Below, piece after piece: positions 1 to 64,000 of a stretch of DNA of 64,000 bases. The DNA is taken from assembly GCA_022385755.1 (NCBI GenBank), contig MU278352.1, forward strand, positions 1,240,001-1,304,000. Reading direction: 5' to 3'. Positions within the stretch are counted from its first letter, which is position 1; each line of letters begins with the position of its first letter. A program made the position numbers and the translations under genes. A model generated the notes under the pieces. That model made no database searches. It had not been told where the DNA came from and was given only the letters and a program-made list of their open reading frames with translations. This stretch comes from Trametopsis cervina. Lineage: Eukaryota; Basidiomycota; Agaricomycetes; Polyporales; Irpicaceae.

Positions 1-659
1 GGACACAACACTTACTTTTGAACGTAGCACTCGGTCTCCCTCTCGAGCGTCCGAAATGTGAGTGTCACTTGATCTCGTCCACAAGTTTTTCATCAGCTCA
101 TGTCACGCCCCCTCCAGCGTTGTCCATGGACGCCATTGAGACGCTGATCAAACAATAAGCGGTCGTATCGACGGAAGCTAGACGAGGTTATAAATAAACC
201 TTGTAGATCTGTTCTGATTATGCGCCTGAAAATAACTCACAGCAACAATCAGTAAACTGCATATCCACATGGATACGTTAGGCGAAGCGAGTGTATTTTT
301 GTACAGAGGTAGAAGGAAGGTTAAGTTCGGTTTGTAAAACTGTGTAGGGGGAAGTTGGAAAGGATAGGGTACTGCTAACGCGTCGCCGCGAGTTGTCCAG
401 CAGGATTTCGTGAGCCCAAAAGGACATTGAGGGACGTATACAGAAAGACCAAAGAAAGTTCAACATTAAATTATGAGAGCCCATGGAGGAAAGAAGAGAT
501 ATAACCTGTTACATACACGAATCGAAAACCGCGGAACGTATGGAAACAAACATAAAAGTATCAATCATCTGGCGAAAGGGGTTTGAACTAGACATACACC
601 GAAGGTCAGGGGAAAAGGCTTTAGTAGGGAGTGACAGAGTCTTTGGATCCTCGGAGAAA
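1..659. other. 3' flank, no gene seen
   Basis: This is the downstream flank of the minus-strand gene that stops at 660. Several short open frames occur on both strands, but none has gene-like composition or splice context. Part of it is probably the 3' UTR of that gene. Confidence 0.5.
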
Positions 660-2139
660 TTAGAAACGACGAGAAGCCTGCTGCTGCTGCTGCTGTTGTT
701 GGGGAGGAGGGCCGCCGCGGCCTGCCTGCGCATACTGTCCGGGCGGAGGGGGACCTCTCTGTCCTGGAGGAGGGTATTGACCCGGAGGGCCTTGGGCAGG
801 GTACTGCCCCGGAGGGCCTTGGGGATAACCCTGAGGCGGCGGTCCACCATGTCCAGGAGGAGGACGAGGACCTCCAGCAGGGTAGCCCTGCGGCGGGTAG
901 GGTGCGCCACGCCCAGCAGGCGGGGGCATCATCATGCCTTGCTGTGGTGGGGGACCGCCGCCACGTCCCGTGGGTACGCCCGCAGGCGCGGAGCCAGTTC
1001 GAATAGGGCCTTGAGGCTGAGCTCCAGGATCGCGTAGCGCAACGGGCCCCCCGGGTCTGCCGTTTGGCACACCCTGTGGAGGGGCAGAAGCAGAAGGAGG
1101 CGGCGGGTTCTTCTCAGCAGCCTTGATGATCTCGTCGCTATAACCAGTCGTGTGAGTGCCGTGAATCAGATACGGAATGCGGGACGTACTCGAGCAAGTT
1201 CAGTGCTGCGCAGAGCACAACCCATTCCACGCAGTCTTCGTTTCCCTCTCCTAGAGTCTGCCAGACTGCCTTTTCCTCCGCAGTCTTTCCGGTGATGCTT
1301 ATCCGGGTGCCACCGCCGTTTGGACCGGGTGGGTTCTTCTGGATCTTCCCAAACTCAATGCGTTTAGGAGGGATATTGTGTCCGGCGTATGCAAAGTAGA
1401 ACATGCTCCAGAAGGCTGCATTCGGGTTGGGCTTGGATATCTGGAAAAGTGGGAGATCCGCCGAATCAGGAGAAGGGAGGGAGAGCTTGTAGATGGGTGA
1501 AATAACGCCGGTGTTTGCTATAGTCCATTTGAGGTTACGGGACGCTTCGCAGCGGACAACCTTTGAAGACGACGACGCTGAGTGACCTGGGTCAGAGACG
1601 GATGCCTTGCTCGCGGTCGCGTTAGCTCGAGGAGGAAACAGTTTGGCAACACAAAGATCGCCTTGCGGGGAAGGGGTCAACAAATAGTTTTCCGAGTTCT
1701 GCGACGTGAAGGTCAAAATCGAACGAAATACGCGATCAGTGTAATAAGGACGTACGAAGTTGGTATGTAGGTAAGAGTACAGGATGTTCGCCGGTTGACC
1801 TATTTGACAGTTGAGACAATGCGAAATACATGAGAATAAGACTGAAGCACCATGAGGAGTGACAATCAAGGTCGGGAGGTGGTTGGGTATGGGGGGATGT
1901 GTTGGCGAAGTGTACACGGTATATATAGCTGGGATCAGTATGTGAGTGGCGGGCTGAAACAGAAAGGTGCGTTTTACCGGCCATTCTTCCTCAAACCACG
2001 AAGAGTCTCTCAAGTACTGAGCAAGTAGGTTGGAGAGAGTGGAAGGGACTGTGAGCGGTCGGAGGAAAGTGGTTGCACAGGGTCGCTTCAGGCAGGCAGT
2101 GAGTTTCTGCTGCTGGTAACTCAGCTCAGAGGCGCCCAT
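660..2139 (-). CDS. Conserved uncharacterised protein with Pro/Gly/Gln-rich tail
   Basis: Not recognised as a named family. Exon 1 runs 2139-1190 and exon 2 runs 1137-660. They join through a 52 nt intron (1138-1189, donor GTACGT, acceptor TTATAG) that keeps the frame and replaces a premature stop. The folded part is residues of about 200-320, with motifs such as WSMFYFAYAGH, PPKRIEFGKIQK and GEGNEDCVEWVVLCAALN, which have the look of a conserved fungal domain. After the splice an EKNPPPP linker leads into a low-complexity tail built from PPGQYP/GGPPPQ-like units and ending in a run of eight Gln before ASRRF. Such tails are typical of disordered or condensate-prone proteins; that is inference. 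The N-terminal third is less convincing and could hide another intron around 1800-1925, so the start is provisional. Confidence 0.6.
679..702. repeat. CTG/CAG trinucleotide run encoding poly-Gln
   Basis: A short ctg run (ctgctgctgctgctg followed by ttg units) encodes the eight-Gln stretch near the C terminus of the minus-strand gene. Such runs commonly vary in length between strains. Confidence 0.7.
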
Positions 2140-3116
2140 TGTTGTGGCGATCTTCGTCCGTGGTCCGGTAACGCGAGCATGTGACCCTCACGATCTGTGA
2201 CTTGGTGTGACACCGCGCGTACGGTACAGTACTTCGAGTTGTGTAGTGACTTGCATGCTTCCATCGTCCTAATCATCCACCGCAAATGAATCTATGTATA
2301 CGACTCAATCTGATTCAATGTGGGATATCTGAGATAAACTCATAACTGACCTTCTAAAATCACGACAGAAATGTGCCCAATTACCCTGTGCAGTGCAAGT
2401 ATCGTTAGGTCGGATGAGTGCCAGGCAGGCATTCTTTCGCTGGAAAGACACTACTCTGTCTAGTCGCAATGTGTGTGGCGAAAGTATTGGGAGTTATATA
2501 CTGCACACAGTACGTATTGTAGCTTTTGTAGGGGACTTCCAGTTGGATTCACTTTGTTTTTTTACGGGCTTAGGACCTCGAAAACGCGCAGACAAGTATT
2601 CGGGAGTGCTATACGTCTCCATCGTATTCGCCTCTATCTCGTCATATCAGCATCTTATTGCAGCTCCATTGCTTGATATTGAATCCGGCTAACTCTTTCT
2701 CCTGTGTTGCGTTCAGCAGGGACGCGGAGTCAGGACTGTCAACAGTATTGGTGCCGGACCCTGGGCGGGTGAAGGTGCCGATGGTCTATAGCTCCAGCCT
2801 TCTCCCTCTCTTGCTCTGCACTCGTTGTTCCGCCACACCGATGTCAATGAACTGCCAGACCGCTGATGAATGGAATACCGTTGATATTGTCTGTGCTGGG
2901 CTCATACGTCGTACACCCCTGCTAATGCAGGCACACACCTGTCTGGACGGGTTTCCTCTCGGTGCTGTCTCAGTGCCGTCGTATTCTAAAGGTTGGTCAG
3001 AAAACAGAATACCGATATAAAAGCCACACCTCGAATCTCTTAACAGCACTGATCCAAGCCCATTGACTCCACGCAGCCTTCGCCTTCACCGAACTCCACA
3101 CACCGAACTTCTTACT
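2140..3116. other. Intergenic region between divergent genes
   Basis: This 1 kb lies between two divergently transcribed genes and should hold both promoters. I see open frames of up to 120 codons on both strands but no recognisable protein, no tRNA and no convincing splice pattern. Confidence 0.4.
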
Positions 3117-4880
3117 ATGGCTGAAGCTATAATTTCATTGGCATCGGAGATTCTCTCCTATTCTTTTACTATCCTCGAGCCTGACTCAGAGCATGCCATT
3201 TCCATCCTAGACAGCTTCACACTTGCCGCCGAAGGCAAAACAGAACTTTCTCAGAAAGGCGTCGAGGAGCTCAATCTGCAAGCTACAGGTAGAGGACACC
3301 GTTCTGACGATATGAAGACTCTGCTCATGCATTCTTCTAGTCCAAGGCATTGCCAATACCGATGAATCTCAGGCAGAAGTCTCGGCTGGTGAGTATTTCT
3401 ATATGCATGTCATGTTTATTCACGAACTAACTCTCGGTACAGAAGAAACGGATGACACTATAGCCTTTTACAGCGCTGGTCCTGATAACGGAGGCAACGC
3501 CACCCTCCCGGATACGTACCTCATAGCCAAGGGTACGTGCATCCAGTCTTGACATGTTGAAGCGGAATTTAACGTCGTTCTGACACGCTCTTCGGCACTC
3601 CAGCCGACAAAGGAGACGAGGAAAAGGGCGAGCTGGAGATCAACCTAGAGCACAACCGAACACTACTCCCACCTGACGCACTTGCGATCTACGCTTCAGC
3701 GGACACCGCTGCTATCCAAGCACTCCAGGATCGCACCAACACGAGCATGTCCGCGCTTGGCGAACTCATTGAACGCGACGGTGCCAGAGCATTCATTGCC
3801 GTGAAAAGCCCCGAGGGCACTTCGCTCGCGCTCGCGAGTACGGACACCGCAGTCATGTGGATCCACGTTGAGGAGAACCTCAAGGATAAGGACATCAAAG
3901 TCCGCCGCGTCGTTCACGTTGGCAGCTATTCAACTGCCACCGGTGTTACAATCAGCACCACCTACACTGTCGCCTACTGGACATCGGTCATTGTGGGTTC
4001 TATCCTTGGATCGATAGCGGCCTCAATCGTCGGCAGTGCCATCAGAAGAGGCGCGGTCGGGCTCAGTGTGCGAGTCTTCGAAGGACTCCTCCGTCGCCGA
4101 GTGCCTATAAGCTGGGCTTCAAGGTTTGCCCGGCCCTTCCGCATCATCACCCGATTCCCTCGTGCATCAGGATTCATTGGCGGCGGGCTAGTCGGCATTG
4201 CCGTTACACTCCTTATCATGGCGCTCCCCGGGTTCCTCTGGCGCAACTACAGCGTCGACCTGGTGATCAGGAACTTTGACAAGAACAACGCGTGGACCGT
4301 CCGCAAGATGCACGCGGACAATGCCAAAGTAATAGACGAGAATTTCCGACCGACGACAGCTCTCAAAATGATTACCCCGAGTTCGTACTTTTTTTTTGCT
4401 CATCGATGACCCTCCTGCTGACCCTCCTCCTATAGATGAGGTTTTCAAGCCGACGGGCTTTGCGCCACAAATTGCCGCCGAGGCAGGCATTGACGAGTTG
4501 ACTTACGGGTTTTGCAATGTGAAGGAAACCCTCCAGGGCCACGGTCTAGCCCTGTGGGTCTCTCTTGATGGCCAAGACCTTGGTACGTTGTCAATGATCG
4601 CTTGCATATCACTGTATCCCGAGCTCACCAACGACATCTGCAACTCACAGGCTTCGGGATCAAGTACTTGCTAAGGCGGTTCGGCAGCGATACCCTTGAT
4701 TTGGAAGCAGAAGTGACGGACGGGACGCTTCAGACTTTCTACGAGCGCGGCTACAACGGGAAGCACACTATCGAGGTCAAGAAGGACGGCAAGGTTATTG
4801 CGGTAGTAAAGGCATCTCTGGCCCCGGATGCCAAACGCGAGCGAGGCTACACCATTAACGTGGCTATCGGTGGTCAATAA
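3117..4880 (+). CDS. Unrecognised membrane protein, six exons
   Basis: Not recognised. Exons as read: 3117-3288, 3341-3388, 3443-3532, 3604-4380, 4436-4582 and 4651-4880. All five introns are GT-AG and 52-71 nt long, and the phases agree throughout. The start is the first ATG in a good context (ACTATGGCT) in frame with exon 2. The N-terminal half is soluble and acidic (LEPDSEHAISILDSF, GVEELN). Two hydrophobic Gly/Ile-rich stretches follow: one near SVIVGSILGSIAASIVGSA and one near GGGLVGIAVTLLIMALPGF. After the second comes a conserved-looking domain with YSVDLVIRNFDK and FGIKYLLRRFGSD. This gives a membrane hairpin with a long C-terminal domain on one side. No enzyme motif was seen. The gene model is well supported; the function is unknown. 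Confidence 0.7.
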
Positions 4881-5615
4881 GCATCGCGGTCTTTCTCGAT
4901 TGATTCAGGCGTCGGGTGTACAGTGTTGATCGAGCATGTAGGGATAAAATGAATTGTAACTTAGGTCAACGGATGTTTATTGACGTTCATCTGCTGTAAT
5001 CTACTTGGGTCGAACCAATAGGCTTCACAATGATTGCCCATCAATTTCACACTTCAATCCTTCCCAGACCCCCAATCAAAGCAGTCAGTCAGTGGCGAAA
5101 GCAGTATGACGAGCTGGAACCTGAGAACAGTATTGGGCTGAGACACAAAGCTTCATTCATACTTTCTCCTCATCATGTATCTCGGTCCCGGTGAGCCCTC
5201 GGGACCGGCTCTAGAGTAATTCGGATAGCCCACGCACAGGAATTTGCTTCCAGTGGAGCATTCCTTGTGCAAGCCGTTTCTTGACGCCGTTTCAAGTGCT
5301 TGACGAGTATAGGTCGTTGTGTACACTTGTCGTTTCCATCCGCTGCAGTGCGTCATCCCGTACTCACGGCTATCATACCACCTGCATGGGGTAAAACACC
5401 GGGTCGGAACCAAATTTGAGTGTCACGCTCCCGACACACATACCGACGGAGGGACGAGGACGACGAAACTGGATAGATAATGGCTACACATTGTACAAAT
5501 GAGCAGGGACTTACTGACACGTCCATGGGATAACAACAACATCTACGGCATCGGAATCGATACACACAACACACTCCTCGCTACTCAGCAAACCAGCATC
5601 GGCTACGAAACCACA
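4881..5615. other. Intergenic region between convergent genes
   Basis: This lies between two convergent genes, so it should contain two 3' UTRs and terminators. No gene is supported. Several short open frames on either strand lack coding character. Confidence 0.4.
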
Positions 5616-8600
5616 TCAAAGCGGACCAACCCCCAACGGATCCGACGACATCACCGGCGGCTGGACCTGGGGCTGGGGCGGGGTCGCAGGCCGACTGGAC
5701 TCATTCGATATAGCAGTGAACGAGCCAAACGACGACGGCAGCGTCGTCACCGACGAGCTCTGCGACGCATACGCCAACGGGTCCTGCGCAGTCCGCGGCG
5801 CGGGTATCGGCGTCGGCAGCGCAACCGTCGGGTCCAGCGGTAACCTCGACGTCACGGTTGTCTCATTCCGCTCTTGCTTGAACGCGCTGTACGACGGCTC
5901 AGGCTCGATCGCGCTACCCGCCCCGGGTGTATCCCACGGGTTGTCGAGGAACATGCTCGGGAGCCCAGGGCGCGCCTTCGTCGTGTTCCACGGGTTCATA
6001 ATCGTACTGCTCCCCGCGAACGTCCCCGCCCCTGGCGTAGTAGCAGCGAGCGGCGACACCGGACGGTCCGCAGCACTCCACGCATTGATCTCTTCCCGAC
6101 TCTTCAATTCTCCACCCCCACCCTCAGTAGTACCATCGGCGCCGACGGAGAGTTTACTGAGGTCCTTCGCCATCCCTCCGTACGCGTCTTGGACTGCGGA
6201 CAACGCGGATGCAGCCCCCGAGGAAAAGCGGCCCCACATCGAGCGTACGCCGCCGGAGGAGAGAAGGTCGGAGGTGCTGCCGCGCGGGGAGGGAGTGGGC
6301 GGGGCTTGTGGGGGGCGCGGGCTGCGTCTGCTCGTGAGAGTGAGGGGGGAGGGCGAGCGGGGGGTGGGGCTGTGGGTCTGTATTCGACTTGGACCTCCTC
6401 CGCCTCCTCCGCTTTCTTCTTGTTGTTCGCGCAGGCTTGAGGTGCGTGAGCGGGGGGAGGTGATGATAGCGGGGAGCGTGGATGCAGACGGGGTGGGCGA
6501 GCCCGACCTTCCGAGGCTCGATATCGAGTTCACGGCCGACTCGAGTGCGCTGGCTATGACGGGCGTAGAGGCGAGCGGGAGCTCCATCTGCGGTGGTGTG
6601 GGCATCGACACGGACACGAGCGCGGGATCTTCGTCCCCGTTCTCTATCGGCGCGACGAACTCGGGGCTCTGCGCCGTCTGCCTTACGACGAACCGTCCAT
6701 TCATTTCCTCGTCCGTGCGTCCATACAACTGATACCAGAACCGCACATCCTTAGGGTTGACCATCAACACGCCCATATCCGCGCCCGTCTCCCTCCTCAG
6801 CGGGTCGTCCAACGCGGGATCATACTCCGCATTCCTATTAAGCTCGACCTCCGCCGGGGCATTGAAGAAATCCCACACGCTGACGGTGTTAGCGACCGGC
6901 GTGAGCCCGTTCTCGCCGATCCTGCGCTCGCGCTCGCTGTTGAAGAGGAAGTTCCCGAATTGGCACGAATAGAGGTGGTAGTGCAGTGTGCGGAGGAACC
7001 GTTCGTTGAACTCGAACCGCGTCGGGTGTTGGCGCTGTACCTGCCGTACGGACTCGAGGAACTGGTGGAACACAGGCGAGGTCTCCTGAATATGTTTCTG
7101 CGACACGAACTTGTTCTGCACCGACGCGAAGAACGCCTGTGCAGCATCCGCCCCACTCCCCGCACCGCCCGCATCGCCCGTCGGCGAGACGAAGAACTTC
7201 TCCGAGGACAAATGCCCACAGCGATCAAGGAACTTATGTCCAAACGCCGCCCAGTCCTTCTCGACAAGCACCATAAAACCCCTCATCGTGCGATAATACG
7301 GGTCCAGACACAGCTGGGACAGCGCAGAGAGCTGCGCGGTGCGGTCCCAGCCGTCCGAACAGTGTATAAGCACATGCGACGAGTTCACATGCACGTTCTT
7401 CACGATCAATAGTGTCCCTTCTAGGATCGCAGACAGGTGTCGCAGCCAGCCTGACCGGCGCAGGGCCTGGCGGTCCAGGATGGGAATGGCGGCGCTCTCG
7501 CCGGGGAGGTCGCCTGTGAGGCTCGCGGCGACGGACTCGGTGTCGCGGAGCGCGTCGACGACACGCGCGAGCGAGTCGCGCATCGTGTGGATGTTGTCGA
7601 TGCCGAGGTACGCCTTGCGCGCGTCCTTGTAATGGTCCATGTTCTCGGTCCCCGCGCCCTTTGCGGTGTTGGCGACTGCGTTTGTGGTGGGGCGCGCGTC
7701 GATTATGATGTTGGTGCTTGTTGCGCCGTAGATGGGCCCCCCGCTTACGGCGCGCGCGGAGGGCGCGTGGTGTGTGTGGAAGATCGCTTCGACGAGCTTT
7801 TCGTCTTGGATTGAGCGGCTTTGGGTGAGGCCGACCATTGGTTGGCTTGAGCGCGTGATTGTGCCCTGGAAAACGAGTGCATCTCACATTAAATCCGTAC
7901 GTTCATAGAAAGTGAAAAAGGGTATACGAACATAGTTGGCCCAATGCAAATACGTCAACACAGGCAACCTGCCTTTACTCCGATACTTAGTCGCATACTG
8001 GAGGGTCGCATCGCTTATCCTCGTCGGCACAACAAGTTTCGCGGGGTACGTGCCACAGAACTGCAAAGCAGAGCAGCTGTTCGTTATAAATTCGACTTCC
8101 ACGCTCTCACTCACGCGGGGAGGAGGGAGAAGGGGAGAAGGGGGGTACGCACAGAGTAGTCCTTGTTGATGTCGGTGAAGCGCCACGCCTTCGTGCGCGT
8201 CCCGACGCCCATGCGCCCGAACTCTTCGCGCGGGCTGTAGATCGTCCAGCCGGATGTGGAGGGGAAGGGAGGGTTCGGGACGTAGTGGAATGCGTAGAGT
8301 TGGGTTACGGAAGCTACAACGGAGATATAAATGACATGAGTGGCTGCAGAGGATAGAATGAGAGGAAAGAAGGGGCGCACTGGCGACAGTAAGATCCCGC
8401 ACGCTATCGAACACGTCCTGCGCGTCTTTCTCCGCAACGAACGAGAGCGTGAACGTCTCGAAGGAGCGCGTGCGGCATGTTATGGGGCTTTGGCCCTTGA
8501 GCGTGTGCGGCATGCGGGTCACGAGCGACATCAGCGGGTATGGGACCTATGCGTCGACGTTAACATCATCAATGGGTGTAAGAGGAGAAGGAAGTGGAGA

Positions 8601-8857
8601 AGTAGGAGAAGCAGAGAGGGAGACGGGGAAGAAGGAGAGATGAGGGACAAGGACGAACCCATAGTTCCTTAGTCTCTGTATCGTCGTATGCGAAGATGAG
8701 GTGGTGTGCGGTTAGGTGGACGGTGCCGGGGAGTGTCGAGCCTGCTTTGCTGCACAGCACGCCTTCGACCTATCGTTGCATACATTACATCAACATTAGT
8801 TTTTCAAAAGGTGCATTTCCGAAGCTGATTGACCTTTGCCACCCGGATGGCGTCCAT
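5616..8857 (-). CDS. Myotubularin-type phosphoinositide 3-phosphatase
   Basis: Predicted to remove the 3-phosphate from PI3P and PI(3,5)P2 on endosome or vacuole membranes, as known for the myotubularin family. Exons: 8857-8834, 8769-8659, 8546-8381, 8313-8153, 8060-7932 and 7865-5616, giving about 946 residues. An N-terminal GRAM/PH-like segment (GTVHLTAHHLIFAYDD) comes first. Then comes the family signature around residues 130-205 (YSPREEFGRMG, LPVLTYLHW, ITRSSQPMVG). The phosphatase loop HCSDGWDRT has its Cys near residue 366 and keeps the CX5R residues and both Asp, so the enzyme should be active. LRTLHYHLYSCQFGNFLFN follows the core. The last 320 residues are Ser/Pro-rich and look disordered, and no FYVE finger is present. 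It is the likely counterpart of yeast Ymr1. Two donors are the less common GTTCGT. Confidence 0.93.
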
Positions 8858-9816
8858 AGTTGGCCTGGACTGTGGCTGGGAGGGATTGTGGTGTATGGTG
8901 TACGGTGCACTCGAGTGGGAGATCAAGAGATCATTGGGCGCCTAATCCACTCCTGCTGCTGCACGTACGTACGTAGCCGTAGACAGACAGCCACGGTGCC
9001 CTGCGGTGCCGCGCTGCGTCTGACTTTGTACATCACATTTCCGGCACTGCATTCATTCAAGCTTCATTCAATCTTCATAAGTGTCTACACACTTACGAGG
9101 AAAACGGCGGAAGGTGTAGGAGTGTAAGTGTATGAGACAGACGTATGTGGAAAAGGAAGTGATTCGTGTTCCGAATTACAATGCCCCGCGATCGCCATGT
9201 ATGCTACGTATACGGTGCATGTCCAGACTCGAAGATCCATCACGGGCAGAGCACTGCTCTAGCACCGTACCCGTGATGAATCATCCACCAACGCCGTGCT
9301 CGGCGGACAATCCAGCAGTGCCCTCCGTGAGCCCCTCTACAGTACAGTACTGTACTAGTCAATTACAGCAGGGCAGGGAAAATAAGCTGAGCCTCCCGCA
9401 TGCCAGTCACCTAGTTGTGTACCTCATAGAAGCGTCGAGCGTAGTGGCATTGATATCGCTGCGGCTCGTCAGCTCACCGAGTCATCCACCCGTCTATCTC
9501 GCCTCTCGCAAGAAGCACAGATCGGCGTCGCGCACTAGTTGTGAATGGAGCGGGACCAGATAGTGAGGGACGGGTCGGAGAAGGTTATCTTGAGGTACGA
9601 GGGGGAGTGCTCCTCCGACGCGGTTCGGAGGATTGAGATAGGGAGACACAGCGCGGGAGGAGTGGCCGATATGCGCGAGGAGTGTTCGAGCGTGCAGAAA
9701 TGCAGAGTGTGCAATGTCGGAGAGCTCGGTGTGCGTGCGCAGAATGGCGCGGTGGTTGCGGTGCAAGAAGGAGAGGAAGAGAGATGTATTGCAGCACTGG
9801 TATTGCAAGGAAGACG
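8858..9816. other. Upstream region of the phosphatase gene and left flank of the retrotransposon
   Basis: This holds the promoter of the minus-strand phosphatase gene and, from about 9545 on, a possible interrupted host gene on the plus strand (listed separately). Apart from a 16 bp perfect palindrome at 9341-9356, nothing else is supported. Confidence 0.4.
9341..9356. repeat. 16 bp perfect palindrome
   Basis: AGTACAGTACTGTACT reads the same on both strands. It lies about 480 bp upstream of the phosphatase start. It could be a binding site for a dimeric regulator or a chance AGTAC repeat; there is no second copy in the region to argue for function. Confidence 0.4.
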
Positions 9817-9830
9817 AAGAGTGCTGTGGC
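9545..9830 (+). pseudogene. Candidate host gene interrupted by the retrotransposon (left part)
   Basis: The reading frame that ends at the left target-site copy (…ARKTKSAV) continues in the right flank as ANQDGDDIIAASAIA and stays open to a stop at 20540-20542 if the inserted element and one duplicate are removed. A TTGCAG acceptor at about 9793 could begin this exon. The continuation has plausible coding composition and ends in a hydrophobic stretch (WASIVLPPLAFLGTVLY). I do not recognise the protein and cannot define its first exon, so this is only a candidate disrupted gene. Confidence 0.3.
9817..9830 (+). repeat. Left target-site duplication of the LINE
   Basis: AAGAGTGCTGTGGC occurs here and again at 20405-20418 immediately after the poly(A) tail. 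The first two A residues are ambiguous with the tail, so the duplication is 12-14 bp. It marks the 5' end of the inserted element. Confidence 0.9.
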
Positions 9831-10984
9831 GGGGCAAATCGAAGCACTTTGGAGGGAACCACCACCATCGAAAAAGCTCAAAAGGCTTTGGAGGGCTCCA
9901 GAGCCCTCCTAGACGTCAGGACCACCATCCTGACGCCTATGGTAGCACACAGTGCTTGAATCCTGGTCCAAAAGACCTGAGTTTCATCCCTCCTCGACGT
10001 CGTAGACGTCGTCGAACCCTCTCACAAGGAGGAACGACAGTGCCCCTGAGCCGAAACCCCCTTTCGCCGCACGACATACCACCCAACACAACGAACCAAC
10101 ATGTCACGCAACAAAAGCAGACACACAGCACCAACGATAAAACTGCCCAACGACAAAACCGACAACCTCCATGAAATACAATCAAAACATGAACCAAACA
10201 CCCCACCCCTCCCCACCCAGACACCCAGCAGCCCAACGAACATACGAGACACGGTTGACGATACCGTCCCAAACCACTGCGATGACACTCACGATACCTT
10301 GCGGAGATACACACCATGCATACCGACGCCGAACCGTAGAATAAAACGAACTCCTAGTCTACAAAATTCTATAAAAACGCATAGACCCTCCCTAAAAAAT
10401 ACATGACACACGTCTGTAAAGATAATGCGACGACTAAAAAATACAGCAAGCCTGAGCCACAAAACACCTAAGTACAGCCATACACACCGCGGGCGAAAGA
10501 ATGCCTCAGCTCAACGCACACCCCACCCCAGGACAGACTCTGGCAGTCGGCGGAGTCATCAAGCCCGGAAACGACTCCCCAAACCCCATCGGCGCCAGTT
10601 GATTAAGCGAGTAAATTAATCAGCAAGAATCGTACGACGAATAAATCACGGTCGGCAAACCAGAAGCCGAACTGCAATCCCAAACCACATCCGTAAACCG
10701 AACCGTTCGAATCCAACGATCCAAACCATACGCTACCATGCTAGACCACAACCCCTACAGAAGGGCGGGAGCAGGCCTCCTCCACACCATATACCAACCA
10801 CAGAAGAACGTTTCGCAAAAGATAATGCATACTGAACATAGCACCGAGTAACGTAAGAGAGACCCCCACATAAACGCCCCATTACTTCATCAATATCTGA
10901 ACATTACGCAAACCACGCTAAGCGAGATAACGAAACATATAAAGCAACCTGTCTATCCACCTGGGAAAGACACAGAATCCCAAG
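9831..10984 (+). promoter_or_regulatory. LINE 5' leader, presumed internal promoter
   Basis: This is A/C-rich non-coding sequence between the 5' boundary and the first element gene. Full-length LINE transcripts must begin at the left boundary, so an internal promoter is expected here. A 101-codon open frame at 10101-10406 has a composition that simply follows the base bias, and I do not count it as a gene. Confidence 0.5.
10937..10944 (+). promoter_or_regulatory. TATA-like box for the extra LINE gene
   Basis: ATATAAAG stands 48 bp upstream of the ATG at 10985. That is the right spacing for a short 5' UTR of an independent mRNA made from inside the element. Confidence 0.5.
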
Positions 10985-11824
10985 ATGCCCCAAGCCCTCT
11001 TCCCTGACCTTCACGCCTGGAAGGAGCAATATCCTCTATTCTCCCCGACCACGGAGACACCCTACACGCCTCCCCCGGGAGCAACCGCAGGTAGGAAAAC
11101 CCCCACCTCACCCAACATCCCACATCTAACGTCTAACCTTGGGAATAGCATCCCTACCACCAAACTTGTTCCTGGAACCAGACGACACCCGATTCCATGA
11201 AACTTTGCTGGGAACACGCCAAAATGCACAAGGGACTGAGGAAGACCCCATGACGGGTGTAAACATGAACGAACGTGAGCAAAATGAACAATAAGCGAGA
11301 GATTTAACCCCCCGCACTAACGAAACCCATCAGCTGAATACATGAACCAATCCCAGAGCAACGCACCGATGGCGAGAGTTCACAACCACAATCTGCACCA
11401 ATATTCGCGTGAGAACCTCCCAACCGAACCGGGGCTCCAAACAGCGGTCACGTCACGGGTCCAAACAATCACTGTACGGAATTTCGAGTCACACCCCTTC
11501 CGCACGCGCCTTCTCTCTCTCTATATCGCCTTTCGACCGGACGAGAAAATCCGCACTCAAGCTCGCATCCGAGTCCGCAATGACGCCGACTACGGCATTG
11601 AAGCGCCTTTCCGCCTCAAACACATCGCGGGCTTCCTGAAAGACCATGTCGGCTTCTGGGCAATTCAAGACGATGAGAGGAGCGTTGCCGCATTCCTCCT
11701 CTTCGTCAACAAAGAATGGGTTACTCTCACAAGGGAGGAACAGCTCGCCGCAGAGCTCCTCGGGATGGACCGTTACGACCTATACTCCATGTATGACCCG
11801 AACTTGGACCAGGAGGAGGACTGA
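10985..11824 (+). CDS. Extra LINE-encoded protein of unknown function, three exons
   Basis: Not recognised. Exons 10985-11090, 11149-11274 and 11334-11824 give 240 residues. Both introns are textbook: 58 nt (GTAGG…GGGAATAG, with two CTAAC branch-like sites) and 59 nt (GTGAGC…CCCATCAG, with CACTAAC). Without them the frame stops. The N-terminal 80 residues are Pro/acidic and probably disordered. The C-terminal half looks folded, with RLLSLYIAFRPDEKIR, FRLKHIAGFLKDHVGFWAI and FLLFVNKEWVTLTREE, and it ends in an acidic tail (DPNLDQEED). No nuclease, protease or zinc motif is visible. It lies upstream of ORF1 and has its own TATA-like box. It could be an accessory or regulatory protein, or a captured host gene. 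LINEs normally have one or two ORFs, so a third, spliced gene is odd. Confidence 0.65.
11091..11148 (+). other. Spliceosomal intron 1 of the extra LINE gene
   Basis: Donor GTAGGA, CTAAC twice near the 3' end, acceptor GGGAATAG. Removal restores one frame across both exons. Confidence 0.65.
11275..11333 (+). other. Spliceosomal intron 2 of the extra LINE gene
   Basis: Donor GTGAGC, branch-like CACTAAC about 15 nt before the acceptor CATCAG. It joins GAAC to CTGAATACATG in frame. It contains in-frame stops, so unspliced RNA would give a truncated product. Confidence 0.7.
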
Positions 11825-12590
11825 TTAGTTGAACCAGCAAGGAAGAGCAGCGGAGATGGCGTCAGTAACGAGGGTGACGTAAAATCCTTTTAGCTAGAGA
11901 ACAAACTATCGCACGAAATATATAGCTTGAATATGCCTCTGAATCCACACAGTATCACTACCCTACTCGCCTGCCAACGAATAAGACCCGAAACCAACCA
12001 CCAAGAAATATGAGTACATACGCCTGCCACTGGTGAAGAAGAGGCGGGAGACACTGCAAAGCTAGGTACGACAACCTGACACTGCAGACACATGATCCGT
12101 AATATACACGCGACCCAAACAGCCTTAACGACGAGAAACGCGGGCATGACGGACTCCCTCCACCGCCACACCGTCGAGAACACAGGCCTCGACGAAACTA
12201 CCACGACATCCTGCCATAACACCCGCGACACCCAGGAAAACATGCCGGCAAATCCTCTCGGCGCACACGCTAGACCAAAACCACTATACATTCTCCACAC
12301 ACTCCCGAGCGCCACCAAGACTGACGAAAATATAACAGACAGCTGAAACAACAATGACCACGACGCGAGATCGTCAAGATTACCGAGCCCAACCTCGACG
12401 GACGAAAACTATGCAGCCAACCACGACTCACACTTTTTGGCCCGAAATCCGCAAAAAAAACACTGGGAAAAGACACAAGTCAAAACAAAATCCCGCCCAT
12501 GACCATTATAAAAAGGGAGCGAAAGTGAGTGGAAACGACATTGCCCTACTCCAGCGATAATAGCGATTAACACCCAACCCAACTCTGACG
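11825..12590 (+). promoter_or_regulatory. Spacer between the extra gene and ORF1
   Basis: There are 0.77 kb between two coding parts of the retrotransposon. No convincing ORF is present (an 84-codon frame at 12092-12346 follows base bias only). The TATAAAAAG at 12507 suggests the last part is an internal promoter for ORF1. Confidence 0.45.
12507..12515 (+). promoter_or_regulatory. TATA box upstream of LINE ORF1
   Basis: TATAAAAAG, 84 bp before the ORF1 ATG at 12591, is a strong match to a TATA box. It would produce a subgenomic ORF1 transcript. Confidence 0.55.
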
Positions 12591-14667
12591 ATGTCTTCTC
12601 CCTCGCCCTCCACAGTCTGGAACTCCCCCAAGAAAGGAGTCCCACTCGAACTCGACGAGGATGAATTTCCCCTGCTCGGTGAGTCTAACAACTGCCCAAC
12701 ACCCCTCCTGAAAAAACGACTAAAATAAACCCAAACCGACATAGCCCCGCCATGGTCCACGCCCGTCATGAGAAATGGCAAAAGTATTCCGAACACCCCA
12801 AACAACACGCCGGCAAAAGGAGACTTTGAAATGGACACCACCCCTTCGGTTGCCCCAAGCGAAATCAGCGAGAGCCTGCCGACCGTTGCGGGAATCCTTG
12901 CGAGCTACAACGCCTTTGAAGCCCTCGCACCGGTGCGGGAATACGACCGCATGCCAGGAGTAGCTGCCAGCATGCATGCCTACCCCAAGGAGAAGCCGGT
13001 AAGCACTCCAAACCCCCCCCCTGCTCACAAAGAACATTCCCCTCACCGACTTTCTCCAGATTACCGCTAACGAAGCTCAGCAGGACACTCGAGACCGTGA
13101 CACGGCACCAGGAGCCAGCTCTCATAGGGGAAGATCCACTCAACCTAAAAAGCGACGGAACGCGGACGGAACGTCGACCTCCCCAACTGGTAGAGAGCCG
13201 CGCCGCCGATCCAGACGATCAGCATCACCTGTGAGGAAACGAAGACAAGACCGAGCCTCCCTCATCCTCAATACAACCGACCCGCTTCCCCCTCCTGCCT
13301 TTTTGCCAGACTCGCCAACTCCCCCAAGGCGTAGACGTCGATCATCCTCGGTGCTTTCCTACGTAGACCCTAACCAACTTCACCCCATAAACCAAAACCT
13401 GACACCGCCAAATGAGGACCACCAGCCCGCACAAGAAGCAGAGCTCAGTATAGAGAACATCTTCCCAGAAGAAGTCCCACGACCTCCAACACCAGACCAT
13501 GGACAACCTCCGCAAGCTCTGCCGGCCGCTCCGCCCCAACAGGACGAGATACCACCACCGGCTGCTCCAGAACCAATGAATGTAGACGAGCCTATCCCTC
13601 CGCAGGATGAAATCGGCACAAAACCACACATTCCCCAACGGGTGCAAAACGAGAAGATATCATACGTTTACCCCTTAGACACTTGGGAAGAACCGCGCGG
13701 AAAAGACCCCCTTTTCTGGTACGATAACCTGGTCACCGCACAGCATGTGGCATGGACGGCATACCCCTACCCTGCAGTCCTAGCCAGAATAGCGTACGAA
13801 GGATGTCCCACCCCGGAAAACGAAGGCGCGAACATCTCGCTAATTGAACACATCATCGAAGGAGTACTGGTCAATGCGCCGAACCTTATGGTAACTGCAC
13901 CGGCTCCCCTACACGAACCCCGCAACCCGCGCTCTCCACCCTTCTCCTACCTGGTAATGGGAATAGACGAGGTAGAACAAGCCATCCTAGAGGACCTGAA
14001 GTGCATCTCGACCGATCGCGGAACAATTTTCATCACACCGAAGAACCCCCCGATCGACACATATATCACCAGCCTTAAAGGGACCCGACGACCGAAATTA
14101 CCCATCCTACGCAACCACATCAATGCAGTACTCGACAGAGCCGGCCTAGACGGACGAATTAGAGCCCTCGTGTCAGGACACCCGACGCTGAGTATCATGC
14201 CACCGGATACAGCTTGCCAGCGGATCCGAGACTCCCTCCGCATACAACTCATAACTGTCCCCACAACGAACACCGACTTTATGGACATCGTCCATATCTT
14301 CATGGATCCTCCGACCACCGACCCAGTCCAGTGGAGAAACTTCCGCGACGCAATCACTAGGGCGAACTTCAGGGATCCGATGCTCGGAATGGGAATAGCA
14401 ACCTTCGACAAGTGGAAATGCATATGCTGCAACAGTATGCTACACCCTACGGGTCTATGCCCAATCCTACGAGAACCGGGTTGGATCATTCCCCCTAACC
14501 ACCCGGCCGAAGCCGCTCAAGCCGCCGCAGATGAGCCCCCCCAGGAAGACATCCTACCAACAGCTTTCACCACTGTTCCGGTAGCGACAGCAGCACGAGG
14601 AAGAGGAACGGGCCGCGGACGTGGAGGAGACCGCGGCAGAGGACGAGGAAGGGGACGTGGTTGGTAA
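12591..14667 (+). CDS. LINE ORF1 (gag-like nucleic-acid-binding protein), three exons
   Basis: The predicted RNA-binding structural protein of the retrotransposon RNP. Exons 12591-12678, 12745-12998 and 13060-14667 give 649 residues. Intron 1 is 66 nt (GTGAGT…GACATAG) and intron 2 is 61 nt (GTAAGC…TTTCTCCAG); reading through either one gives a stop. The N-terminal 270 residues are Pro-rich and basic/acidic with nuclear-signal-like Arg runs (PRRRRRSSS). The middle region, residues about 270-550, looks folded (PLDTWEEPRGKDPLFWYDN, SLIEHIIEGVLVNAPNLMV). A perfect CCHC zinc knuckle C-X2-C-X4-H-X4-C (CICCNSMLHPTGLC) sits near residues 568-581. The last 20 residues are RG repeats that should bind RNA. 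The stop codon overlaps a consensus donor, TGGTAAGT. Confidence 0.8.
12679..12744 (+). other. Spliceosomal intron 1 of LINE ORF1
   Basis: GTGAGT donor, CGACTAAA region as branch candidate, acceptor CGACATAG. An in-frame TAA lies inside, so splicing is needed to join the first 29 codons to the rest. Confidence 0.7.
12999..13059 (+). other. Spliceosomal intron 2 of LINE ORF1
   Basis: GTAAGC donor and TTTCTCCAG acceptor with a pyrimidine-rich end. The unspliced frame ends at DYR followed by a stop just past the acceptor. Confidence 0.7.
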
Positions 14668-14855
14668 GTCTGGAGCAGAGCGAGCCCCGTTGAGCCACAC
14701 GAGCCAATACTACACTGTAACCTCCCTTACGTACTATACCAATAACAACGCCGTATCTAATATATGATCCCCATGAGCGAATCTTACCAAAGGAGAACAT
14801 CGACGGGAAACATACGGACTAGTAAGGCCCACACTTACTAACTGAATTCATTCAG
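14664..14855 (+). other. Possible alternative intron linking ORF1 end to ORF2 leader
   Basis: A GTAAGT donor overlaps the ORF1 stop codon. A strong 3' site (ACTAACTGAATTCATTCAG) ends at 14855. Splicing would replace the stop with a few codons (IGKPYE) before a new stop. That would remove 192 nt of the spacer in front of ORF2 without fusing the frames. Confidence 0.35.
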
Positions 14856-14908
14856 GATAGGAAAGCCTTACGAATAGTCGCGGAGATGGGTACCCCGCTA
14901 AGCAGTAG

Positions 14909-17900
14909 ACTAAGCACCATTTCCCCTGCTCGCGAGCTGAACCCTGCTGCAAACCCCTCACGGTGCCTTACCAGTCGTATAGCCACCGGACATTTGCCTT
15001 TTCAGGTCGACTGCCCCACCCTACAACATACAATACTGAACACAACCCAACGGAAGAAACACTCGGCACGGCTAACTACCTCTCTGAGACCAGAGACGGT
15101 GGGATTCTGCCCGTCGAAACCCACGTCGATGACGGACTCGGAGAGATCGGTGACGGGCACCGTCTACACACACACCCCCTCCCACCCTCCCTCCCTAACC
15201 CGACTAACCCTGTGAACACTCCTATGACCCTTCTTAGAGAATCCTGCCATGAAGCGGAGGACCCTCAGCCGAACAACACACGAAAACAAAAACGACGTAA
15301 GAACAAACGCACGGCCGCACGCCTCAAGATCGCAACATTAAACATGAAAGGAAGAGGCTCCCTCCCACCTGATCAACACAACGACAAATGGTCTAAAATA
15401 AACCAAATAATGAGAGATAAAAAGATTGCTGTCCTTGCGGTCCAAGAAACACACCTCCAACAAATACATGTCGACACACTCCACTCCCTTTTTGGAAAAA
15501 GAATACAGATCCTCCACTCGGCACCGGAGGAACGAGCATCGACGTCTCGGGGAATCGCGTTCGTCCTCAACAAGGAAAGACTGGATACCTCAAAAATATC
15601 CTTAACAGAAATAATCCCTGGACGAGCGGCTCTCCTCTCGTGCAAATGGCACAACGAAGTTCCCCTACACATCCTTAACATCTACGCCCCTAACGACAGA
15701 GCAGACAACGAACATTTCTGGAATGAAATCAGCAACAAGTGGGACTCCGAACAACTCCCCATACCAACTGCGATGACAGGGGACTTTAATATTGTGGAAG
15801 AGGCAAAAGATCGACTCCCAGAGCGAGCGGACCACTCCGGAGCGGTGCACGCTCTCCAGGACCTCTGTATAAAGTTTAGACTAATAGACACATGGCGGGA
15901 AACATACCCCACCGAACGAGAATACACTTACTTACAAGATCATGGCCTGAGCATGTCACGACTTGACCGAATATATCTCAATAATAAAACCGGTAAAAAT
16001 GCCACAGACTGGATAGTCGAACCGGCAGATGCACTATCGACCGACCATCTACTGCTATCAGTATCTATCGCTGACGACAAACTCCCTTTTGTAGGGGGAG
16101 GACGATGGTCTATCCCGAAAGTTGTCCTGGCTGACCATGAGTTCCTAGATCGTATAAGTAACCAAGGACGAACATTTATAGAACTAACCAACCTACGCAA
16201 GTCTCTACGAGAACCTGACAACATCCAAGAGCGATATAAGGCCTTCAAGGACGACATCATGGTAACGGCACGCAGGCTTGCCAAGATCAACATACCTAAA
16301 ATTGTAAAACGAATCAGTAAGCTGAAAGAAGAACGAAAACAGATACTAAACTCCCCCAAGCCGAGGGACGAACTGTACGTGGCCACCCAAGCATCGGCCC
16401 TTATGGACCGAATACGAACCCTAGAAGCTAGACGTTTCAACTCCACTAGAAAATCGGTGGCAACCAAAGACTGGACTCACGGAGAACAGATCACCAAATA
16501 CTGGGTACGAACCAGCAAACCGAAAAACCCACGAGACATTATAATGGAGCTAAGAGACCCCGAATCCGGATACCCACCGTCCGACCAAAGGCACGACCCG
16601 CTCTTCCCTCCACAATACCTCAAACGAACTGACCAAATGGCAGCGACGGCAATGGCATACCACCGTGACATCCAACTCCATGACCTTAGCAACTCGACCG
16701 TGGAGCAACGCTCACACGAAATAAAACAAGTCACCAGCACATTAGAATCCACGCTACCCAAAAAAGGCCGCAGGGAACTTAAGAAACTACTCACCTGGGA
16801 CGACCTAGAACAGGCCATTAAACTCTGCTCACCAGGGAAAGCTCCCGGGATCGATGGGATCCCATACGAACTCTGGAAAGAGCTCCACCGCAGATACATC
16901 TCCTGTGACTCCGACTCCAATCCCCACCTCGACATCCTCCTCCTCTTCAAAACTCTCTTCAATGATATCGAGGAAAATGGAGTGATGATAAACTCAAACT
17001 TTGCGGAAGGATGGATCGCGCCTATATATAAAAAGAAGGATAAGAAAGAGATCTCAAATTATCGACCTATCACCTTGCTAAACACAGACTATAAGTTATT
17101 CACTAAAGCTCTCTCCATGAAACTAGCAAAGTGGATACACACTGTAGTTCACCCGGCGCAAGCGGGATTCATCCCCAATAGATCGATCTTCGACCAGACG
17201 AACTTGGCACGCCTAATGACGGACTATGCGGAAGCTGTAGAAGACAACGGCATGATAGTCGCTCTAGACCAAGAAAAAGCTTACGATAAAGTGGCCCATG
17301 ACTACCTATGGGAGGTTCTTCAGCAATTGAAAATACCCCGACAATTCATCAAAACCATACGATCCCTATACGAATCCGCGCAGTCAGCGATTATGATCAA
17401 TGGAGTCTTAAGCAAGAAATTCCACGTCACGAGAGGGGTCCGTCAAGGAGACCCCCTCTCGTGCTTACTCTTTGACCTCGCAATAGAACCCCTAGCATGC
17501 ATGATCAGAGCATCCGCCCTTCGAGGATACGAAATTCCAGGCCTATCAGAAAGAATAATCACCACGCTATTCGCGGACGATACTACGGTGTACTTATCCC
17601 ACAAAGACAAATACTCCGACCTTCAAAAAGTACTAGCCCTCTGGTGCAAAGCTTCGCGAGCAAAATTCAACCTGGAAAAGACAGTGGTTATTCCAATTGG
17701 GACGAAAGACTACAGAAAAAAGGTGGTAGAACGCACTGCCACAACCGACTCTCCAGAACCACTTCCACCGACCGTGACAATAGCACCAGACCACTCACCA
17801 ACACGGATCCTAGGAGCATGGATAGGAAATGAAACGGACCCAACGACGCCTTGGCAACCAGTCCTTCGCTCACTGAAGACCCGACTCCATGAATGGGAAC

Positions 17901-20212
17901 AAACGAATCCTACACAATTCGGGAGAAGATTAATAACCAACATGGAAGTCGGAGGAAGAACTCAATACCTATCGAAAGTCCAAGGAATTCCGAAATCGAT
18001 CCAAAATGAACTCACCTCCATAATACGTAAATTCATGTGGCCCAACCAAACGACCCCTCCAATAAACCTGAGCACCCTCCAACTCCCAATCAAAGACGGC
18101 GGACTAGCACTGATCGATGTTAAAGCCCGCAGCAAAGCCATCATACTATCCTGGCTCATCCCCTTCCTAAATCTGACGGAGTCTAGACCGACCTGGGCAT
18201 ATGTCGCCGACGCCATACTAGCCCTACACGCGAGGAAATCAGGACCACAGTACGACCGAAAAATGAAAATACAATACTTCCTCCAAACCTGGACCGTCAA
18301 CGCAAGCGCAAAATCAAACCTCCCCTCCTTCCTTAAAGACCTATTAAACCTAGCAAAAGAATACAAAGTCAGTTTCAACTCCATCAAACTGAACGCTGAA
18401 GCAAAGAGACGGATGCCTCTGTGGCTACACCTAGGATTCAACAGCCCCAACAACACGACCCACCGGTCAAAAGCCGAAAAATGCCTCCGAAATAACCACC
18501 ATATTAGAACCGTTGACCAACTCATGACCTTCATTGAGTATGGCGAACTCACCATCGACGAGTCCATTAAGCACTACCCCAAGCGCACCTGCTGCATCGC
18601 CTGCGAGAAAATACGCACCATCCACAACTGTAGTTCGCCGCTGCAATGTTACCTCGAAGCTAAACGGCTCAAACAGAAACTGCCCGAACAATGGATACCA
18701 ACCGAAGAAGGACCAAGCGACGGCCTCTCCTTCACACACCGAAGGAAACGGCAGACCCCCACCATAGTCGCAGCTAAACGCATTATTACCTTCAACCCAT
18801 CAGTGACAACGAGGGACGACTTATCAAAGACCTTCCGCATCTTCACCACACGAGAAGGGAAAACCACGGACACCGCGAATCGACCAGCCACCGCTCCACA
18901 ACCTAGAGCCACGGTGGTAGCGTACACTGATGGATCATGCACCAATAATGGATCTCAGAATGCAAGAGCAGGAGCAGGGGTCTGGCTAGGAGACACCCAC
19001 CCGGGAAACGCGGCGATCCGAGTCCCGGGTCGAGAACAAACCAACCAACTGGGGGAATTAGCGGCCATTCTCCATGTCCTGCAAACAACACCGGCAGTAA
19101 CACCAGTACACATCATAACGGATTCGAAGTATTGCATAGAAGGTATTGTGAACCACTCACCGACCTGGGAAGCGAAAGGATGGATAGGGGTGGCCAACAA
19201 GGAATGGTTCCAAGCCATTATCTCTTGGGCAAGAGCACGAGCGGCACTCACTACCTTTGAATGGGTCAAAGGACACTCCGGAGTCCCAGGAAACGAAGAG
19301 GCAGACCGCTTGGCGGCGGAAGGGGCTCGAAAACCCCCAGTCGGAAACATTCTCCTAAACCCAAAGGAACGCTTCCTCCTCAACGGGGCCCAAATTTCCA
19401 CCCTGGATCAAAAAACGATTTATCGCGGGATAAAAGACCTAGAACAAATCAACACAAGACGAGCGACGGCGCACCATCTGCAACTCACAAAAGCCGCGGT
19501 CCTCTTTAACACTGGCCTCATCCCAACCTCGGCCAGGATATGGATGACCATACGCCACAAAAACAACCGCAGACTCATACAAACCTTCCTGTGGAGGCTT
19601 CTACACAACGCCTTCAGATGCGGGGAATGGTGGAAGAACATCACAGGCTTCGAAGAGCGGAAACTCTGTGGAATCTGCCAAGAAGTTGAGTCCATAGACC
19701 ACATCCTGACAAAGTGTAAATCACCTGCGAGACAAATAGTATGGAACCTGGCTCGTGCCGCCCTCCAGAAAAAAGCCAATCACGACCCCTGGATCTCCCT
19801 GGGAACCATTATGGGAGCGAACCTAATTGAAGCACCACCTGCCCAAGGGAAACAACGACCAGGGACATCGCGCCTCCAAACCATCCTCGTCACCGAATCC
19901 GCCTACTTGATCTGGAAGATCAGATGCGAAAGAGTTATCGACCGCGGACCAGACCCCGCCAATTGGCACTCCGAGGAGGAAACTAAACGGCTGTGGCACA
20001 AAACAATCAACCGGCGACTGCAGGCGGATATCGCACTCACTCACCCGAGAGTCCCGACGACCAAGCGCCTGAAAGCAAAGGAGGTCCTCAACACTTGGTC
20101 GGGAATCATTAAGGACGAAGACCTCCTACCCGACAACTGGATTACGGCCGCAGGGGTTTTAGTGGGTGATCTCAACCCCCTCACTGAACGATTCATACTA
20201 GACCACGGGTGA
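14909..20212 (+). CDS. LINE ORF2 polyprotein: endonuclease, reverse transcriptase, RNase H
   Basis: The frame is open from 14909. The first ATG is at 15224, giving 1,662 residues; an upstream non-ATG start at 14963 would give 1,749. Numbering from 14963, the apurinic-type endonuclease spans about 121-365 (IATLNMKG, VQETHL, NIYAPND, GDFNI, LDRIYLN, STDHLLLSV). The reverse transcriptase spans about 620-920 (APGIDGIPYELW, NYRPITLLN, AGFIPNRS, GVRQGDPLSCLLF, catalytic FADD near 870). RNase H I spans about 1319-1455 with its D-E-D-D set (YTDGSC, QLGELAAI, IITDSKY, EEADRLAAEG). A C-terminal CCHC finger (CGICQEVESIDHILTKC) is near 1569. These activities nick target DNA, copy the element RNA and remove RNA from hybrids. 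There are no stops or frameshifts, so the protein is probably functional. How translation starts is unclear because no TATA-driven mRNA or good ATG lies close upstream. Confidence 0.95.
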   Translation, partial: TKHHFPCSRAEPCCKPLTVPYQSYSHRTFAFSGRLPHPTTYNTEHNPTEETLGTANYLSETRDGGILPVETHVDDGLGEIGDGHRLHTHPLPPSLPNPTNPVNTPMTLLRESCHEAEDPQPNNTRKQKRRKNKRTAARLKIATLNMKGRGSLPPDQHNDKWSKINQIMRDKKIAVLAVQETHLQQIHVDTLHSLFGKRIQILHSAPEERASTSRGIAFVLNKERLDTSKISLTEIIPGRAALLSCKWHNEVPLHILNIYAPNDRADNEHFWNEISNKWDSEQLPIPTAMTGDFNIVEEAKDRLPERADHSGAVHALQDLCIKFRLIDTWRETYPTEREYTYLQDHGLSMSRLDRIYLNNKTGKNATDWIVEPADALSTDHLLLSVSIADDKLPFVGGGRWSIPKVVLADHEFLDRISNQGRTFIELTNLRKSLREPDNIQERYKAFKDDIMVTARRLAKINIPKIVKRISKLKEERKQILNSPKPRDELYVATQASALMDRIRTLEARRFNSTRKSVATKDWTHGEQITKYWVRTSKPKNPRDIIMELRDPESGYPPSDQRHDPLFPPQYLKRTDQMAATAMAYHRDIQLHDLSNSTVEQRSHEIKQVTSTLESTLPKKGRRELKKLLTWDDLEQAIKLCSPGKAPGIDGIPYELWKELHRRYISCDSDSNPHLDILLLFKTLFNDIEENGVMINSNFAEGWIAPIYKKKDKKEISNYRPITLLNTDYKLFTKALSMKLAKWIHTVVHPAQAGFIPNRSIFDQTNLARLMTDYAEAVEDNGMIVALDQEKAYDKVAHDYLWEVLQQLKIPRQFIKTIRSLYESAQSAIMINGVLSKKFHVTRGVRQGDPLSCLLFDLAIEPLACMIRASALRGYEIPGLSERIITTLFADDTTVYLSHKDKYSDLQKVLALWCKASRAKFNLEKTVVIPIGTKDYRKKVVERTATTDSPEPLPPTVTIAPDHSPTRILGAWIGNETDPTTPWQPVLRSLKTRLHEWEQTNPTQFGRRLITNMEVGGRTQYLSKVQGIPKSIQNELTSIIRKFMWPNQTTPPINLSTLQLPIKDGGLALIDVKARSKAIILSWLIPFLNLTESRPTWAYVADAILALHARKSGPQYDRKMKIQYFLQTWTVNASAKSNLPSFLKDLLNLAKEYKVSFNSIKLNAEAKRRMPLWLHLGFNSPNNTTHRSKAEKCLRNNHHIRTVDQLMTFIEYGELTIDESIKHYPKRTCCIACEKIRTIHNCSSPLQCYLEAKRLKQKLPEQWIPTEEGPSDGLSFTHRRKRQTPTIVAAKRIITFNPSVTTRDDLSKTFRIFTTREGKTTDTANRPATAPQPRATVVAYTDGSCTNNGSQNARAGAGVWLGDTHPGNAAIRVPGREQTNQLGELAAILHVLQTTPAVTPVHIITDSKYCIEGIVNHSPTWEAKGWIGVANKEWFQAIISWARARAALTTFEWVKGHSGVPGNEEADRLAAEGARKPPVGNILLNPKERFLLNGAQISTLDQKTIYRGIKDLEQINTRRATAHHLQLTKAAVLFNTGLIPTSARIWMTIRHKNNRRLIQTFLWRLLHNAFRCGEWWKNITGFEERKLCGICQEVESIDHILTKCKSPARQIVWNLARAALQKKANHDPWISLGTIMGANLIEAPPAQGKQRPGTSRLQTILVTESAYLIWKIRCERVIDRGPDPANWHSEEETKRLWHKTINRRLQADIALTHPRVPTTKRLKAKEVLNTWSGIIKDEDLLPDNWITAAGVLVGDLNPLTERFILDHG

Positions 20213-20380
20213 GGATTACCTCGGGTGAGACAGCCCCACACTGCCAGATGAGACTGGCGTGCTAATGAGCATTTCCCCTGAGGAGGGCACGTAAATATTT
20301 ATTAGAAGGTGCAACCCCTTCGTATAAGCTGAGGCAACGGAGATCGTTATGCGAACTGCCAATGCCTCACAGAGCTCCAT
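20213..20380 (+). other. LINE 3' UTR
   Basis: There are 168 nt between the ORF2 stop and the poly(A) tail. The sequence around 20300-20340 (GGTGCAACCCCTTCGTATAAGCTGAGG) could fold and serve as the site read by the reverse transcriptase, but I cannot show a structure. Confidence 0.5.
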
Positions 20381-20406
20381 AAAAAAAAAAAAAAAAAAAA
20401 AAAAAA
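20381..20406 (+). repeat. Poly(A) tail of the LINE
   Basis: Twenty-six consecutive A residues directly precede the right target-site copy. An unbroken tail of this length suggests recent insertion. Confidence 0.95.
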
Positions 20407-20418
20407 GAGTGCTGTGGC
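20405..20418 (+). repeat. Right target-site duplication of the LINE
   Basis: AAGAGTGCTGTGGC matches 9817-9830. The first AA may belong to the poly(A) tail. Confidence 0.9.
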
Positions 20419-21532
20419 CAATCAGGATGGGGATGACATTATTGCGGCGAGTGCGATTGCGGCAACTTGGGCATCGATCGTTCTCCCGCCACTTGCGTTC
20501 CTTGGCACAGTACTGTACGAGCTACGCACCGCAGATAGGTAGCTCGCTACAGGATATTGCATTAGCAGAGCTACCTCCGTCAGGTGGGATGCATAGTGTG
20601 AAATAGCTGCGCCAGATAGTACCTGTATGAACGACGAGGCTGGGACGTTCACACCGCAAATTTGTCACGGGTGAGCTGAATACGCGTACTGTTGAGGGAA
20701 TGCGAAGGCTTCTTGCCGTGGTTTACGGGACGCAACAAAATCAGGCATTCTGATGATATTGGGTGCGTGTGAGGGAGAGAACGTGACGGGCTGATGCTGG
20801 TTATGAATGCGAAGCCAGCCTGACCTGACAAGGGTCTGCCTCTGCGCCGACGACGGCACGACGAGGCCGACATGCACCCGTGAGTTGAGCTGCAGAGATA
20901 AAAGAAAAAGCAGGAAACGGTGTCTGATGGCGAAGTGCGCGACGAGAGAGGCAAGTACATGTAGTCTGTGGGATGCGGTACAGTATTATTATTGGAGATC
21001 AGAGGTGTTTCCATCTGTGTGCTGATATTCTGTGCTGCTGTCATGCGTTGTGCATCAGACTGCAGACAGTGAGATGCCCTCGCCGTGGACCGAGCACGCT
21101 GGCGTTCCAAGCTAGAGAGATCCAAGCGTGCTGTCCATCTCAGCCTGTCACAGCTGTTGTTGCTACGAAGACCGGTGAGCACGGCCTTTCCCACCCACGC
21201 ATTCCCTTACCGCAGACGCAGAGCACGGCACAGACGTGACCCCGCAGATGGAGGCGATGTGAAGTGGGCGAGAGGGTGGAGGTGCCTGTTGGGCGCCTCG
21301 CCTGTGCGCGGGACTTTTCTTTCGCAGATAACATTTCGCCAGTTCGCCGGGAACGGGGAGCGCTCCCACCTCTTCTCGCTGCGAACCCAGACAAGACAGA
21401 AGCGTATTGCTGCAACTATAAGTATCCATCAACCGACCATGCTCCCATCTCCCAAATCTTCGTCCCTCCGTCCGCTCAACCCGCTCCCCTCCCGGGCACC
21501 ACCACCACCACCACCGCGCGAAGACAGACACC
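20419..21532. other. Right flank of the LINE and promoter region of the permease gene
   Basis: The first 124 bp (to the stop at 20542) continue the interrupted host frame. The rest is the upstream region of the Dal5-type permease gene. A 181-codon frame on the minus strand (20649-21194) shows no protein-like pattern. No other gene is seen. Confidence 0.4.
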
Positions 21533-24234
21533 ATGTCGGACTCGGTGTCCACTAGCTCCGTCGACAAGAAACTCGAAGCCGACGGCGTCGTCGGCATCGG
21601 CGGCCATAATGAGAAGACGATCGATAGTAATGATGTCGATGTCGCTGCGCTTGCCACTGCGGGGAAGAGCATCGAGTTCACTGCTGAGGAGGCTCTGCGG
21701 ATACGGTGCGCGCTATGTCTTGTCTGTGCTGCTGACTGAGTATGCGGGGCTCACCACCACCGCTCTCGTATAGACGGAAGATTGACTGGCATATCATGCC
21801 TCTCATGTGTAGTGAGTACCTGCCTCCTCCCTCATCACCATACAATGCCTGACCGACTGTTCACTAGTCATGTACATGTACGTCCCATCCCCCGCCACCC
21901 CCTAAACGTACCCTCCTAACCATCAGTCCAGGATGCAATTCGCGGACAAGACAACACTAGGCCAGTCCGTCCCCCTAGGCCTCTTGTAAGCCCCCTCCCT
22001 GCCCCTCACCCACGCTGTTCGGGTACTCACATACTGGCGTAGCGCGGGGACCCACATCAACCAAGACCAGTTCAACTGGCTCGGCACGATCTTCTACCTC
22101 TTCTTCCTCGCCTTCGAGTGGCCGCAGAACCTCGCGCTGCAGTATTTCCCTGTCGCGAAATGGATGAGGTGGGTCTCCGTCCCCCCTATCTCTTATTCAG
22201 TTTACTCATCTCACTTCGCTCCGTTCGTCGCACAGCCTAAACATATTCATCTGGGCCGTCGCCCTTCTCTGCCACGCCGCCGCCAAGAATTTCGGCGGGC
22301 TCTTCGCCGCGCGCGTCTTCCTGGGCATATGCGAAGGCGCGATCACCCCCGCGTTCCTGCTCGTCACGTCCATGTTCTATACGCGCCAGGAACAGAGTCA
22401 GAGGGTTGGGTATTGGTGTACGTCCCCTTTCCCCCTTTTTTTGTTTTTTTGTGTGTGTGTATAGAGAGAGATGGCTGACGAGGGTTGGCAGTTTTGATGA
22501 ATGGGTTTGCGGTGATCATGCTTGGGCTTGTGTCGTATGGAGTTCTGCATGCGCACACGGGCAAGTTCGCGCCGTGGCAATGGTTTGTATCCCTCCCCTC
22601 CCTCCTCATTCCCCTACAACGCTGACTCAACTCTCCGCAGGCTCATGGTCATCACCGGCGTAATCACCCTCATCGTCTCCGTACTTTTCTGGTGCGTATT
22701 CTATTTCTGTCCGCCCACAACCATTTCCCGCAACTCACACATCTCGGACACTAGGTTCTTCTTCCCGGACTCACCACACACAGCCTGGTTCCTCACACCC
22801 GAAGAACGCATCATCGCCGTCGAGCGACTGAAGGTGAACCAGTCTGGCGTCGAGAACAAGACGTTCAAGCGCGAGCAGTACGTCGGAGCGCCCGTCTGCG
22901 TCTCCCCCTCCTTCTTTCCGCTGGGCTGACGCTGGTGGTGTGCGCATAGGTTCTATGAGTGTCTGAGGGACCCAAAGACGTACCTCTTCTTCTTCATGGC
23001 CGCGATCTCGTGCGTCCCTTCCCTCTTCCCCTTTCCTTCCTTCTTTCTCCGCATGCTTACTAAACTTTTTTGGATCCGGTGCATCAGCAATGTCACGAAC
23101 TCGGTACGCGTCTGGCTTATCTTCTCTGCGGGTGGCGCGGTGGCTGACTGATTCATTCGTTTTCGTTTGGTGTGGTGATTGTGATTGTGTGATTAGTTGA
23201 GCAACCAGCGGCAGATCATTGTTGCGGGCTTTGGGTTCAACCCGTTGCAGACGACGCTCATCGGGTGTGTGGACGGTGTCGTCGAGAGTGCGTTTCCTCC
23301 CCCTCCACCTTCCCTCTCCCTCAGTCCTCCTCTAACTCATTCCCTCGTCCTTTGAATAGTCATCGTGATAGCATGCACAGTCACCTCGGCGACATACTGG
23401 AAGCAGGGCCGCGCATACTCCGCCACCATCGCATACTGCGTCGCCATTTTTGGCTCCATCCTTGTCAACGCCCTGTCGAGCTCGCATAAAGTGGGGTTGC
23501 TGTTTGCTTATTGGATCTCCAGTGCGTCTTTGTCTCCTTCCTCCTTCTCTTCCCTCTCCCCCGCTCTCCTTCTTCCCCTCCTACCCCTCTCCTACCGGTG
23601 TTGGATCAGCAGCTGACGCTGACGCTGCGGATCGCACAGTTACGTCGATCGCGCCGTTCGTGATCATCCTCGCGTGGGGCGCGGCGACGACGGCCGGGCA
23701 CACGAAGCGCACGACGATGAACGCCGTGCTCATGATCGGATACGCGGTCGGGAACTCTGCGGGGCCGCAGTATTGGAAGAAGGCGTACCAGCCGAGGTGA
23801 GTCTCTCCTCTCCTTTTCCCTCCCTCTTCCTCTCTCTCCTTCTTCCGCTTCCCCGAACCGCACGTACCCGAACCGCACACCCGAACCGCACACCCCCGAA
23901 TTCAATCGAACTGACACGCGCGCGTACAGGAACCACATCCCATGGGCGATCCTCTCGGCGTGCTGGGCGGCGACGGCCGTGTTGCTGCTCGTGACGCGCG
24001 TGTATCTCGCGCGCGAGAACAGGCTGCGCGATGCGGAGCCGTATGATGCGAAGTATGATGAGGTGTATATCTCGGAGGAGAAGGATGGGAAGAAGGAGGA
24101 TGTTAAGGTCGCCAAGGTTAGTCCCAGTTTGGGCTTCGTGTGTGGGGATTTACGGATGATGGTGCTGACGCCCTATGTAGGAATTCTTGGACCTGACGGA
24201 CGTGCAAAACCGCGAGTTCCGATATGTACTGTAG
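21533..24234 (+). CDS. MFS permease of the allantoate/Dal5 (anion:cation symporter) family
   Basis: A plasma-membrane transporter predicted to import a small organic anion such as allantoate, nicotinate or a vitamin; the substrate cannot be read from the sequence. The start is the ATG at 21533 (ACACCATGTC). About 15 short exons give roughly 500 residues. The N-terminal tail is hydrophilic, then the family signature RRKIDWHIMPLMC leads into TM1, followed by MQFADKTTLGQSVPLGL, GTIFYLFFLAFEWPQNLALQ, GGLFAARVFLGICEGAITPAFLLVTSMFYTR, and the TM7-12 half with QTTLIGCVDGVV, AWGAATTAGHTKRTTMNAVL and GYAVGNSAGPQYW. The C-terminal tail is charged and ends in LDLTDVQNREFRYVL, close to the family norm. 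One exon is only about 10 nt (around 21868-21877). The gene lies about 1.1 kb downstream of the retrotransposon and appears intact. Confidence 0.9.
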
Positions 24235-24698
24235 ATGCCCTTACCTATTTGGCGTGATCTCATCTTTATTCATCTCTTTTTATCTTCCGTTTCCGTTTCT
24301 GTTTCTGTTTCTGTGTGTTTTTCTTGTGCCCTGTGTGTGGAGGTGGATTTTTTTGTTAAGGGTTCTGTATACCTGCTCACGCTCGCTAATTGTTATAAAA
24401 TAACTTGCTTTATTGTCTCCTCGTGCTGTTTGTCTGTTCTTCCCGTGAGCTGGTTGTGTGCCTTATGGGATTTGAGTATTTGAGTGGACCTGTAAACGAT
24501 CGGATCGAGACGCGTCGCGTCACCGTCACGATCACGTGGCTCGCATGTGGTCACAGACTCGCAGCGCAGTGGTAACGCCGCGTCGCTCTTCGTCGCGGTT
24601 ACGGACGCGTCGTGCATTCCTTCTGCTATTGACTTGCTATCATTATCACAACAACGAATTCCGCCACTGTATCTTACTCGCCTGGTATCTCAGAAGAC
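24235..24698. other. Intergenic region
   Basis: Contains the 3' flank of the permease gene, with T-rich sequence at 24275-24350 (repeated TTTCCG/TTTCTG units), and the upstream region of the Ctf18 gene. No gene is supported. Confidence 0.5.
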
Positions 24699-27600
24699 AT
24701 GACCGAGGTGGAAACTCCCTCGTTTGGCGAACCCACCCTCCTCTTCGGCGAGCCCACCGGGTTACTGGGTTCATCGTCCTCCTTCACCTCGAACACTCTG
24801 GTGGAGGAAGAGAAAAGCGCAGAAGAGGAGTTTACGCTGAATGGACTGCTGGGAGACGCGTCGAATGCAGCACAGGATGAGGACATGAGCATGAGGGGGG
24901 CAGAGACGGAGGATGAGAGGATGGAGGATGTGGAGGATGAGGATGGGTTTGGAGGTGCGTGTGTATAGGTGGCTGTGATGAGTTCAGACGTGTTTATTGG
25001 GGTAATGTAGCGGCGACATTGCTTGGTGAGGAGTTTACGTCGAATGGGTTGTTGGGAGAGGCGAGCTCTACTGCTGGTGCGTTCTACTCGTGTAAGTGTC
25101 AGGAATTGGTTTAATTTGGGTCTTGGATAGGTCCCTCGACGCAACGGTCGGTAACTCAGTCTGGAGGCGCATCTCAATCACAAGGTACGTATGCTCATTG
25201 TATCATTGGGCTCGGAAGCTCAAGAAATCCCAGAGGACGAGTTCCCCGAGGTCCGCGACCTGCTCGCGCCCTACGCCTCAAAACACACAACTGCTACCAC
25301 TCTCTCAAGGACCACAATCCCCCCGCACCTCTCTCGGCTGACAATACGAGCCACGACCTTCGACGGGCGGGCAGTCTATCTGAAGAAGAAGCCGAAAAAG
25401 CCGGTTACATCAGTCAGTAGTCGGGTAGGTACAGATCTTCGCTGTGCTACTTTCAAAGTCTGAACTGTATGATATGAGTACAGGCGGCGGAGACTCGGCA
25501 GAGTATTGGGAAGCTCTTGGATGTTCCTATACATCGACTATTGGACGACCTATCATTGAAGGCAGCAAGCAAACTCGCAATACAGTACGTCTACATCTCT
25601 GTCACACATCATCCTTCGTGGCGTTGCTAACATCGCACACCAGAGACGACCAACCCCAAGTCCCCGAAGCAAGCACAAGCACGCAAAGCTCACTATGGGT
25701 CGACCGGTACCGCCCCACGCGGTTCACCGATCTTCTCGGGGACGACCGCGTGCACCGTGAGGTCATGTCGTGGGTCAAAGAATGGGACCACTGCGTCTTC
25801 GGGAGAAAGAAGGGGAAGAAGAGGGCACGGGACGACGATAATCCCGATGAGTATCGGAGGCCGCGTGAGAAGGTGTGTTTCTGGTGTTTCTCTGTGTAAG
25901 GTGGAGAGGGATGGGATTGTGCTGATGGGGCTTGGTGGTGTGTAGCTTATGTTGATTTCGGGGCCGCCGGGGCTGGGGAAGACGACGCTTGCGCATGTTG
26001 TGGCGAAGCAGGCTGGGTACGGGGTTTATGAGATTAATGCGAGGTAAGGGTTATTGACTATGTCAACTCCGAGACATTTGTGTTGATATTTTATCCAGCG
26101 ATGCACGTTCTGCACAGGTTATAGACGACCGCATCCGCCCTGCGCTAGAGTCTGGGACGCGGATCAACAGTAGTAAACCGACACTGGTCATTATAGACGA
26201 GATCGACGGTGCTACCGGAGGCGGAGAGAATGTGGGTGCATATATGCGTCATTTTGAGAGCCCTAGGCTGGCTGACCTGACGCGCCGTAGTCGATAGGAT
26301 TCATCTCAAAACTCATATCGCTGACGTACGATAGACCGAAGAAAAAAAGTGTATTTCCTCTCCTTCATCTTCGAAGTCTGCATGAGCTGACTGCTCTTTG
26401 ACAGACAGGAAAGGAGAGGCGCAGACGAATCGACCTCTGCTCCGTCCTATCATTTGCATATGCAACGATTTGTATGCCAGCTCTCTCGCAAAACTGCGAC
26501 CGCACGCCAGGATTATACGGTTCAATCGGCCGAACGACTTCCGGCTCGTCAAGCGTTTGCGGGACATATGCGACATTGAAGGCCTCAAAGCAGAGTCAAG
26601 GGCATTGACGACCCTCGTCGGCGTAGCGCAAGGCGATCTACGAGGATGCCTGAACACGCTACAGGTGAAACATTGCGCCAATCCCGACGTTATCGCCGTG
26701 CTAAAACTTGTTGGTTGGTAGATAATCAAAGCGAAGAATGTTGAGGTCACGGAACACGTCGTGCGCTCGGCAACGGTGGGCATGAAGGAGGCCGAGCACT
26801 CACAGACGGCTGTCCTGAACGATCTGTTCTTACCAATGTCGCGCAAACGGGCTAAGGATCTCGGGATCGGGGAGGAGGAAGAGTCTAGATACGTCGGCCG
26901 GCTGAGCCGAGAGATTGAGGGAAGTGGGGCCATGGATAAAGTTGCTATCGGTGAGTGCTAAGTGCTAAGTGCCTATCATGTGTGCTCTTTCTCAGCGGTT
27001 GTGTAACTTGTGTTCATCTCCTAGGGTGTTTCGAGCATTATGCCACGCTGCGGAAACATGATTCGAACTTCTCGCGGTACCTCAAGGCGAACGAGTGGCT
27101 GTCCACGTATGACATACTATCTGGCGAGATGCGCAGTGAGCGGGAGTACACGCTCCTGCAGTACCTGCCGTACACCCTGGTGGCGTTCTATCCGCTTTTC
27201 CAAGAACGTGGCGCCCCGAAGGTTGAACGTCCAAAGGCTGATTGGGAGGTATGCATGGTCTTTATGTCAGCGTTAAGATCGTCGGCTGACTTGGAATAGA
27301 ACTACGTACAAACGCAGGTCAACGAAGAAATCTACAAGTCGCTGGGCCGGTGTCTACGGACAGCGGCAGTGCGACATGAAGGAGGGTACAGACATCTGGC
27401 AAGCAGTGGGATTTTGCAGCTTGAGTTTGCGCCCATGATCAACAGAATCATCTCCCCTCCACTTCGACCAGTGCGTACAATCTTCTGTTCCTGGGTTCTG
27501 GCGCTCACAATAATCTTCTTTAGGTGAATCAGCAGATAATCAAGCCAGACGAGCGTGCACTGCTGGCGCGGCTGGTGGATATCATGGCTACGCTGGAGCT

Positions 27601-28392
27601 TCGGTTCGTGCAAGAGAAATCAGAAGACGGACAGCTTATGTACAGACTGGATCCGTACGTCCCCACACCCCCTTCATTCCCGAGCAGACCGATCAGCTCA
27701 TAGCTTGTGATATACAGACCCATAGATGCCTTCGTCACATATGAGGCTAAACGTGCTGCAGACATTGCCATCTCGAGATATGCCGTCAGACACCTCGTCG
27801 CCACAGAAGTAAGCACCCATCACCCATGATCTGCGGCTGGCCGAACTTGAACTCACCTGAGAATAAACTGAATGCCAGATTGACGCGCGCCTCACGCACC
27901 ACCACCAGGCCGAAGCGGTCGAGAAGACGAAGGGCAACAAGGGCAGCTTCTTTGCACCGAAGTATGTACTGGACGTGTCTGCGCCGCTGATTATCTTGTT
28001 CATCTGCTCAACTCTGTGTGCTGTTGTGCTATTAGGGGACAGAAGGATCAAGTTGATGAAGGAAATGACGTGGCAGGCGAAAGCCAACTTTTCGCCGGAC
28101 AGGACGCTGCTATGGTCATCAAGCGTGCTCGTCGGGATGAGATCACCCAGGAAAAGGTCAGTCCACTTTGGGCACGGTTTCGCGTACATCTGAGCTGACG
28201 AGCGATTGCGCGCGCTGTTAGATTGCTGTGGATTTCTTTGGAAGGCCGATTGTCGTGAGCAAGAAGCCGGGGGCTAAGCCCGCGAGCAGGAAGGCTTCCA
28301 CGGAGAAGAAACCTCCTGGTGTCAGCTTCAAATTTAACGAGGGAAACTCTGCTGCTGTTCGCAAACCTGTGAAAGTGAGCACGTTTCTGTAG
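24699..28392 (+). CDS. CTF18: Ctf18, large subunit of the alternative replication factor C clamp loader
   Basis: Ctf18 with Rfc2-5, Dcc1 and Ctf8 loads or unloads PCNA and supports sister-chromatid cohesion in the nucleus. About 16 exons, starting at 24699 (AGACATGACC). The first four exons encode an acidic disordered region with repeated E(E)FT.NGLLG units. An RFC-box-like [31 protein letters not shown] follows. Then come the AAA+ core with Walker [10 protein letters not shown], Walker [10 protein letters not shown], sensor 1 ICICNDLYA and the arginine-rich [12 protein letters not shown], the lid ([12 protein letters not shown]), and a long C-terminal region with [18 protein letters not shown] and [14 protein letters not shown]. 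The end, FKFNEG…[12 protein letters not shown], is the conserved tail that binds Dcc1-Ctf8. All ATPase residues are kept. One intron (25185-25233) is 49 nt by my best reading. Confidence 0.93.
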
Positions 28393-28885
28393 TTAGTTAG
28401 AGAGGATGTGCTGCGCAGGCGGCGGCCATCTCATTACGCTGTGCCACATTATGAAATGTCTCTGGGCTAAGACATTGTAGCATCTATTGGATTTTCTTAT
28501 ATCGCGTCTGTGCGGTCCGAACATCGTGCTGTAACCCTAATTATTGAATTCGGTCCACGGAGTAAATACGCCCGACTATAAGAGTACAACGAGCTCGTGT
28601 ACAATGTTTATGAGTGCGAAACATTCCGAACTGCATGACCGTCGGTTGAACTACATGACTAAATATGGACAGATAGATATCGTCTTTTATAAGTTTGGCG
28701 CCGGCGATCAAACTCTTTCGTCGATTACTGTGAACTCCGTGTGGTGGTGTCTCTGCATATTTCTTTGAGGGATAGACGAAACACGACTTCCGGTTTGTGC
28801 AAAACGCCGCGTGTGCTTCCTCCGTAAGGTTGTTTTCCCGCGTCTTCACGTTATACAGACAGATACAGATCGCCCAGCTGCTGTT
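28393..28885. other. Intergenic region
   Basis: Lies between two same-strand genes. No ORF, RNA gene or repeat is supported; it should contain the Ctf18 terminator and the Clp1 promoter. Confidence 0.5.
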
Positions 28886-30857
28886 ATGGACGAACGGCAC
28901 GCGAGTACCCGAGAGTGGGCACTGAACGCGGAGAGTGAATATCGCTTCGAGCTGGATCCAGGAGCCTCACTGGCTATCAAGGTATGCTGGTCCACTTGCT
29001 ATAGGTCTTGCTCAACTTGTGCTTCTTTTACCTAGGTCGTCCGAGGGCAGGCGGAGATCTTCGGCGCGGAACTCGTGGAAGGCAAGACGTACCTCTTTTA
29101 CGAGGAGTGCAAAGCTGCTGTGTTTACATGGCGGGGATGCACTATTGAGATACGTTGTTTCTCCAGGCATCGTCGCTGAATATTGCTGGCTGATAGTGTT
29201 GCGAGTACGTCACGGGCACGCCGGGCACCGAGTATGTCTCGGACGAGACACCAATGCACGCATACGGAAACGTGCACCTGGCGCTGGAAGCCATGCGCAT
29301 ACGTGCGCTGAATAAGACCAAGGACCATCCGCAGACTTTGCCATACAGCGCCGACGGGCAGGATGCAGAACCGCCCCGCGTGCTGATTCTTGGGCCGGAA
29401 TATTCGGGCAAGACGACTATAGCGAAGACTCTCGTCAACTATGCGACAAGAGCAGGACAGAATTGGTCTCCGATGCTCGTGAATATAGACCCTAGCGAAG
29501 TACGACCGACTCTCCTTTTATCTCAAGAAGGCTGTATATACTCATGGTAATGTATGCTACAGGGTGCCAGTATGCTCCCCGGGACGATATCCGCCACAGC
29601 TGTCTCGGCCCCATTGCAGACATCGACCCCCGCACATACATTGGGACGCGCCGCTTCATCTGCGCCTACGCATATGGCCTCCAACTCCCTCCTCCCTCTA
29701 GCGTATTGGTACGGGCACGCGGAAATCAAGCGCAATCCGTTATTGCTAGATCGCCTCATCCGCAATCTTGGAGAGAACGTATGGGATAGGCTGCAAGATG
29801 ATACACAAGGCACGCGTCGTTTTTTTTTCGAAATCATGTTATTCGATCTCATCCGCTCTTTTGTGTTATCCAGGAAGAGTGTCTGGCGTCATCGTCGATA
29901 CTCCACCCTCGTTTGCCGCAAACACCGGCGGGAATGCAGATCACAGACAATCACTGATCAAAGCATGTGTAGATGCTTTCCGAAGTAAGGATCTCACGTC
30001 CTACCACTATAGTCACAACGACTGACTCCGCTCAGTCAACGTCATACTTGTCGTCGGCCACGAGAAGCTCAACGTCGAGATGCAACGAACCTACGGGAAG
30101 CGCATCACAGTCGTGAAGCTTCCCAAGTCTGGCGGCGTGAGCTCACCCTTCGCCATGTCTACTTAATCTCGAACTCAACTTTTAACCCGCGTCCAGGTCG
30201 TCGAGCTCGATGACGAATACGAATCTCGCGTGCAAAAATACCAGATGCACTCATACTTCTACGGCGAACGCTTCAGTCCGCCCGCAGGCATGCCCGCGCT
30301 CGTCTCCGCATCAGCAGCCACAGGCTACCTAGTAGGCGGCGAGCAGATCATGGACTTCACGCTCGCCCCGTCGAGCTTCGTCATGCCGTTCGGCGAAATA
30401 TCTATATGGCGCATCGGCGAAGGTGAGCCTTTCCCTGTACATTCTTTGATGCGAGGTCGTTTTTGAACGTGTGGAAACAGAAACGATGGCGCCGTCTTCT
30501 GCTCTCCCTATCGGTGCGACGCGCGTCGTGTCGGAGATGCAGCCTATACCGGTAGACCCCATGCAGACCGCCTCGGGACTGTATAATGCAGTTCTCGCGT
30601 TACTCTCTCCGCCAAATCCGGACGAATCGGAGAGATACGACGAGGAGATGCTGGATCTGCACGTGGTTGGTTTCGTCGTCGTGTAAGTGACCCCTCCGTT
30701 GTCTGCATACCTGGAAGGGTTACTAATAGCGCGTGTCTTTGGCTACATTAGAACGGGCCTGGATACCCGAACTAGGAAGATGACGGTGTTGGCACCTACA
30801 CAGGTATCACTATCAGGAAGGACTGCGATTGTAGGTTCGTTCGAATGGGAGGAATGA
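28886..30857 (+). CDS. CLP1: Clp1, polynucleotide-kinase-fold subunit of cleavage factor IA
   Basis: Clp1 acts in the nucleus in mRNA 3'-end cleavage and polyadenylation, bridging Pcf11 and the cleavage factors. Start at 28886 (MDERHASTREW). The N-terminal domain (FGAELVEGKTYLFYEECKAAVFTWRGCTIE), the ATP-binding P-loop GPEYSGKTT, VNIDPSE, GVIVDTPPSF and the C-terminal domain (MDFTLAPSSFVMPFGEI, ending SGRTAIVGSFEWEE) are all in order, giving a full-length protein of typical size. Two introns are not GT-AG. One is AT-AC (29150-29208), and one starts with GC (about 29811, AAG|GCACGC) and ends at a TTATCCAG. Both are needed to keep the frame and the family motifs. The P-loop lacks nothing obvious for ATP binding; fungal Clp1 usually binds ATP without kinase activity. 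Confidence 0.93.
29150..29208 (+). other. Apparent AT-AC intron in CLP1
   Basis: The exon upstream ends …GCTATTGAG-type sequence encoding CTIE and the next exon must begin GTCACGGGC (VTG). No GT donor joins them in frame. A 59 nt segment starting ATACGT and ending GAGTAC fits exactly. The donor looks like the common GTACGT with A at position 1, and the terminal AC is the known partner of a +1 A in U2-type AT-AC introns. It does not match the U12 donor ATATCC. The alternative is an AT-AG intron ending two codon letters earlier, which would add a Tyr, or a base error at the donor. Confidence 0.55.
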
Positions 30858-31204
30858 TAACATAAGAGTGTTCGAATACTGTATTGTACTCTGTCCCGAT
30901 GATCATGAGTCGGCCATGATCCTCAGGCAGATGACTACCGAGTGACATGGCTTGTGCGCACAAATTTGAACGCACACTGTACATCGAGTATATCGAGAGG
31001 GTAGGCATACCAGCCACCTGTGATATTTTCCTCGCCACACACCTCCGATCTCACTGCACATAACGCAACATACAATATCGTGTGGTAATTAGACATACGC
31101 ATATCATACACGAAAAGGTCCATCCAATGAATGTCTGTGCAGATGCGGAGAGCACACCGCATAAATATCTGAAAGCAAGTTCTAGCTAAATTCATCTACC
31201 CGCA
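30858..31204. other. Intergenic region between convergent genes
   Basis: 3' ends of CLP1 and the NADH dehydrogenase gene meet here. Nothing else is seen. Confidence 0.5.
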
Positions 31205-34059
31205 CTACAGCCTCGATAGATCTCGTCCCCATACGCCGCTGTATAATTGTCAGCGGTCTCGCGTCTTCGTTCTGGAGGGAATTGCACTCACCGAATCACC
31301 CAGTCAATCATGAGCAGAGCACGCGTTCTCGAGCTCACCTGCTCACTCCAGTATACACTTCTCCAAGCATACATCGCGGCTAGACCACCCATGAAGCTGT
31401 ACTTGCCCAAGTCAAAGACGGCTGCGTTTCCGATGTAACTGTGAATACACCGCGTGAGCACCCTTGCTGTAGAAATAACATCAAATCACGTACGCCAACG
31501 ACCCAAGGTGCAGATACTTGAACGGCTGAGCGACGAGCTCATCTACGCCAAGCCCACTAGTACCAAGCTCGTTCTTCTCAAGCGTTGGACCCTGCTTGGC
31601 AAGCTTTGTGAACTTCGAGCCGAGATATTTGCCCTGCTGAGACGCGACTTGGGCGGTAGCAGGCAGAGCAGTGATCTTGTTCCCGATTTCTTGCAATAGA
31701 ACCGCGAGTTCGTTCAAGTTGAGCGAGTTATCTGCGTCTGAGTCGTACAGATCAAACAACTCCCGGACCTAGACGAGGACGAACATCAGACTTTGCGCTG
31801 TCTCAGGCTCAGAGAAAGGTGAGGTACCTTGGACAAGTGATCTTCTGACATCGGGATTTTCTTCTTGATTTTGTTTACTGTCAAAGGGCGAGTATGAGCC
31901 TATTTAGGGTCAAAGTGTAACATCTGATCTTACCCATATCTTGCCATTCGTCGAAATCGATTCTACCGTCCTTGTTCTTATCCGATTCATCTACGAGTTC
32001 AAGCAAATGGCTGACAATCGAGGTTTCAATCTGCATATCACGTCAATATTCCACAGAGCGTGACTTTTGACGTAGAGAACCACGTACAGTGCTAGCATCG
32101 CCAATAGCATATACTTCGCCGGTCGGTGCACCCTTAACACGGAGATGTGCGTCGACTTCAATGGCCTTCTTGTGTACTTGGTTCGGTCTACGAACCCAGG
32201 ATTAGGCAAAGAGAAAACCACACCCAAGATGGTTAGGCTTACAGTAGGTCAGAGACCCTAGAAACAAAGGGGTTCATGGCGATTCCAGTACTCCACAGGA
32301 CAAAGTTGCTCGGAATCTCGTGAGTTTCGGTTTTCCCGTCTGCTCCTTTCGTGGTATAAGTTACATATTCGGGGGTTACCGCAGCCACCCGCGCGTTCGT
32401 GATGAGGTTTATGCCGTCGTGGAGGAATTTATCTTCGGCAAACTTCGAGATCGCCTCAGAATACTACGCGTTCAGACAAGTAAGTGAGAAGATCACGAAA
32501 GTACCAATGAACGCACATACAGTATTCAAGATATGACTCCTGCTTTGTATGACGCTGATAGACACGTCCCTACGGCAGACTTTCGGGTACTATATAGCCT
32601 TCAGCGTGTAGTTTTCCCTGTGATGAAGCTCGTATACGCACATAGCTCATAACATCTTCCTGACAAAGGTCGTAGATCTCGGCAGCCGTCTCAACGCCAG
32701 TGGGTCCACCTCCGCAGACGACGAAGCTCAACAAACGCTTTCGTTCCTCAGGAGAAGTAGTCGGCAATGCGGCAGCCTCGAAATTATCTACTGCGTGTCA
32801 ATGTTGTTTGATGCGTCATATGTACCAAGACTCACCGATAATCCTTTGTCGCATCCTCTGAGCGTCACCAATCGTCTTCAGTTGGAGACAATTATCCAGT
32901 CCGGGTACACCATGGGTTGCAGACGTCGAGCCACAGGCAATCACCAGCTTATCGTATCTGCGGACATATCGGAGGTCAGATGTGTCTCGAGAAATAGGAA
33001 ATGTGGACGGACGGAACGTAGATGTTTTGCTTTTCTCCCTCCGGTGTCGCGATTTGCACTTCTATCAAGCGTTCCGACATTACCAGATCAACCGCCTATA
33101 CAGCTTGTGTCAAAATTGCCCTCGGATCGCTCATTATGCCTGGCAAGGCGCGTACCTTTGCACTGATGAGATGACCATGGAGTCTGGCGACGATTTTCCT
33201 GATGGGTTCTACCAACGAGCGGACCTGTACGGTCCCTACAGCAGCAGCTAAAACAATCATAGGGACACAAGTTAGAATCGTGTCTCGAGGGAGGAAGATC
33301 ATCATACATGGCAATAGTGGCGTAAAAGTTGTATACGTTTCCGGGGAAATGACCGTGACATGATAATCGCCAGCTCGAAGGGTATTCAGGATGCCCATGG
33401 CCTGAACACAAGACATGGCATACTGTCAGGAACAAATATAGGGAAGTAAATGGTTGGTACGAACACCCCAGCCGCCACCCACGATCACTAAATGAGGCTT
33501 GGTAGATAATGTGGTCCAGTTTTCATCTTGAATATCGTTCAAATAAGCTTTGACGACCGGAAGATTCTTCGGCCCTCCTAGTTCGGGATGTAGGGCAAGC
33601 GGAGCGACAGGAACACCCTCTATGTTCTGTGTGGATACATGGGTTCAGGAACCCGTCTGCGTGTACAACCACAATCCGAGTACTACACACCTTCTCTGAG
33701 TATGTAAACGCATCATGCAAGAAGATAGCACCAGTGACCACAACCAGACCAACAACGGTAGAGCCAAGCAGATACCCAGTATATTTCACAGCTAGTCTTA
33801 GCCTGTGGAGGCGACGCCGTGGTGGTATGGGCGCTTCAGGTGTTGCAGGTTGATGAGCATCCAATATTCTAAAGGTTGAGGAGAATGTTCGCCTGAGATG
33901 TAACAAAGATGCAGGTGGTGTGGCGGTTCCTGCTGTTTGGGTATACTGCGCTTGTATGCACCGTCGAGGGGTATGCAACGCGTGAAACGCGGCCCTAGAG
34001 GTCAAAGTCGTTGATGGGCGAATTCCCCTTATCGACGCCTGCTTGAACGCGCCGAACAT
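31205..34059 (-). CDS. NDE1: External alternative (type II) NADH dehydrogenase with EF-hands
   Basis: Oxidises NADH and passes electrons to ubiquinone without pumping protons, on the outer face of the mitochondrial inner membrane. Start at 34059. Exon 1 (34059-33691) encodes a basic, Ser/Arg-rich mitochondrial presequence and one membrane anchor (LLGSTVVGLVVVTGAIFL). Exon 2 (33626-33465) brings the FAD dinucleotide fold HLVIVGGGWG. Next come GDYHVTVISPETYTTFTPLLPSAAVGTV, VPYDKLVIACGS, the NADH-binding VVCGGGPTGVETAAE and the EVYAIGDAS motif. Two calcium loops are inserted as in Neurospora NDE1: DKNKDGRIDFDE and DSDADNSLNLNE, both with all liganding positions. The C terminus, YSFMGGLAAMYAWRSVYWSEQ…WGRDLSRL, is the family's membrane-association end. 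The calcium loops imply calcium-regulated external NADH oxidation; that is from the family. Confidence 0.92.
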
Positions 34060-34201
34060 GGTTGCGCAAGGAATTGCCAGGCTACGCGAAGGGAAACGCC
34101 TTCGGTGTCGTTTTCGCTATCGTTGTCGTCGTGGAGGAGGAGTAAGTGGTCAAGACCTGATAACGACGAGGGCTTTGAGGGATCCAACAGTCACTGCTCC
34201 G

Positions 34202-35892
34202 ACGTCATTTCTCACCCAAACATGACAAGACGCCCAGGTCGCGCCTCGGAAGGAGGTCGCCGTCGGCATTGACCCGACGCAAATAGACTGGCACATCCGA
34301 GTCCTTCGCACCTTGACTAAGTTGACGACAATGTACTCAGACGTTACACTCTGAACAGCTCTTCACTATCGTCGAGACTGTATTTTCGCCGGCACCTTCG
34401 AAGATCCGATGGACTTTTGGAACAATTGTCGTTCAAGCTAGAAGGGACCGGACGGACGCGTCTGCGATACTCAGTTACATGCCAGCAATTGCCAAGCTGC
34501 ATCTTGAAATACTGGCAACGCAGAATGTGTGGCGCGCGATTCGGTAATCACCAAGAGCATGCGCGTGTTGTACGCCTGTTTATCGTGACCAGGGCAAGGG
34601 CCTCTGCCAAGGTGCGCTTTCCGAGCAGGAAGATATGCCAATAGAATGTGAGTCAAATTAGTTGAGATGTGAGAGCTGTGTACGAATCTCAAACTCGCCA
34701 CACAGCATGAAGTGGTAGCTCGAAGATCTCGTTTCTGTCCATTGCGCAAAGTACTATGTGAGGCGCAGCTCAGATGAAACCATCACGCAAAGGAATTCCG
34801 TCACCCCCTTCCTGTTAGCTGGCTCGATACTGGTCAGCACAATCGAAAACAGGCGTTTTGGTGTACTTGGGAAATCAGTACTCAGTTGTCGATGCCACAT
34901 GCAACAGCTATACTTGGTATACCGCGCGATGCGGTACGTGCAGACTGCATCTTCAGAATAAGCGTGACCCTCAACATTTATAGACGTCTGCTGGCATGAG
35001 CACTGCGACATAGGTATAATCTGCCCGTCCTACCTCGTAGAAACAGAAGACTTTTGTGATGCATACATTGGTAAAGGTTAACTCAAGGCTCATTCCGAGC
35101 CATTCTTCCGTCATGCCAGCGTAATACACGACAGTCAGCATGCAAGCAGAGCCGTTTGTGCGACTCGTTATTGCGCGCCCATCAAAACTCCGAACACGGA
35201 GGACTTGCTATGGGAAATTTAGCAAATGTAAACGTCTCAGGTTCGTCAAGGTGAGGCGTGGCTTAGCTCTCCATGGTCCGTTTGCCATCTCAACATCTCC
35301 TCATGCGAAGCGATATGTGAATTCTTACGCTCCAAAGCTGTGTTCATTAAAATGCAAGAGCTGTACTCATCAAGGAACTCTGACTTGACGGCGCTATTAC
35401 ATTAACCGACTTGGACGCTCAACTCTCATTGCCCAGCTCACTTGCGCCTTTCAGTGGGGATCTGCACGGTATGACTAGTTGGTCACTTCGACAAAGTCTA
35501 GAGTCACCAGGATGCGAGGGCACCAACATGACTGTCTCAGTGAGCGGGGACCATCATCCGGGATCAGGACTTTCGTCTGTCTGGTTGGCAAATCTCCAGT
35601 ACAGCCTCCGCTGTCGTGCGAGTGAGGGACGTCGGTAAGTCCGCGCACCGAGGACGCCTTTCCGCCAACTAACACACAGCATGACAAGCGTTCCGTGCGA
35701 CAAGAGTGCAATCATGCGTATCTGTATAGCCTTTCGACAGCCACACGACCTCCACTTCGCAGTTTGGCTGGTCTTTGCCGTTTTTTGTGCGCTCGTAACC
35801 TGGATCCTGCATCACTTGTCCGAGTCAAACTCGTCAATCGTCGGCATTTCGACGTCCCATTCCAGGGCCTGATCTGTCATTTGCAACGTTAG
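34202..35892 (+). pseudogene. Probable relic of an F-box/LRR-like gene
   Basis: Several stretches read like protein but lie in different frames with stops between them. One is at about 34250-34350 (IDPTQIDWHIRVLRTLTKL), one at 34360-34545 (AILSYMPAIAKLHLEILA), one at 35280-35400 (HLNISSCEAICEFLRSK) and one at 35725-35890 (PPLRSLAGLCRFLCARNL). The Leu-rich, repeat-like character resembles the leucine-rich part of basidiomycete F-box proteins. I could not build one gene with good splice sites, so a decayed copy is more likely than a working gene. An unrecognised multi-exon gene remains possible. Confidence 0.3.
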
Positions 35893-35989
35893 AGACAGCG
35901 CGCCCCTACAAATACAGGGTGCGGGAGAGCATCCAACATCACGATCCTACTCCCCCGCCTTCCCAAGGAAGAAGAAGCGCGTCTCCATC

Positions 35990-37706
35990 ATGCCTGGTCT
36001 TACCCTGACACCTCCTGTGGACCTTAGCCATCACCTCTCCTTCGAGAGCCGCCAGCGAAAACCCAACGCTATGAAAGCATTGTGGCGCCTTACAAAGAGT
36101 AAACCTAACATGATCAGCCTTGCCACCGGTGAATAGCTTATGCAGTACTTCTCCCGCGTAGTTCTTATCGCTAATCTTGATCACCTCCCTCAGGGGATCC
36201 TCACTTCTCGTTATACCCTATCAAATCCGTGCACTTCGAGGTTGCTTCCACTTCAGAAGACATAGATGACCCTGTCAGCGCATGGAAGGTTGCAGGCTCG
36301 AGCACAGAAAGTCAATGGTTCTCATCGTCGCGAGATGAGACCTCCAACCTGCCGATCAAAAAAGCCATGGCCTATACCGCCGGGACAGGCTTGCCAGAGG
36401 CGCAGCAAGCTGTAACTGAGCTCACCAACCATTACCATTCTCCAAAGGACCACGTCTGCACTCTCACAATCGGCAACATGGACGGTGTGACAAAATGTTT
36501 CCGTTTACTCGGCAATCCTGGTGACCACTTCCTTGCCGACGAGTTTTCATTCAATGCTCTCACGAATGCTCCCGTATCCTACGGTGTCAGCTGGGTACCG
36601 GTAAAGATTGACAAGGGTGGTTTAATTCCTGAAGAGCTTGAAAAGATCATGACTACTTGGGACGAACGAGTGCACGGTCGCAAACCGCACGTCCTTTACA
36701 CTGTTCCGTAAGTGTCTCGATTGTTGCAACGAGGAACATATCGCTCATATTGTATCTCAGTTCTGGTCAGAACCCTACCGGCTGTACTTTAGATGTTGAG
36801 CGCAGGAAGAAGATATATGCTTTGTGCCAACGCTTTGATATTATGATCGTAGAAGACGATCCCTACTATTACCTTCAATATGTTGAGCAAGAATCGTCTT
36901 GCGACACGCGGGACCTACTCATGCCCTCGTTCCTCTCGATGGATGTCGACGGCCGAGTACTGCGAGTAGACAGGTATGTTTCACTGTACCATGTCTACCA
37001 ACGCTATACCTGACTTCGTCGACACCCAGTTTCAGCAAAATCATGATGCCGGGTATGCGGCTTGGCTGGATCACCAGCAGTCAATTCTTCCATGAACACC
37101 TTATCACTATGACGGACTACTCAACCCAACATCCTCACGCCTTTGGCCAGATCTTCATCACTGAAATGCTGAGTGAGACTGGGTGGCGGCTCGACGGGTT
37201 TGACCGATGGGCACGGAGTCTCCGGAAGGAATACCAGCGCCGTCGAGACATATTCGTGGAACATTTTGAAAAAGAGGTCGCTAGCACTGGTTATGCAAGC
37301 GCTGAGCCTCCACGAGCCGGCATGTTCGTCTGGATTGACGTACACCTCAAAAAGCACCCGCGATACCGCCGCGACATCCACGACACGTTGAAGTCCCCAG
37401 CGAGGACCAATGTGCCAGAGTTGATGGAGGAGTTGTTCGAGCGATGCGTAGAGTCTGGCCTCGTCGTGATGCCTGGAAGCATATTTGTCGCTCCTACATC
37501 GGAGAGCACAGCAAAACTAGTGGACAGCGAGTCGCCCATACAAGACGTGAGTAGATATTTCTCCGGCTAGCCTGAGTAGGGCAGGTCCTGATTGTTGCTT
37601 ATAGCGCGTCAACTTTCTTCGGACTACCTTTGCCGGGGAGGAAGCTGTGATGCAGCCCGCCCTCGCCATCCTCGGTCAGGTCCTCGTTGAGTTCTTCCAA
37701 AAGTAA
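35990..37706 (+). CDS. Aro8-type PLP aminotransferase (aromatic amino acid / 2-aminoadipate)
   Basis: A fold-type I PLP transaminase, probably acting on aromatic amino acids or 2-aminoadipate in the cytosol. Exons 35990-36128, 36194-36707, 36761-36973, 37030-37546 and 37605-37706 give 494 residues, close to yeast Aro8 (500). Diagnostic segments in order are NMDGVTKCFRLLGNPGD (cofactor phosphate loop), VPSGQNPTGCTLDVERRKKIY, VEDDPYYYLQY (Asp and Tyr of the PLP site) and DSFSKIMMPGMRLGWI with the Schiff-base Lys. EPPRAGMFVWIDV and ESGLVVMPGSIFV follow. The start ATG follows CATC and is the first in frame; no presequence is visible. Substrate preference between Aro8 and Lys2-type roles cannot be settled from this sequence. 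Confidence 0.92.
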
Positions 37707-38209
37707 ACCGGCACCAGCACTTCTTTAAATCCCTTAATGGGTACCACATCACCACACTCAGCCCTATTTAAACGTATCTATTGCTTACCCACACCCTTTT
37801 GCATGGGTGTCACTTACTCTCTCTATAATACGTGTATACAGCTAGAACGCGCCGCGGACACGGTCATTTCCCCCAATAATACAGTACCTTATTCTAATCT
37901 CGAAAGCTGCAGCCTCGCACAGTCAATGCCCTTCCCACGAGGCCTCAGATGAGCGACTTAGTTCCCTCACCACGGCTTTTATACGTAAGCATCTAGCATT
38001 CTCTTGTCGCGAGAGCCCGGCCGACAGGGTACTTAGCGTGCAGCCGCTTGCCCTCGCTGCCTGATGATACGATGAGATTGCGTGATAGCGCGTGTGAGGT
38101 GATCGGGGTCTTCACCTCATAAAATTGAGATGGCTCACGTTCCTAAACTCGAACGATTCCTTTGCACAACACCTTCCACCTTCCTTCCCCCTCGTCGTTC
38201 GTCCTCGCC
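37707..38209. other. Intergenic region with the SAM synthetase promoter
   Basis: Holds the 3' flank of the aminotransferase and the promoter of the next gene. TCATAAAAT at about 38117, some 90 bp before the ATG, is a TATA-like candidate, and the last 60 bp are CT-rich, as is common for highly expressed fungal genes. Confidence 0.4.
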
Positions 38210-39665
38210 ATGTCTTCCAACGGCCACGCCACTGCTGCTCTTGCCCCAGGACACTTCCTGTTCACCTCCGAATCCGTCGGTGAAGGTCACCCCGGTGCGC
38301 TTCTTTGTAGTATATGCCAGCAAACTCGATTATACTGAAGCTGTGCACAGATAAGATTTGTGACCAGGTTTCCGATGCTATCGTGAGTCGCAATTCTTTG
38401 CGCTGACTCCAGGCAGACGATGCTGACGCGTTTTGCGAATTCGTAGCTCGATGCCTGCCTGGCTCAGGACCCCTTCTCCAAGGTTGCTTGCGAGACTGCT
38501 TCCAAGACCGGAATGATCATGGTTTTCGGTGAAATTACCACCAAGGCTCAGATCGACTACCAAAAGGTCATCCGTGAGACCATCAAGGAGATTGGCTACG
38601 ATGACTCCTCGAAGGGCTTCGACTACAAGACCTGCAACATCCTCGTCGCCATCGAGCAGCAGTCCCCTGATATCGCTCAGGGTCTCGACCACGGTTCCCT
38701 CGAGGAGATTGGTGCCGGTGACCAGGGAATCATGTTTGGCTATGCCACCGATGAGACTGAGGAGTACATGCCTCTCACGATTGTGCTGGCCCACAAGCTG
38801 AACGCAGCTTTGGCTGTTGCCCGGAGGACCGGTGCTCTCCCATGGCTCCGCCCTGACTCGAAGACTCAGGTCACTATCGAGTACAAGCAGGACAACGGTG
38901 CTATGATCCCTCTCCGTGTCGACACCGTCGTCGTTTCCACCCAACACGCCGAGGAGATCTCCACTGAGGAGCTCCGCAAGGAGATCCTCGAGAAGGTCGT
39001 CAAGCAGGTCATCCCCGCTAAGCTCCTCGACGAGCGCACAGTTTACCACGTGCGTGTGAACAGTTAATCTGTGTGAGAAAGTGGATAATTAACTCGCGTC
39101 CTCAGATTCAACCCTCCGGACGTTTCGTTATCGGTGGACCCCAGGGTGATGCTGGTTTGACTGGCCGCAAAATCATCGTCGACACTTACGGTGGTTGGGG
39201 TGCTCACGGTGGAGGCGCCTTCTCCGGCAAGGACTTCTCCAAGGTCGACCGTTCGGCGGCATACACTGCCCGTTGGATCGCCAAGTCCCTTGTTGCCGGT
39301 GGTCTCGCTCGCCGTGCCCTTGTTCAGCTTTCCTACGCCATCGGTGTTGCTGAGCCCCTCTCCATCTTCGTCGATACCTACGGCACCGGCAAGAAGTCCG
39401 ACGCTGAGCTTGTTGAGGTCATTCGCAACAACTGGGATCTCCGCCCTGGTGTTATTGGTAAGCTTACTTCACACTTGTCGCTTCGTACCGTTCTAATAAT
39501 GGTACGCAGTGCAACAACTCGACCTCCAAAAGCCTCAGTACCGTAAGACAGCCGCTTACGGTCACTTCGGTATGTTCTTCCTTTGCCGTGCATGTTTACC
39601 AGGCTGACCATATCGCAGGTAACCCCGACTACACCTGGGAGAAGGTGAAGACCCTCAAGCTCTAA
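38210..39665 (+). CDS. SAM1: S-adenosylmethionine synthetase
   Basis: Makes S-adenosylmethionine from methionine and ATP in the cytosol. Exons 38210-38294, 38351-38382, 38447-39049, 39106-39457, 39510-39569 and 39619-39665 give 392 residues, normal for the family. The signatures are complete: [22 protein letters not shown] (ATP and Mg site), [15 protein letters not shown] (first PROSITE motif), [46 protein letters not shown] (second motif with the Gly-rich loop) and the C-terminal YGHFG. Codon use strongly favours C-ending codons (AAG, GTC, ATC), as expected of a highly expressed gene. The start ATG follows GCC. Nothing is missing. Confidence 0.98.
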
Positions 39666-40443
39666 GCTTGTAGACTCCCTTTCCTATTCGAGGCTCCTCC
39701 CTCGCCATTGGCATGCCGCCCGCGCCCATGTCAATTCACACTATCGCATGCTGTCGCTTTCTTCGCTCTCACCGCACCGGAAGTTCATCCTTCCGCCTAT
39801 TTATTCTGCATTATACATGAATGATATATCCTAGAACTTTGTCCTATCGCCCACCCCATCCTTCATATCCGCCCAACCCCTGCCAGGTCACATGCAGACT
39901 CACACGTTCCGCCACCTTACCCCAACGCTACGCTTCGCTGATGCCCATGATTCCGTGCTTGTAACAGCATCATTCTTCCATGACTGTTGAGGCTTCCCGT
40001 GGATCTTTCTGATCAGCCAGCCCGCTCCTTTTACGAATACTTTAGGGATCCTTAGGGTTACTCGCTGGCATTACTGCCTATATTGTTGGAGCCACCGCGC
40101 TCAACCGCGGATTCGTGCTTCCACTCACCAATACAATTGGTTTCTTACGAGTCTATGTGGTGTGACATACTACGAAAGTGCAATGGTGATCTGACGCACT
40201 AGGCTTTATAGGGTATATGACAGCCAACTCACTAACTGACAGGGGTATGTTCAGGGGCTACGACTCCTCGCTCGGCTGAGCGTCTCAGTACTTCACCCAG
40301 TTGACCCTGACCATTCACACTTGGAGGTAAGTGGCCAATATTCCTTCAAGCGACGATACTGATGAGGCTGAGTATTTACAGTACACGCGCGAGACAGCGA
40401 AACTTAACATCTGCTCTTCCTGCTCCACAATCCTCATACCACA
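39666..40443. other. Intergenic region before the F-box array
   Basis: The last 200 bp belong to the repeat unit of the first F-box gene and include a likely 5' UTR intron (40327-40381). No gene is seen in the rest. Confidence 0.4.
40327..40381 (+). other. Likely 5' UTR intron of F-box copy 1
   Basis: Donor GTAAGT and acceptor GTATTTACAG. The same acceptor, with diverged donors, is found before copies 2 and 4. It is 62 nt before the ATG. Confidence 0.45.
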
Positions 40444-41361
40444 ATGTACGACCTTCCCACCGAGCTGTGGTTGAAGATCATTCGTTCTGCATGTCTGGAT
40501 GACGGGTCAACAGCTCGAGCACTGAGTGCGGTCTCGCACCGAATCCGAGTAATCTCCCATGAATTCCGATACCAATCCATTGCCGTCACTGGAACAAGCC
40601 AGGTGCAGCATCTCGTCGACGCCCTTCAGCATCCTGACCACCTAGGATGCCGGGTTGAAGCACTCTTCGTCGATACAGATGACATCAGCTTAATCACGCA
40701 GCTATGCAGCATCGTGGCTCCGACCGTGGAGATATTGACTATCGTGGCCGCCGTTCGACGCCCTGACCCTTCTACCACAAGCCCAATCGACCTCTATTTC
40801 CCCCGGCTACGCGAATTGACTGTGCGCGGCTTCATTATGCTTCCTCAGAGTAACACCTTCGCCCCCGCCCTCGAGCGACTCGAAATACTGTACAGTATCG
40901 CGTCCACCAGCAACTTCTTCGACTTTTCCGCTGTGAATCACCCCAATCTCCTATTCACCATTCTCCACTCCGACCTGAATTGTACGGACGTCGAGGCGTT
41001 CTCGTCAATGTTACGGCTCCTCAGTGCTGTGGGTTTGCGCGTGTTCGACAGGCAGAACAAATTATCTTTGTCACCTCAGCGTAGCGTCGCCCTTGAGTTT
41101 GGATCGAGGGCGGCACAAACCCAGCAGGTGGCAGAAAACCGAAAAGTACACCAGTGGATGCTACAACAGAGATTTAAACGACGCTCTCATTTCGTGCTTC
41201 TGCCAGAGATGGCTAGTGGCAAAGGAATCGCTCGTGAGCGATGGTTGGATAGGGTCCAGGGGAAAGATGGGATATGGGCACTTATCGAAGCGAAGATTCA
41301 GGATAATATTCGCCAGGCGAGGGATGAATCCGAAAATGCGAACACAAATGCGAACACATGA
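40444..41361 (+). CDS. F-box-like protein, tandem copy 1
   Basis: Intronless gene of 305 residues. The N terminus MYDLPTELWLKIIRSACLDDGSTARALSAV is a typical F-box-like motif (LPxEL…I), known to bind Skp1 in SCF ubiquitin ligases. The following 250 residues alternate Leu-rich and polar segments (QHLVDALQHPDHLGCRVEALFVD, FPRLRELTVRGF, LERLEI), suggestive of degenerate leucine-rich repeats that would choose a substrate. The C terminus carries a conserved block (FVLLPE, ARERWLDRVQGKDGIWALIEAKI) shared with the next three genes. The role as an SCF receptor is inferred from the F-box only. This is the first of four head-to-tail paralogues. Confidence 0.8.
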   Translation: MYDLPTELWLKIIRSACLDDGSTARALSAVSHRIRVISHEFRYQSIAVTGTSQVQHLVDALQHPDHLGCRVEALFVDTDDISLITQLCSIVAPTVEILTIVAAVRRPDPSTTSPIDLYFPRLRELTVRGFIMLPQSNTFAPALERLEILYSIASTSNFFDFSAVNHPNLLFTILHSDLNCTDVEAFSSMLRLLSAVGLRVFDRQNKLSLSPQRSVALEFGSRAAQTQQVAENRKVHQWMLQQRFKRRSHFVLLPEMASGKGIARERWLDRVQGKDGIWALIEAKIQDNIRQARDESENANTNANT

Positions 41362-41596
41362 TCTTGTATAGCGAAGGGTAGATACATAGCATAGGTACGA
41401 CATGGACAGAAATGTAGTAAATGGGCTTGGCGGGTGGAATACAATGCAGAGAATAACTAGTCAGTTGCGATGCGCACTTGAGTAGAAGCCGGTCTGCGCG
41501 ACCTCGATTGCCATCGTAAACCAAAGGTAGCGAGCTAGTGGTGGAAAGTGGGTGGCACGAACGGCTATTTCACACCGGGCCCACGAGAGCGAACCG

Positions 41597-41708
41597 GCCT
41601 GAGCGTCTTGCAACGAGTTCGCTCTAACCATCCAACCATCCGAACTTGAACGCAAGTCGTCTGATATTCCTGCTAGTGATAATACTGATCTGAAGTGGAT
41701 ATTTACAG
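41597..41708 (+). repeat. Shared promoter/5' UTR block of the array, with GC-AG type intron before copy 2
   Basis: Contains gagcgtcttgcaacgag (41601-41617), which recurs at 42994-43010 and, with one change, near 44382. It is followed by an intron-like segment 41652-41708 with GCAAGT as donor and GGATATTTACAG as acceptor. The block shows that the duplications included the promoter. Confidence 0.55.
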
Positions 41709-41750
41709 GTGTAGGCTCGACAATATCTTCCGTAGACCTGCCATATTGCG

Positions 41751-42674
41751 ATGCGCGACCTTCCCACCGAACTGTGGTTGCAGATCCTTTCCTCCGCTTG
41801 TCTGGATGACGGGTCAACAGCTCGAGCGTTGAGTGTGGTCTCTCATCAAATCCGAGCGATCTCCCACCAATTCCGATACCAGTCCATTGCCGTCATTGGG
41901 TCACGCCAGGCACAGCACCTCGTCGATGCTCTTCAGCATCCTGACCACCTGGGATGCCGAGTTGAAGCACTCTTTGTGGAGGCCGACGATAGCAACTTAA
42001 TCGCACAACTATGCAGCATTGTGGCCCCCACCGTGGAGATATTGACTATCGTGGCAACAGCCCCTCCCCCCTCCATCCTCGATTTACCTAACACAAGCCC
42101 ACTCGATTTCGATTGCCCTCGATTACGCGAATTGACTGTGCGCGGCTTCAGTATGCTTCCTCGGAGTAGCACCTTTGCTCCCATCCTCGAGCGCCTTGAA
42201 ATAACGTACAGCATCGCGTGCCTCAATACCCCCTTCTTTGAAAGTTCCGCTTTCAATCACCCGAATCTCCTATATACCCTTCTCCACTACCACTTGAATC
42301 GTCAGGCCATTGGGGCATTCTCGTCGATGTTGCAGATCATCGGTGTTGTGGGTTTGAGCGTGTACAACAGGCAGAACAAATCAGCCTCGTCGCCTCAGCG
42401 CGGTGTCGCCATTGAGTTTGTACCAACAGCGGTACAACCCAAGGATGGCATAGAAACCCGAGAAATGCATCGCGCTCAGTGGATGCTACAAAACCGATTA
42501 AAAAGCAACTCTCACTTCGTGCTTCTGCCGGAGAGGGCTCGTAGCGACGGAATTGCTCACGAGCGATGGCTGGACAGGGTACAGGGGAAACGTGGGGTAT
42601 GGGCATTTATCGAGGCGAAGATCAAAGAGAATATTCGCCAGGCCAACGATGAAGCCGGAAGTTTGAATACATGA
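41751..42674 (+). CDS. F-box-like protein, tandem copy 2
   Basis: Intronless, 307 residues. The N terminus MRDLPTELWLQILSSACLDDGSTARALSVV and the central LRELTVRGFSMLPRSSTFAPILERLEI are nearly the same as copy 1. Differences cluster in the middle, where an extra segment (PPPSILDLPNTSPLDF) occurs, and near QPKDGIETREMHRAQWM. The conserved end (FVLLPERARSDGIAHERWLDRVQGKRGVWAFIEAKI) is intact. It starts 1,307 bp after copy 1. There is no sign of decay. Confidence 0.8.
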   Translation: MRDLPTELWLQILSSACLDDGSTARALSVVSHQIRAISHQFRYQSIAVIGSRQAQHLVDALQHPDHLGCRVEALFVEADDSNLIAQLCSIVAPTVEILTIVATAPPPSILDLPNTSPLDFDCPRLRELTVRGFSMLPRSSTFAPILERLEITYSIACLNTPFFESSAFNHPNLLYTLLHYHLNRQAIGAFSSMLQIIGVVGLSVYNRQNKSASSPQRGVAIEFVPTAVQPKDGIETREMHRAQWMLQNRLKSNSHFVLLPERARSDGIAHERWLDRVQGKRGVWAFIEAKIKENIRQANDEAGSLNT

Positions 42675-43158
42675 TATTGTATGGCGAAGGGCAGATACAC
42701 AGCATAGGTACAAGAAGTGCAGCTCTGTGGACAGAAATGCAGTGAACAGGCTTTGCAGGTAGATTACAACACAGAGAGTACTGTAACCAGTCAGATCCTG
42801 AAAGCTGCGATGCGCACTTTAGAAGCCGGTCTGCGCGACCTCAATCAGTCCTCAATCGCGCAGAGAATGTGTGAACGCGTTTAGTCTGACCATCGTAAGC
42901 CAAAGGTAGCGAGCTGGTAGTGGAAGGTGAGTGGCACAGAGTGAATCGAATGGCTGTTCACTTCACAGCGGATACACAGGCGCGAACTAGCCTGAGCGTC
43001 TTGCAACGAGTTCACTCTGGCCATTCACACCTATAGTAAATACAAGTGTTCAATATCCTTGTCCGTGAACAATAATTGTTTGTAGCTGTTGATAGGTACA
43101 CTCTCCAGACAGTGAGGTTCAATATCTGCTCTTCCTTCCCTATACTTTCCGCGCCACA
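42675..43158. other. Spacer between F-box copies 2 and 3
   Basis: Spacer of the tandem unit with the repeated block at 42994-43010 (gagcgtcttgcaacgag). At the intron position it has ACAAGT (43042) instead of GTAAGT or GCAAGT, and the acceptor region is changed (GTTGATAG at 43095), so the intron has probably been lost or moved. Confidence 0.5.
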
Positions 43159-44067
43159 ATGCATGACCTACCCACAGAACTGTGGTTGAAGATCATGCCT
43201 TCTGCCTGTCTGGATGACGGGTCAACAGCTCGTGCATTGAGTGCGGTCTGGCACCGAATCCGAGCAATCTCCCATGAATTCCGATACCAGTCCATCGCCG
43301 TCACTGGGTCACGCCAGGTGCAGCATCTCGTCGACGCCCTTCAGCATCCTGATAACCTAGGATGCCGGGTTGAAGCACTCTTTGTGGAGGCCGACGACAT
43401 CAGCCTAATCACGCAACTATGCAGCATTGTGGCCCCCACCGTGGAGATATTGACTATCGTAGCCACAGCCCCATCCCCTAATCTCTTCAATCCACCTCGC
43501 ACAAGCCCAATCGATTTCGACTTCCCCCGGCTACGGGAATTGACCTTGCGCGGCTCCGTTATGCTTCCTCGGAGCAACACCTTCGCCCCCGTCCTCGAAC
43601 GAGTTGAAATATCGTACGATACCGCGTGCACCAACATCACCTTCTGGGGCCGTACCCACCCAAATCTCATATGTATCCTTCTCCACTTCGATAGGAATAT
43701 TCCGGTCCCTAGGATACTCGTGGTGCTGTTTTGTATCCTCATTGCTGTGGGTTTACATGTGTTCGGTGGGCAGAACAAATTCTCATTGAAGCCTCAGCGT
43801 ATTGTAGCCCTTGAGTTTGTGCCGATTGTTGCACGGGATATCCAAGAAGAGAGAGACCTGCACAGGGCCAAGGTAATGCTGGAACAGAGGGCGAAAAGAC
43901 AATCTCAGTTTGTCCTTCTGCCGGAGGTAATGAAAGGTGGTGGAATTGCACGTAAGAGATGGCTAGACAGCGTACAGGGGAAGGGTGGCGTATGGGCACT
44001 TATCGAGGCCACGGTCAGAGATAAGATTCGGCAGGCGAGGGATGAAGGCAGAAGCTTGCACACATAA
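43159..44067 (+). CDS. F-box-like protein, tandem copy 3
   Basis: Intronless, 302 residues. It opens MHDLPTELWLKIMPSACLDDGSTARALSAVWHRIRAISHEFRYQ, so one Ser of the family's AVSH motif is Trp here. Central repeats (LRELTLRGSVMLPRSNTFAPVLERVEI) and the C-terminal block (FVLLPEVMKGGGIARKRWLDSVQGKGGVWALIEATV) are kept. A hydrophobic run, ILVVLFCILIAVGLHVF, replaces a more polar stretch of copies 1 and 2. It starts 1,408 bp after copy 2. Confidence 0.8.
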   Translation: MHDLPTELWLKIMPSACLDDGSTARALSAVWHRIRAISHEFRYQSIAVTGSRQVQHLVDALQHPDNLGCRVEALFVEADDISLITQLCSIVAPTVEILTIVATAPSPNLFNPPRTSPIDFDFPRLRELTLRGSVMLPRSNTFAPVLERVEISYDTACTNITFWGRTHPNLICILLHFDRNIPVPRILVVLFCILIAVGLHVFGGQNKFSLKPQRIVALEFVPIVARDIQEERDLHRAKVMLEQRAKRQSQFVLLPEVMKGGGIARKRWLDSVQGKGGVWALIEATVRDKIRQARDEGRSLHT

Positions 44068-44425
44068 TATATGTATGGAGAAGTACGGATACACGAGTGG
44101 GGGCATGGTACTTGCAGGGTTGTTTACGTAAATAGAGTGAACGGGTTTTGGAAGTAGGGTAGTCAGTCGGATCTTGAAAGCCGCAAGACGTTGAGCAGAA
44201 GCCAGTCTTCGCGAGGTTCGGTGTAATATTGTAAGTGCCTTGTGTCTGAGCCTCGAAAATCTAGAGTAGCGAGCCAGCCGTGGAAGGTGAGTGGTAAAGA
44301 GAGCATAACAAAAACGGCTCCTTGGAACATAGAGCGAACATCTGGGACAAACCAAGGACAAACACGCGTGAAACCGGCCTGGGCGTCTTGCAACGAGATC
44401 ATTCTTTGGTCCCTCACACTCGAAC

Positions 44426-44483
44426 GCAAGTGTCCAATGTTTTTTTGTTCGTGACAAAACTCATTTTGTGTATATATTTACAG
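44426..44483 (+). other. Likely 5' UTR GC-AG intron of F-box copy 4
   Basis: Donor GCAAGT, acceptor TATATTTACAG, 40 nt before the ATG at 44523. Equivalent to the GT-AG intron of copy 1 and the GC-AG intron of copy 2. Confidence 0.4.
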
Positions 44484-44522
44484 GTACAGTCTCGGGACAG
44501 CGAGGCTCTCTATTCTACCACA

Positions 44523-45413
44523 ATGCACGACTTTCCAACTGAGCTGTGGTTGATGATTATTCCCTCTGCCTGTCTGGATGATGGGTCGACAGGTCGCGCA
44601 TTGGGTGCGGTCTCGCGTCGAATCCGAGCAATCTCTCACGAATATCGATACCAATCTATCGCCGTCACTGGTTCACGCCAGGTGCAGCACCTTATTGACA
44701 CCCTTCGCCATCCCGATAACGTAGGGTGTCGCGTTGAAGCACTGTTCGTAGAGGCAGAGGATACCGGCCTAATAATACAACTCTGCAGCATCGTGGCCCC
44801 AACTGTGGAAATTTTGACCATCGTGACCTCTGATACACCGCCGGAATCATCTACGAGATCAATTGATTTATATTTCCCCCAGTTACGCGAATTGACAGTG
44901 CGCGGCTTCGTGATTCTGTCTTACCAGAATACACTCGCTCCTGCACTCGAACGACTCGAGCTATCGTCTAATGCCCTGTCCGCCAGTCGTCCCTTCTTCA
45001 ACACGTCGGCTGATAATAGCCCAAACCTCACATACATCCTCGTGCACTATGATGAGTACGCTGTGTGGGCCCAGCCGCACCCACCATTGTTGCAACTACT
45101 TAGTGCTGCGGAGATAAACATGCGGAACAACAAGGCATCTTCACCGCCTCTGCGCATTTTAGCTTTTGAGTTTATACCAATGGTTGCACAATCTCTGGAC
45201 GTCAGACAAGATAGAGAACTGCTCCGCGCCAGGAGGATGATACAGCAGGAAATCAAGCAGCATTCGCGCTTCGTGCTTCTGCCGGAGGTGGCGAGTGGCA
45301 GTGAAGTTGCTCGCGAGCGATGGCTGGATAGAGTACAGGGGAAAGGCGGGGTATGGGCACTTGTTCAAACAAAGGTTAGGAATAACGTTCACAAGGTGAT
45401 GAATGAAGTTTGA
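44523..45413 (+). CDS. F-box-like protein, tandem copy 4
   Basis: Intronless, 296 residues from MHDFPTELWLMIIPSACLDDGSTGRALGAV. The frame is also open for 67 codons upstream, but that part covers the shared promoter block and intron, and the other copies start at the equivalent ATG, so I place the start here. This is the most divergent copy. The F-box Leu is Phe (DFPTEL), the middle differs (NNKASSPPLRILAFEF), and the end is KVRNNVHKVMNEV. The C-terminal RERWLDRVQGKGGVWALVQ block is kept. It starts 1,364 bp after copy 3. Confidence 0.78.
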   Translation: MHDFPTELWLMIIPSACLDDGSTGRALGAVSRRIRAISHEYRYQSIAVTGSRQVQHLIDTLRHPDNVGCRVEALFVEAEDTGLIIQLCSIVAPTVEILTIVTSDTPPESSTRSIDLYFPQLRELTVRGFVILSYQNTLAPALERLELSSNALSASRPFFNTSADNSPNLTYILVHYDEYAVWAQPHPPLLQLLSAAEINMRNNKASSPPLRILAFEFIPMVAQSLDVRQDRELLRARRMIQQEIKQHSRFVLLPEVASGSEVARERWLDRVQGKGGVWALVQTKVRNNVHKVMNEV

Positions 45414-45799
45414 ATGTATGTATGGCAAAGTGGAAATTAAGATAGACGCTGTACTTCTAGATGTAGCAAGAATACACTGTACCTAGAATTTCGTCCAGTC
45501 CAGAGGGACATTCAATGCCCTCATTTTATGCCATGTACATAACCTAACCGTGTAAGATCTACTCACAGCGCGATACATCCGAGCATTGGGCGCCTACATA
45601 CCGATGGCATCACCGATGTTCACGCTGGATCAACTGCCACGCGACGCGTTTGCGCTGCCAGCTCAACACTTTGCATTCGGACGCCGGCATCTCAAAGCTT
45701 TCGTCCCTGCGTCCTCGTCACTCCTTTCGCCCACCACGACCACGGTCCCCCCAAACCACCGCATACCATCGCACCGCTCGACGCAAAACACACCGGGCG
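45414..45799. other. Intergenic region
   Basis: Lies between the F-box array and SEC66. A CT/CA-rich stretch just before 45800 suits a promoter and 5' UTR. No gene is seen. Confidence 0.45.
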
Positions 45800-46772
45800 A
45801 TGGCGTCCGTGCTCGTACCGCTCCTCTACGTATTTATCGTCTTTGGCGGGCTGTGGGTCTTCAGCACGCTCTACAAACGTCATATAGCAAGTACGTGTAC
45901 TGTGCATGCGCGCCACGTCGGGGGCTCAGTCAGATCCCTTATTTACTTACGTGTCGCCCGCAGACCAAGAAATCGAACCGTACTTCGGCCAGCACCGCGA
46001 GCGCGACATCTATGTCTCCCTCCTACAACGCACCGACCCGCCCGCCCCGGACTCGCTGCTCAAAGCCGCGCTCGTGCGCCGCGCAGTGACAGACGTGTAC
46101 CGCATCATGCGCATTCGCGAGGACAAGCCCGCGCTGCAGAACCTGCTGCAGAAGGGCTCGATAGGCGACGAGCTGTGGAACAGCCTGCTCGCGGCCGAGC
46201 GCGAGCTCGAAGCGGAGATCCTTGAGACCGCCGCGGAGGCGAACACGTTCGTCGACGGCTGGGGCTCGCTCATCTTCCAGACTGCCACGGAGTTGTTAGC
46301 TAACGAGAAGATGAGGAAGGTTATTGAGGGCATGGAGAGTATCAGGGCTGAGAAAGGTACGTGTCAGTTTTTGTGGACACGCGGACTCGGTGCTTATTTG
46401 TGCGTGGGGGGATTTAGAGCAACGGTATGGGTTGAAGACTGTCCGACCTGCTGTATCTGTTGCAGCCCCAGCCCTGGGCCCTCTCTCTAAGCCGGTGCTA
46501 GCGAGTTTACCTTCTACGCCCGTGAAGTCTGCAGCGCAGGCTTCAGCACCCCCCACCCCCAGTTCAGTAGCCGCTTCTTTACCTGGAACACCATCTACCG
46601 CCACCAGTATTTTGTCCCCCGCCGGTCCCTCAACAGAAAGCGTAGCTTCAAGTGATGGTGAGGGGCCGCGCACACCGTCGAAGGTATGCCCCATACCCTT
46701 TCTGTCACCTCGCCGACCCGCTGATCATACGGTCATCTACAGTCTGCCAAAAAGAACAAGAAGCGCAAGTAG
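45800..46772 (+). CDS. SEC66: Sec66 (Sec71), subunit of the ER post-translational translocon
   Basis: Part of the Sec62/63 complex that drives post-translational import into the ER. Exons 45800-45890, 45964-46356, 46418-46683 and 46743-46772 give 259 residues. The N terminus is a signal-anchor (LLYVFIVFGGLWVFSTLY). The conserved Sec66 domain follows: EPYFGQHRERDIYVSLLQ, PDSLLKAALVRRAVTDVYRIMRIREDKPALQNLLQKGSIGDELWNS, then EANTFVDGWGSLIFQTATELLANEKMRK. The last 100 residues are Ser/Thr/Pro-rich and end in a Lys-rich tail (SAKKNKKRK) encoded by the small last exon, suitable for ER retention or ribosome or lipid contact. That tail function is inference. The start ATG is the first in frame with the anchor. 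Confidence 0.93.
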
Positions 46773-48012
46773 CCCGGTAGGGATGTCCGGCTTGCGAGAT
46801 GTTGCAGGTGTGGGGTTTCGTCCTTTCTTTCGATTTGTGTCGAGGTTTCAACTCGCTGTGTACGGTTATTCGTTATATGAGGATGAAATGCGAATGTCCG
46901 GCGTTGACATTGTACGTGATGCATCGGACATGGTGGTGTTGTGAGGCTACTTTGCTGAACAGGATGTGTGAATCTGGACCGGGATGTACCCTCGCTATTC
47001 TGCGGCATACTCCGGTCGGGGTAGCATTGGGGTAGCGTTGACGTGGACGTGACTTCAGGTATCTGACAAGCTGAGCAGCACTAACGTTACTCATGTGTTG
47101 CTATTATTGACTCTTGGCTTGAGTGCCAATTGTGGGAGTTGGTGCGCAGGAGATGTGCATTCAGATCCTACGCTATCTTGCGGATGGGTTTACGATTGCT
47201 CTTTAGGCTTGACCCCTGGATAAGATAAGGCCAGCGTTCATCGCTTCCTGGAGATCACTGAAGCTGGATGCTGTATCCCCATTCCCGTGGTTGCGTATTC
47301 GCGGACCGACCGTACAGCAGTCGAACAAGCTTAAACATTGAGTCCACCAAAGCCGCTCCTTGCCCGCTTATTTCAAGCGTCTTAGAATGATTTGGATATA
47401 GACTCGACAAGCTAGACAGGTTACAACCAGTCAATGGAGATAAGATCACGGCGACTTGCCTTCGCACCAGCAATAGCGAGTGGGATGCGAGTTCCCTCTC
47501 CTTGCCGCAGCGAGTACACGCAGGATGAGAGTCCGGGCTTTACGCACCGCATCCTCTGTGAGCTGGCGAGCTTATTTTAGCGAAAGATGCACGGCTGCCG
47601 TCCTCGGGAACAATTGTGCACGGTCATCTGTCGTAACGGATGTGCAGCGCTGGTGTGTCAAAGAGCCTGGCATTGTGTGTTGTACGTACAAGCCCGAAGG
47701 GAAGAAGAGACAGCCAGATGTTCTCGAGCATCATTCCGCCGATGAAGTCTACTGTATCTGAATCAGATGTCCGTCCTTCTCAGCTCCAAATTGTCGAGCA
47801 CGGGTCGGTGATAGTGCACTGATAGGGGAAGTGCCCTGTATGCCGAGCGTCGTGCAGGCCCGCTCGCTGAGCTCGCTGTTTCCTCATAGGCGAACGGACG
47901 GTGTTGCGCCGCGCTGGGCAAGCTGATCGTGCGCGCGATTACCCAGGGCCAGCGGCTGGGCTCCGCAACGCTTTGCGAACGAACTTGCTAAGTTCGCTAT
48001 CTAGATCCTTAG
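46773..48012. other. Long intergenic region
   Basis: There are 1.2 kb with no convincing gene. A short inverted repeat (CGAACTT-gct-AAGTTCG, 47980-47996) could form a small hairpin. A minus-strand stretch near 47685-47765 (FIGGMMLENIWLSLLPFGL before a GTACGT) looks exon-like but could not be extended. Confidence 0.4.
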
Positions 48013-48580
48013 CGCCCGTTAAGCGCAATCACGTTCCCCCACAACCGCCTCTTTGTCACGGGCGTGTTTGCCGAGTCTGCGCAGACGTTCTCGCCGCCAC
48101 CCGGCACGTCTGATGCTGGCGAGAACAGAACATTGCTTCCCATGTTCGCACTTCTCTCTGGTGGTTGTGGCTGGTTTGCTATTCACTACGGGCTGCAGAG
48201 CGATGGACATTAGACGGCACGGTGTGGGCGCCTGGGTATTGCGCAATCCCATCAGCGAATTGCGATCGAGTACGAGCCAATCCTGTTTAGCGATCTGGCG
48301 TCGATCTTGGTGGTGCGGGCGTCTGGCTGGCGTGGAACCAGAAGGAGTTCGAGCTTGGACGAATCTCGCCGTCACTGAGCGTAATCGCTGTGTCAAGCGC
48401 AGAGGTTATCGGCCTAGCTAGGGTCAGCATACCCATCGCAGCCACCAACGACGCTGGTAAGGAGTACCGCACTCCCCTCTCTCCAACGTAGGCCCTCTTG
48501 GCGTGCTAAGTTACCATTCGGAATATCTGCCAGGTCGAGAACCGCGTCCACAAGCTGCATTCCGAATTGCAGCGATCTAA
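48013..48580 (+). pseudogene. Unrecognised gene fragment or decayed gene
   Basis: Three exon-like blocks. 48013 to about 48205 (opens RPLSAITFPHNRLFVTGVF, after a CTTAG acceptor) ends in a stop. 48291-48456 (GAGVWLAWNQKEFELGR, after CTGTTTAG) and 48492-48580 (GVLSYHSEYLPGRE) join in frame through a short intron (48457-48491, donor GTAAGG) and reach a TAA. I do not recognise the protein. The stop at the end of the first block and the lack of a first exon suggest a remnant, but a real gene with an unusual splice is possible. Confidence 0.3.
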
Positions 48581-48977
48581 ACAACGTAGAGTCAGGGCTT
48601 CCGACATCGCCTGACACCCGATTCCAAATACCAGTCTGCCAATCCAGCGCGGTCCTCGACCTCTTTCACCGCCCTGTCGTCGCGCCTCGAACCTCGCACC
48701 GGCTGATCTCAGTCATGAGTGGCTCTCTGCACTTCTCCCTGGCCCCGTCTTCGTGCGGAGGTCCCAAGGCACTCATCGCTAGCAGCCTGCCACGCCACTG
48801 CGGATCAAAGACAATCCTGCAGAAAATCTTTCCAGAAAGGCGCCTCTGGGACCGTATAATATCCTTCCCGTAATAATCGCCAGGGGACCCATCACACGTA
48901 AGTTTACTGTCCACTGTGCTGCTGCAGCGCACCAGCCAGACCCCCTCGTCTTGCCTTTTCACGAACCCGTTACGACC

Positions 48978-51900
48978 ATGACCTGTCCCCCGACCAAGCA
49001 GCGGCCGCAAGCGCACAGCGAGCGGACGCCCCTCTTGCAAGCCGCCGCCACAAAGGCTCAGGCTCGCCAGATCCGCGACGAACGTCATCACGTCTTTGAT
49101 GAACGCGCACCAGGACCGTTAGAGCTTCCTCGCTCGACACGCTACGGCATCCTTCTCGGTGTCTGGATCGCGAATTTTCTGTCCGTAAGTCGTCATTTGG
49201 CCCCTCGAGCTCGCCATACCGCACAGATCGGGGCTAATCTCATTCATATGTGCCGCGAAGGCCCTCAACAGTGAGTACCGCAGATAAGATGCGATGTCGA
49301 GGACCTTAGCATGCTAACACCGTGTCCTATGACGCAGCCACGCTCGTCGCTACCCGTACGTCCTACGCGCCCCCGCCTTCTTCCCGCAGAGTGCTCACAG
49401 CCGCCCGTACCCAGTTCTCTCTTCTATATCCTCAGACTTCAACAAATCTCACCAAGCAAGCTGGCTTGGAACAGCGTACGCAGACCGTATCGTCGTCGCT
49501 GTCGGTCCGCTGGTGCTCATCAAACTTCCCACATAGGTACCTTCTCGCGACATGCACGTTCACACCCCTGTACGGACGTCTGTGCAACGTTATGGGAAGA
49601 CGAGCAGCGAATCAGACGGCCGTTATCCTCGCAGCCCTGGGAACGACGGCGTGCGGGCTGTCCAACAGCATGGAGATGCTTATCTTCTCGCGATTTGTGC
49701 GTCTCTCCTTCTTGTTTGCCCGCGCACTAGCACTGGACGAGGGACTCATGATTCTGCGTGCAGATTGCTGGAATGGGAGGCGGTGGAGTCTTCACGACTG
49801 CTTCGTAAGTTCCCCCTATAACTTATGGAGCCGTCATCTGACAATGGGGAAATACGTTCAGGATCATCACTTGCGACATGTACAGCATGAGGGTGCGTTC
49901 GCCAAGGGCCAATTATTCCTCCACAGTCTTCGAGCTAACGGTCGGTGTGCGTGCTAGGCGCGGGGGATCACGCAAGGGGTGGCAGCCGTGTTTGAGAGCG
50001 TGAGTCATCTGCCCAAGTGGAGAGGCCTAATGAGCAACTAATGGTGCCCCGTTTGGTTCACAGTTGGGCATGGGTCTCGGTGGGCCCTTCGGAGGATACA
50101 TCAGTGACAGGTGTGCCTCAATCCACAGCCTCTTCATCTTCATCGGACTGAACGGCCGTGCAGATTTGGCTGGCGCTGGGCGTTCATCGTGCAGCTCCCG
50201 CTCTTCGCGCTCTCGCTCCTCTTGACGTCGACGTATCTCCATTATGCGACTCCGGTAAGTATGGCGTATGCCAAGAAGACCGAGAGGCTCACCGTATCCG
50301 GCGACGCGCAGGGACGCGGGGCGAGCACGAAGGATATTCTCAAGCGCATTGATTATGGAGGGAGTATGGCGCTATTGGGCTCTGTAAGTGCCCCCGTACT
50401 CTCGAGATCGAAAGATGCAGTTGTGTTGACCGAGGCGCACACAGGTTCTCGCATTCCTCGTCTTCCTCACCGAAAAGTTCTCCAACGAACAAGCCGTAAG
50501 CCTGCTTCCCCCTCCCCCAGTGCCCCTACTAACTCACCATACAGTGGACATCTCCAACAGTCATAATAACTCTCACGCTCTCTACCCTCCTCTTCGCCGT
50601 CTTCCTCATTATCGAGCTCTACTACGCGCCCGAGCCGATCCTCCCGCCCGCGCTCCTCGCGCAACGCGTCCCGCTCCTCGTCGGCAGCGCCTCGTTCATG
50701 GTCTCCATGTGCAACTTTGCGATCATGTATAACCTGCCGACGTGGTTCCAGACTGTCATGCTGACCAGTGCGAGTGAGGCTGGCGCGCATCTTATTCCGA
50801 ACGGCGCCTCGATGAGTATGGGGTCGCTGTTTGCTGGGTGAGTGCTAATATTGGACGTGAACGTATCACGTCAATGAATGAACTAATGAATTTTTGCCCA
50901 GATGGATGATGCACAGAACGGGACGTTACAGAACCCTAACGCTCGTTTGTGGCTTCCTGCCCTTCCTGTCGACACTGATGATTGCGTCAATGAAAGAGAC
51001 CTCACATCTTTTGCTTCTCTGGCTTGGCATTGTAAGCACGCTCCGTTTAATTTTTTTCTGGGAACCATCGTTGACCCGAGTCCGTACAGTTCCCTCTCGG
51101 GTTCGGTAACGCCGTCGTGCTGCAGACCATGCTGAGTGAGTCTCCCATCACGTTAAATATAGAGACCTTCTGCTGACTGCGAACCGTGTGGTAGTTGCTT
51201 TACTCGCTCATTTGCCTGGTGTGTCTTATCTATGTTGTTAGTCAGAGTTTTACTCATCGTTTGTAAAGCATCAGCACTCGCAGAAGGCACAGGGTTCAGC
51301 CAGTTCTGGAGAGGCATCGGTAAGACTTGTCCTATGTATAGCTAATGAAGAGCGCCTCACCTAATTCTCCTACCAGGCCAAGTCGGGGGAGTCGGTCTCT
51401 CGTCAGCCATCTTCCAGTCCTCCCTCAACAGCGCGCTACACGAGCGTATCACAGGGCCCGGCTCAGAAAAGGTATATCATGCTCTTTCCTTCATGAACAT
51501 ACGATCTGATACAAATATTCTCATGCCAGCTTATCGCCCAAATCCGACACTCAGCAACGCTCGTCGCGCAGCTCCCACCAGGACTGCAGCGTGCCGCGCG
51601 CGACTCGTACGCCTCATCTCTGCGCGTCGTCTTCGTCGCAGCCGCGTGCTCGACGTTCATCGCGTACTGCATCCGATTCCCCGTGCCGGACAAGAACCTC
51701 TCCGAGGAGCCTGCGTCGTACCCCAATGCGCACATCCACGCCAAGGACGGGAGCGTTGAATCGGACGAGGACTCGGGGCCGAGCACCCCGAACGAGTCGT
51801 ACCCGCGCACCCCGCTAATAGACGACGGCGCTGCCGTCGTCGTTGAGCACTGGGACGGCGAGGACGATGAGGACGAAGGGGAGGATGAGGGCGTGTGCGT

Positions 51901-52054
51901 GGCGCCGCGCAGACGGGGGAGGCGTATGAGTGCGTATGGGACACTGGGCGTAATGAGCACTGAGCTCGAGCTCCCGGTGGATGTGGCTCAAAATGGCCGC
52001 GAACAAAATGGACCCGTCATGAGCAGGGCCAGGGACTCGGGGAACAATGTCTAG
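48978..52054 (+). CDS. MFS drug/amino-acid transporter, 14-TM type (Vba/Azr1-like)
   Basis: A proton antiporter of the DHA2/vacuolar basic amino acid group, probably in the vacuolar or plasma membrane. Start at 48978; about 16 exons with 50-70 nt introns; roughly 650 residues. The N-terminal tail is hydrophilic (SERTPLLQAA, a dileucine-like sorting motif seen in vacuolar members), then TM1 (YGILLGVWIANFLSALN). ISSDFNKSHQASWLGTAYLLA and the motif-A-like YGRLCNVMGRRAANQTAVIL follow, and then motif C-like GLGGPFGGYISDRFGWRWAFIVQLPL. The second half includes NLPTWFQTVMLTSASEAGAHLIPNGASMSMGSLFAGWMMHRTGRYRTL. The C-terminal tail after residue about 545 is long, acidic and Ser-rich. GTAAGT at 50252 could be an unused or alternative donor. 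The substrate cannot be told. Confidence 0.87.
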
Positions 52055-52382
52055 AATACTGTAATATTTGTATCATAATTGGACGGAACAAATGGAATGT
52101 CTTTTCATCCCACTTCCGGGAAGACATGCACTTATCACGGAAGGTTTGTCCCACTCGCATTACTTACAGCGCACGGAAATGTGTTCGAAAGATGATATAC
52201 ATTTTCATTCGCTAGTGTTTATAATGTGACAATCATAGCAGGCAATGCGAGCGCGTGCAAGGAAAATACGAATGACAAAAGTGCCGAAAAAGTGTAGGTA
52301 GCCATATTCAACCGCATATAATAAGGTAGAGCACAACAATTGCAGACGAGAGAGATGCTGACATTAGACAGAAAAGATGAGC
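52055..52382. other. Intergenic region between convergent genes
   Basis: A/T-rich DNA between two 3' ends. No gene, RNA or repeat is seen. Confidence 0.5.
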
Positions 52383-56631
<4,249 letters not shown>

Positions 56632-58065
56632 GTCGCTCTACCAATGACGCATGGGATCAATAATAGACGAATATCCTGAGTAAATCGAGCGTACCATGGC
56701 GATCTGGCGAAATAAACAAGGTCAAATGTCAATGCTAATCGATACAGAGGTGTTGGGCGAGAATGAAGAGAAGATGAAGAAGAATGAAGGATTTGGGAGG
56801 CTGAAGAGCGTCGTACTGCTTGCAGTGCTTCGGTAAGAGCCTGTGAATTAGCGAGCAGCAGCACGGATGATCGTGAGAATATATTAGTCATCCGAGCACG
56901 TGCTATATAAGGGCGCAAGTAGCCAGTTTTAGCTACATCTCACCGTTTGAGTTTTACAAAACTTCTGCTCGCAAGTCCTTCAGGGCAGTCCGAATCAATG
57001 AGGTCCCAGAAGTCTGCTGCTCAGTCCTTATGTTGAGTGCATTGTCCTCTCCGTTATTTCTTTCCATATTTCACCACACGATCCTTAAATTGTCTCGACA
57101 GGGATGCAATCTTTGCATTCACCAGCCTTGCCGCTGTCCTACTGTCGGTAATGAGTCAAAATCGTGTAAAAGCAAGCTACTCGTGCGGTGGTTGGCACCT
57201 TGCCTCGTATTGGGGCGAGGTTGTCTGGGGAAACCCTCATTGCTGAGCTGCTTCGCCATAGTACCCTTAAGACACGCCCACCCTCGAGGTCTTAGAGGCG
57301 TTGCTTATCAGTACTCTTGGCTTACATTACCCAAGTCGGTACTTTCGATTATGTATATCCTTATATTAGAATGCATAATCCCATCCACTTTACTAGATCT
57401 ACTGTGCAATCGTCATGATATGGAGCCCTGCACTTCAAGGATCTGCCCAGGGGGGTGCGCTGAGGACACGTTGCTGATATCACACCGCAAAATACCGCCT
57501 CAATAGGGTGGATAGTCCTCGCCAGCATCAGACGCACTTCCATGTTCGCACCGTGCCTACCATGAGGACGATGACCTTTTCTATACTGTTCCATGACGGA
57601 CGCCAAGACCGCTGGATGTGACTGTACGTCTACGGGTTACTTCTCCTTGTTACAGAGCTCAATCCCTCTGCTGCGTGGAGGCTGATTACATTGAGAGAGT
57701 GCTGCGCCAATACGAAACCGGCATACGGTCCATGCTCGTGTGCTCGAGTGAACAGACGCAGAGCAGATTGAAGCGCAGCGATCATTCTTCGTGTCCCACT
57801 CGCAGCCTACGGATCAGCAAGAAGTGGAATGCAGGAGTGAACGAGGCTGCTCGGGCACTTCGAGGCGCCGTGGTGAGGGTTGCGGTAGAAACGTAAAGCA
57901 GGGGGCTCCTGGCCTCGTCGGAGCGTGCCTCTGCCTCATGTTAACACTGCTCTGTTGCAGTCATTCATGTGCTCTCCGCCGTTATAATTGTCTGGTACAC
58001 GATCACGACGAACTTGACCTTGATCGAGCTGGCTCTACTGCTAAATCTTGGCCTTGCGACAACCC
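56632..58065. other. Intergenic region between divergent genes
   Basis: Contains both promoters. TATATAAG at about 56903 is a TATA candidate on the plus strand. Two exon-like stretches occur: 57618-57860 (ADYIERVLRQYETGIRSML…KKWNAGVNEAARALRG) and 57963-58074 (hydrophobic, VIIVWYTITTNLTLIELALL). A donor and acceptor exist between them, but the phases do not agree, so I report no gene. An upstream exon of the next gene or a small unknown gene is possible. Confidence 0.35.
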
Positions 58066-61000
58066 ATGCTTGGTAGTCGCCATCGACATGTCAGTCTCTC
58101 ACGCAAGGACGTCCCTAAGCTATGGCAGACCGAGTCCGATAATGAGAGACCCCGCCAGCCGATGAACCCGGTCCAGAGACCAAACATCGAGTACGGAACA
58201 CCGCTCAGCAATGACAGGAATCACCGACAGTATAAGCGTCCTGATGCGTTAGGCAACTCACTCGCTTCTCCAGCGTCTTCTATTCACCAACTTTCTCTCA
58301 ACAGGGATCAAGCCTATGCCACCGCCCACGCTCATTACCAAACCACCACGACCAGCCAACCCATAGCGCAACCCATGGCTGCCGTAGCCGCGAGTTCGTC
58401 CTCGCGCATGCGAACACAGGACGATCCGTACGCGTATCTCAAGAGGAAGACCACGGAACGCCGGAGTCCCCGTTCGTCTGAGGAGCGGTTGTATGCACCC
58501 GACCAAGGGAGACCATCGCGATCTTCAACGCAAGCTCGGGGTCCGTCTGTACCGCAGGGAGCGTCCCAGTCGTACTATGCTCAACCGACGCGCGATCCGG
58601 CGGTATCACAGCGAGACAGAGATAGGGAGAAGGCGGAGACACGAGACCGCAAACGGCTAGAAAAGGAAGCCGCCCGATTACGAGCAGAGGAGGAGAAGAT
58701 GAGGGCACGAGCTTATGAGCGGGAGCGTGATAGAGAACGCGAGAGAAGGCGTGAAGAGAAGGAGCTACGACGAGCTGAACGCGAGCGAGAGAAAGAGCAG
58801 GAACGTCGCAGGGAGGAGAAGGAACAGGAACGTGCTCGCAGGCACAAGGAGAAAGAGCGAGCTAGAGAACAATCCAGGGGACGCGACATCAATCCTGTGT
58901 ACCCTCAATCCGCTACTGCTCAGATCTCAGCGGCCGCGGGCGCCTTGAGGCAATACGCGAACAGCAAGCTATTGGTGAGCCTCGTCGTACTCATACGTGG
59001 ATGCTCGATGTTTCTCATGCCTTTTCAGTCAAGACAACAACCCACAGACCAGATCCCATCGTCCAGCTCCAACCTTGCTCTGCCGCAGCATATTGGCCCT
59101 GGCGGCAGCAGTACTCGACTCCAGACCACGACTGAAGCACGCAGAGATGAGTCCACTCAAGGCGCACCACCACACGTGCCTGAGAAAGATAAGAAACGTC
59201 ACCGCACTCACCGTGACAGAGCAACAGCGCAGCAGAGCGGACAGGAAAGTGGATTCTCAAGCAGCGAACAGGAGCAGTCCGGCAGGGAGCGTCCGTATGT
59301 ACGTACATCATATCATCCACCGCTCCGTCATCACTCATTTCCGCGTTTCAGAGAGGCGCAGAACGCCGCTATACAAGTCGGGATCCATATGATACGCACC
59401 AATCTGGGCCTTCAGGCAGCGAGAACGAACGGAATCCGAGAGAAAGGGTAAGATATGCTGCGTACGTGGAGATACATCACCACTCATTTATTACAAAGGT
59501 GCGAAGAAGCAGTAGAGCGCATGTCGATGGATATGGTGGTGACTCGAGTAGAGGCGGTCAGCCTTCGGGCTCCGTGCAACCCAGCATACCCGTAGGTTCA
59601 GCCAGCTCTCAGCGCTATGCAACACCAATAGTCAGCATTCGAGCTGGACAGGGCCCCGCGGATCCCTCAACACCGCAATTATTTCCCAAGCCTCCCCTTG
59701 GGCAGGGCCGATCTCGCGACGTTGCGTATGGAAGTACACCAATGCCTGCACAAGCGCCACCTACAAGCACAGCACAAGGCTACCTACCGCAGTCTCAGAA
59801 CATACAACAAGGCCCCTCTCGCCAGACTCCGAGCCAACCGTTGCAAGATAACGTGTCACGACTGCACAACGTCTTGGGTATTTCTCAGCAAGCGCCTCTA
59901 CCTCCGCTTCCTCCAGATGCATCTACTCAATACCTGTACGCTGATCAATCCGCAGGCCGTCCTTCTTACACGCCTCCGTCGACACAGCTTCAGCAACCCT
60001 CGGGCACCCCGATGAGTCTGGCGCCAGGACTCTCAGTGGATCCTACTTCCGGTCGCTCTAACGCGGTTTCAGGCACTGAGAACCGACAACCTGCAGGGAA
60101 GGACGGATCGCCGGACAGGATGGTGTTCTCGTCGGATCCGATCAAACAGTCTCCGGCGCACATGGCGAAACTGAATGTCTATCGTGGACCCGGCCCTGCT
60201 GTATCCGCTGAGGTGACGCTCCCGACTGGTAGCACCCATCTGCCAGATGGTAGTACACAGTATGTAACAGTGACGGAGACGTCTGTGAAGGACTTGGCAG
60301 CAAGGTTCCCATTGAACGAGGATATGCTGACATCGGCGTCGTCGTCGACACTTGCTAACCAGTCTGCTCTTCCTGGTTATACGCCACCGCAACAACGCAG
60401 GGAGTCGGTTGAACAAGCTCGTCCCACAGGGTTCTATCCTTCGGATCCTCAGCCGCACCCAAACTCGGTCCCTACGCCAGCTAGTCAGAATAAGTCTCTC
60501 GGCTACCGCAACGGGTATGAGGAGAATGATGTACCCATCCCCATTCCGTCTAGGAACATGAACTCGAATTATCCATCCTCTGCACCGTATCAGAGCAGAC
60601 AGGCGGACGAATCACGGGGTCAGAAACAGACACTTCCCCCTCTACCAAACGCTACGCCACCGTCACAGCAGGCACGCCCACAAGCGACGCCGTTGCAGCC
60701 GAGAAGTGCAGGCGCATATGGCTATCCAGAGGCCACCTACGGAACGCAATACACATCTGCACGGCCCCCGCAGAACACCAATCTGTCAGCGCCTTCCGGG
60801 ATGCAGGTGTCTTCTTCTCTTCATCCTTCTAATTACTCGCCTGCGCGAAGCGTCCAGCAGACCATGAAGGGTTCTCCCGCGAGTGGAACCGGCGGTGTCT
60901 CCCTTGCGAACATGACGCCCAAGCATTCTCCTTCGGGCCGCCTCGCCGCACGCAATGGGTCGACAGACACAGTTCAGGCCGCATTCAAATCTTCTCCCAA

Positions 61001-62616
61001 CCATCCGACGAAGTCGGTAAACACATCGTATAACACTAACGCACAACCTAACGGCTCCTCACGACCTGACACGAACCCAACACGACAGACGAACATCACG
61101 TCAGAATACCCAGACAATGGTCGATACCGCTCTCAGACTCCAGCATATCCTACGAGTGCACCTCCACAGCAAAGTTCCTATCTACCCACACAGACGACTA
61201 TTCCTAATTATCAGCCATCACAACCTAGTGTCAATCACCACTCACGTTCGATGTCCCAGCCCGCACCTCCGGCGCTGCATGAGCCGTACCCACAACCTGC
61301 GAGACACCAGACGATCCCTGGACCCTCAATCGCGACTGTTGCCGCGACTGCGCCATCCGCGTCTGCGATAGTTGCAGCATACCGCAACTCAGAACAAAGC
61401 AAGGCTCAAGATGCTGCGAATCAGCGGGTGCCTCCTCGAGCTGCCCCTTCGCCGGCCCCTACAGTTACCGGTAGACCGTATACAGCGCAGCCCATCTCTA
61501 CGTTCTCCAAGACAGGTTTCGCGATGACCAGTGGTGTAATGTCCCCACCTCCTCGCGGACAGACTCTAGGCGGCCCTCCGCCAACCACTACAGGTGGACA
61601 CTCGCGCTCACAGTCCGATTCTCAATACCCCGGACAACCGTCTCGTGTCCCGGTCGCGGGCCATCTATCTACCCCTGCTCCCCCAAAGGCGCAGCTGGCC
61701 TACCATCCTTCGCCATCAGAACTCAGTTTACTAAAGACGCCATCATCCATCGCTCCTTCGATGGCCAAGAGTCCTCTGCCTCCCGCTCGTCCCCCCTCTG
61801 TGCAAGCTAGCAAATCGTCAAAAAGTGGCACCAAGAAGGGCATCTTTGGTCTCTTCCGTTCGCGCTCTTCACCGCCGAAACAGGATGCTCGGGTTCCCGA
61901 GCAACCCAATTCTACTGGCGGCGCTGCTGCACCTGCCAACATCAAGCCCCGCCAACGATCCTCCTCGCAGACGACTATCACGGCCGTGGCGGCATCAGTA
62001 CGGAATATCATCGCTCCTCATCCTGCTCCTCCTCAACAGCCCCGTGCTCCGTCTGTGCAACCTAGCAAGATGGCGCCCCCGCAACAAAGTACGACGGTGT
62101 ATCCTGTGGCGGACCCGGCCAGGAGAGCACCCCCACCTTCCGCGCCGCCTGCGTCCATCATTGCTCCCAAGCCTATCCGCCCCCAGGGTCCTGGTGGGGA
62201 TCAGGCTGTGCCAAATGGGAGACGAAGCCCGGGAACGAAGATGTTCACACCATTCCGTCTTCTGTCTAGACACCATCGGACGGTGTCTGCCGCTTCTGTC
62301 GAGGCTTTGGATGGTACAGCGGTATGTTCCTTATTTTGCTTCATCAAATGGTAACTGACCCCGCTTTTTGTCACAGGCTAACACTGTCATTGGAGGAGAG
62401 TCGGCAAGGAGCTCAACCGCAGGCCGGCCTTCACCACCCCTCAGAGACCCTTTTGCTGCCACACAAGACTGGCGAAACAGAGAGGAAGAGGATATGCAGG
62501 GCAGAGGAACATACCGACGTCGCCGACCTGGGGTTGTCTTTGACGTCAGAGAAGAGTTTACGGACACTGAAACGCATCATCCCGCAAGGAAACTATCTCG
62601 CGGGGAACGACGTTGA
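58066..62616 (+). CDS. Very large Ser/Pro/Gln-rich disordered protein with charged coiled coil
   Basis: Not recognised. Exons 58066-58974, 59029-59298, 59352-59447, 59499-62321 and 62377-62616 all start and end between codons and give about 1,445 residues. Residues of about 185-290 are a long charged helix of RERER/KEQERRREEKE type, which should form a single helix or coiled coil. The rest is low complexity, rich in Ser, Pro, Gln and Thr, with many SxP sites and PxxP patches (PPPLPPDAS, PAPPKAQL) that could be phosphorylated or bind SH3 domains. Short blocks that look conserved are KKGIFGLFRSRSSPPKQ and KMFTPFRLLSRHHRTVSAASVEALDGTA near the C terminus. Such proteins often act as scaffolds at the cell cortex or in RNP bodies; this is inference. 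The start is uncertain because an upstream exon may exist. Confidence 0.75.
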
Positions 62617-63648
62617 ATGACTGATTATGTTTTTGTGGTTTTATGGGCTGGTTGCAGGTTCAACCAATAGAAGTTGTTTTGTTTGTTCGCTATGTTATCG
62701 CTGTCTATATGCTGTCCTAGTATAGTATACTTAGTCGAGCTGCAGTCCTATCAAGAATAATGTACAGTTACAATGTATCATATCTCGTCTTTATATTTTT
62801 ATCGAACGTTTACAGTCTCCGGTTTTGAAGGCGTGAGGGAGGTCGGCCCTATCGGCCGACGATACCCCTCCGTTCCGCTAAGCGCCCTGTGCAATTTTGC
62901 AGACTTGCCCTAAACTGCAGCGTATATAATGAGCTGCCCACCCATCGTTGTTTCCTTAGAACATACTCAGCTAGGATCTATTTTATAGTTTCTAACTCGA
63001 GTCTCGCATGTTTACACATGCCACACCTTTCAAATCCAGTAGATGACAATCGCATCCGCCCGTTCTAACAGAGAACATGGCTCGCCTTCGGGCGAGTCTC
63101 GAGGACGTTTGGCGTTTTCTTCTGCGCGGTCTGGTCTCCAGCCGTGTGAAGAATTCGCCAGCGGGTTGGGTGTCGGTCTGATGGATTCCTTCTTCCTTCA
63201 TGTTTTGTATTGTACGAGTTGTAATGGGCCATGTCTATCAATCTTATTGATACATTTCCTCAAATAATCTGTCTTAGTGGGATCTGTGAGTTGCAACAAG
63301 CTTTATTTGTCAGGTATTGTGACCTCCTGCAAGTTTTGTTTTCTTGTACATTGTGAACTTTGTGGTGTGTGAATGCAGAAACTTGAAAACTAATAACCGT
63401 CCTGTCGCGCAGCAGACAAGTAGCAGACACCTCTACTGTATACTGCCGCTCTTGCATGGCAAAATATGGTACAGTACAACTGCTGTATGCTTGGTCATTT
63501 CCATGCATCTTATATCATGGAACTGTTGGTTGCAGACACACATGATCAAAGATTATGTTCTGGTGTGAAGCGCAGATCACTCCACCGCTGCTGATAACTA
63601 TTGATACAGTCAATCCAAAAATACATGTGAAGCCTATGGGAAGAAAAG
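62617..63648. other. Intergenic region between convergent genes
   Basis: About 1 kb, A/T-rich. A TATATAAT motif (about 62922) has no gene behind it. Short open frames on both strands have no protein-like pattern. Confidence 0.4.
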
Positions 63649-64000
63649 CTACAGAGTTTTGTTGAACCAGCCAACTATCTGTTCCAGATCACCTTTGTCC
63701 ACTTTAACAGTACCAGACAGTGCACGGAGAAAGCGTGGTTTGGATTGGACTACAAGGAGATGAGTTGTACACAATTCGTGAGTGTGAAGGGCGTCATTAC
63801 CACCATAGCTATGAAATTCATATTCTATGACTTCTGTTTTGGTCCTGCGTGTCGCCAACGCCGACTCGGCCCTGTCGAGTGCATCCTTTGTCGCTGCGTG
63901 CGATCGTTAGGACCGTAACGCAGAGTAACAAGTGTCGGGCACTCACCGTTATCATACAGCCAGAAATTCGGAATCTGAACAGCCTTGACGTCTCCGAGGG
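63649..64000 (-). CDS. 3' part of an unrecognised gene, 5' end beyond the window
   Basis: Partial. The upstream visible exon runs from beyond 64000 to 63947 (VKAVQIPNFWLYDN). The last exon is 63893-63649, joined by a 53 nt intron (63894-63946, GTGAGT…CACGCAG). The last 80 residues read ATKDALDRAESALATRRTK, EVIEYEFHSYGGNDALH, LLVVQSKPRFLRALSG and VDKGDLEQIVGWFNKTL. The composition is clearly coding and the splice is canonical, but I do not recognise the family from this tail. Confidence 0.65.

Follow-up and report, generated by a model that had tools for sequence, protein, structure and literature searches.

LINE RNA is commonly regarded as message and genome at once. The element described here is likened to the Tad-like fungal LINEs, a clade that we presume from domain order. 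It shares with them a CX2CX4HX4C motif in ORF1, the order endonuclease (EN), reverse transcriptase (RT), RNase H in ORF2, an A-tail and a target site duplication (TSD), but differs in its added first gene, its spliceosomal introns and a structured RNA before ORF2. Penelope-like elements (PLEs) were reportedly described with introns by Arkhipova in 2003, and there too introns survive retrotransposition. As far as the accessible text of PMC3846280 goes, the endonuclease of PLEs is of the GIY-YIG kind, and their template is suspected to be antisense. The present LINE, in contrast, has an Exo_endo_phos-type endonuclease and was copied from sense poly(A) RNA; a Pfam search of ORF2 found Exo_endo_phos, RVT_1, RNase_H and zf-RVT domains and no GIY-YIG. 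In human L1, according to the available part of PMC5860796, splicing has an inhibitory effect on retrotransposition, SpIREs being dead ends. The likeness to L1 is that LINE RNA can be spliced and then copied spliced; the difference, within what that part covers, is that splicing is required for reading the proteins of the present LINE, and that the ORF1 of one relative, C8, is open without intron 3. No description of introns retained in LINE ORFs was found in the open-access literature, judged mostly by titles and abstracts, and the word "introns" is absent from the accessible portion of PMC3266345 by term count.

The window, a 64,000-nt stretch of DNA from the wood-rotting fungus Trametopsis cervina (Polyporales), contains an intact LINE (Table 1). 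An accessory gene (EXT) is followed by ORF1, with a zinc-knuckle motif and an RG tail, and by ORF2 (EN-RT-RNase H). The element ends in a 3' A-tail and is flanked by a TSD. ORF2 showed strong Pfam matches to RVT_1 (3.8e-36) and RNase_H (6.2e-28), and a match to Exo_endo_phos (5.4e-4) whose 20.2 bits lie under the curated 24.5. A single ORF2 frame of at least 1750 codons was present in all eight elements covered whole, window included; frames were shorter in C4 (1653 codons), C13 (1382), C58 (1301) and C28 (1256). At the 5' end, the window and C21 were 81% identical across 150 nt.

Table 1. Positions of the LINE and its features within the window.
Feature	Positions	Strand	Remarks
TSD, 5' copy, 13 nt, AGAGTGCTGTGGC	9818..9830	+	identical to 20406-20418
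Three-gene LINE, full-length, EN-RT-RNase H type, 10.6 kb	9831..20406	+	TSD, 26-A tail, domains
Conserved 5' end around GGAACCACCACCATCGAAAAAG	9851..9880	+	similar block near 5' end of C21, C8, C26, C51, C12, C4
TATAAA, candidate internal promoter	10938..10943	+	47 nt upstream of EXT ATG
EXT exon 1	10985..11090	+	
Intron 1, 58 nt, phase 1, donor GTAGGA	11091..11148	+	GT...AG; C21 counterpart in same aligned column and phase
EXT exon 2	11149..11274	+	
Intron 2, 59 nt, phase 1, donor GTGAGC, in-frame stop, CACTAAC branch site	11275..11333	+	GT...AG
EXT exon 3, conserved C-terminal domain	11334..11824	+	
TATAAA, candidate internal promoter	12507..12512	+	84 nt upstream of ORF1 ATG
ORF1 exon 1	12591..12678	+	
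Intron 3, 66 nt, phase 1, donor GTGAGT, in-frame TAA	12679..12744	+	present in C21, absent in C8
ORF1 exon 2	12745..12998	+	
Intron 4, 61 nt, phase 0, donor GTAAGC	12999..13059	+	same column and phase in C21, C8
ORF1 exon 3, conserved domain, CX2CX4HX4C motif, RG-rich tail	13060..14667	+	
ORF2 open frame, EN-RT-RNase H-zf-RVT, no intron	14909..20212	+	first in-frame ATG 15224
RNA pseudoknot	14961..15013	+	stem 14961-14971/14977-14988; loop 14972-14976 pairs with 15009-15013
Second covarying hairpin	15080..15145	+	15080-15091 with 15134-15145
A-tail, 26 A	20381..20406	+	
TSD, 3' copy	20406..20418	+	first A doubles as last tail A

EXT and ORF1 had been described in a preliminary description as readable only after removal of four introns, and both the intervals and the need for them were borne out. 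All four intervals begin with GT and end with AG. Without splicing, in-frame stops are encountered in introns 2 and 3, and introns 1, 2 and 4 each shift the frame; with the introns removed, EXT is an open frame of 240 aa and ORF1 one of 649 aa. The same description had proposed CTAAC-like branch sites for most of the introns; these were clear in introns 1 and 2 and weaker in introns 3 and 4. When other full-length copies were aligned, C21, whose ORF1 is 63% identical to that of the window, carried GT...AG at every one of the four homologous sites, in matching phase. Codon positions in window and C21 were 35/35, 77/79, 29/29 and 114/113 for introns 1 to 4, the columns being taken from an alignment of spliced proteins and the offsets being alignment gaps. 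The predicted exons are under constraint. They aligned at 74-77% nucleotide identity and far outscored the 20 shuffles made of each; between window and C21 they showed dN of 0.12-0.60 with dS of at least 1.09 or saturated, and dN/dS below 0.5, with synonymous sites close to saturation.

In ORF1, intron 3 of C21 measured 62 nt and intron 4 measured 51 nt; the latter was 57 nt in C8. Stops lie inside both versions of intron 4, four of them in C8. Deposited model P0001 (C21) leaves out both introns, and P0002 (C8) leaves out intron 4. In EXT, the C21 counterparts are stop-free stretches of 66 and 54 nt, both lengths divisible by three, so that the gene is readable unspliced, and deposited model P0003 reads through both. 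Their intron status thus rests on position, GT...AG and, in the second stretch, the counterpart of intron 2 in column and phase, a CTAAT. EXT exon 3 was 58% identical to P0003 and its dN/dS against C21 was about 0.2. C8 EXT has a single intron (53 nt, phase 1), listed beside intron 2 without established homology; EXT exons 1 and 2 are barely constrained or alignable against C8 (dN 1.25, dS 1.03; dN 1.45, dS 2.34).

Taken as a whole, the account that we consider probable is that the introns are real, that an unspliced sense RNA is the template, that EXT and ORF1 are made from spliced messages, and that intron-free ORF2 is translated from unspliced RNA. That introns are kept through retrotransposition held for the window and C21 but not always: C8 shares intron 4 yet precisely lacks intron 3, its ORF1 staying open across that junction. 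C8 is also compatible with an occasional spliced template. Intron content varied further among relatives. ORF1 of C26 and C4 was open without introns, with one TAG in C4. C12 and C13 showed a frame break near codon 82/83, best read as a different intron that the two seem to share; that of C12 is only probable, since the candidate changed when the length limit went from 120 to 200 nt. Such variation would fit a reading in which the introns were real but neutral, spliced inefficiently, carried along by chance copying of unspliced RNA, and gained and lost at random. We regard this as unlikely, although it is the alternative that fares best. A single spliced template means irreversible loss, yet the introns of window and C21 have outlasted near synonymous saturation, and ORF2 needs no intron in any of the eight elements covered whole. 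That the four introns of the window all precede ORF2 has a probability of about 0.013 under uniform positions, which is weak by itself.

The absence of intron 3 from C8 reflects either gain or loss in the lineage, between which the AU test does not decide. The window grouped with C8 in the ORF1 C-terminal tree (91/90, not starred) and with C21 in the EXT plus ORF1 tree (78.1/80). AU p values were 0.80 for (window, C21), 0.24 for (window, C8) and 0.03 for (C21, C8).

It is very unlikely that the introns are false, the product of picking GT...AG pairs in a decayed element so as to bypass stops and frameshifts. The weak branch sites of introns 3 and 4 and the read-through of C21 EXT would suit such a reading. 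Against it stand the agreement of column and phase in C21 at 63% identity, with intron 4 also in C8, the exact absence of intron 3 from C8, and the combination of low dN/dS between window and C21 with intron interiors that were not alignable. In six comparisons, 36 to 369 of 500 interior shuffles scored equally well, the lowest count, 36/500, belonging to the first EXT intron and being borderline. With GT...AG ends, phase kept among homologues and interiors free to diverge, and with weak branch sites in introns 3 and 4, the four intervals are, judged by sequence features, most likely genuine spliceosomal introns.

C21 carries its own TSD, GAGAAAGACGTCGTG, and an A-tail; the TSDs of both LINEs were read by eye in flanking sequence. 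Since the window and C21 copies each have a TSD and A-tail, an intron-holding sense RNA templated at least two insertions. The introns lie in two of three genes and are held in common with old relatives, so the copied RNA must usually escape splicing. The earlier proposal that genomic RNA escapes splicing is thus supported by homologous introns, by the TSD and A-tail on two intron-bearing copies and by exon constraint. Intron retention through an antisense template, for which the accessible part of PMC3846280 offers a published model in PLEs, is highly improbable given the sense-strand 3' A-tail and TSDs of window and C21 and the Exo_endo_phos-type endonuclease. Equally improbable is spread chiefly as DNA, by segmental duplication or introgression, with introns rarely exposed to an RNA stage: it could draw on the fact that no near-identical second copy was found (long matches were 66-71% identical, match counts being lower bounds), but both intron-bearing copies open to testing carry a TSD and A-tail.

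Under the favored account of an unspliced sense template, full-length, polyadenylated RNA would be reverse transcribed at the target and the introns inherited. EXT and ORF1 proteins would be made from spliced RNAs, whose most likely form is short mRNAs initiated at the TATA boxes before each gene. For ORF2, the message would be unspliced RNA, full-length or at least containing ORF2, and its translation would perhaps be aided by the pseudoknotted RNA upstream. Cis-preference, in which the ORF2 protein binds its own message, may select the unspliced RNA as template. Selection for expression is our first choice for what might maintain the introns, because introns raise mRNA levels in basidiomycetes: in Cryptococcus neoformans, intron removal lowers mRNA for most genes tested, according to the available text of PMC3744415.

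A covarying pseudoknotted RNA was found upstream of ORF2 in all eight elements compared, with no conserved AUG there. Two-sided changes occurred at 11 of 16 pseudoknot pairs and at 7 of 11 pairs of the second hairpin. Over the whole leader fold, drawn from the same eight sequences as were used for the pair counts, 93.5% of cells were paired and 18/27 pairs had two-sided changes, and 0/500 shuffles matched either value. Folded as a single sequence, the leader does not outperform its own shuffles (z -0.23). In Rfam searches, 9800-20450 matched nothing up to E 1, and the window had no hit at gathering scores. As far as the partly available descriptions go, the dicistrovirus intergenic IRES similarly places pseudoknotted RNA ahead of a second ORF that lacks a conserved AUG, and differs from the present leader, which matches nothing in Rfam, shows one pseudoknot and has a putative role. 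A fifth intron was also considered, running from the ORF1 stop (TGGTAAGT, donor-like site 14666) to TTTTCAG near 15005 and producing an ORF1-ORF2 fusion; it was rejected because the donor is missing in C21 and C8 and TTTTCAG lies inside the conserved RNA region.

A stricter division of labor is conceivable, although we hold it only tentatively and think it rather doubtful. Unspliced RNA would be both template and ORF2 message, the latter through a pseudoknotted IRES without a fixed AUG; EXT and ORF1 would be made solely from spliced short mRNAs, and introns would have been gained or lost while the lineage remained mobile. Splicing would then mark messages apart from genomes. Retroviruses likewise separate genome RNA from messenger RNA. 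More generally, a splicing-dependent element that copies unspliced RNA has to keep message and genome separate, and template choice and cis-preference thereby become testable by a natural splice mark. Intron presence and absence across relatives forms a record of the RNA copied and a case of gain or loss on a mobile gene, and the covarying leader may reveal the way in which translation of the second ORF of a LINE begins.

Pfam gave no match to exon 3 of either EXT or ORF1. Protein searches returned one relative for EXT among 372 candidates, two for ORF1, where the 7999 candidates with the most words shared with the query were scored, and two for the ORF1 core among 1271 candidates; all matches were from T. 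cervina, from which absence in other organisms does not follow. Structure predictions had mean pLDDT values of 36.4 for ORF1 P0001 (3 sequences) and 36.1 for accessory protein P0003 (2 sequences), too low to be informative.

C21 lacks both TATAAA and TATATA near the usual position before ORF1 and shows only TATAAT at -47; in C4, neither motif lies upstream of ORF1. One or the other motif occurs 79-98 nt upstream of the ORF1 ATG in five of the seven elements examined. Directly upstream of the EXT TATAAA, the block GCGAGATAACGA is common to the window, C21 and C8.

The element carries three genes: an accessory first gene (EXT) placed ahead of ORF1, ORF1 itself, and ORF2, the EN-RT-RNase H gene. 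The main exon of EXT had no Pfam match. ORF1 has a CX2CX4HX4C motif (by eye), which we take to be a zinc knuckle, and an RG-rich tail, both also found in relatives. The window occupies C5:1240001-1304000 of the 29.4 Mb Trametopsis cervina assembly (Irpicaceae, Polyporales). A search of this assembly with ORF1 listed the window element, relatives named here by their contigs (C21, C8, C13, C51, C12, C4 and C26) and, more distantly, three matches on contigs C7 and C10. Deposited proteins matching these relatives in protein searches were T. cervina proteins. ORF2 was a single frame of 1750-1917 codons in all eight elements examined over its whole length (window, C21, C12, C26, C51, C10a, C7, C10b), a count that leaves out C8 (ORF2 lost), C58 and C28 (broken, 1301 and 1256 open codons), and C13 and C4 (1382 and 1653 codons, ORF2 examined in part).

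Features of the LINE in the window
Feature	Position	Description
LINE	9831-20406	ends in 26 A; flanked by copies of a target site duplication (TSD)
TSD AGAGTGCTGTGGC	9818-9830 and 20406-20418	
Intron 1 (EXT)	11091-11148	58 nt
Intron 2 (EXT)	11275-11333	59 nt
Intron 3 (ORF1)	12679-12744	66 nt
Intron 4 (ORF1)	12999-13059	61 nt
ORF2	14909-20212	open, 1767 codons; RVT_1, RNase_H, and Exo_endo_phos and zf-RVT-like end, the last two scoring under Pfam cut-offs
Covarying pseudoknot and hairpin	14961-15145	upstream of ORF2

The genome held at least 31 RT matches; among the matches listed, none was a near-identical copy of the window LINE, and long matches were 66-71% identical. The LINE 3' end (20213-20380) was 81% identical to C21 over 183 nt, with weaker matches in C12, C28, C26 and C51. 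Its conservation suggests possible 3'-end recognition by the RT.

The four intron coordinates of the preliminary description proved exact: all are GT...AG, and their removal, needed to read both genes, yields proteins of 240 aa (EXT) and 649 aa (ORF1). C21 has GT...AG at all four sites, matching the window in alignment column and in phase; its EXT introns, stop-free and multiples of three in length, may be retained or spliced. In C8, EXT has one intron, and intron 4 shares column and phase with the window and contains four stops. C8 is without intron 3: its coding sequence runs uninterrupted through ...EFPLLA-APWSTP, and 26 of 32 bases agree between its genomic DNA and the spliced window junction. 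For C21 and C8, the deposited ORF1 models leave out these same introns, which is support rather than proof, because the models are predictions whose 3' ends diverge from the reading frame that the three elements share. From these sequence comparisons, the four introns are almost certainly genuine.

Window and C21 exons were 74-77% identical; in six comparisons of intron interiors, 36 to 369 of 500 shuffles scored equally well. The predicted exons are constrained, as dN/dS pairs (Nei-Gojobori) show: window against C21 gave 0.12/1.18, 0.39/1.29 and 0.26/saturated for ORF1 exons 1, 2 and 3, and 0.38/1.09, 0.60/1.46 and 0.35/1.84 for those of EXT. ORF1 exons and EXT exon 3 were still constrained in comparison with C8. 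EXT exons 1 and 2 hardly aligned (window-C8 dN 1.25 and 1.45), so the EXT introns are no more than candidate homologues of the one in C8.

Four further relatives were read from their ORF1 start. ORF1 was open without introns from an MSVTSN start in C26 and C4, the latter with one TAG. C12 and C13 can be read only with a shift of frame close to codon 82/83; the GT...AG candidates that score best there, of 134 nt and 116 nt respectively, are both phase 0. Intron content therefore changes among relatives. Either intron 3 was lost from C8 when a spliced RNA served as template, or the window/C21 line gained it; the trees do not choose.

The proposal that genomic RNA escapes splicing was supported by C21, an intron-bearing copy with its own TSD, GAGAAAGACGTCGTG (15 nt, by eye), and A-tail. 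The window and C21 TSDs and A-tails thus mark two separate insertions from sense, polyadenylated RNA still containing introns. Insertions were typed in these two elements; C8 was left out since its 3' part is missing from near the ORF2 start. Homology implies that the ancestor shared by the window and C21 elements, at a depth where synonymous sites are close to saturation, carried the introns too. Unspliced sense RNA was very probably the usual template. No intron-bearing LINE turned up among the papers listed by open-access searches, whose coverage is incomplete. The C8 (L044 about 7257-7496) and C58 (L026 about 6040) copies both break near the ORF2 start, where each adjoins the same foreign frame (PVGSEYIRSNLPAQDCKHPRSTSY); this looks like a chimera or a nested insertion.

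TATAAA or TATATA lay 79-98 nt upstream of the ORF1 ATG in five of seven elements (window, C8, C12, C13, C26; C51 excluded); before ORF1, C21 had only TATAAT at -47 and C4 had none. Upstream of EXT were TATAAA at -47 (window) and -141 (C8) and CATAAA at -45 (C21), with GCGAGATAACGA directly upstream in all three; C13 had no TATA-like site before EXT. Over the first 6000 bases of the sequence analysed for the window element, TATAAA occurred three times, two of these being the EXT and ORF1 sites. Such sites could plausibly act as internal promoters of short spliced transcripts, and we lean slightly towards separate spliced mRNAs arising from them.

A stretch before ORF2 was conserved in 8/8 elements (window, C21, C8, C12, C26, C4, C51, C13). 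The 5-nt loop of an 11-pair stem pairs downstream, forming a pseudoknot in which A-U replaces G-C and C-G replaces U-A at two positions; a second hairpin covaries as well. In the named structure, pairing held in 93.5% of 215 cells and fell to 28-41% when partners were slid 1-3 columns. Two-sided changes affected 18 of 27 pairs (shuffle mean 7.5; 0/500 shuffles reached 18). The structure was taken from RNAalifold, with the pseudoknot drawn by eye on the same alignment, and these counts are therefore biased in its favour. Single-sequence folding was no better than shuffles, and the region had no Rfam match. A model of part of it found, among 22 sources searched, its eight founders and one chance-level match.

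The ORF2 frame continues through the pseudoknot in 6/8 elements (window, C21, C12, C51, C13, C4); in C26 it is open only from a point within the pseudoknot onward, and ORF2 is missing from C8. In-frame ATGs vary: at 15224 in the window, only inside the stem in C21, only upstream in C51, up- and downstream in C12, downstream in C13, and none in the 207 codons examined in C4. There is thus no conserved AUG for ORF2 where the pseudoknot lies. An entry or reinitiation signal is a natural guess for this leader, and whether it drives ORF2 translation we judge evenly balanced. For SART1 and L1, reinitiation has been proposed or shown (PMC5972666).

Elsewhere in the window, four similar open frames lie in a row at 40408-45413, F-box-like by eye, with MxD(L/F)PTELWLxI near the start.
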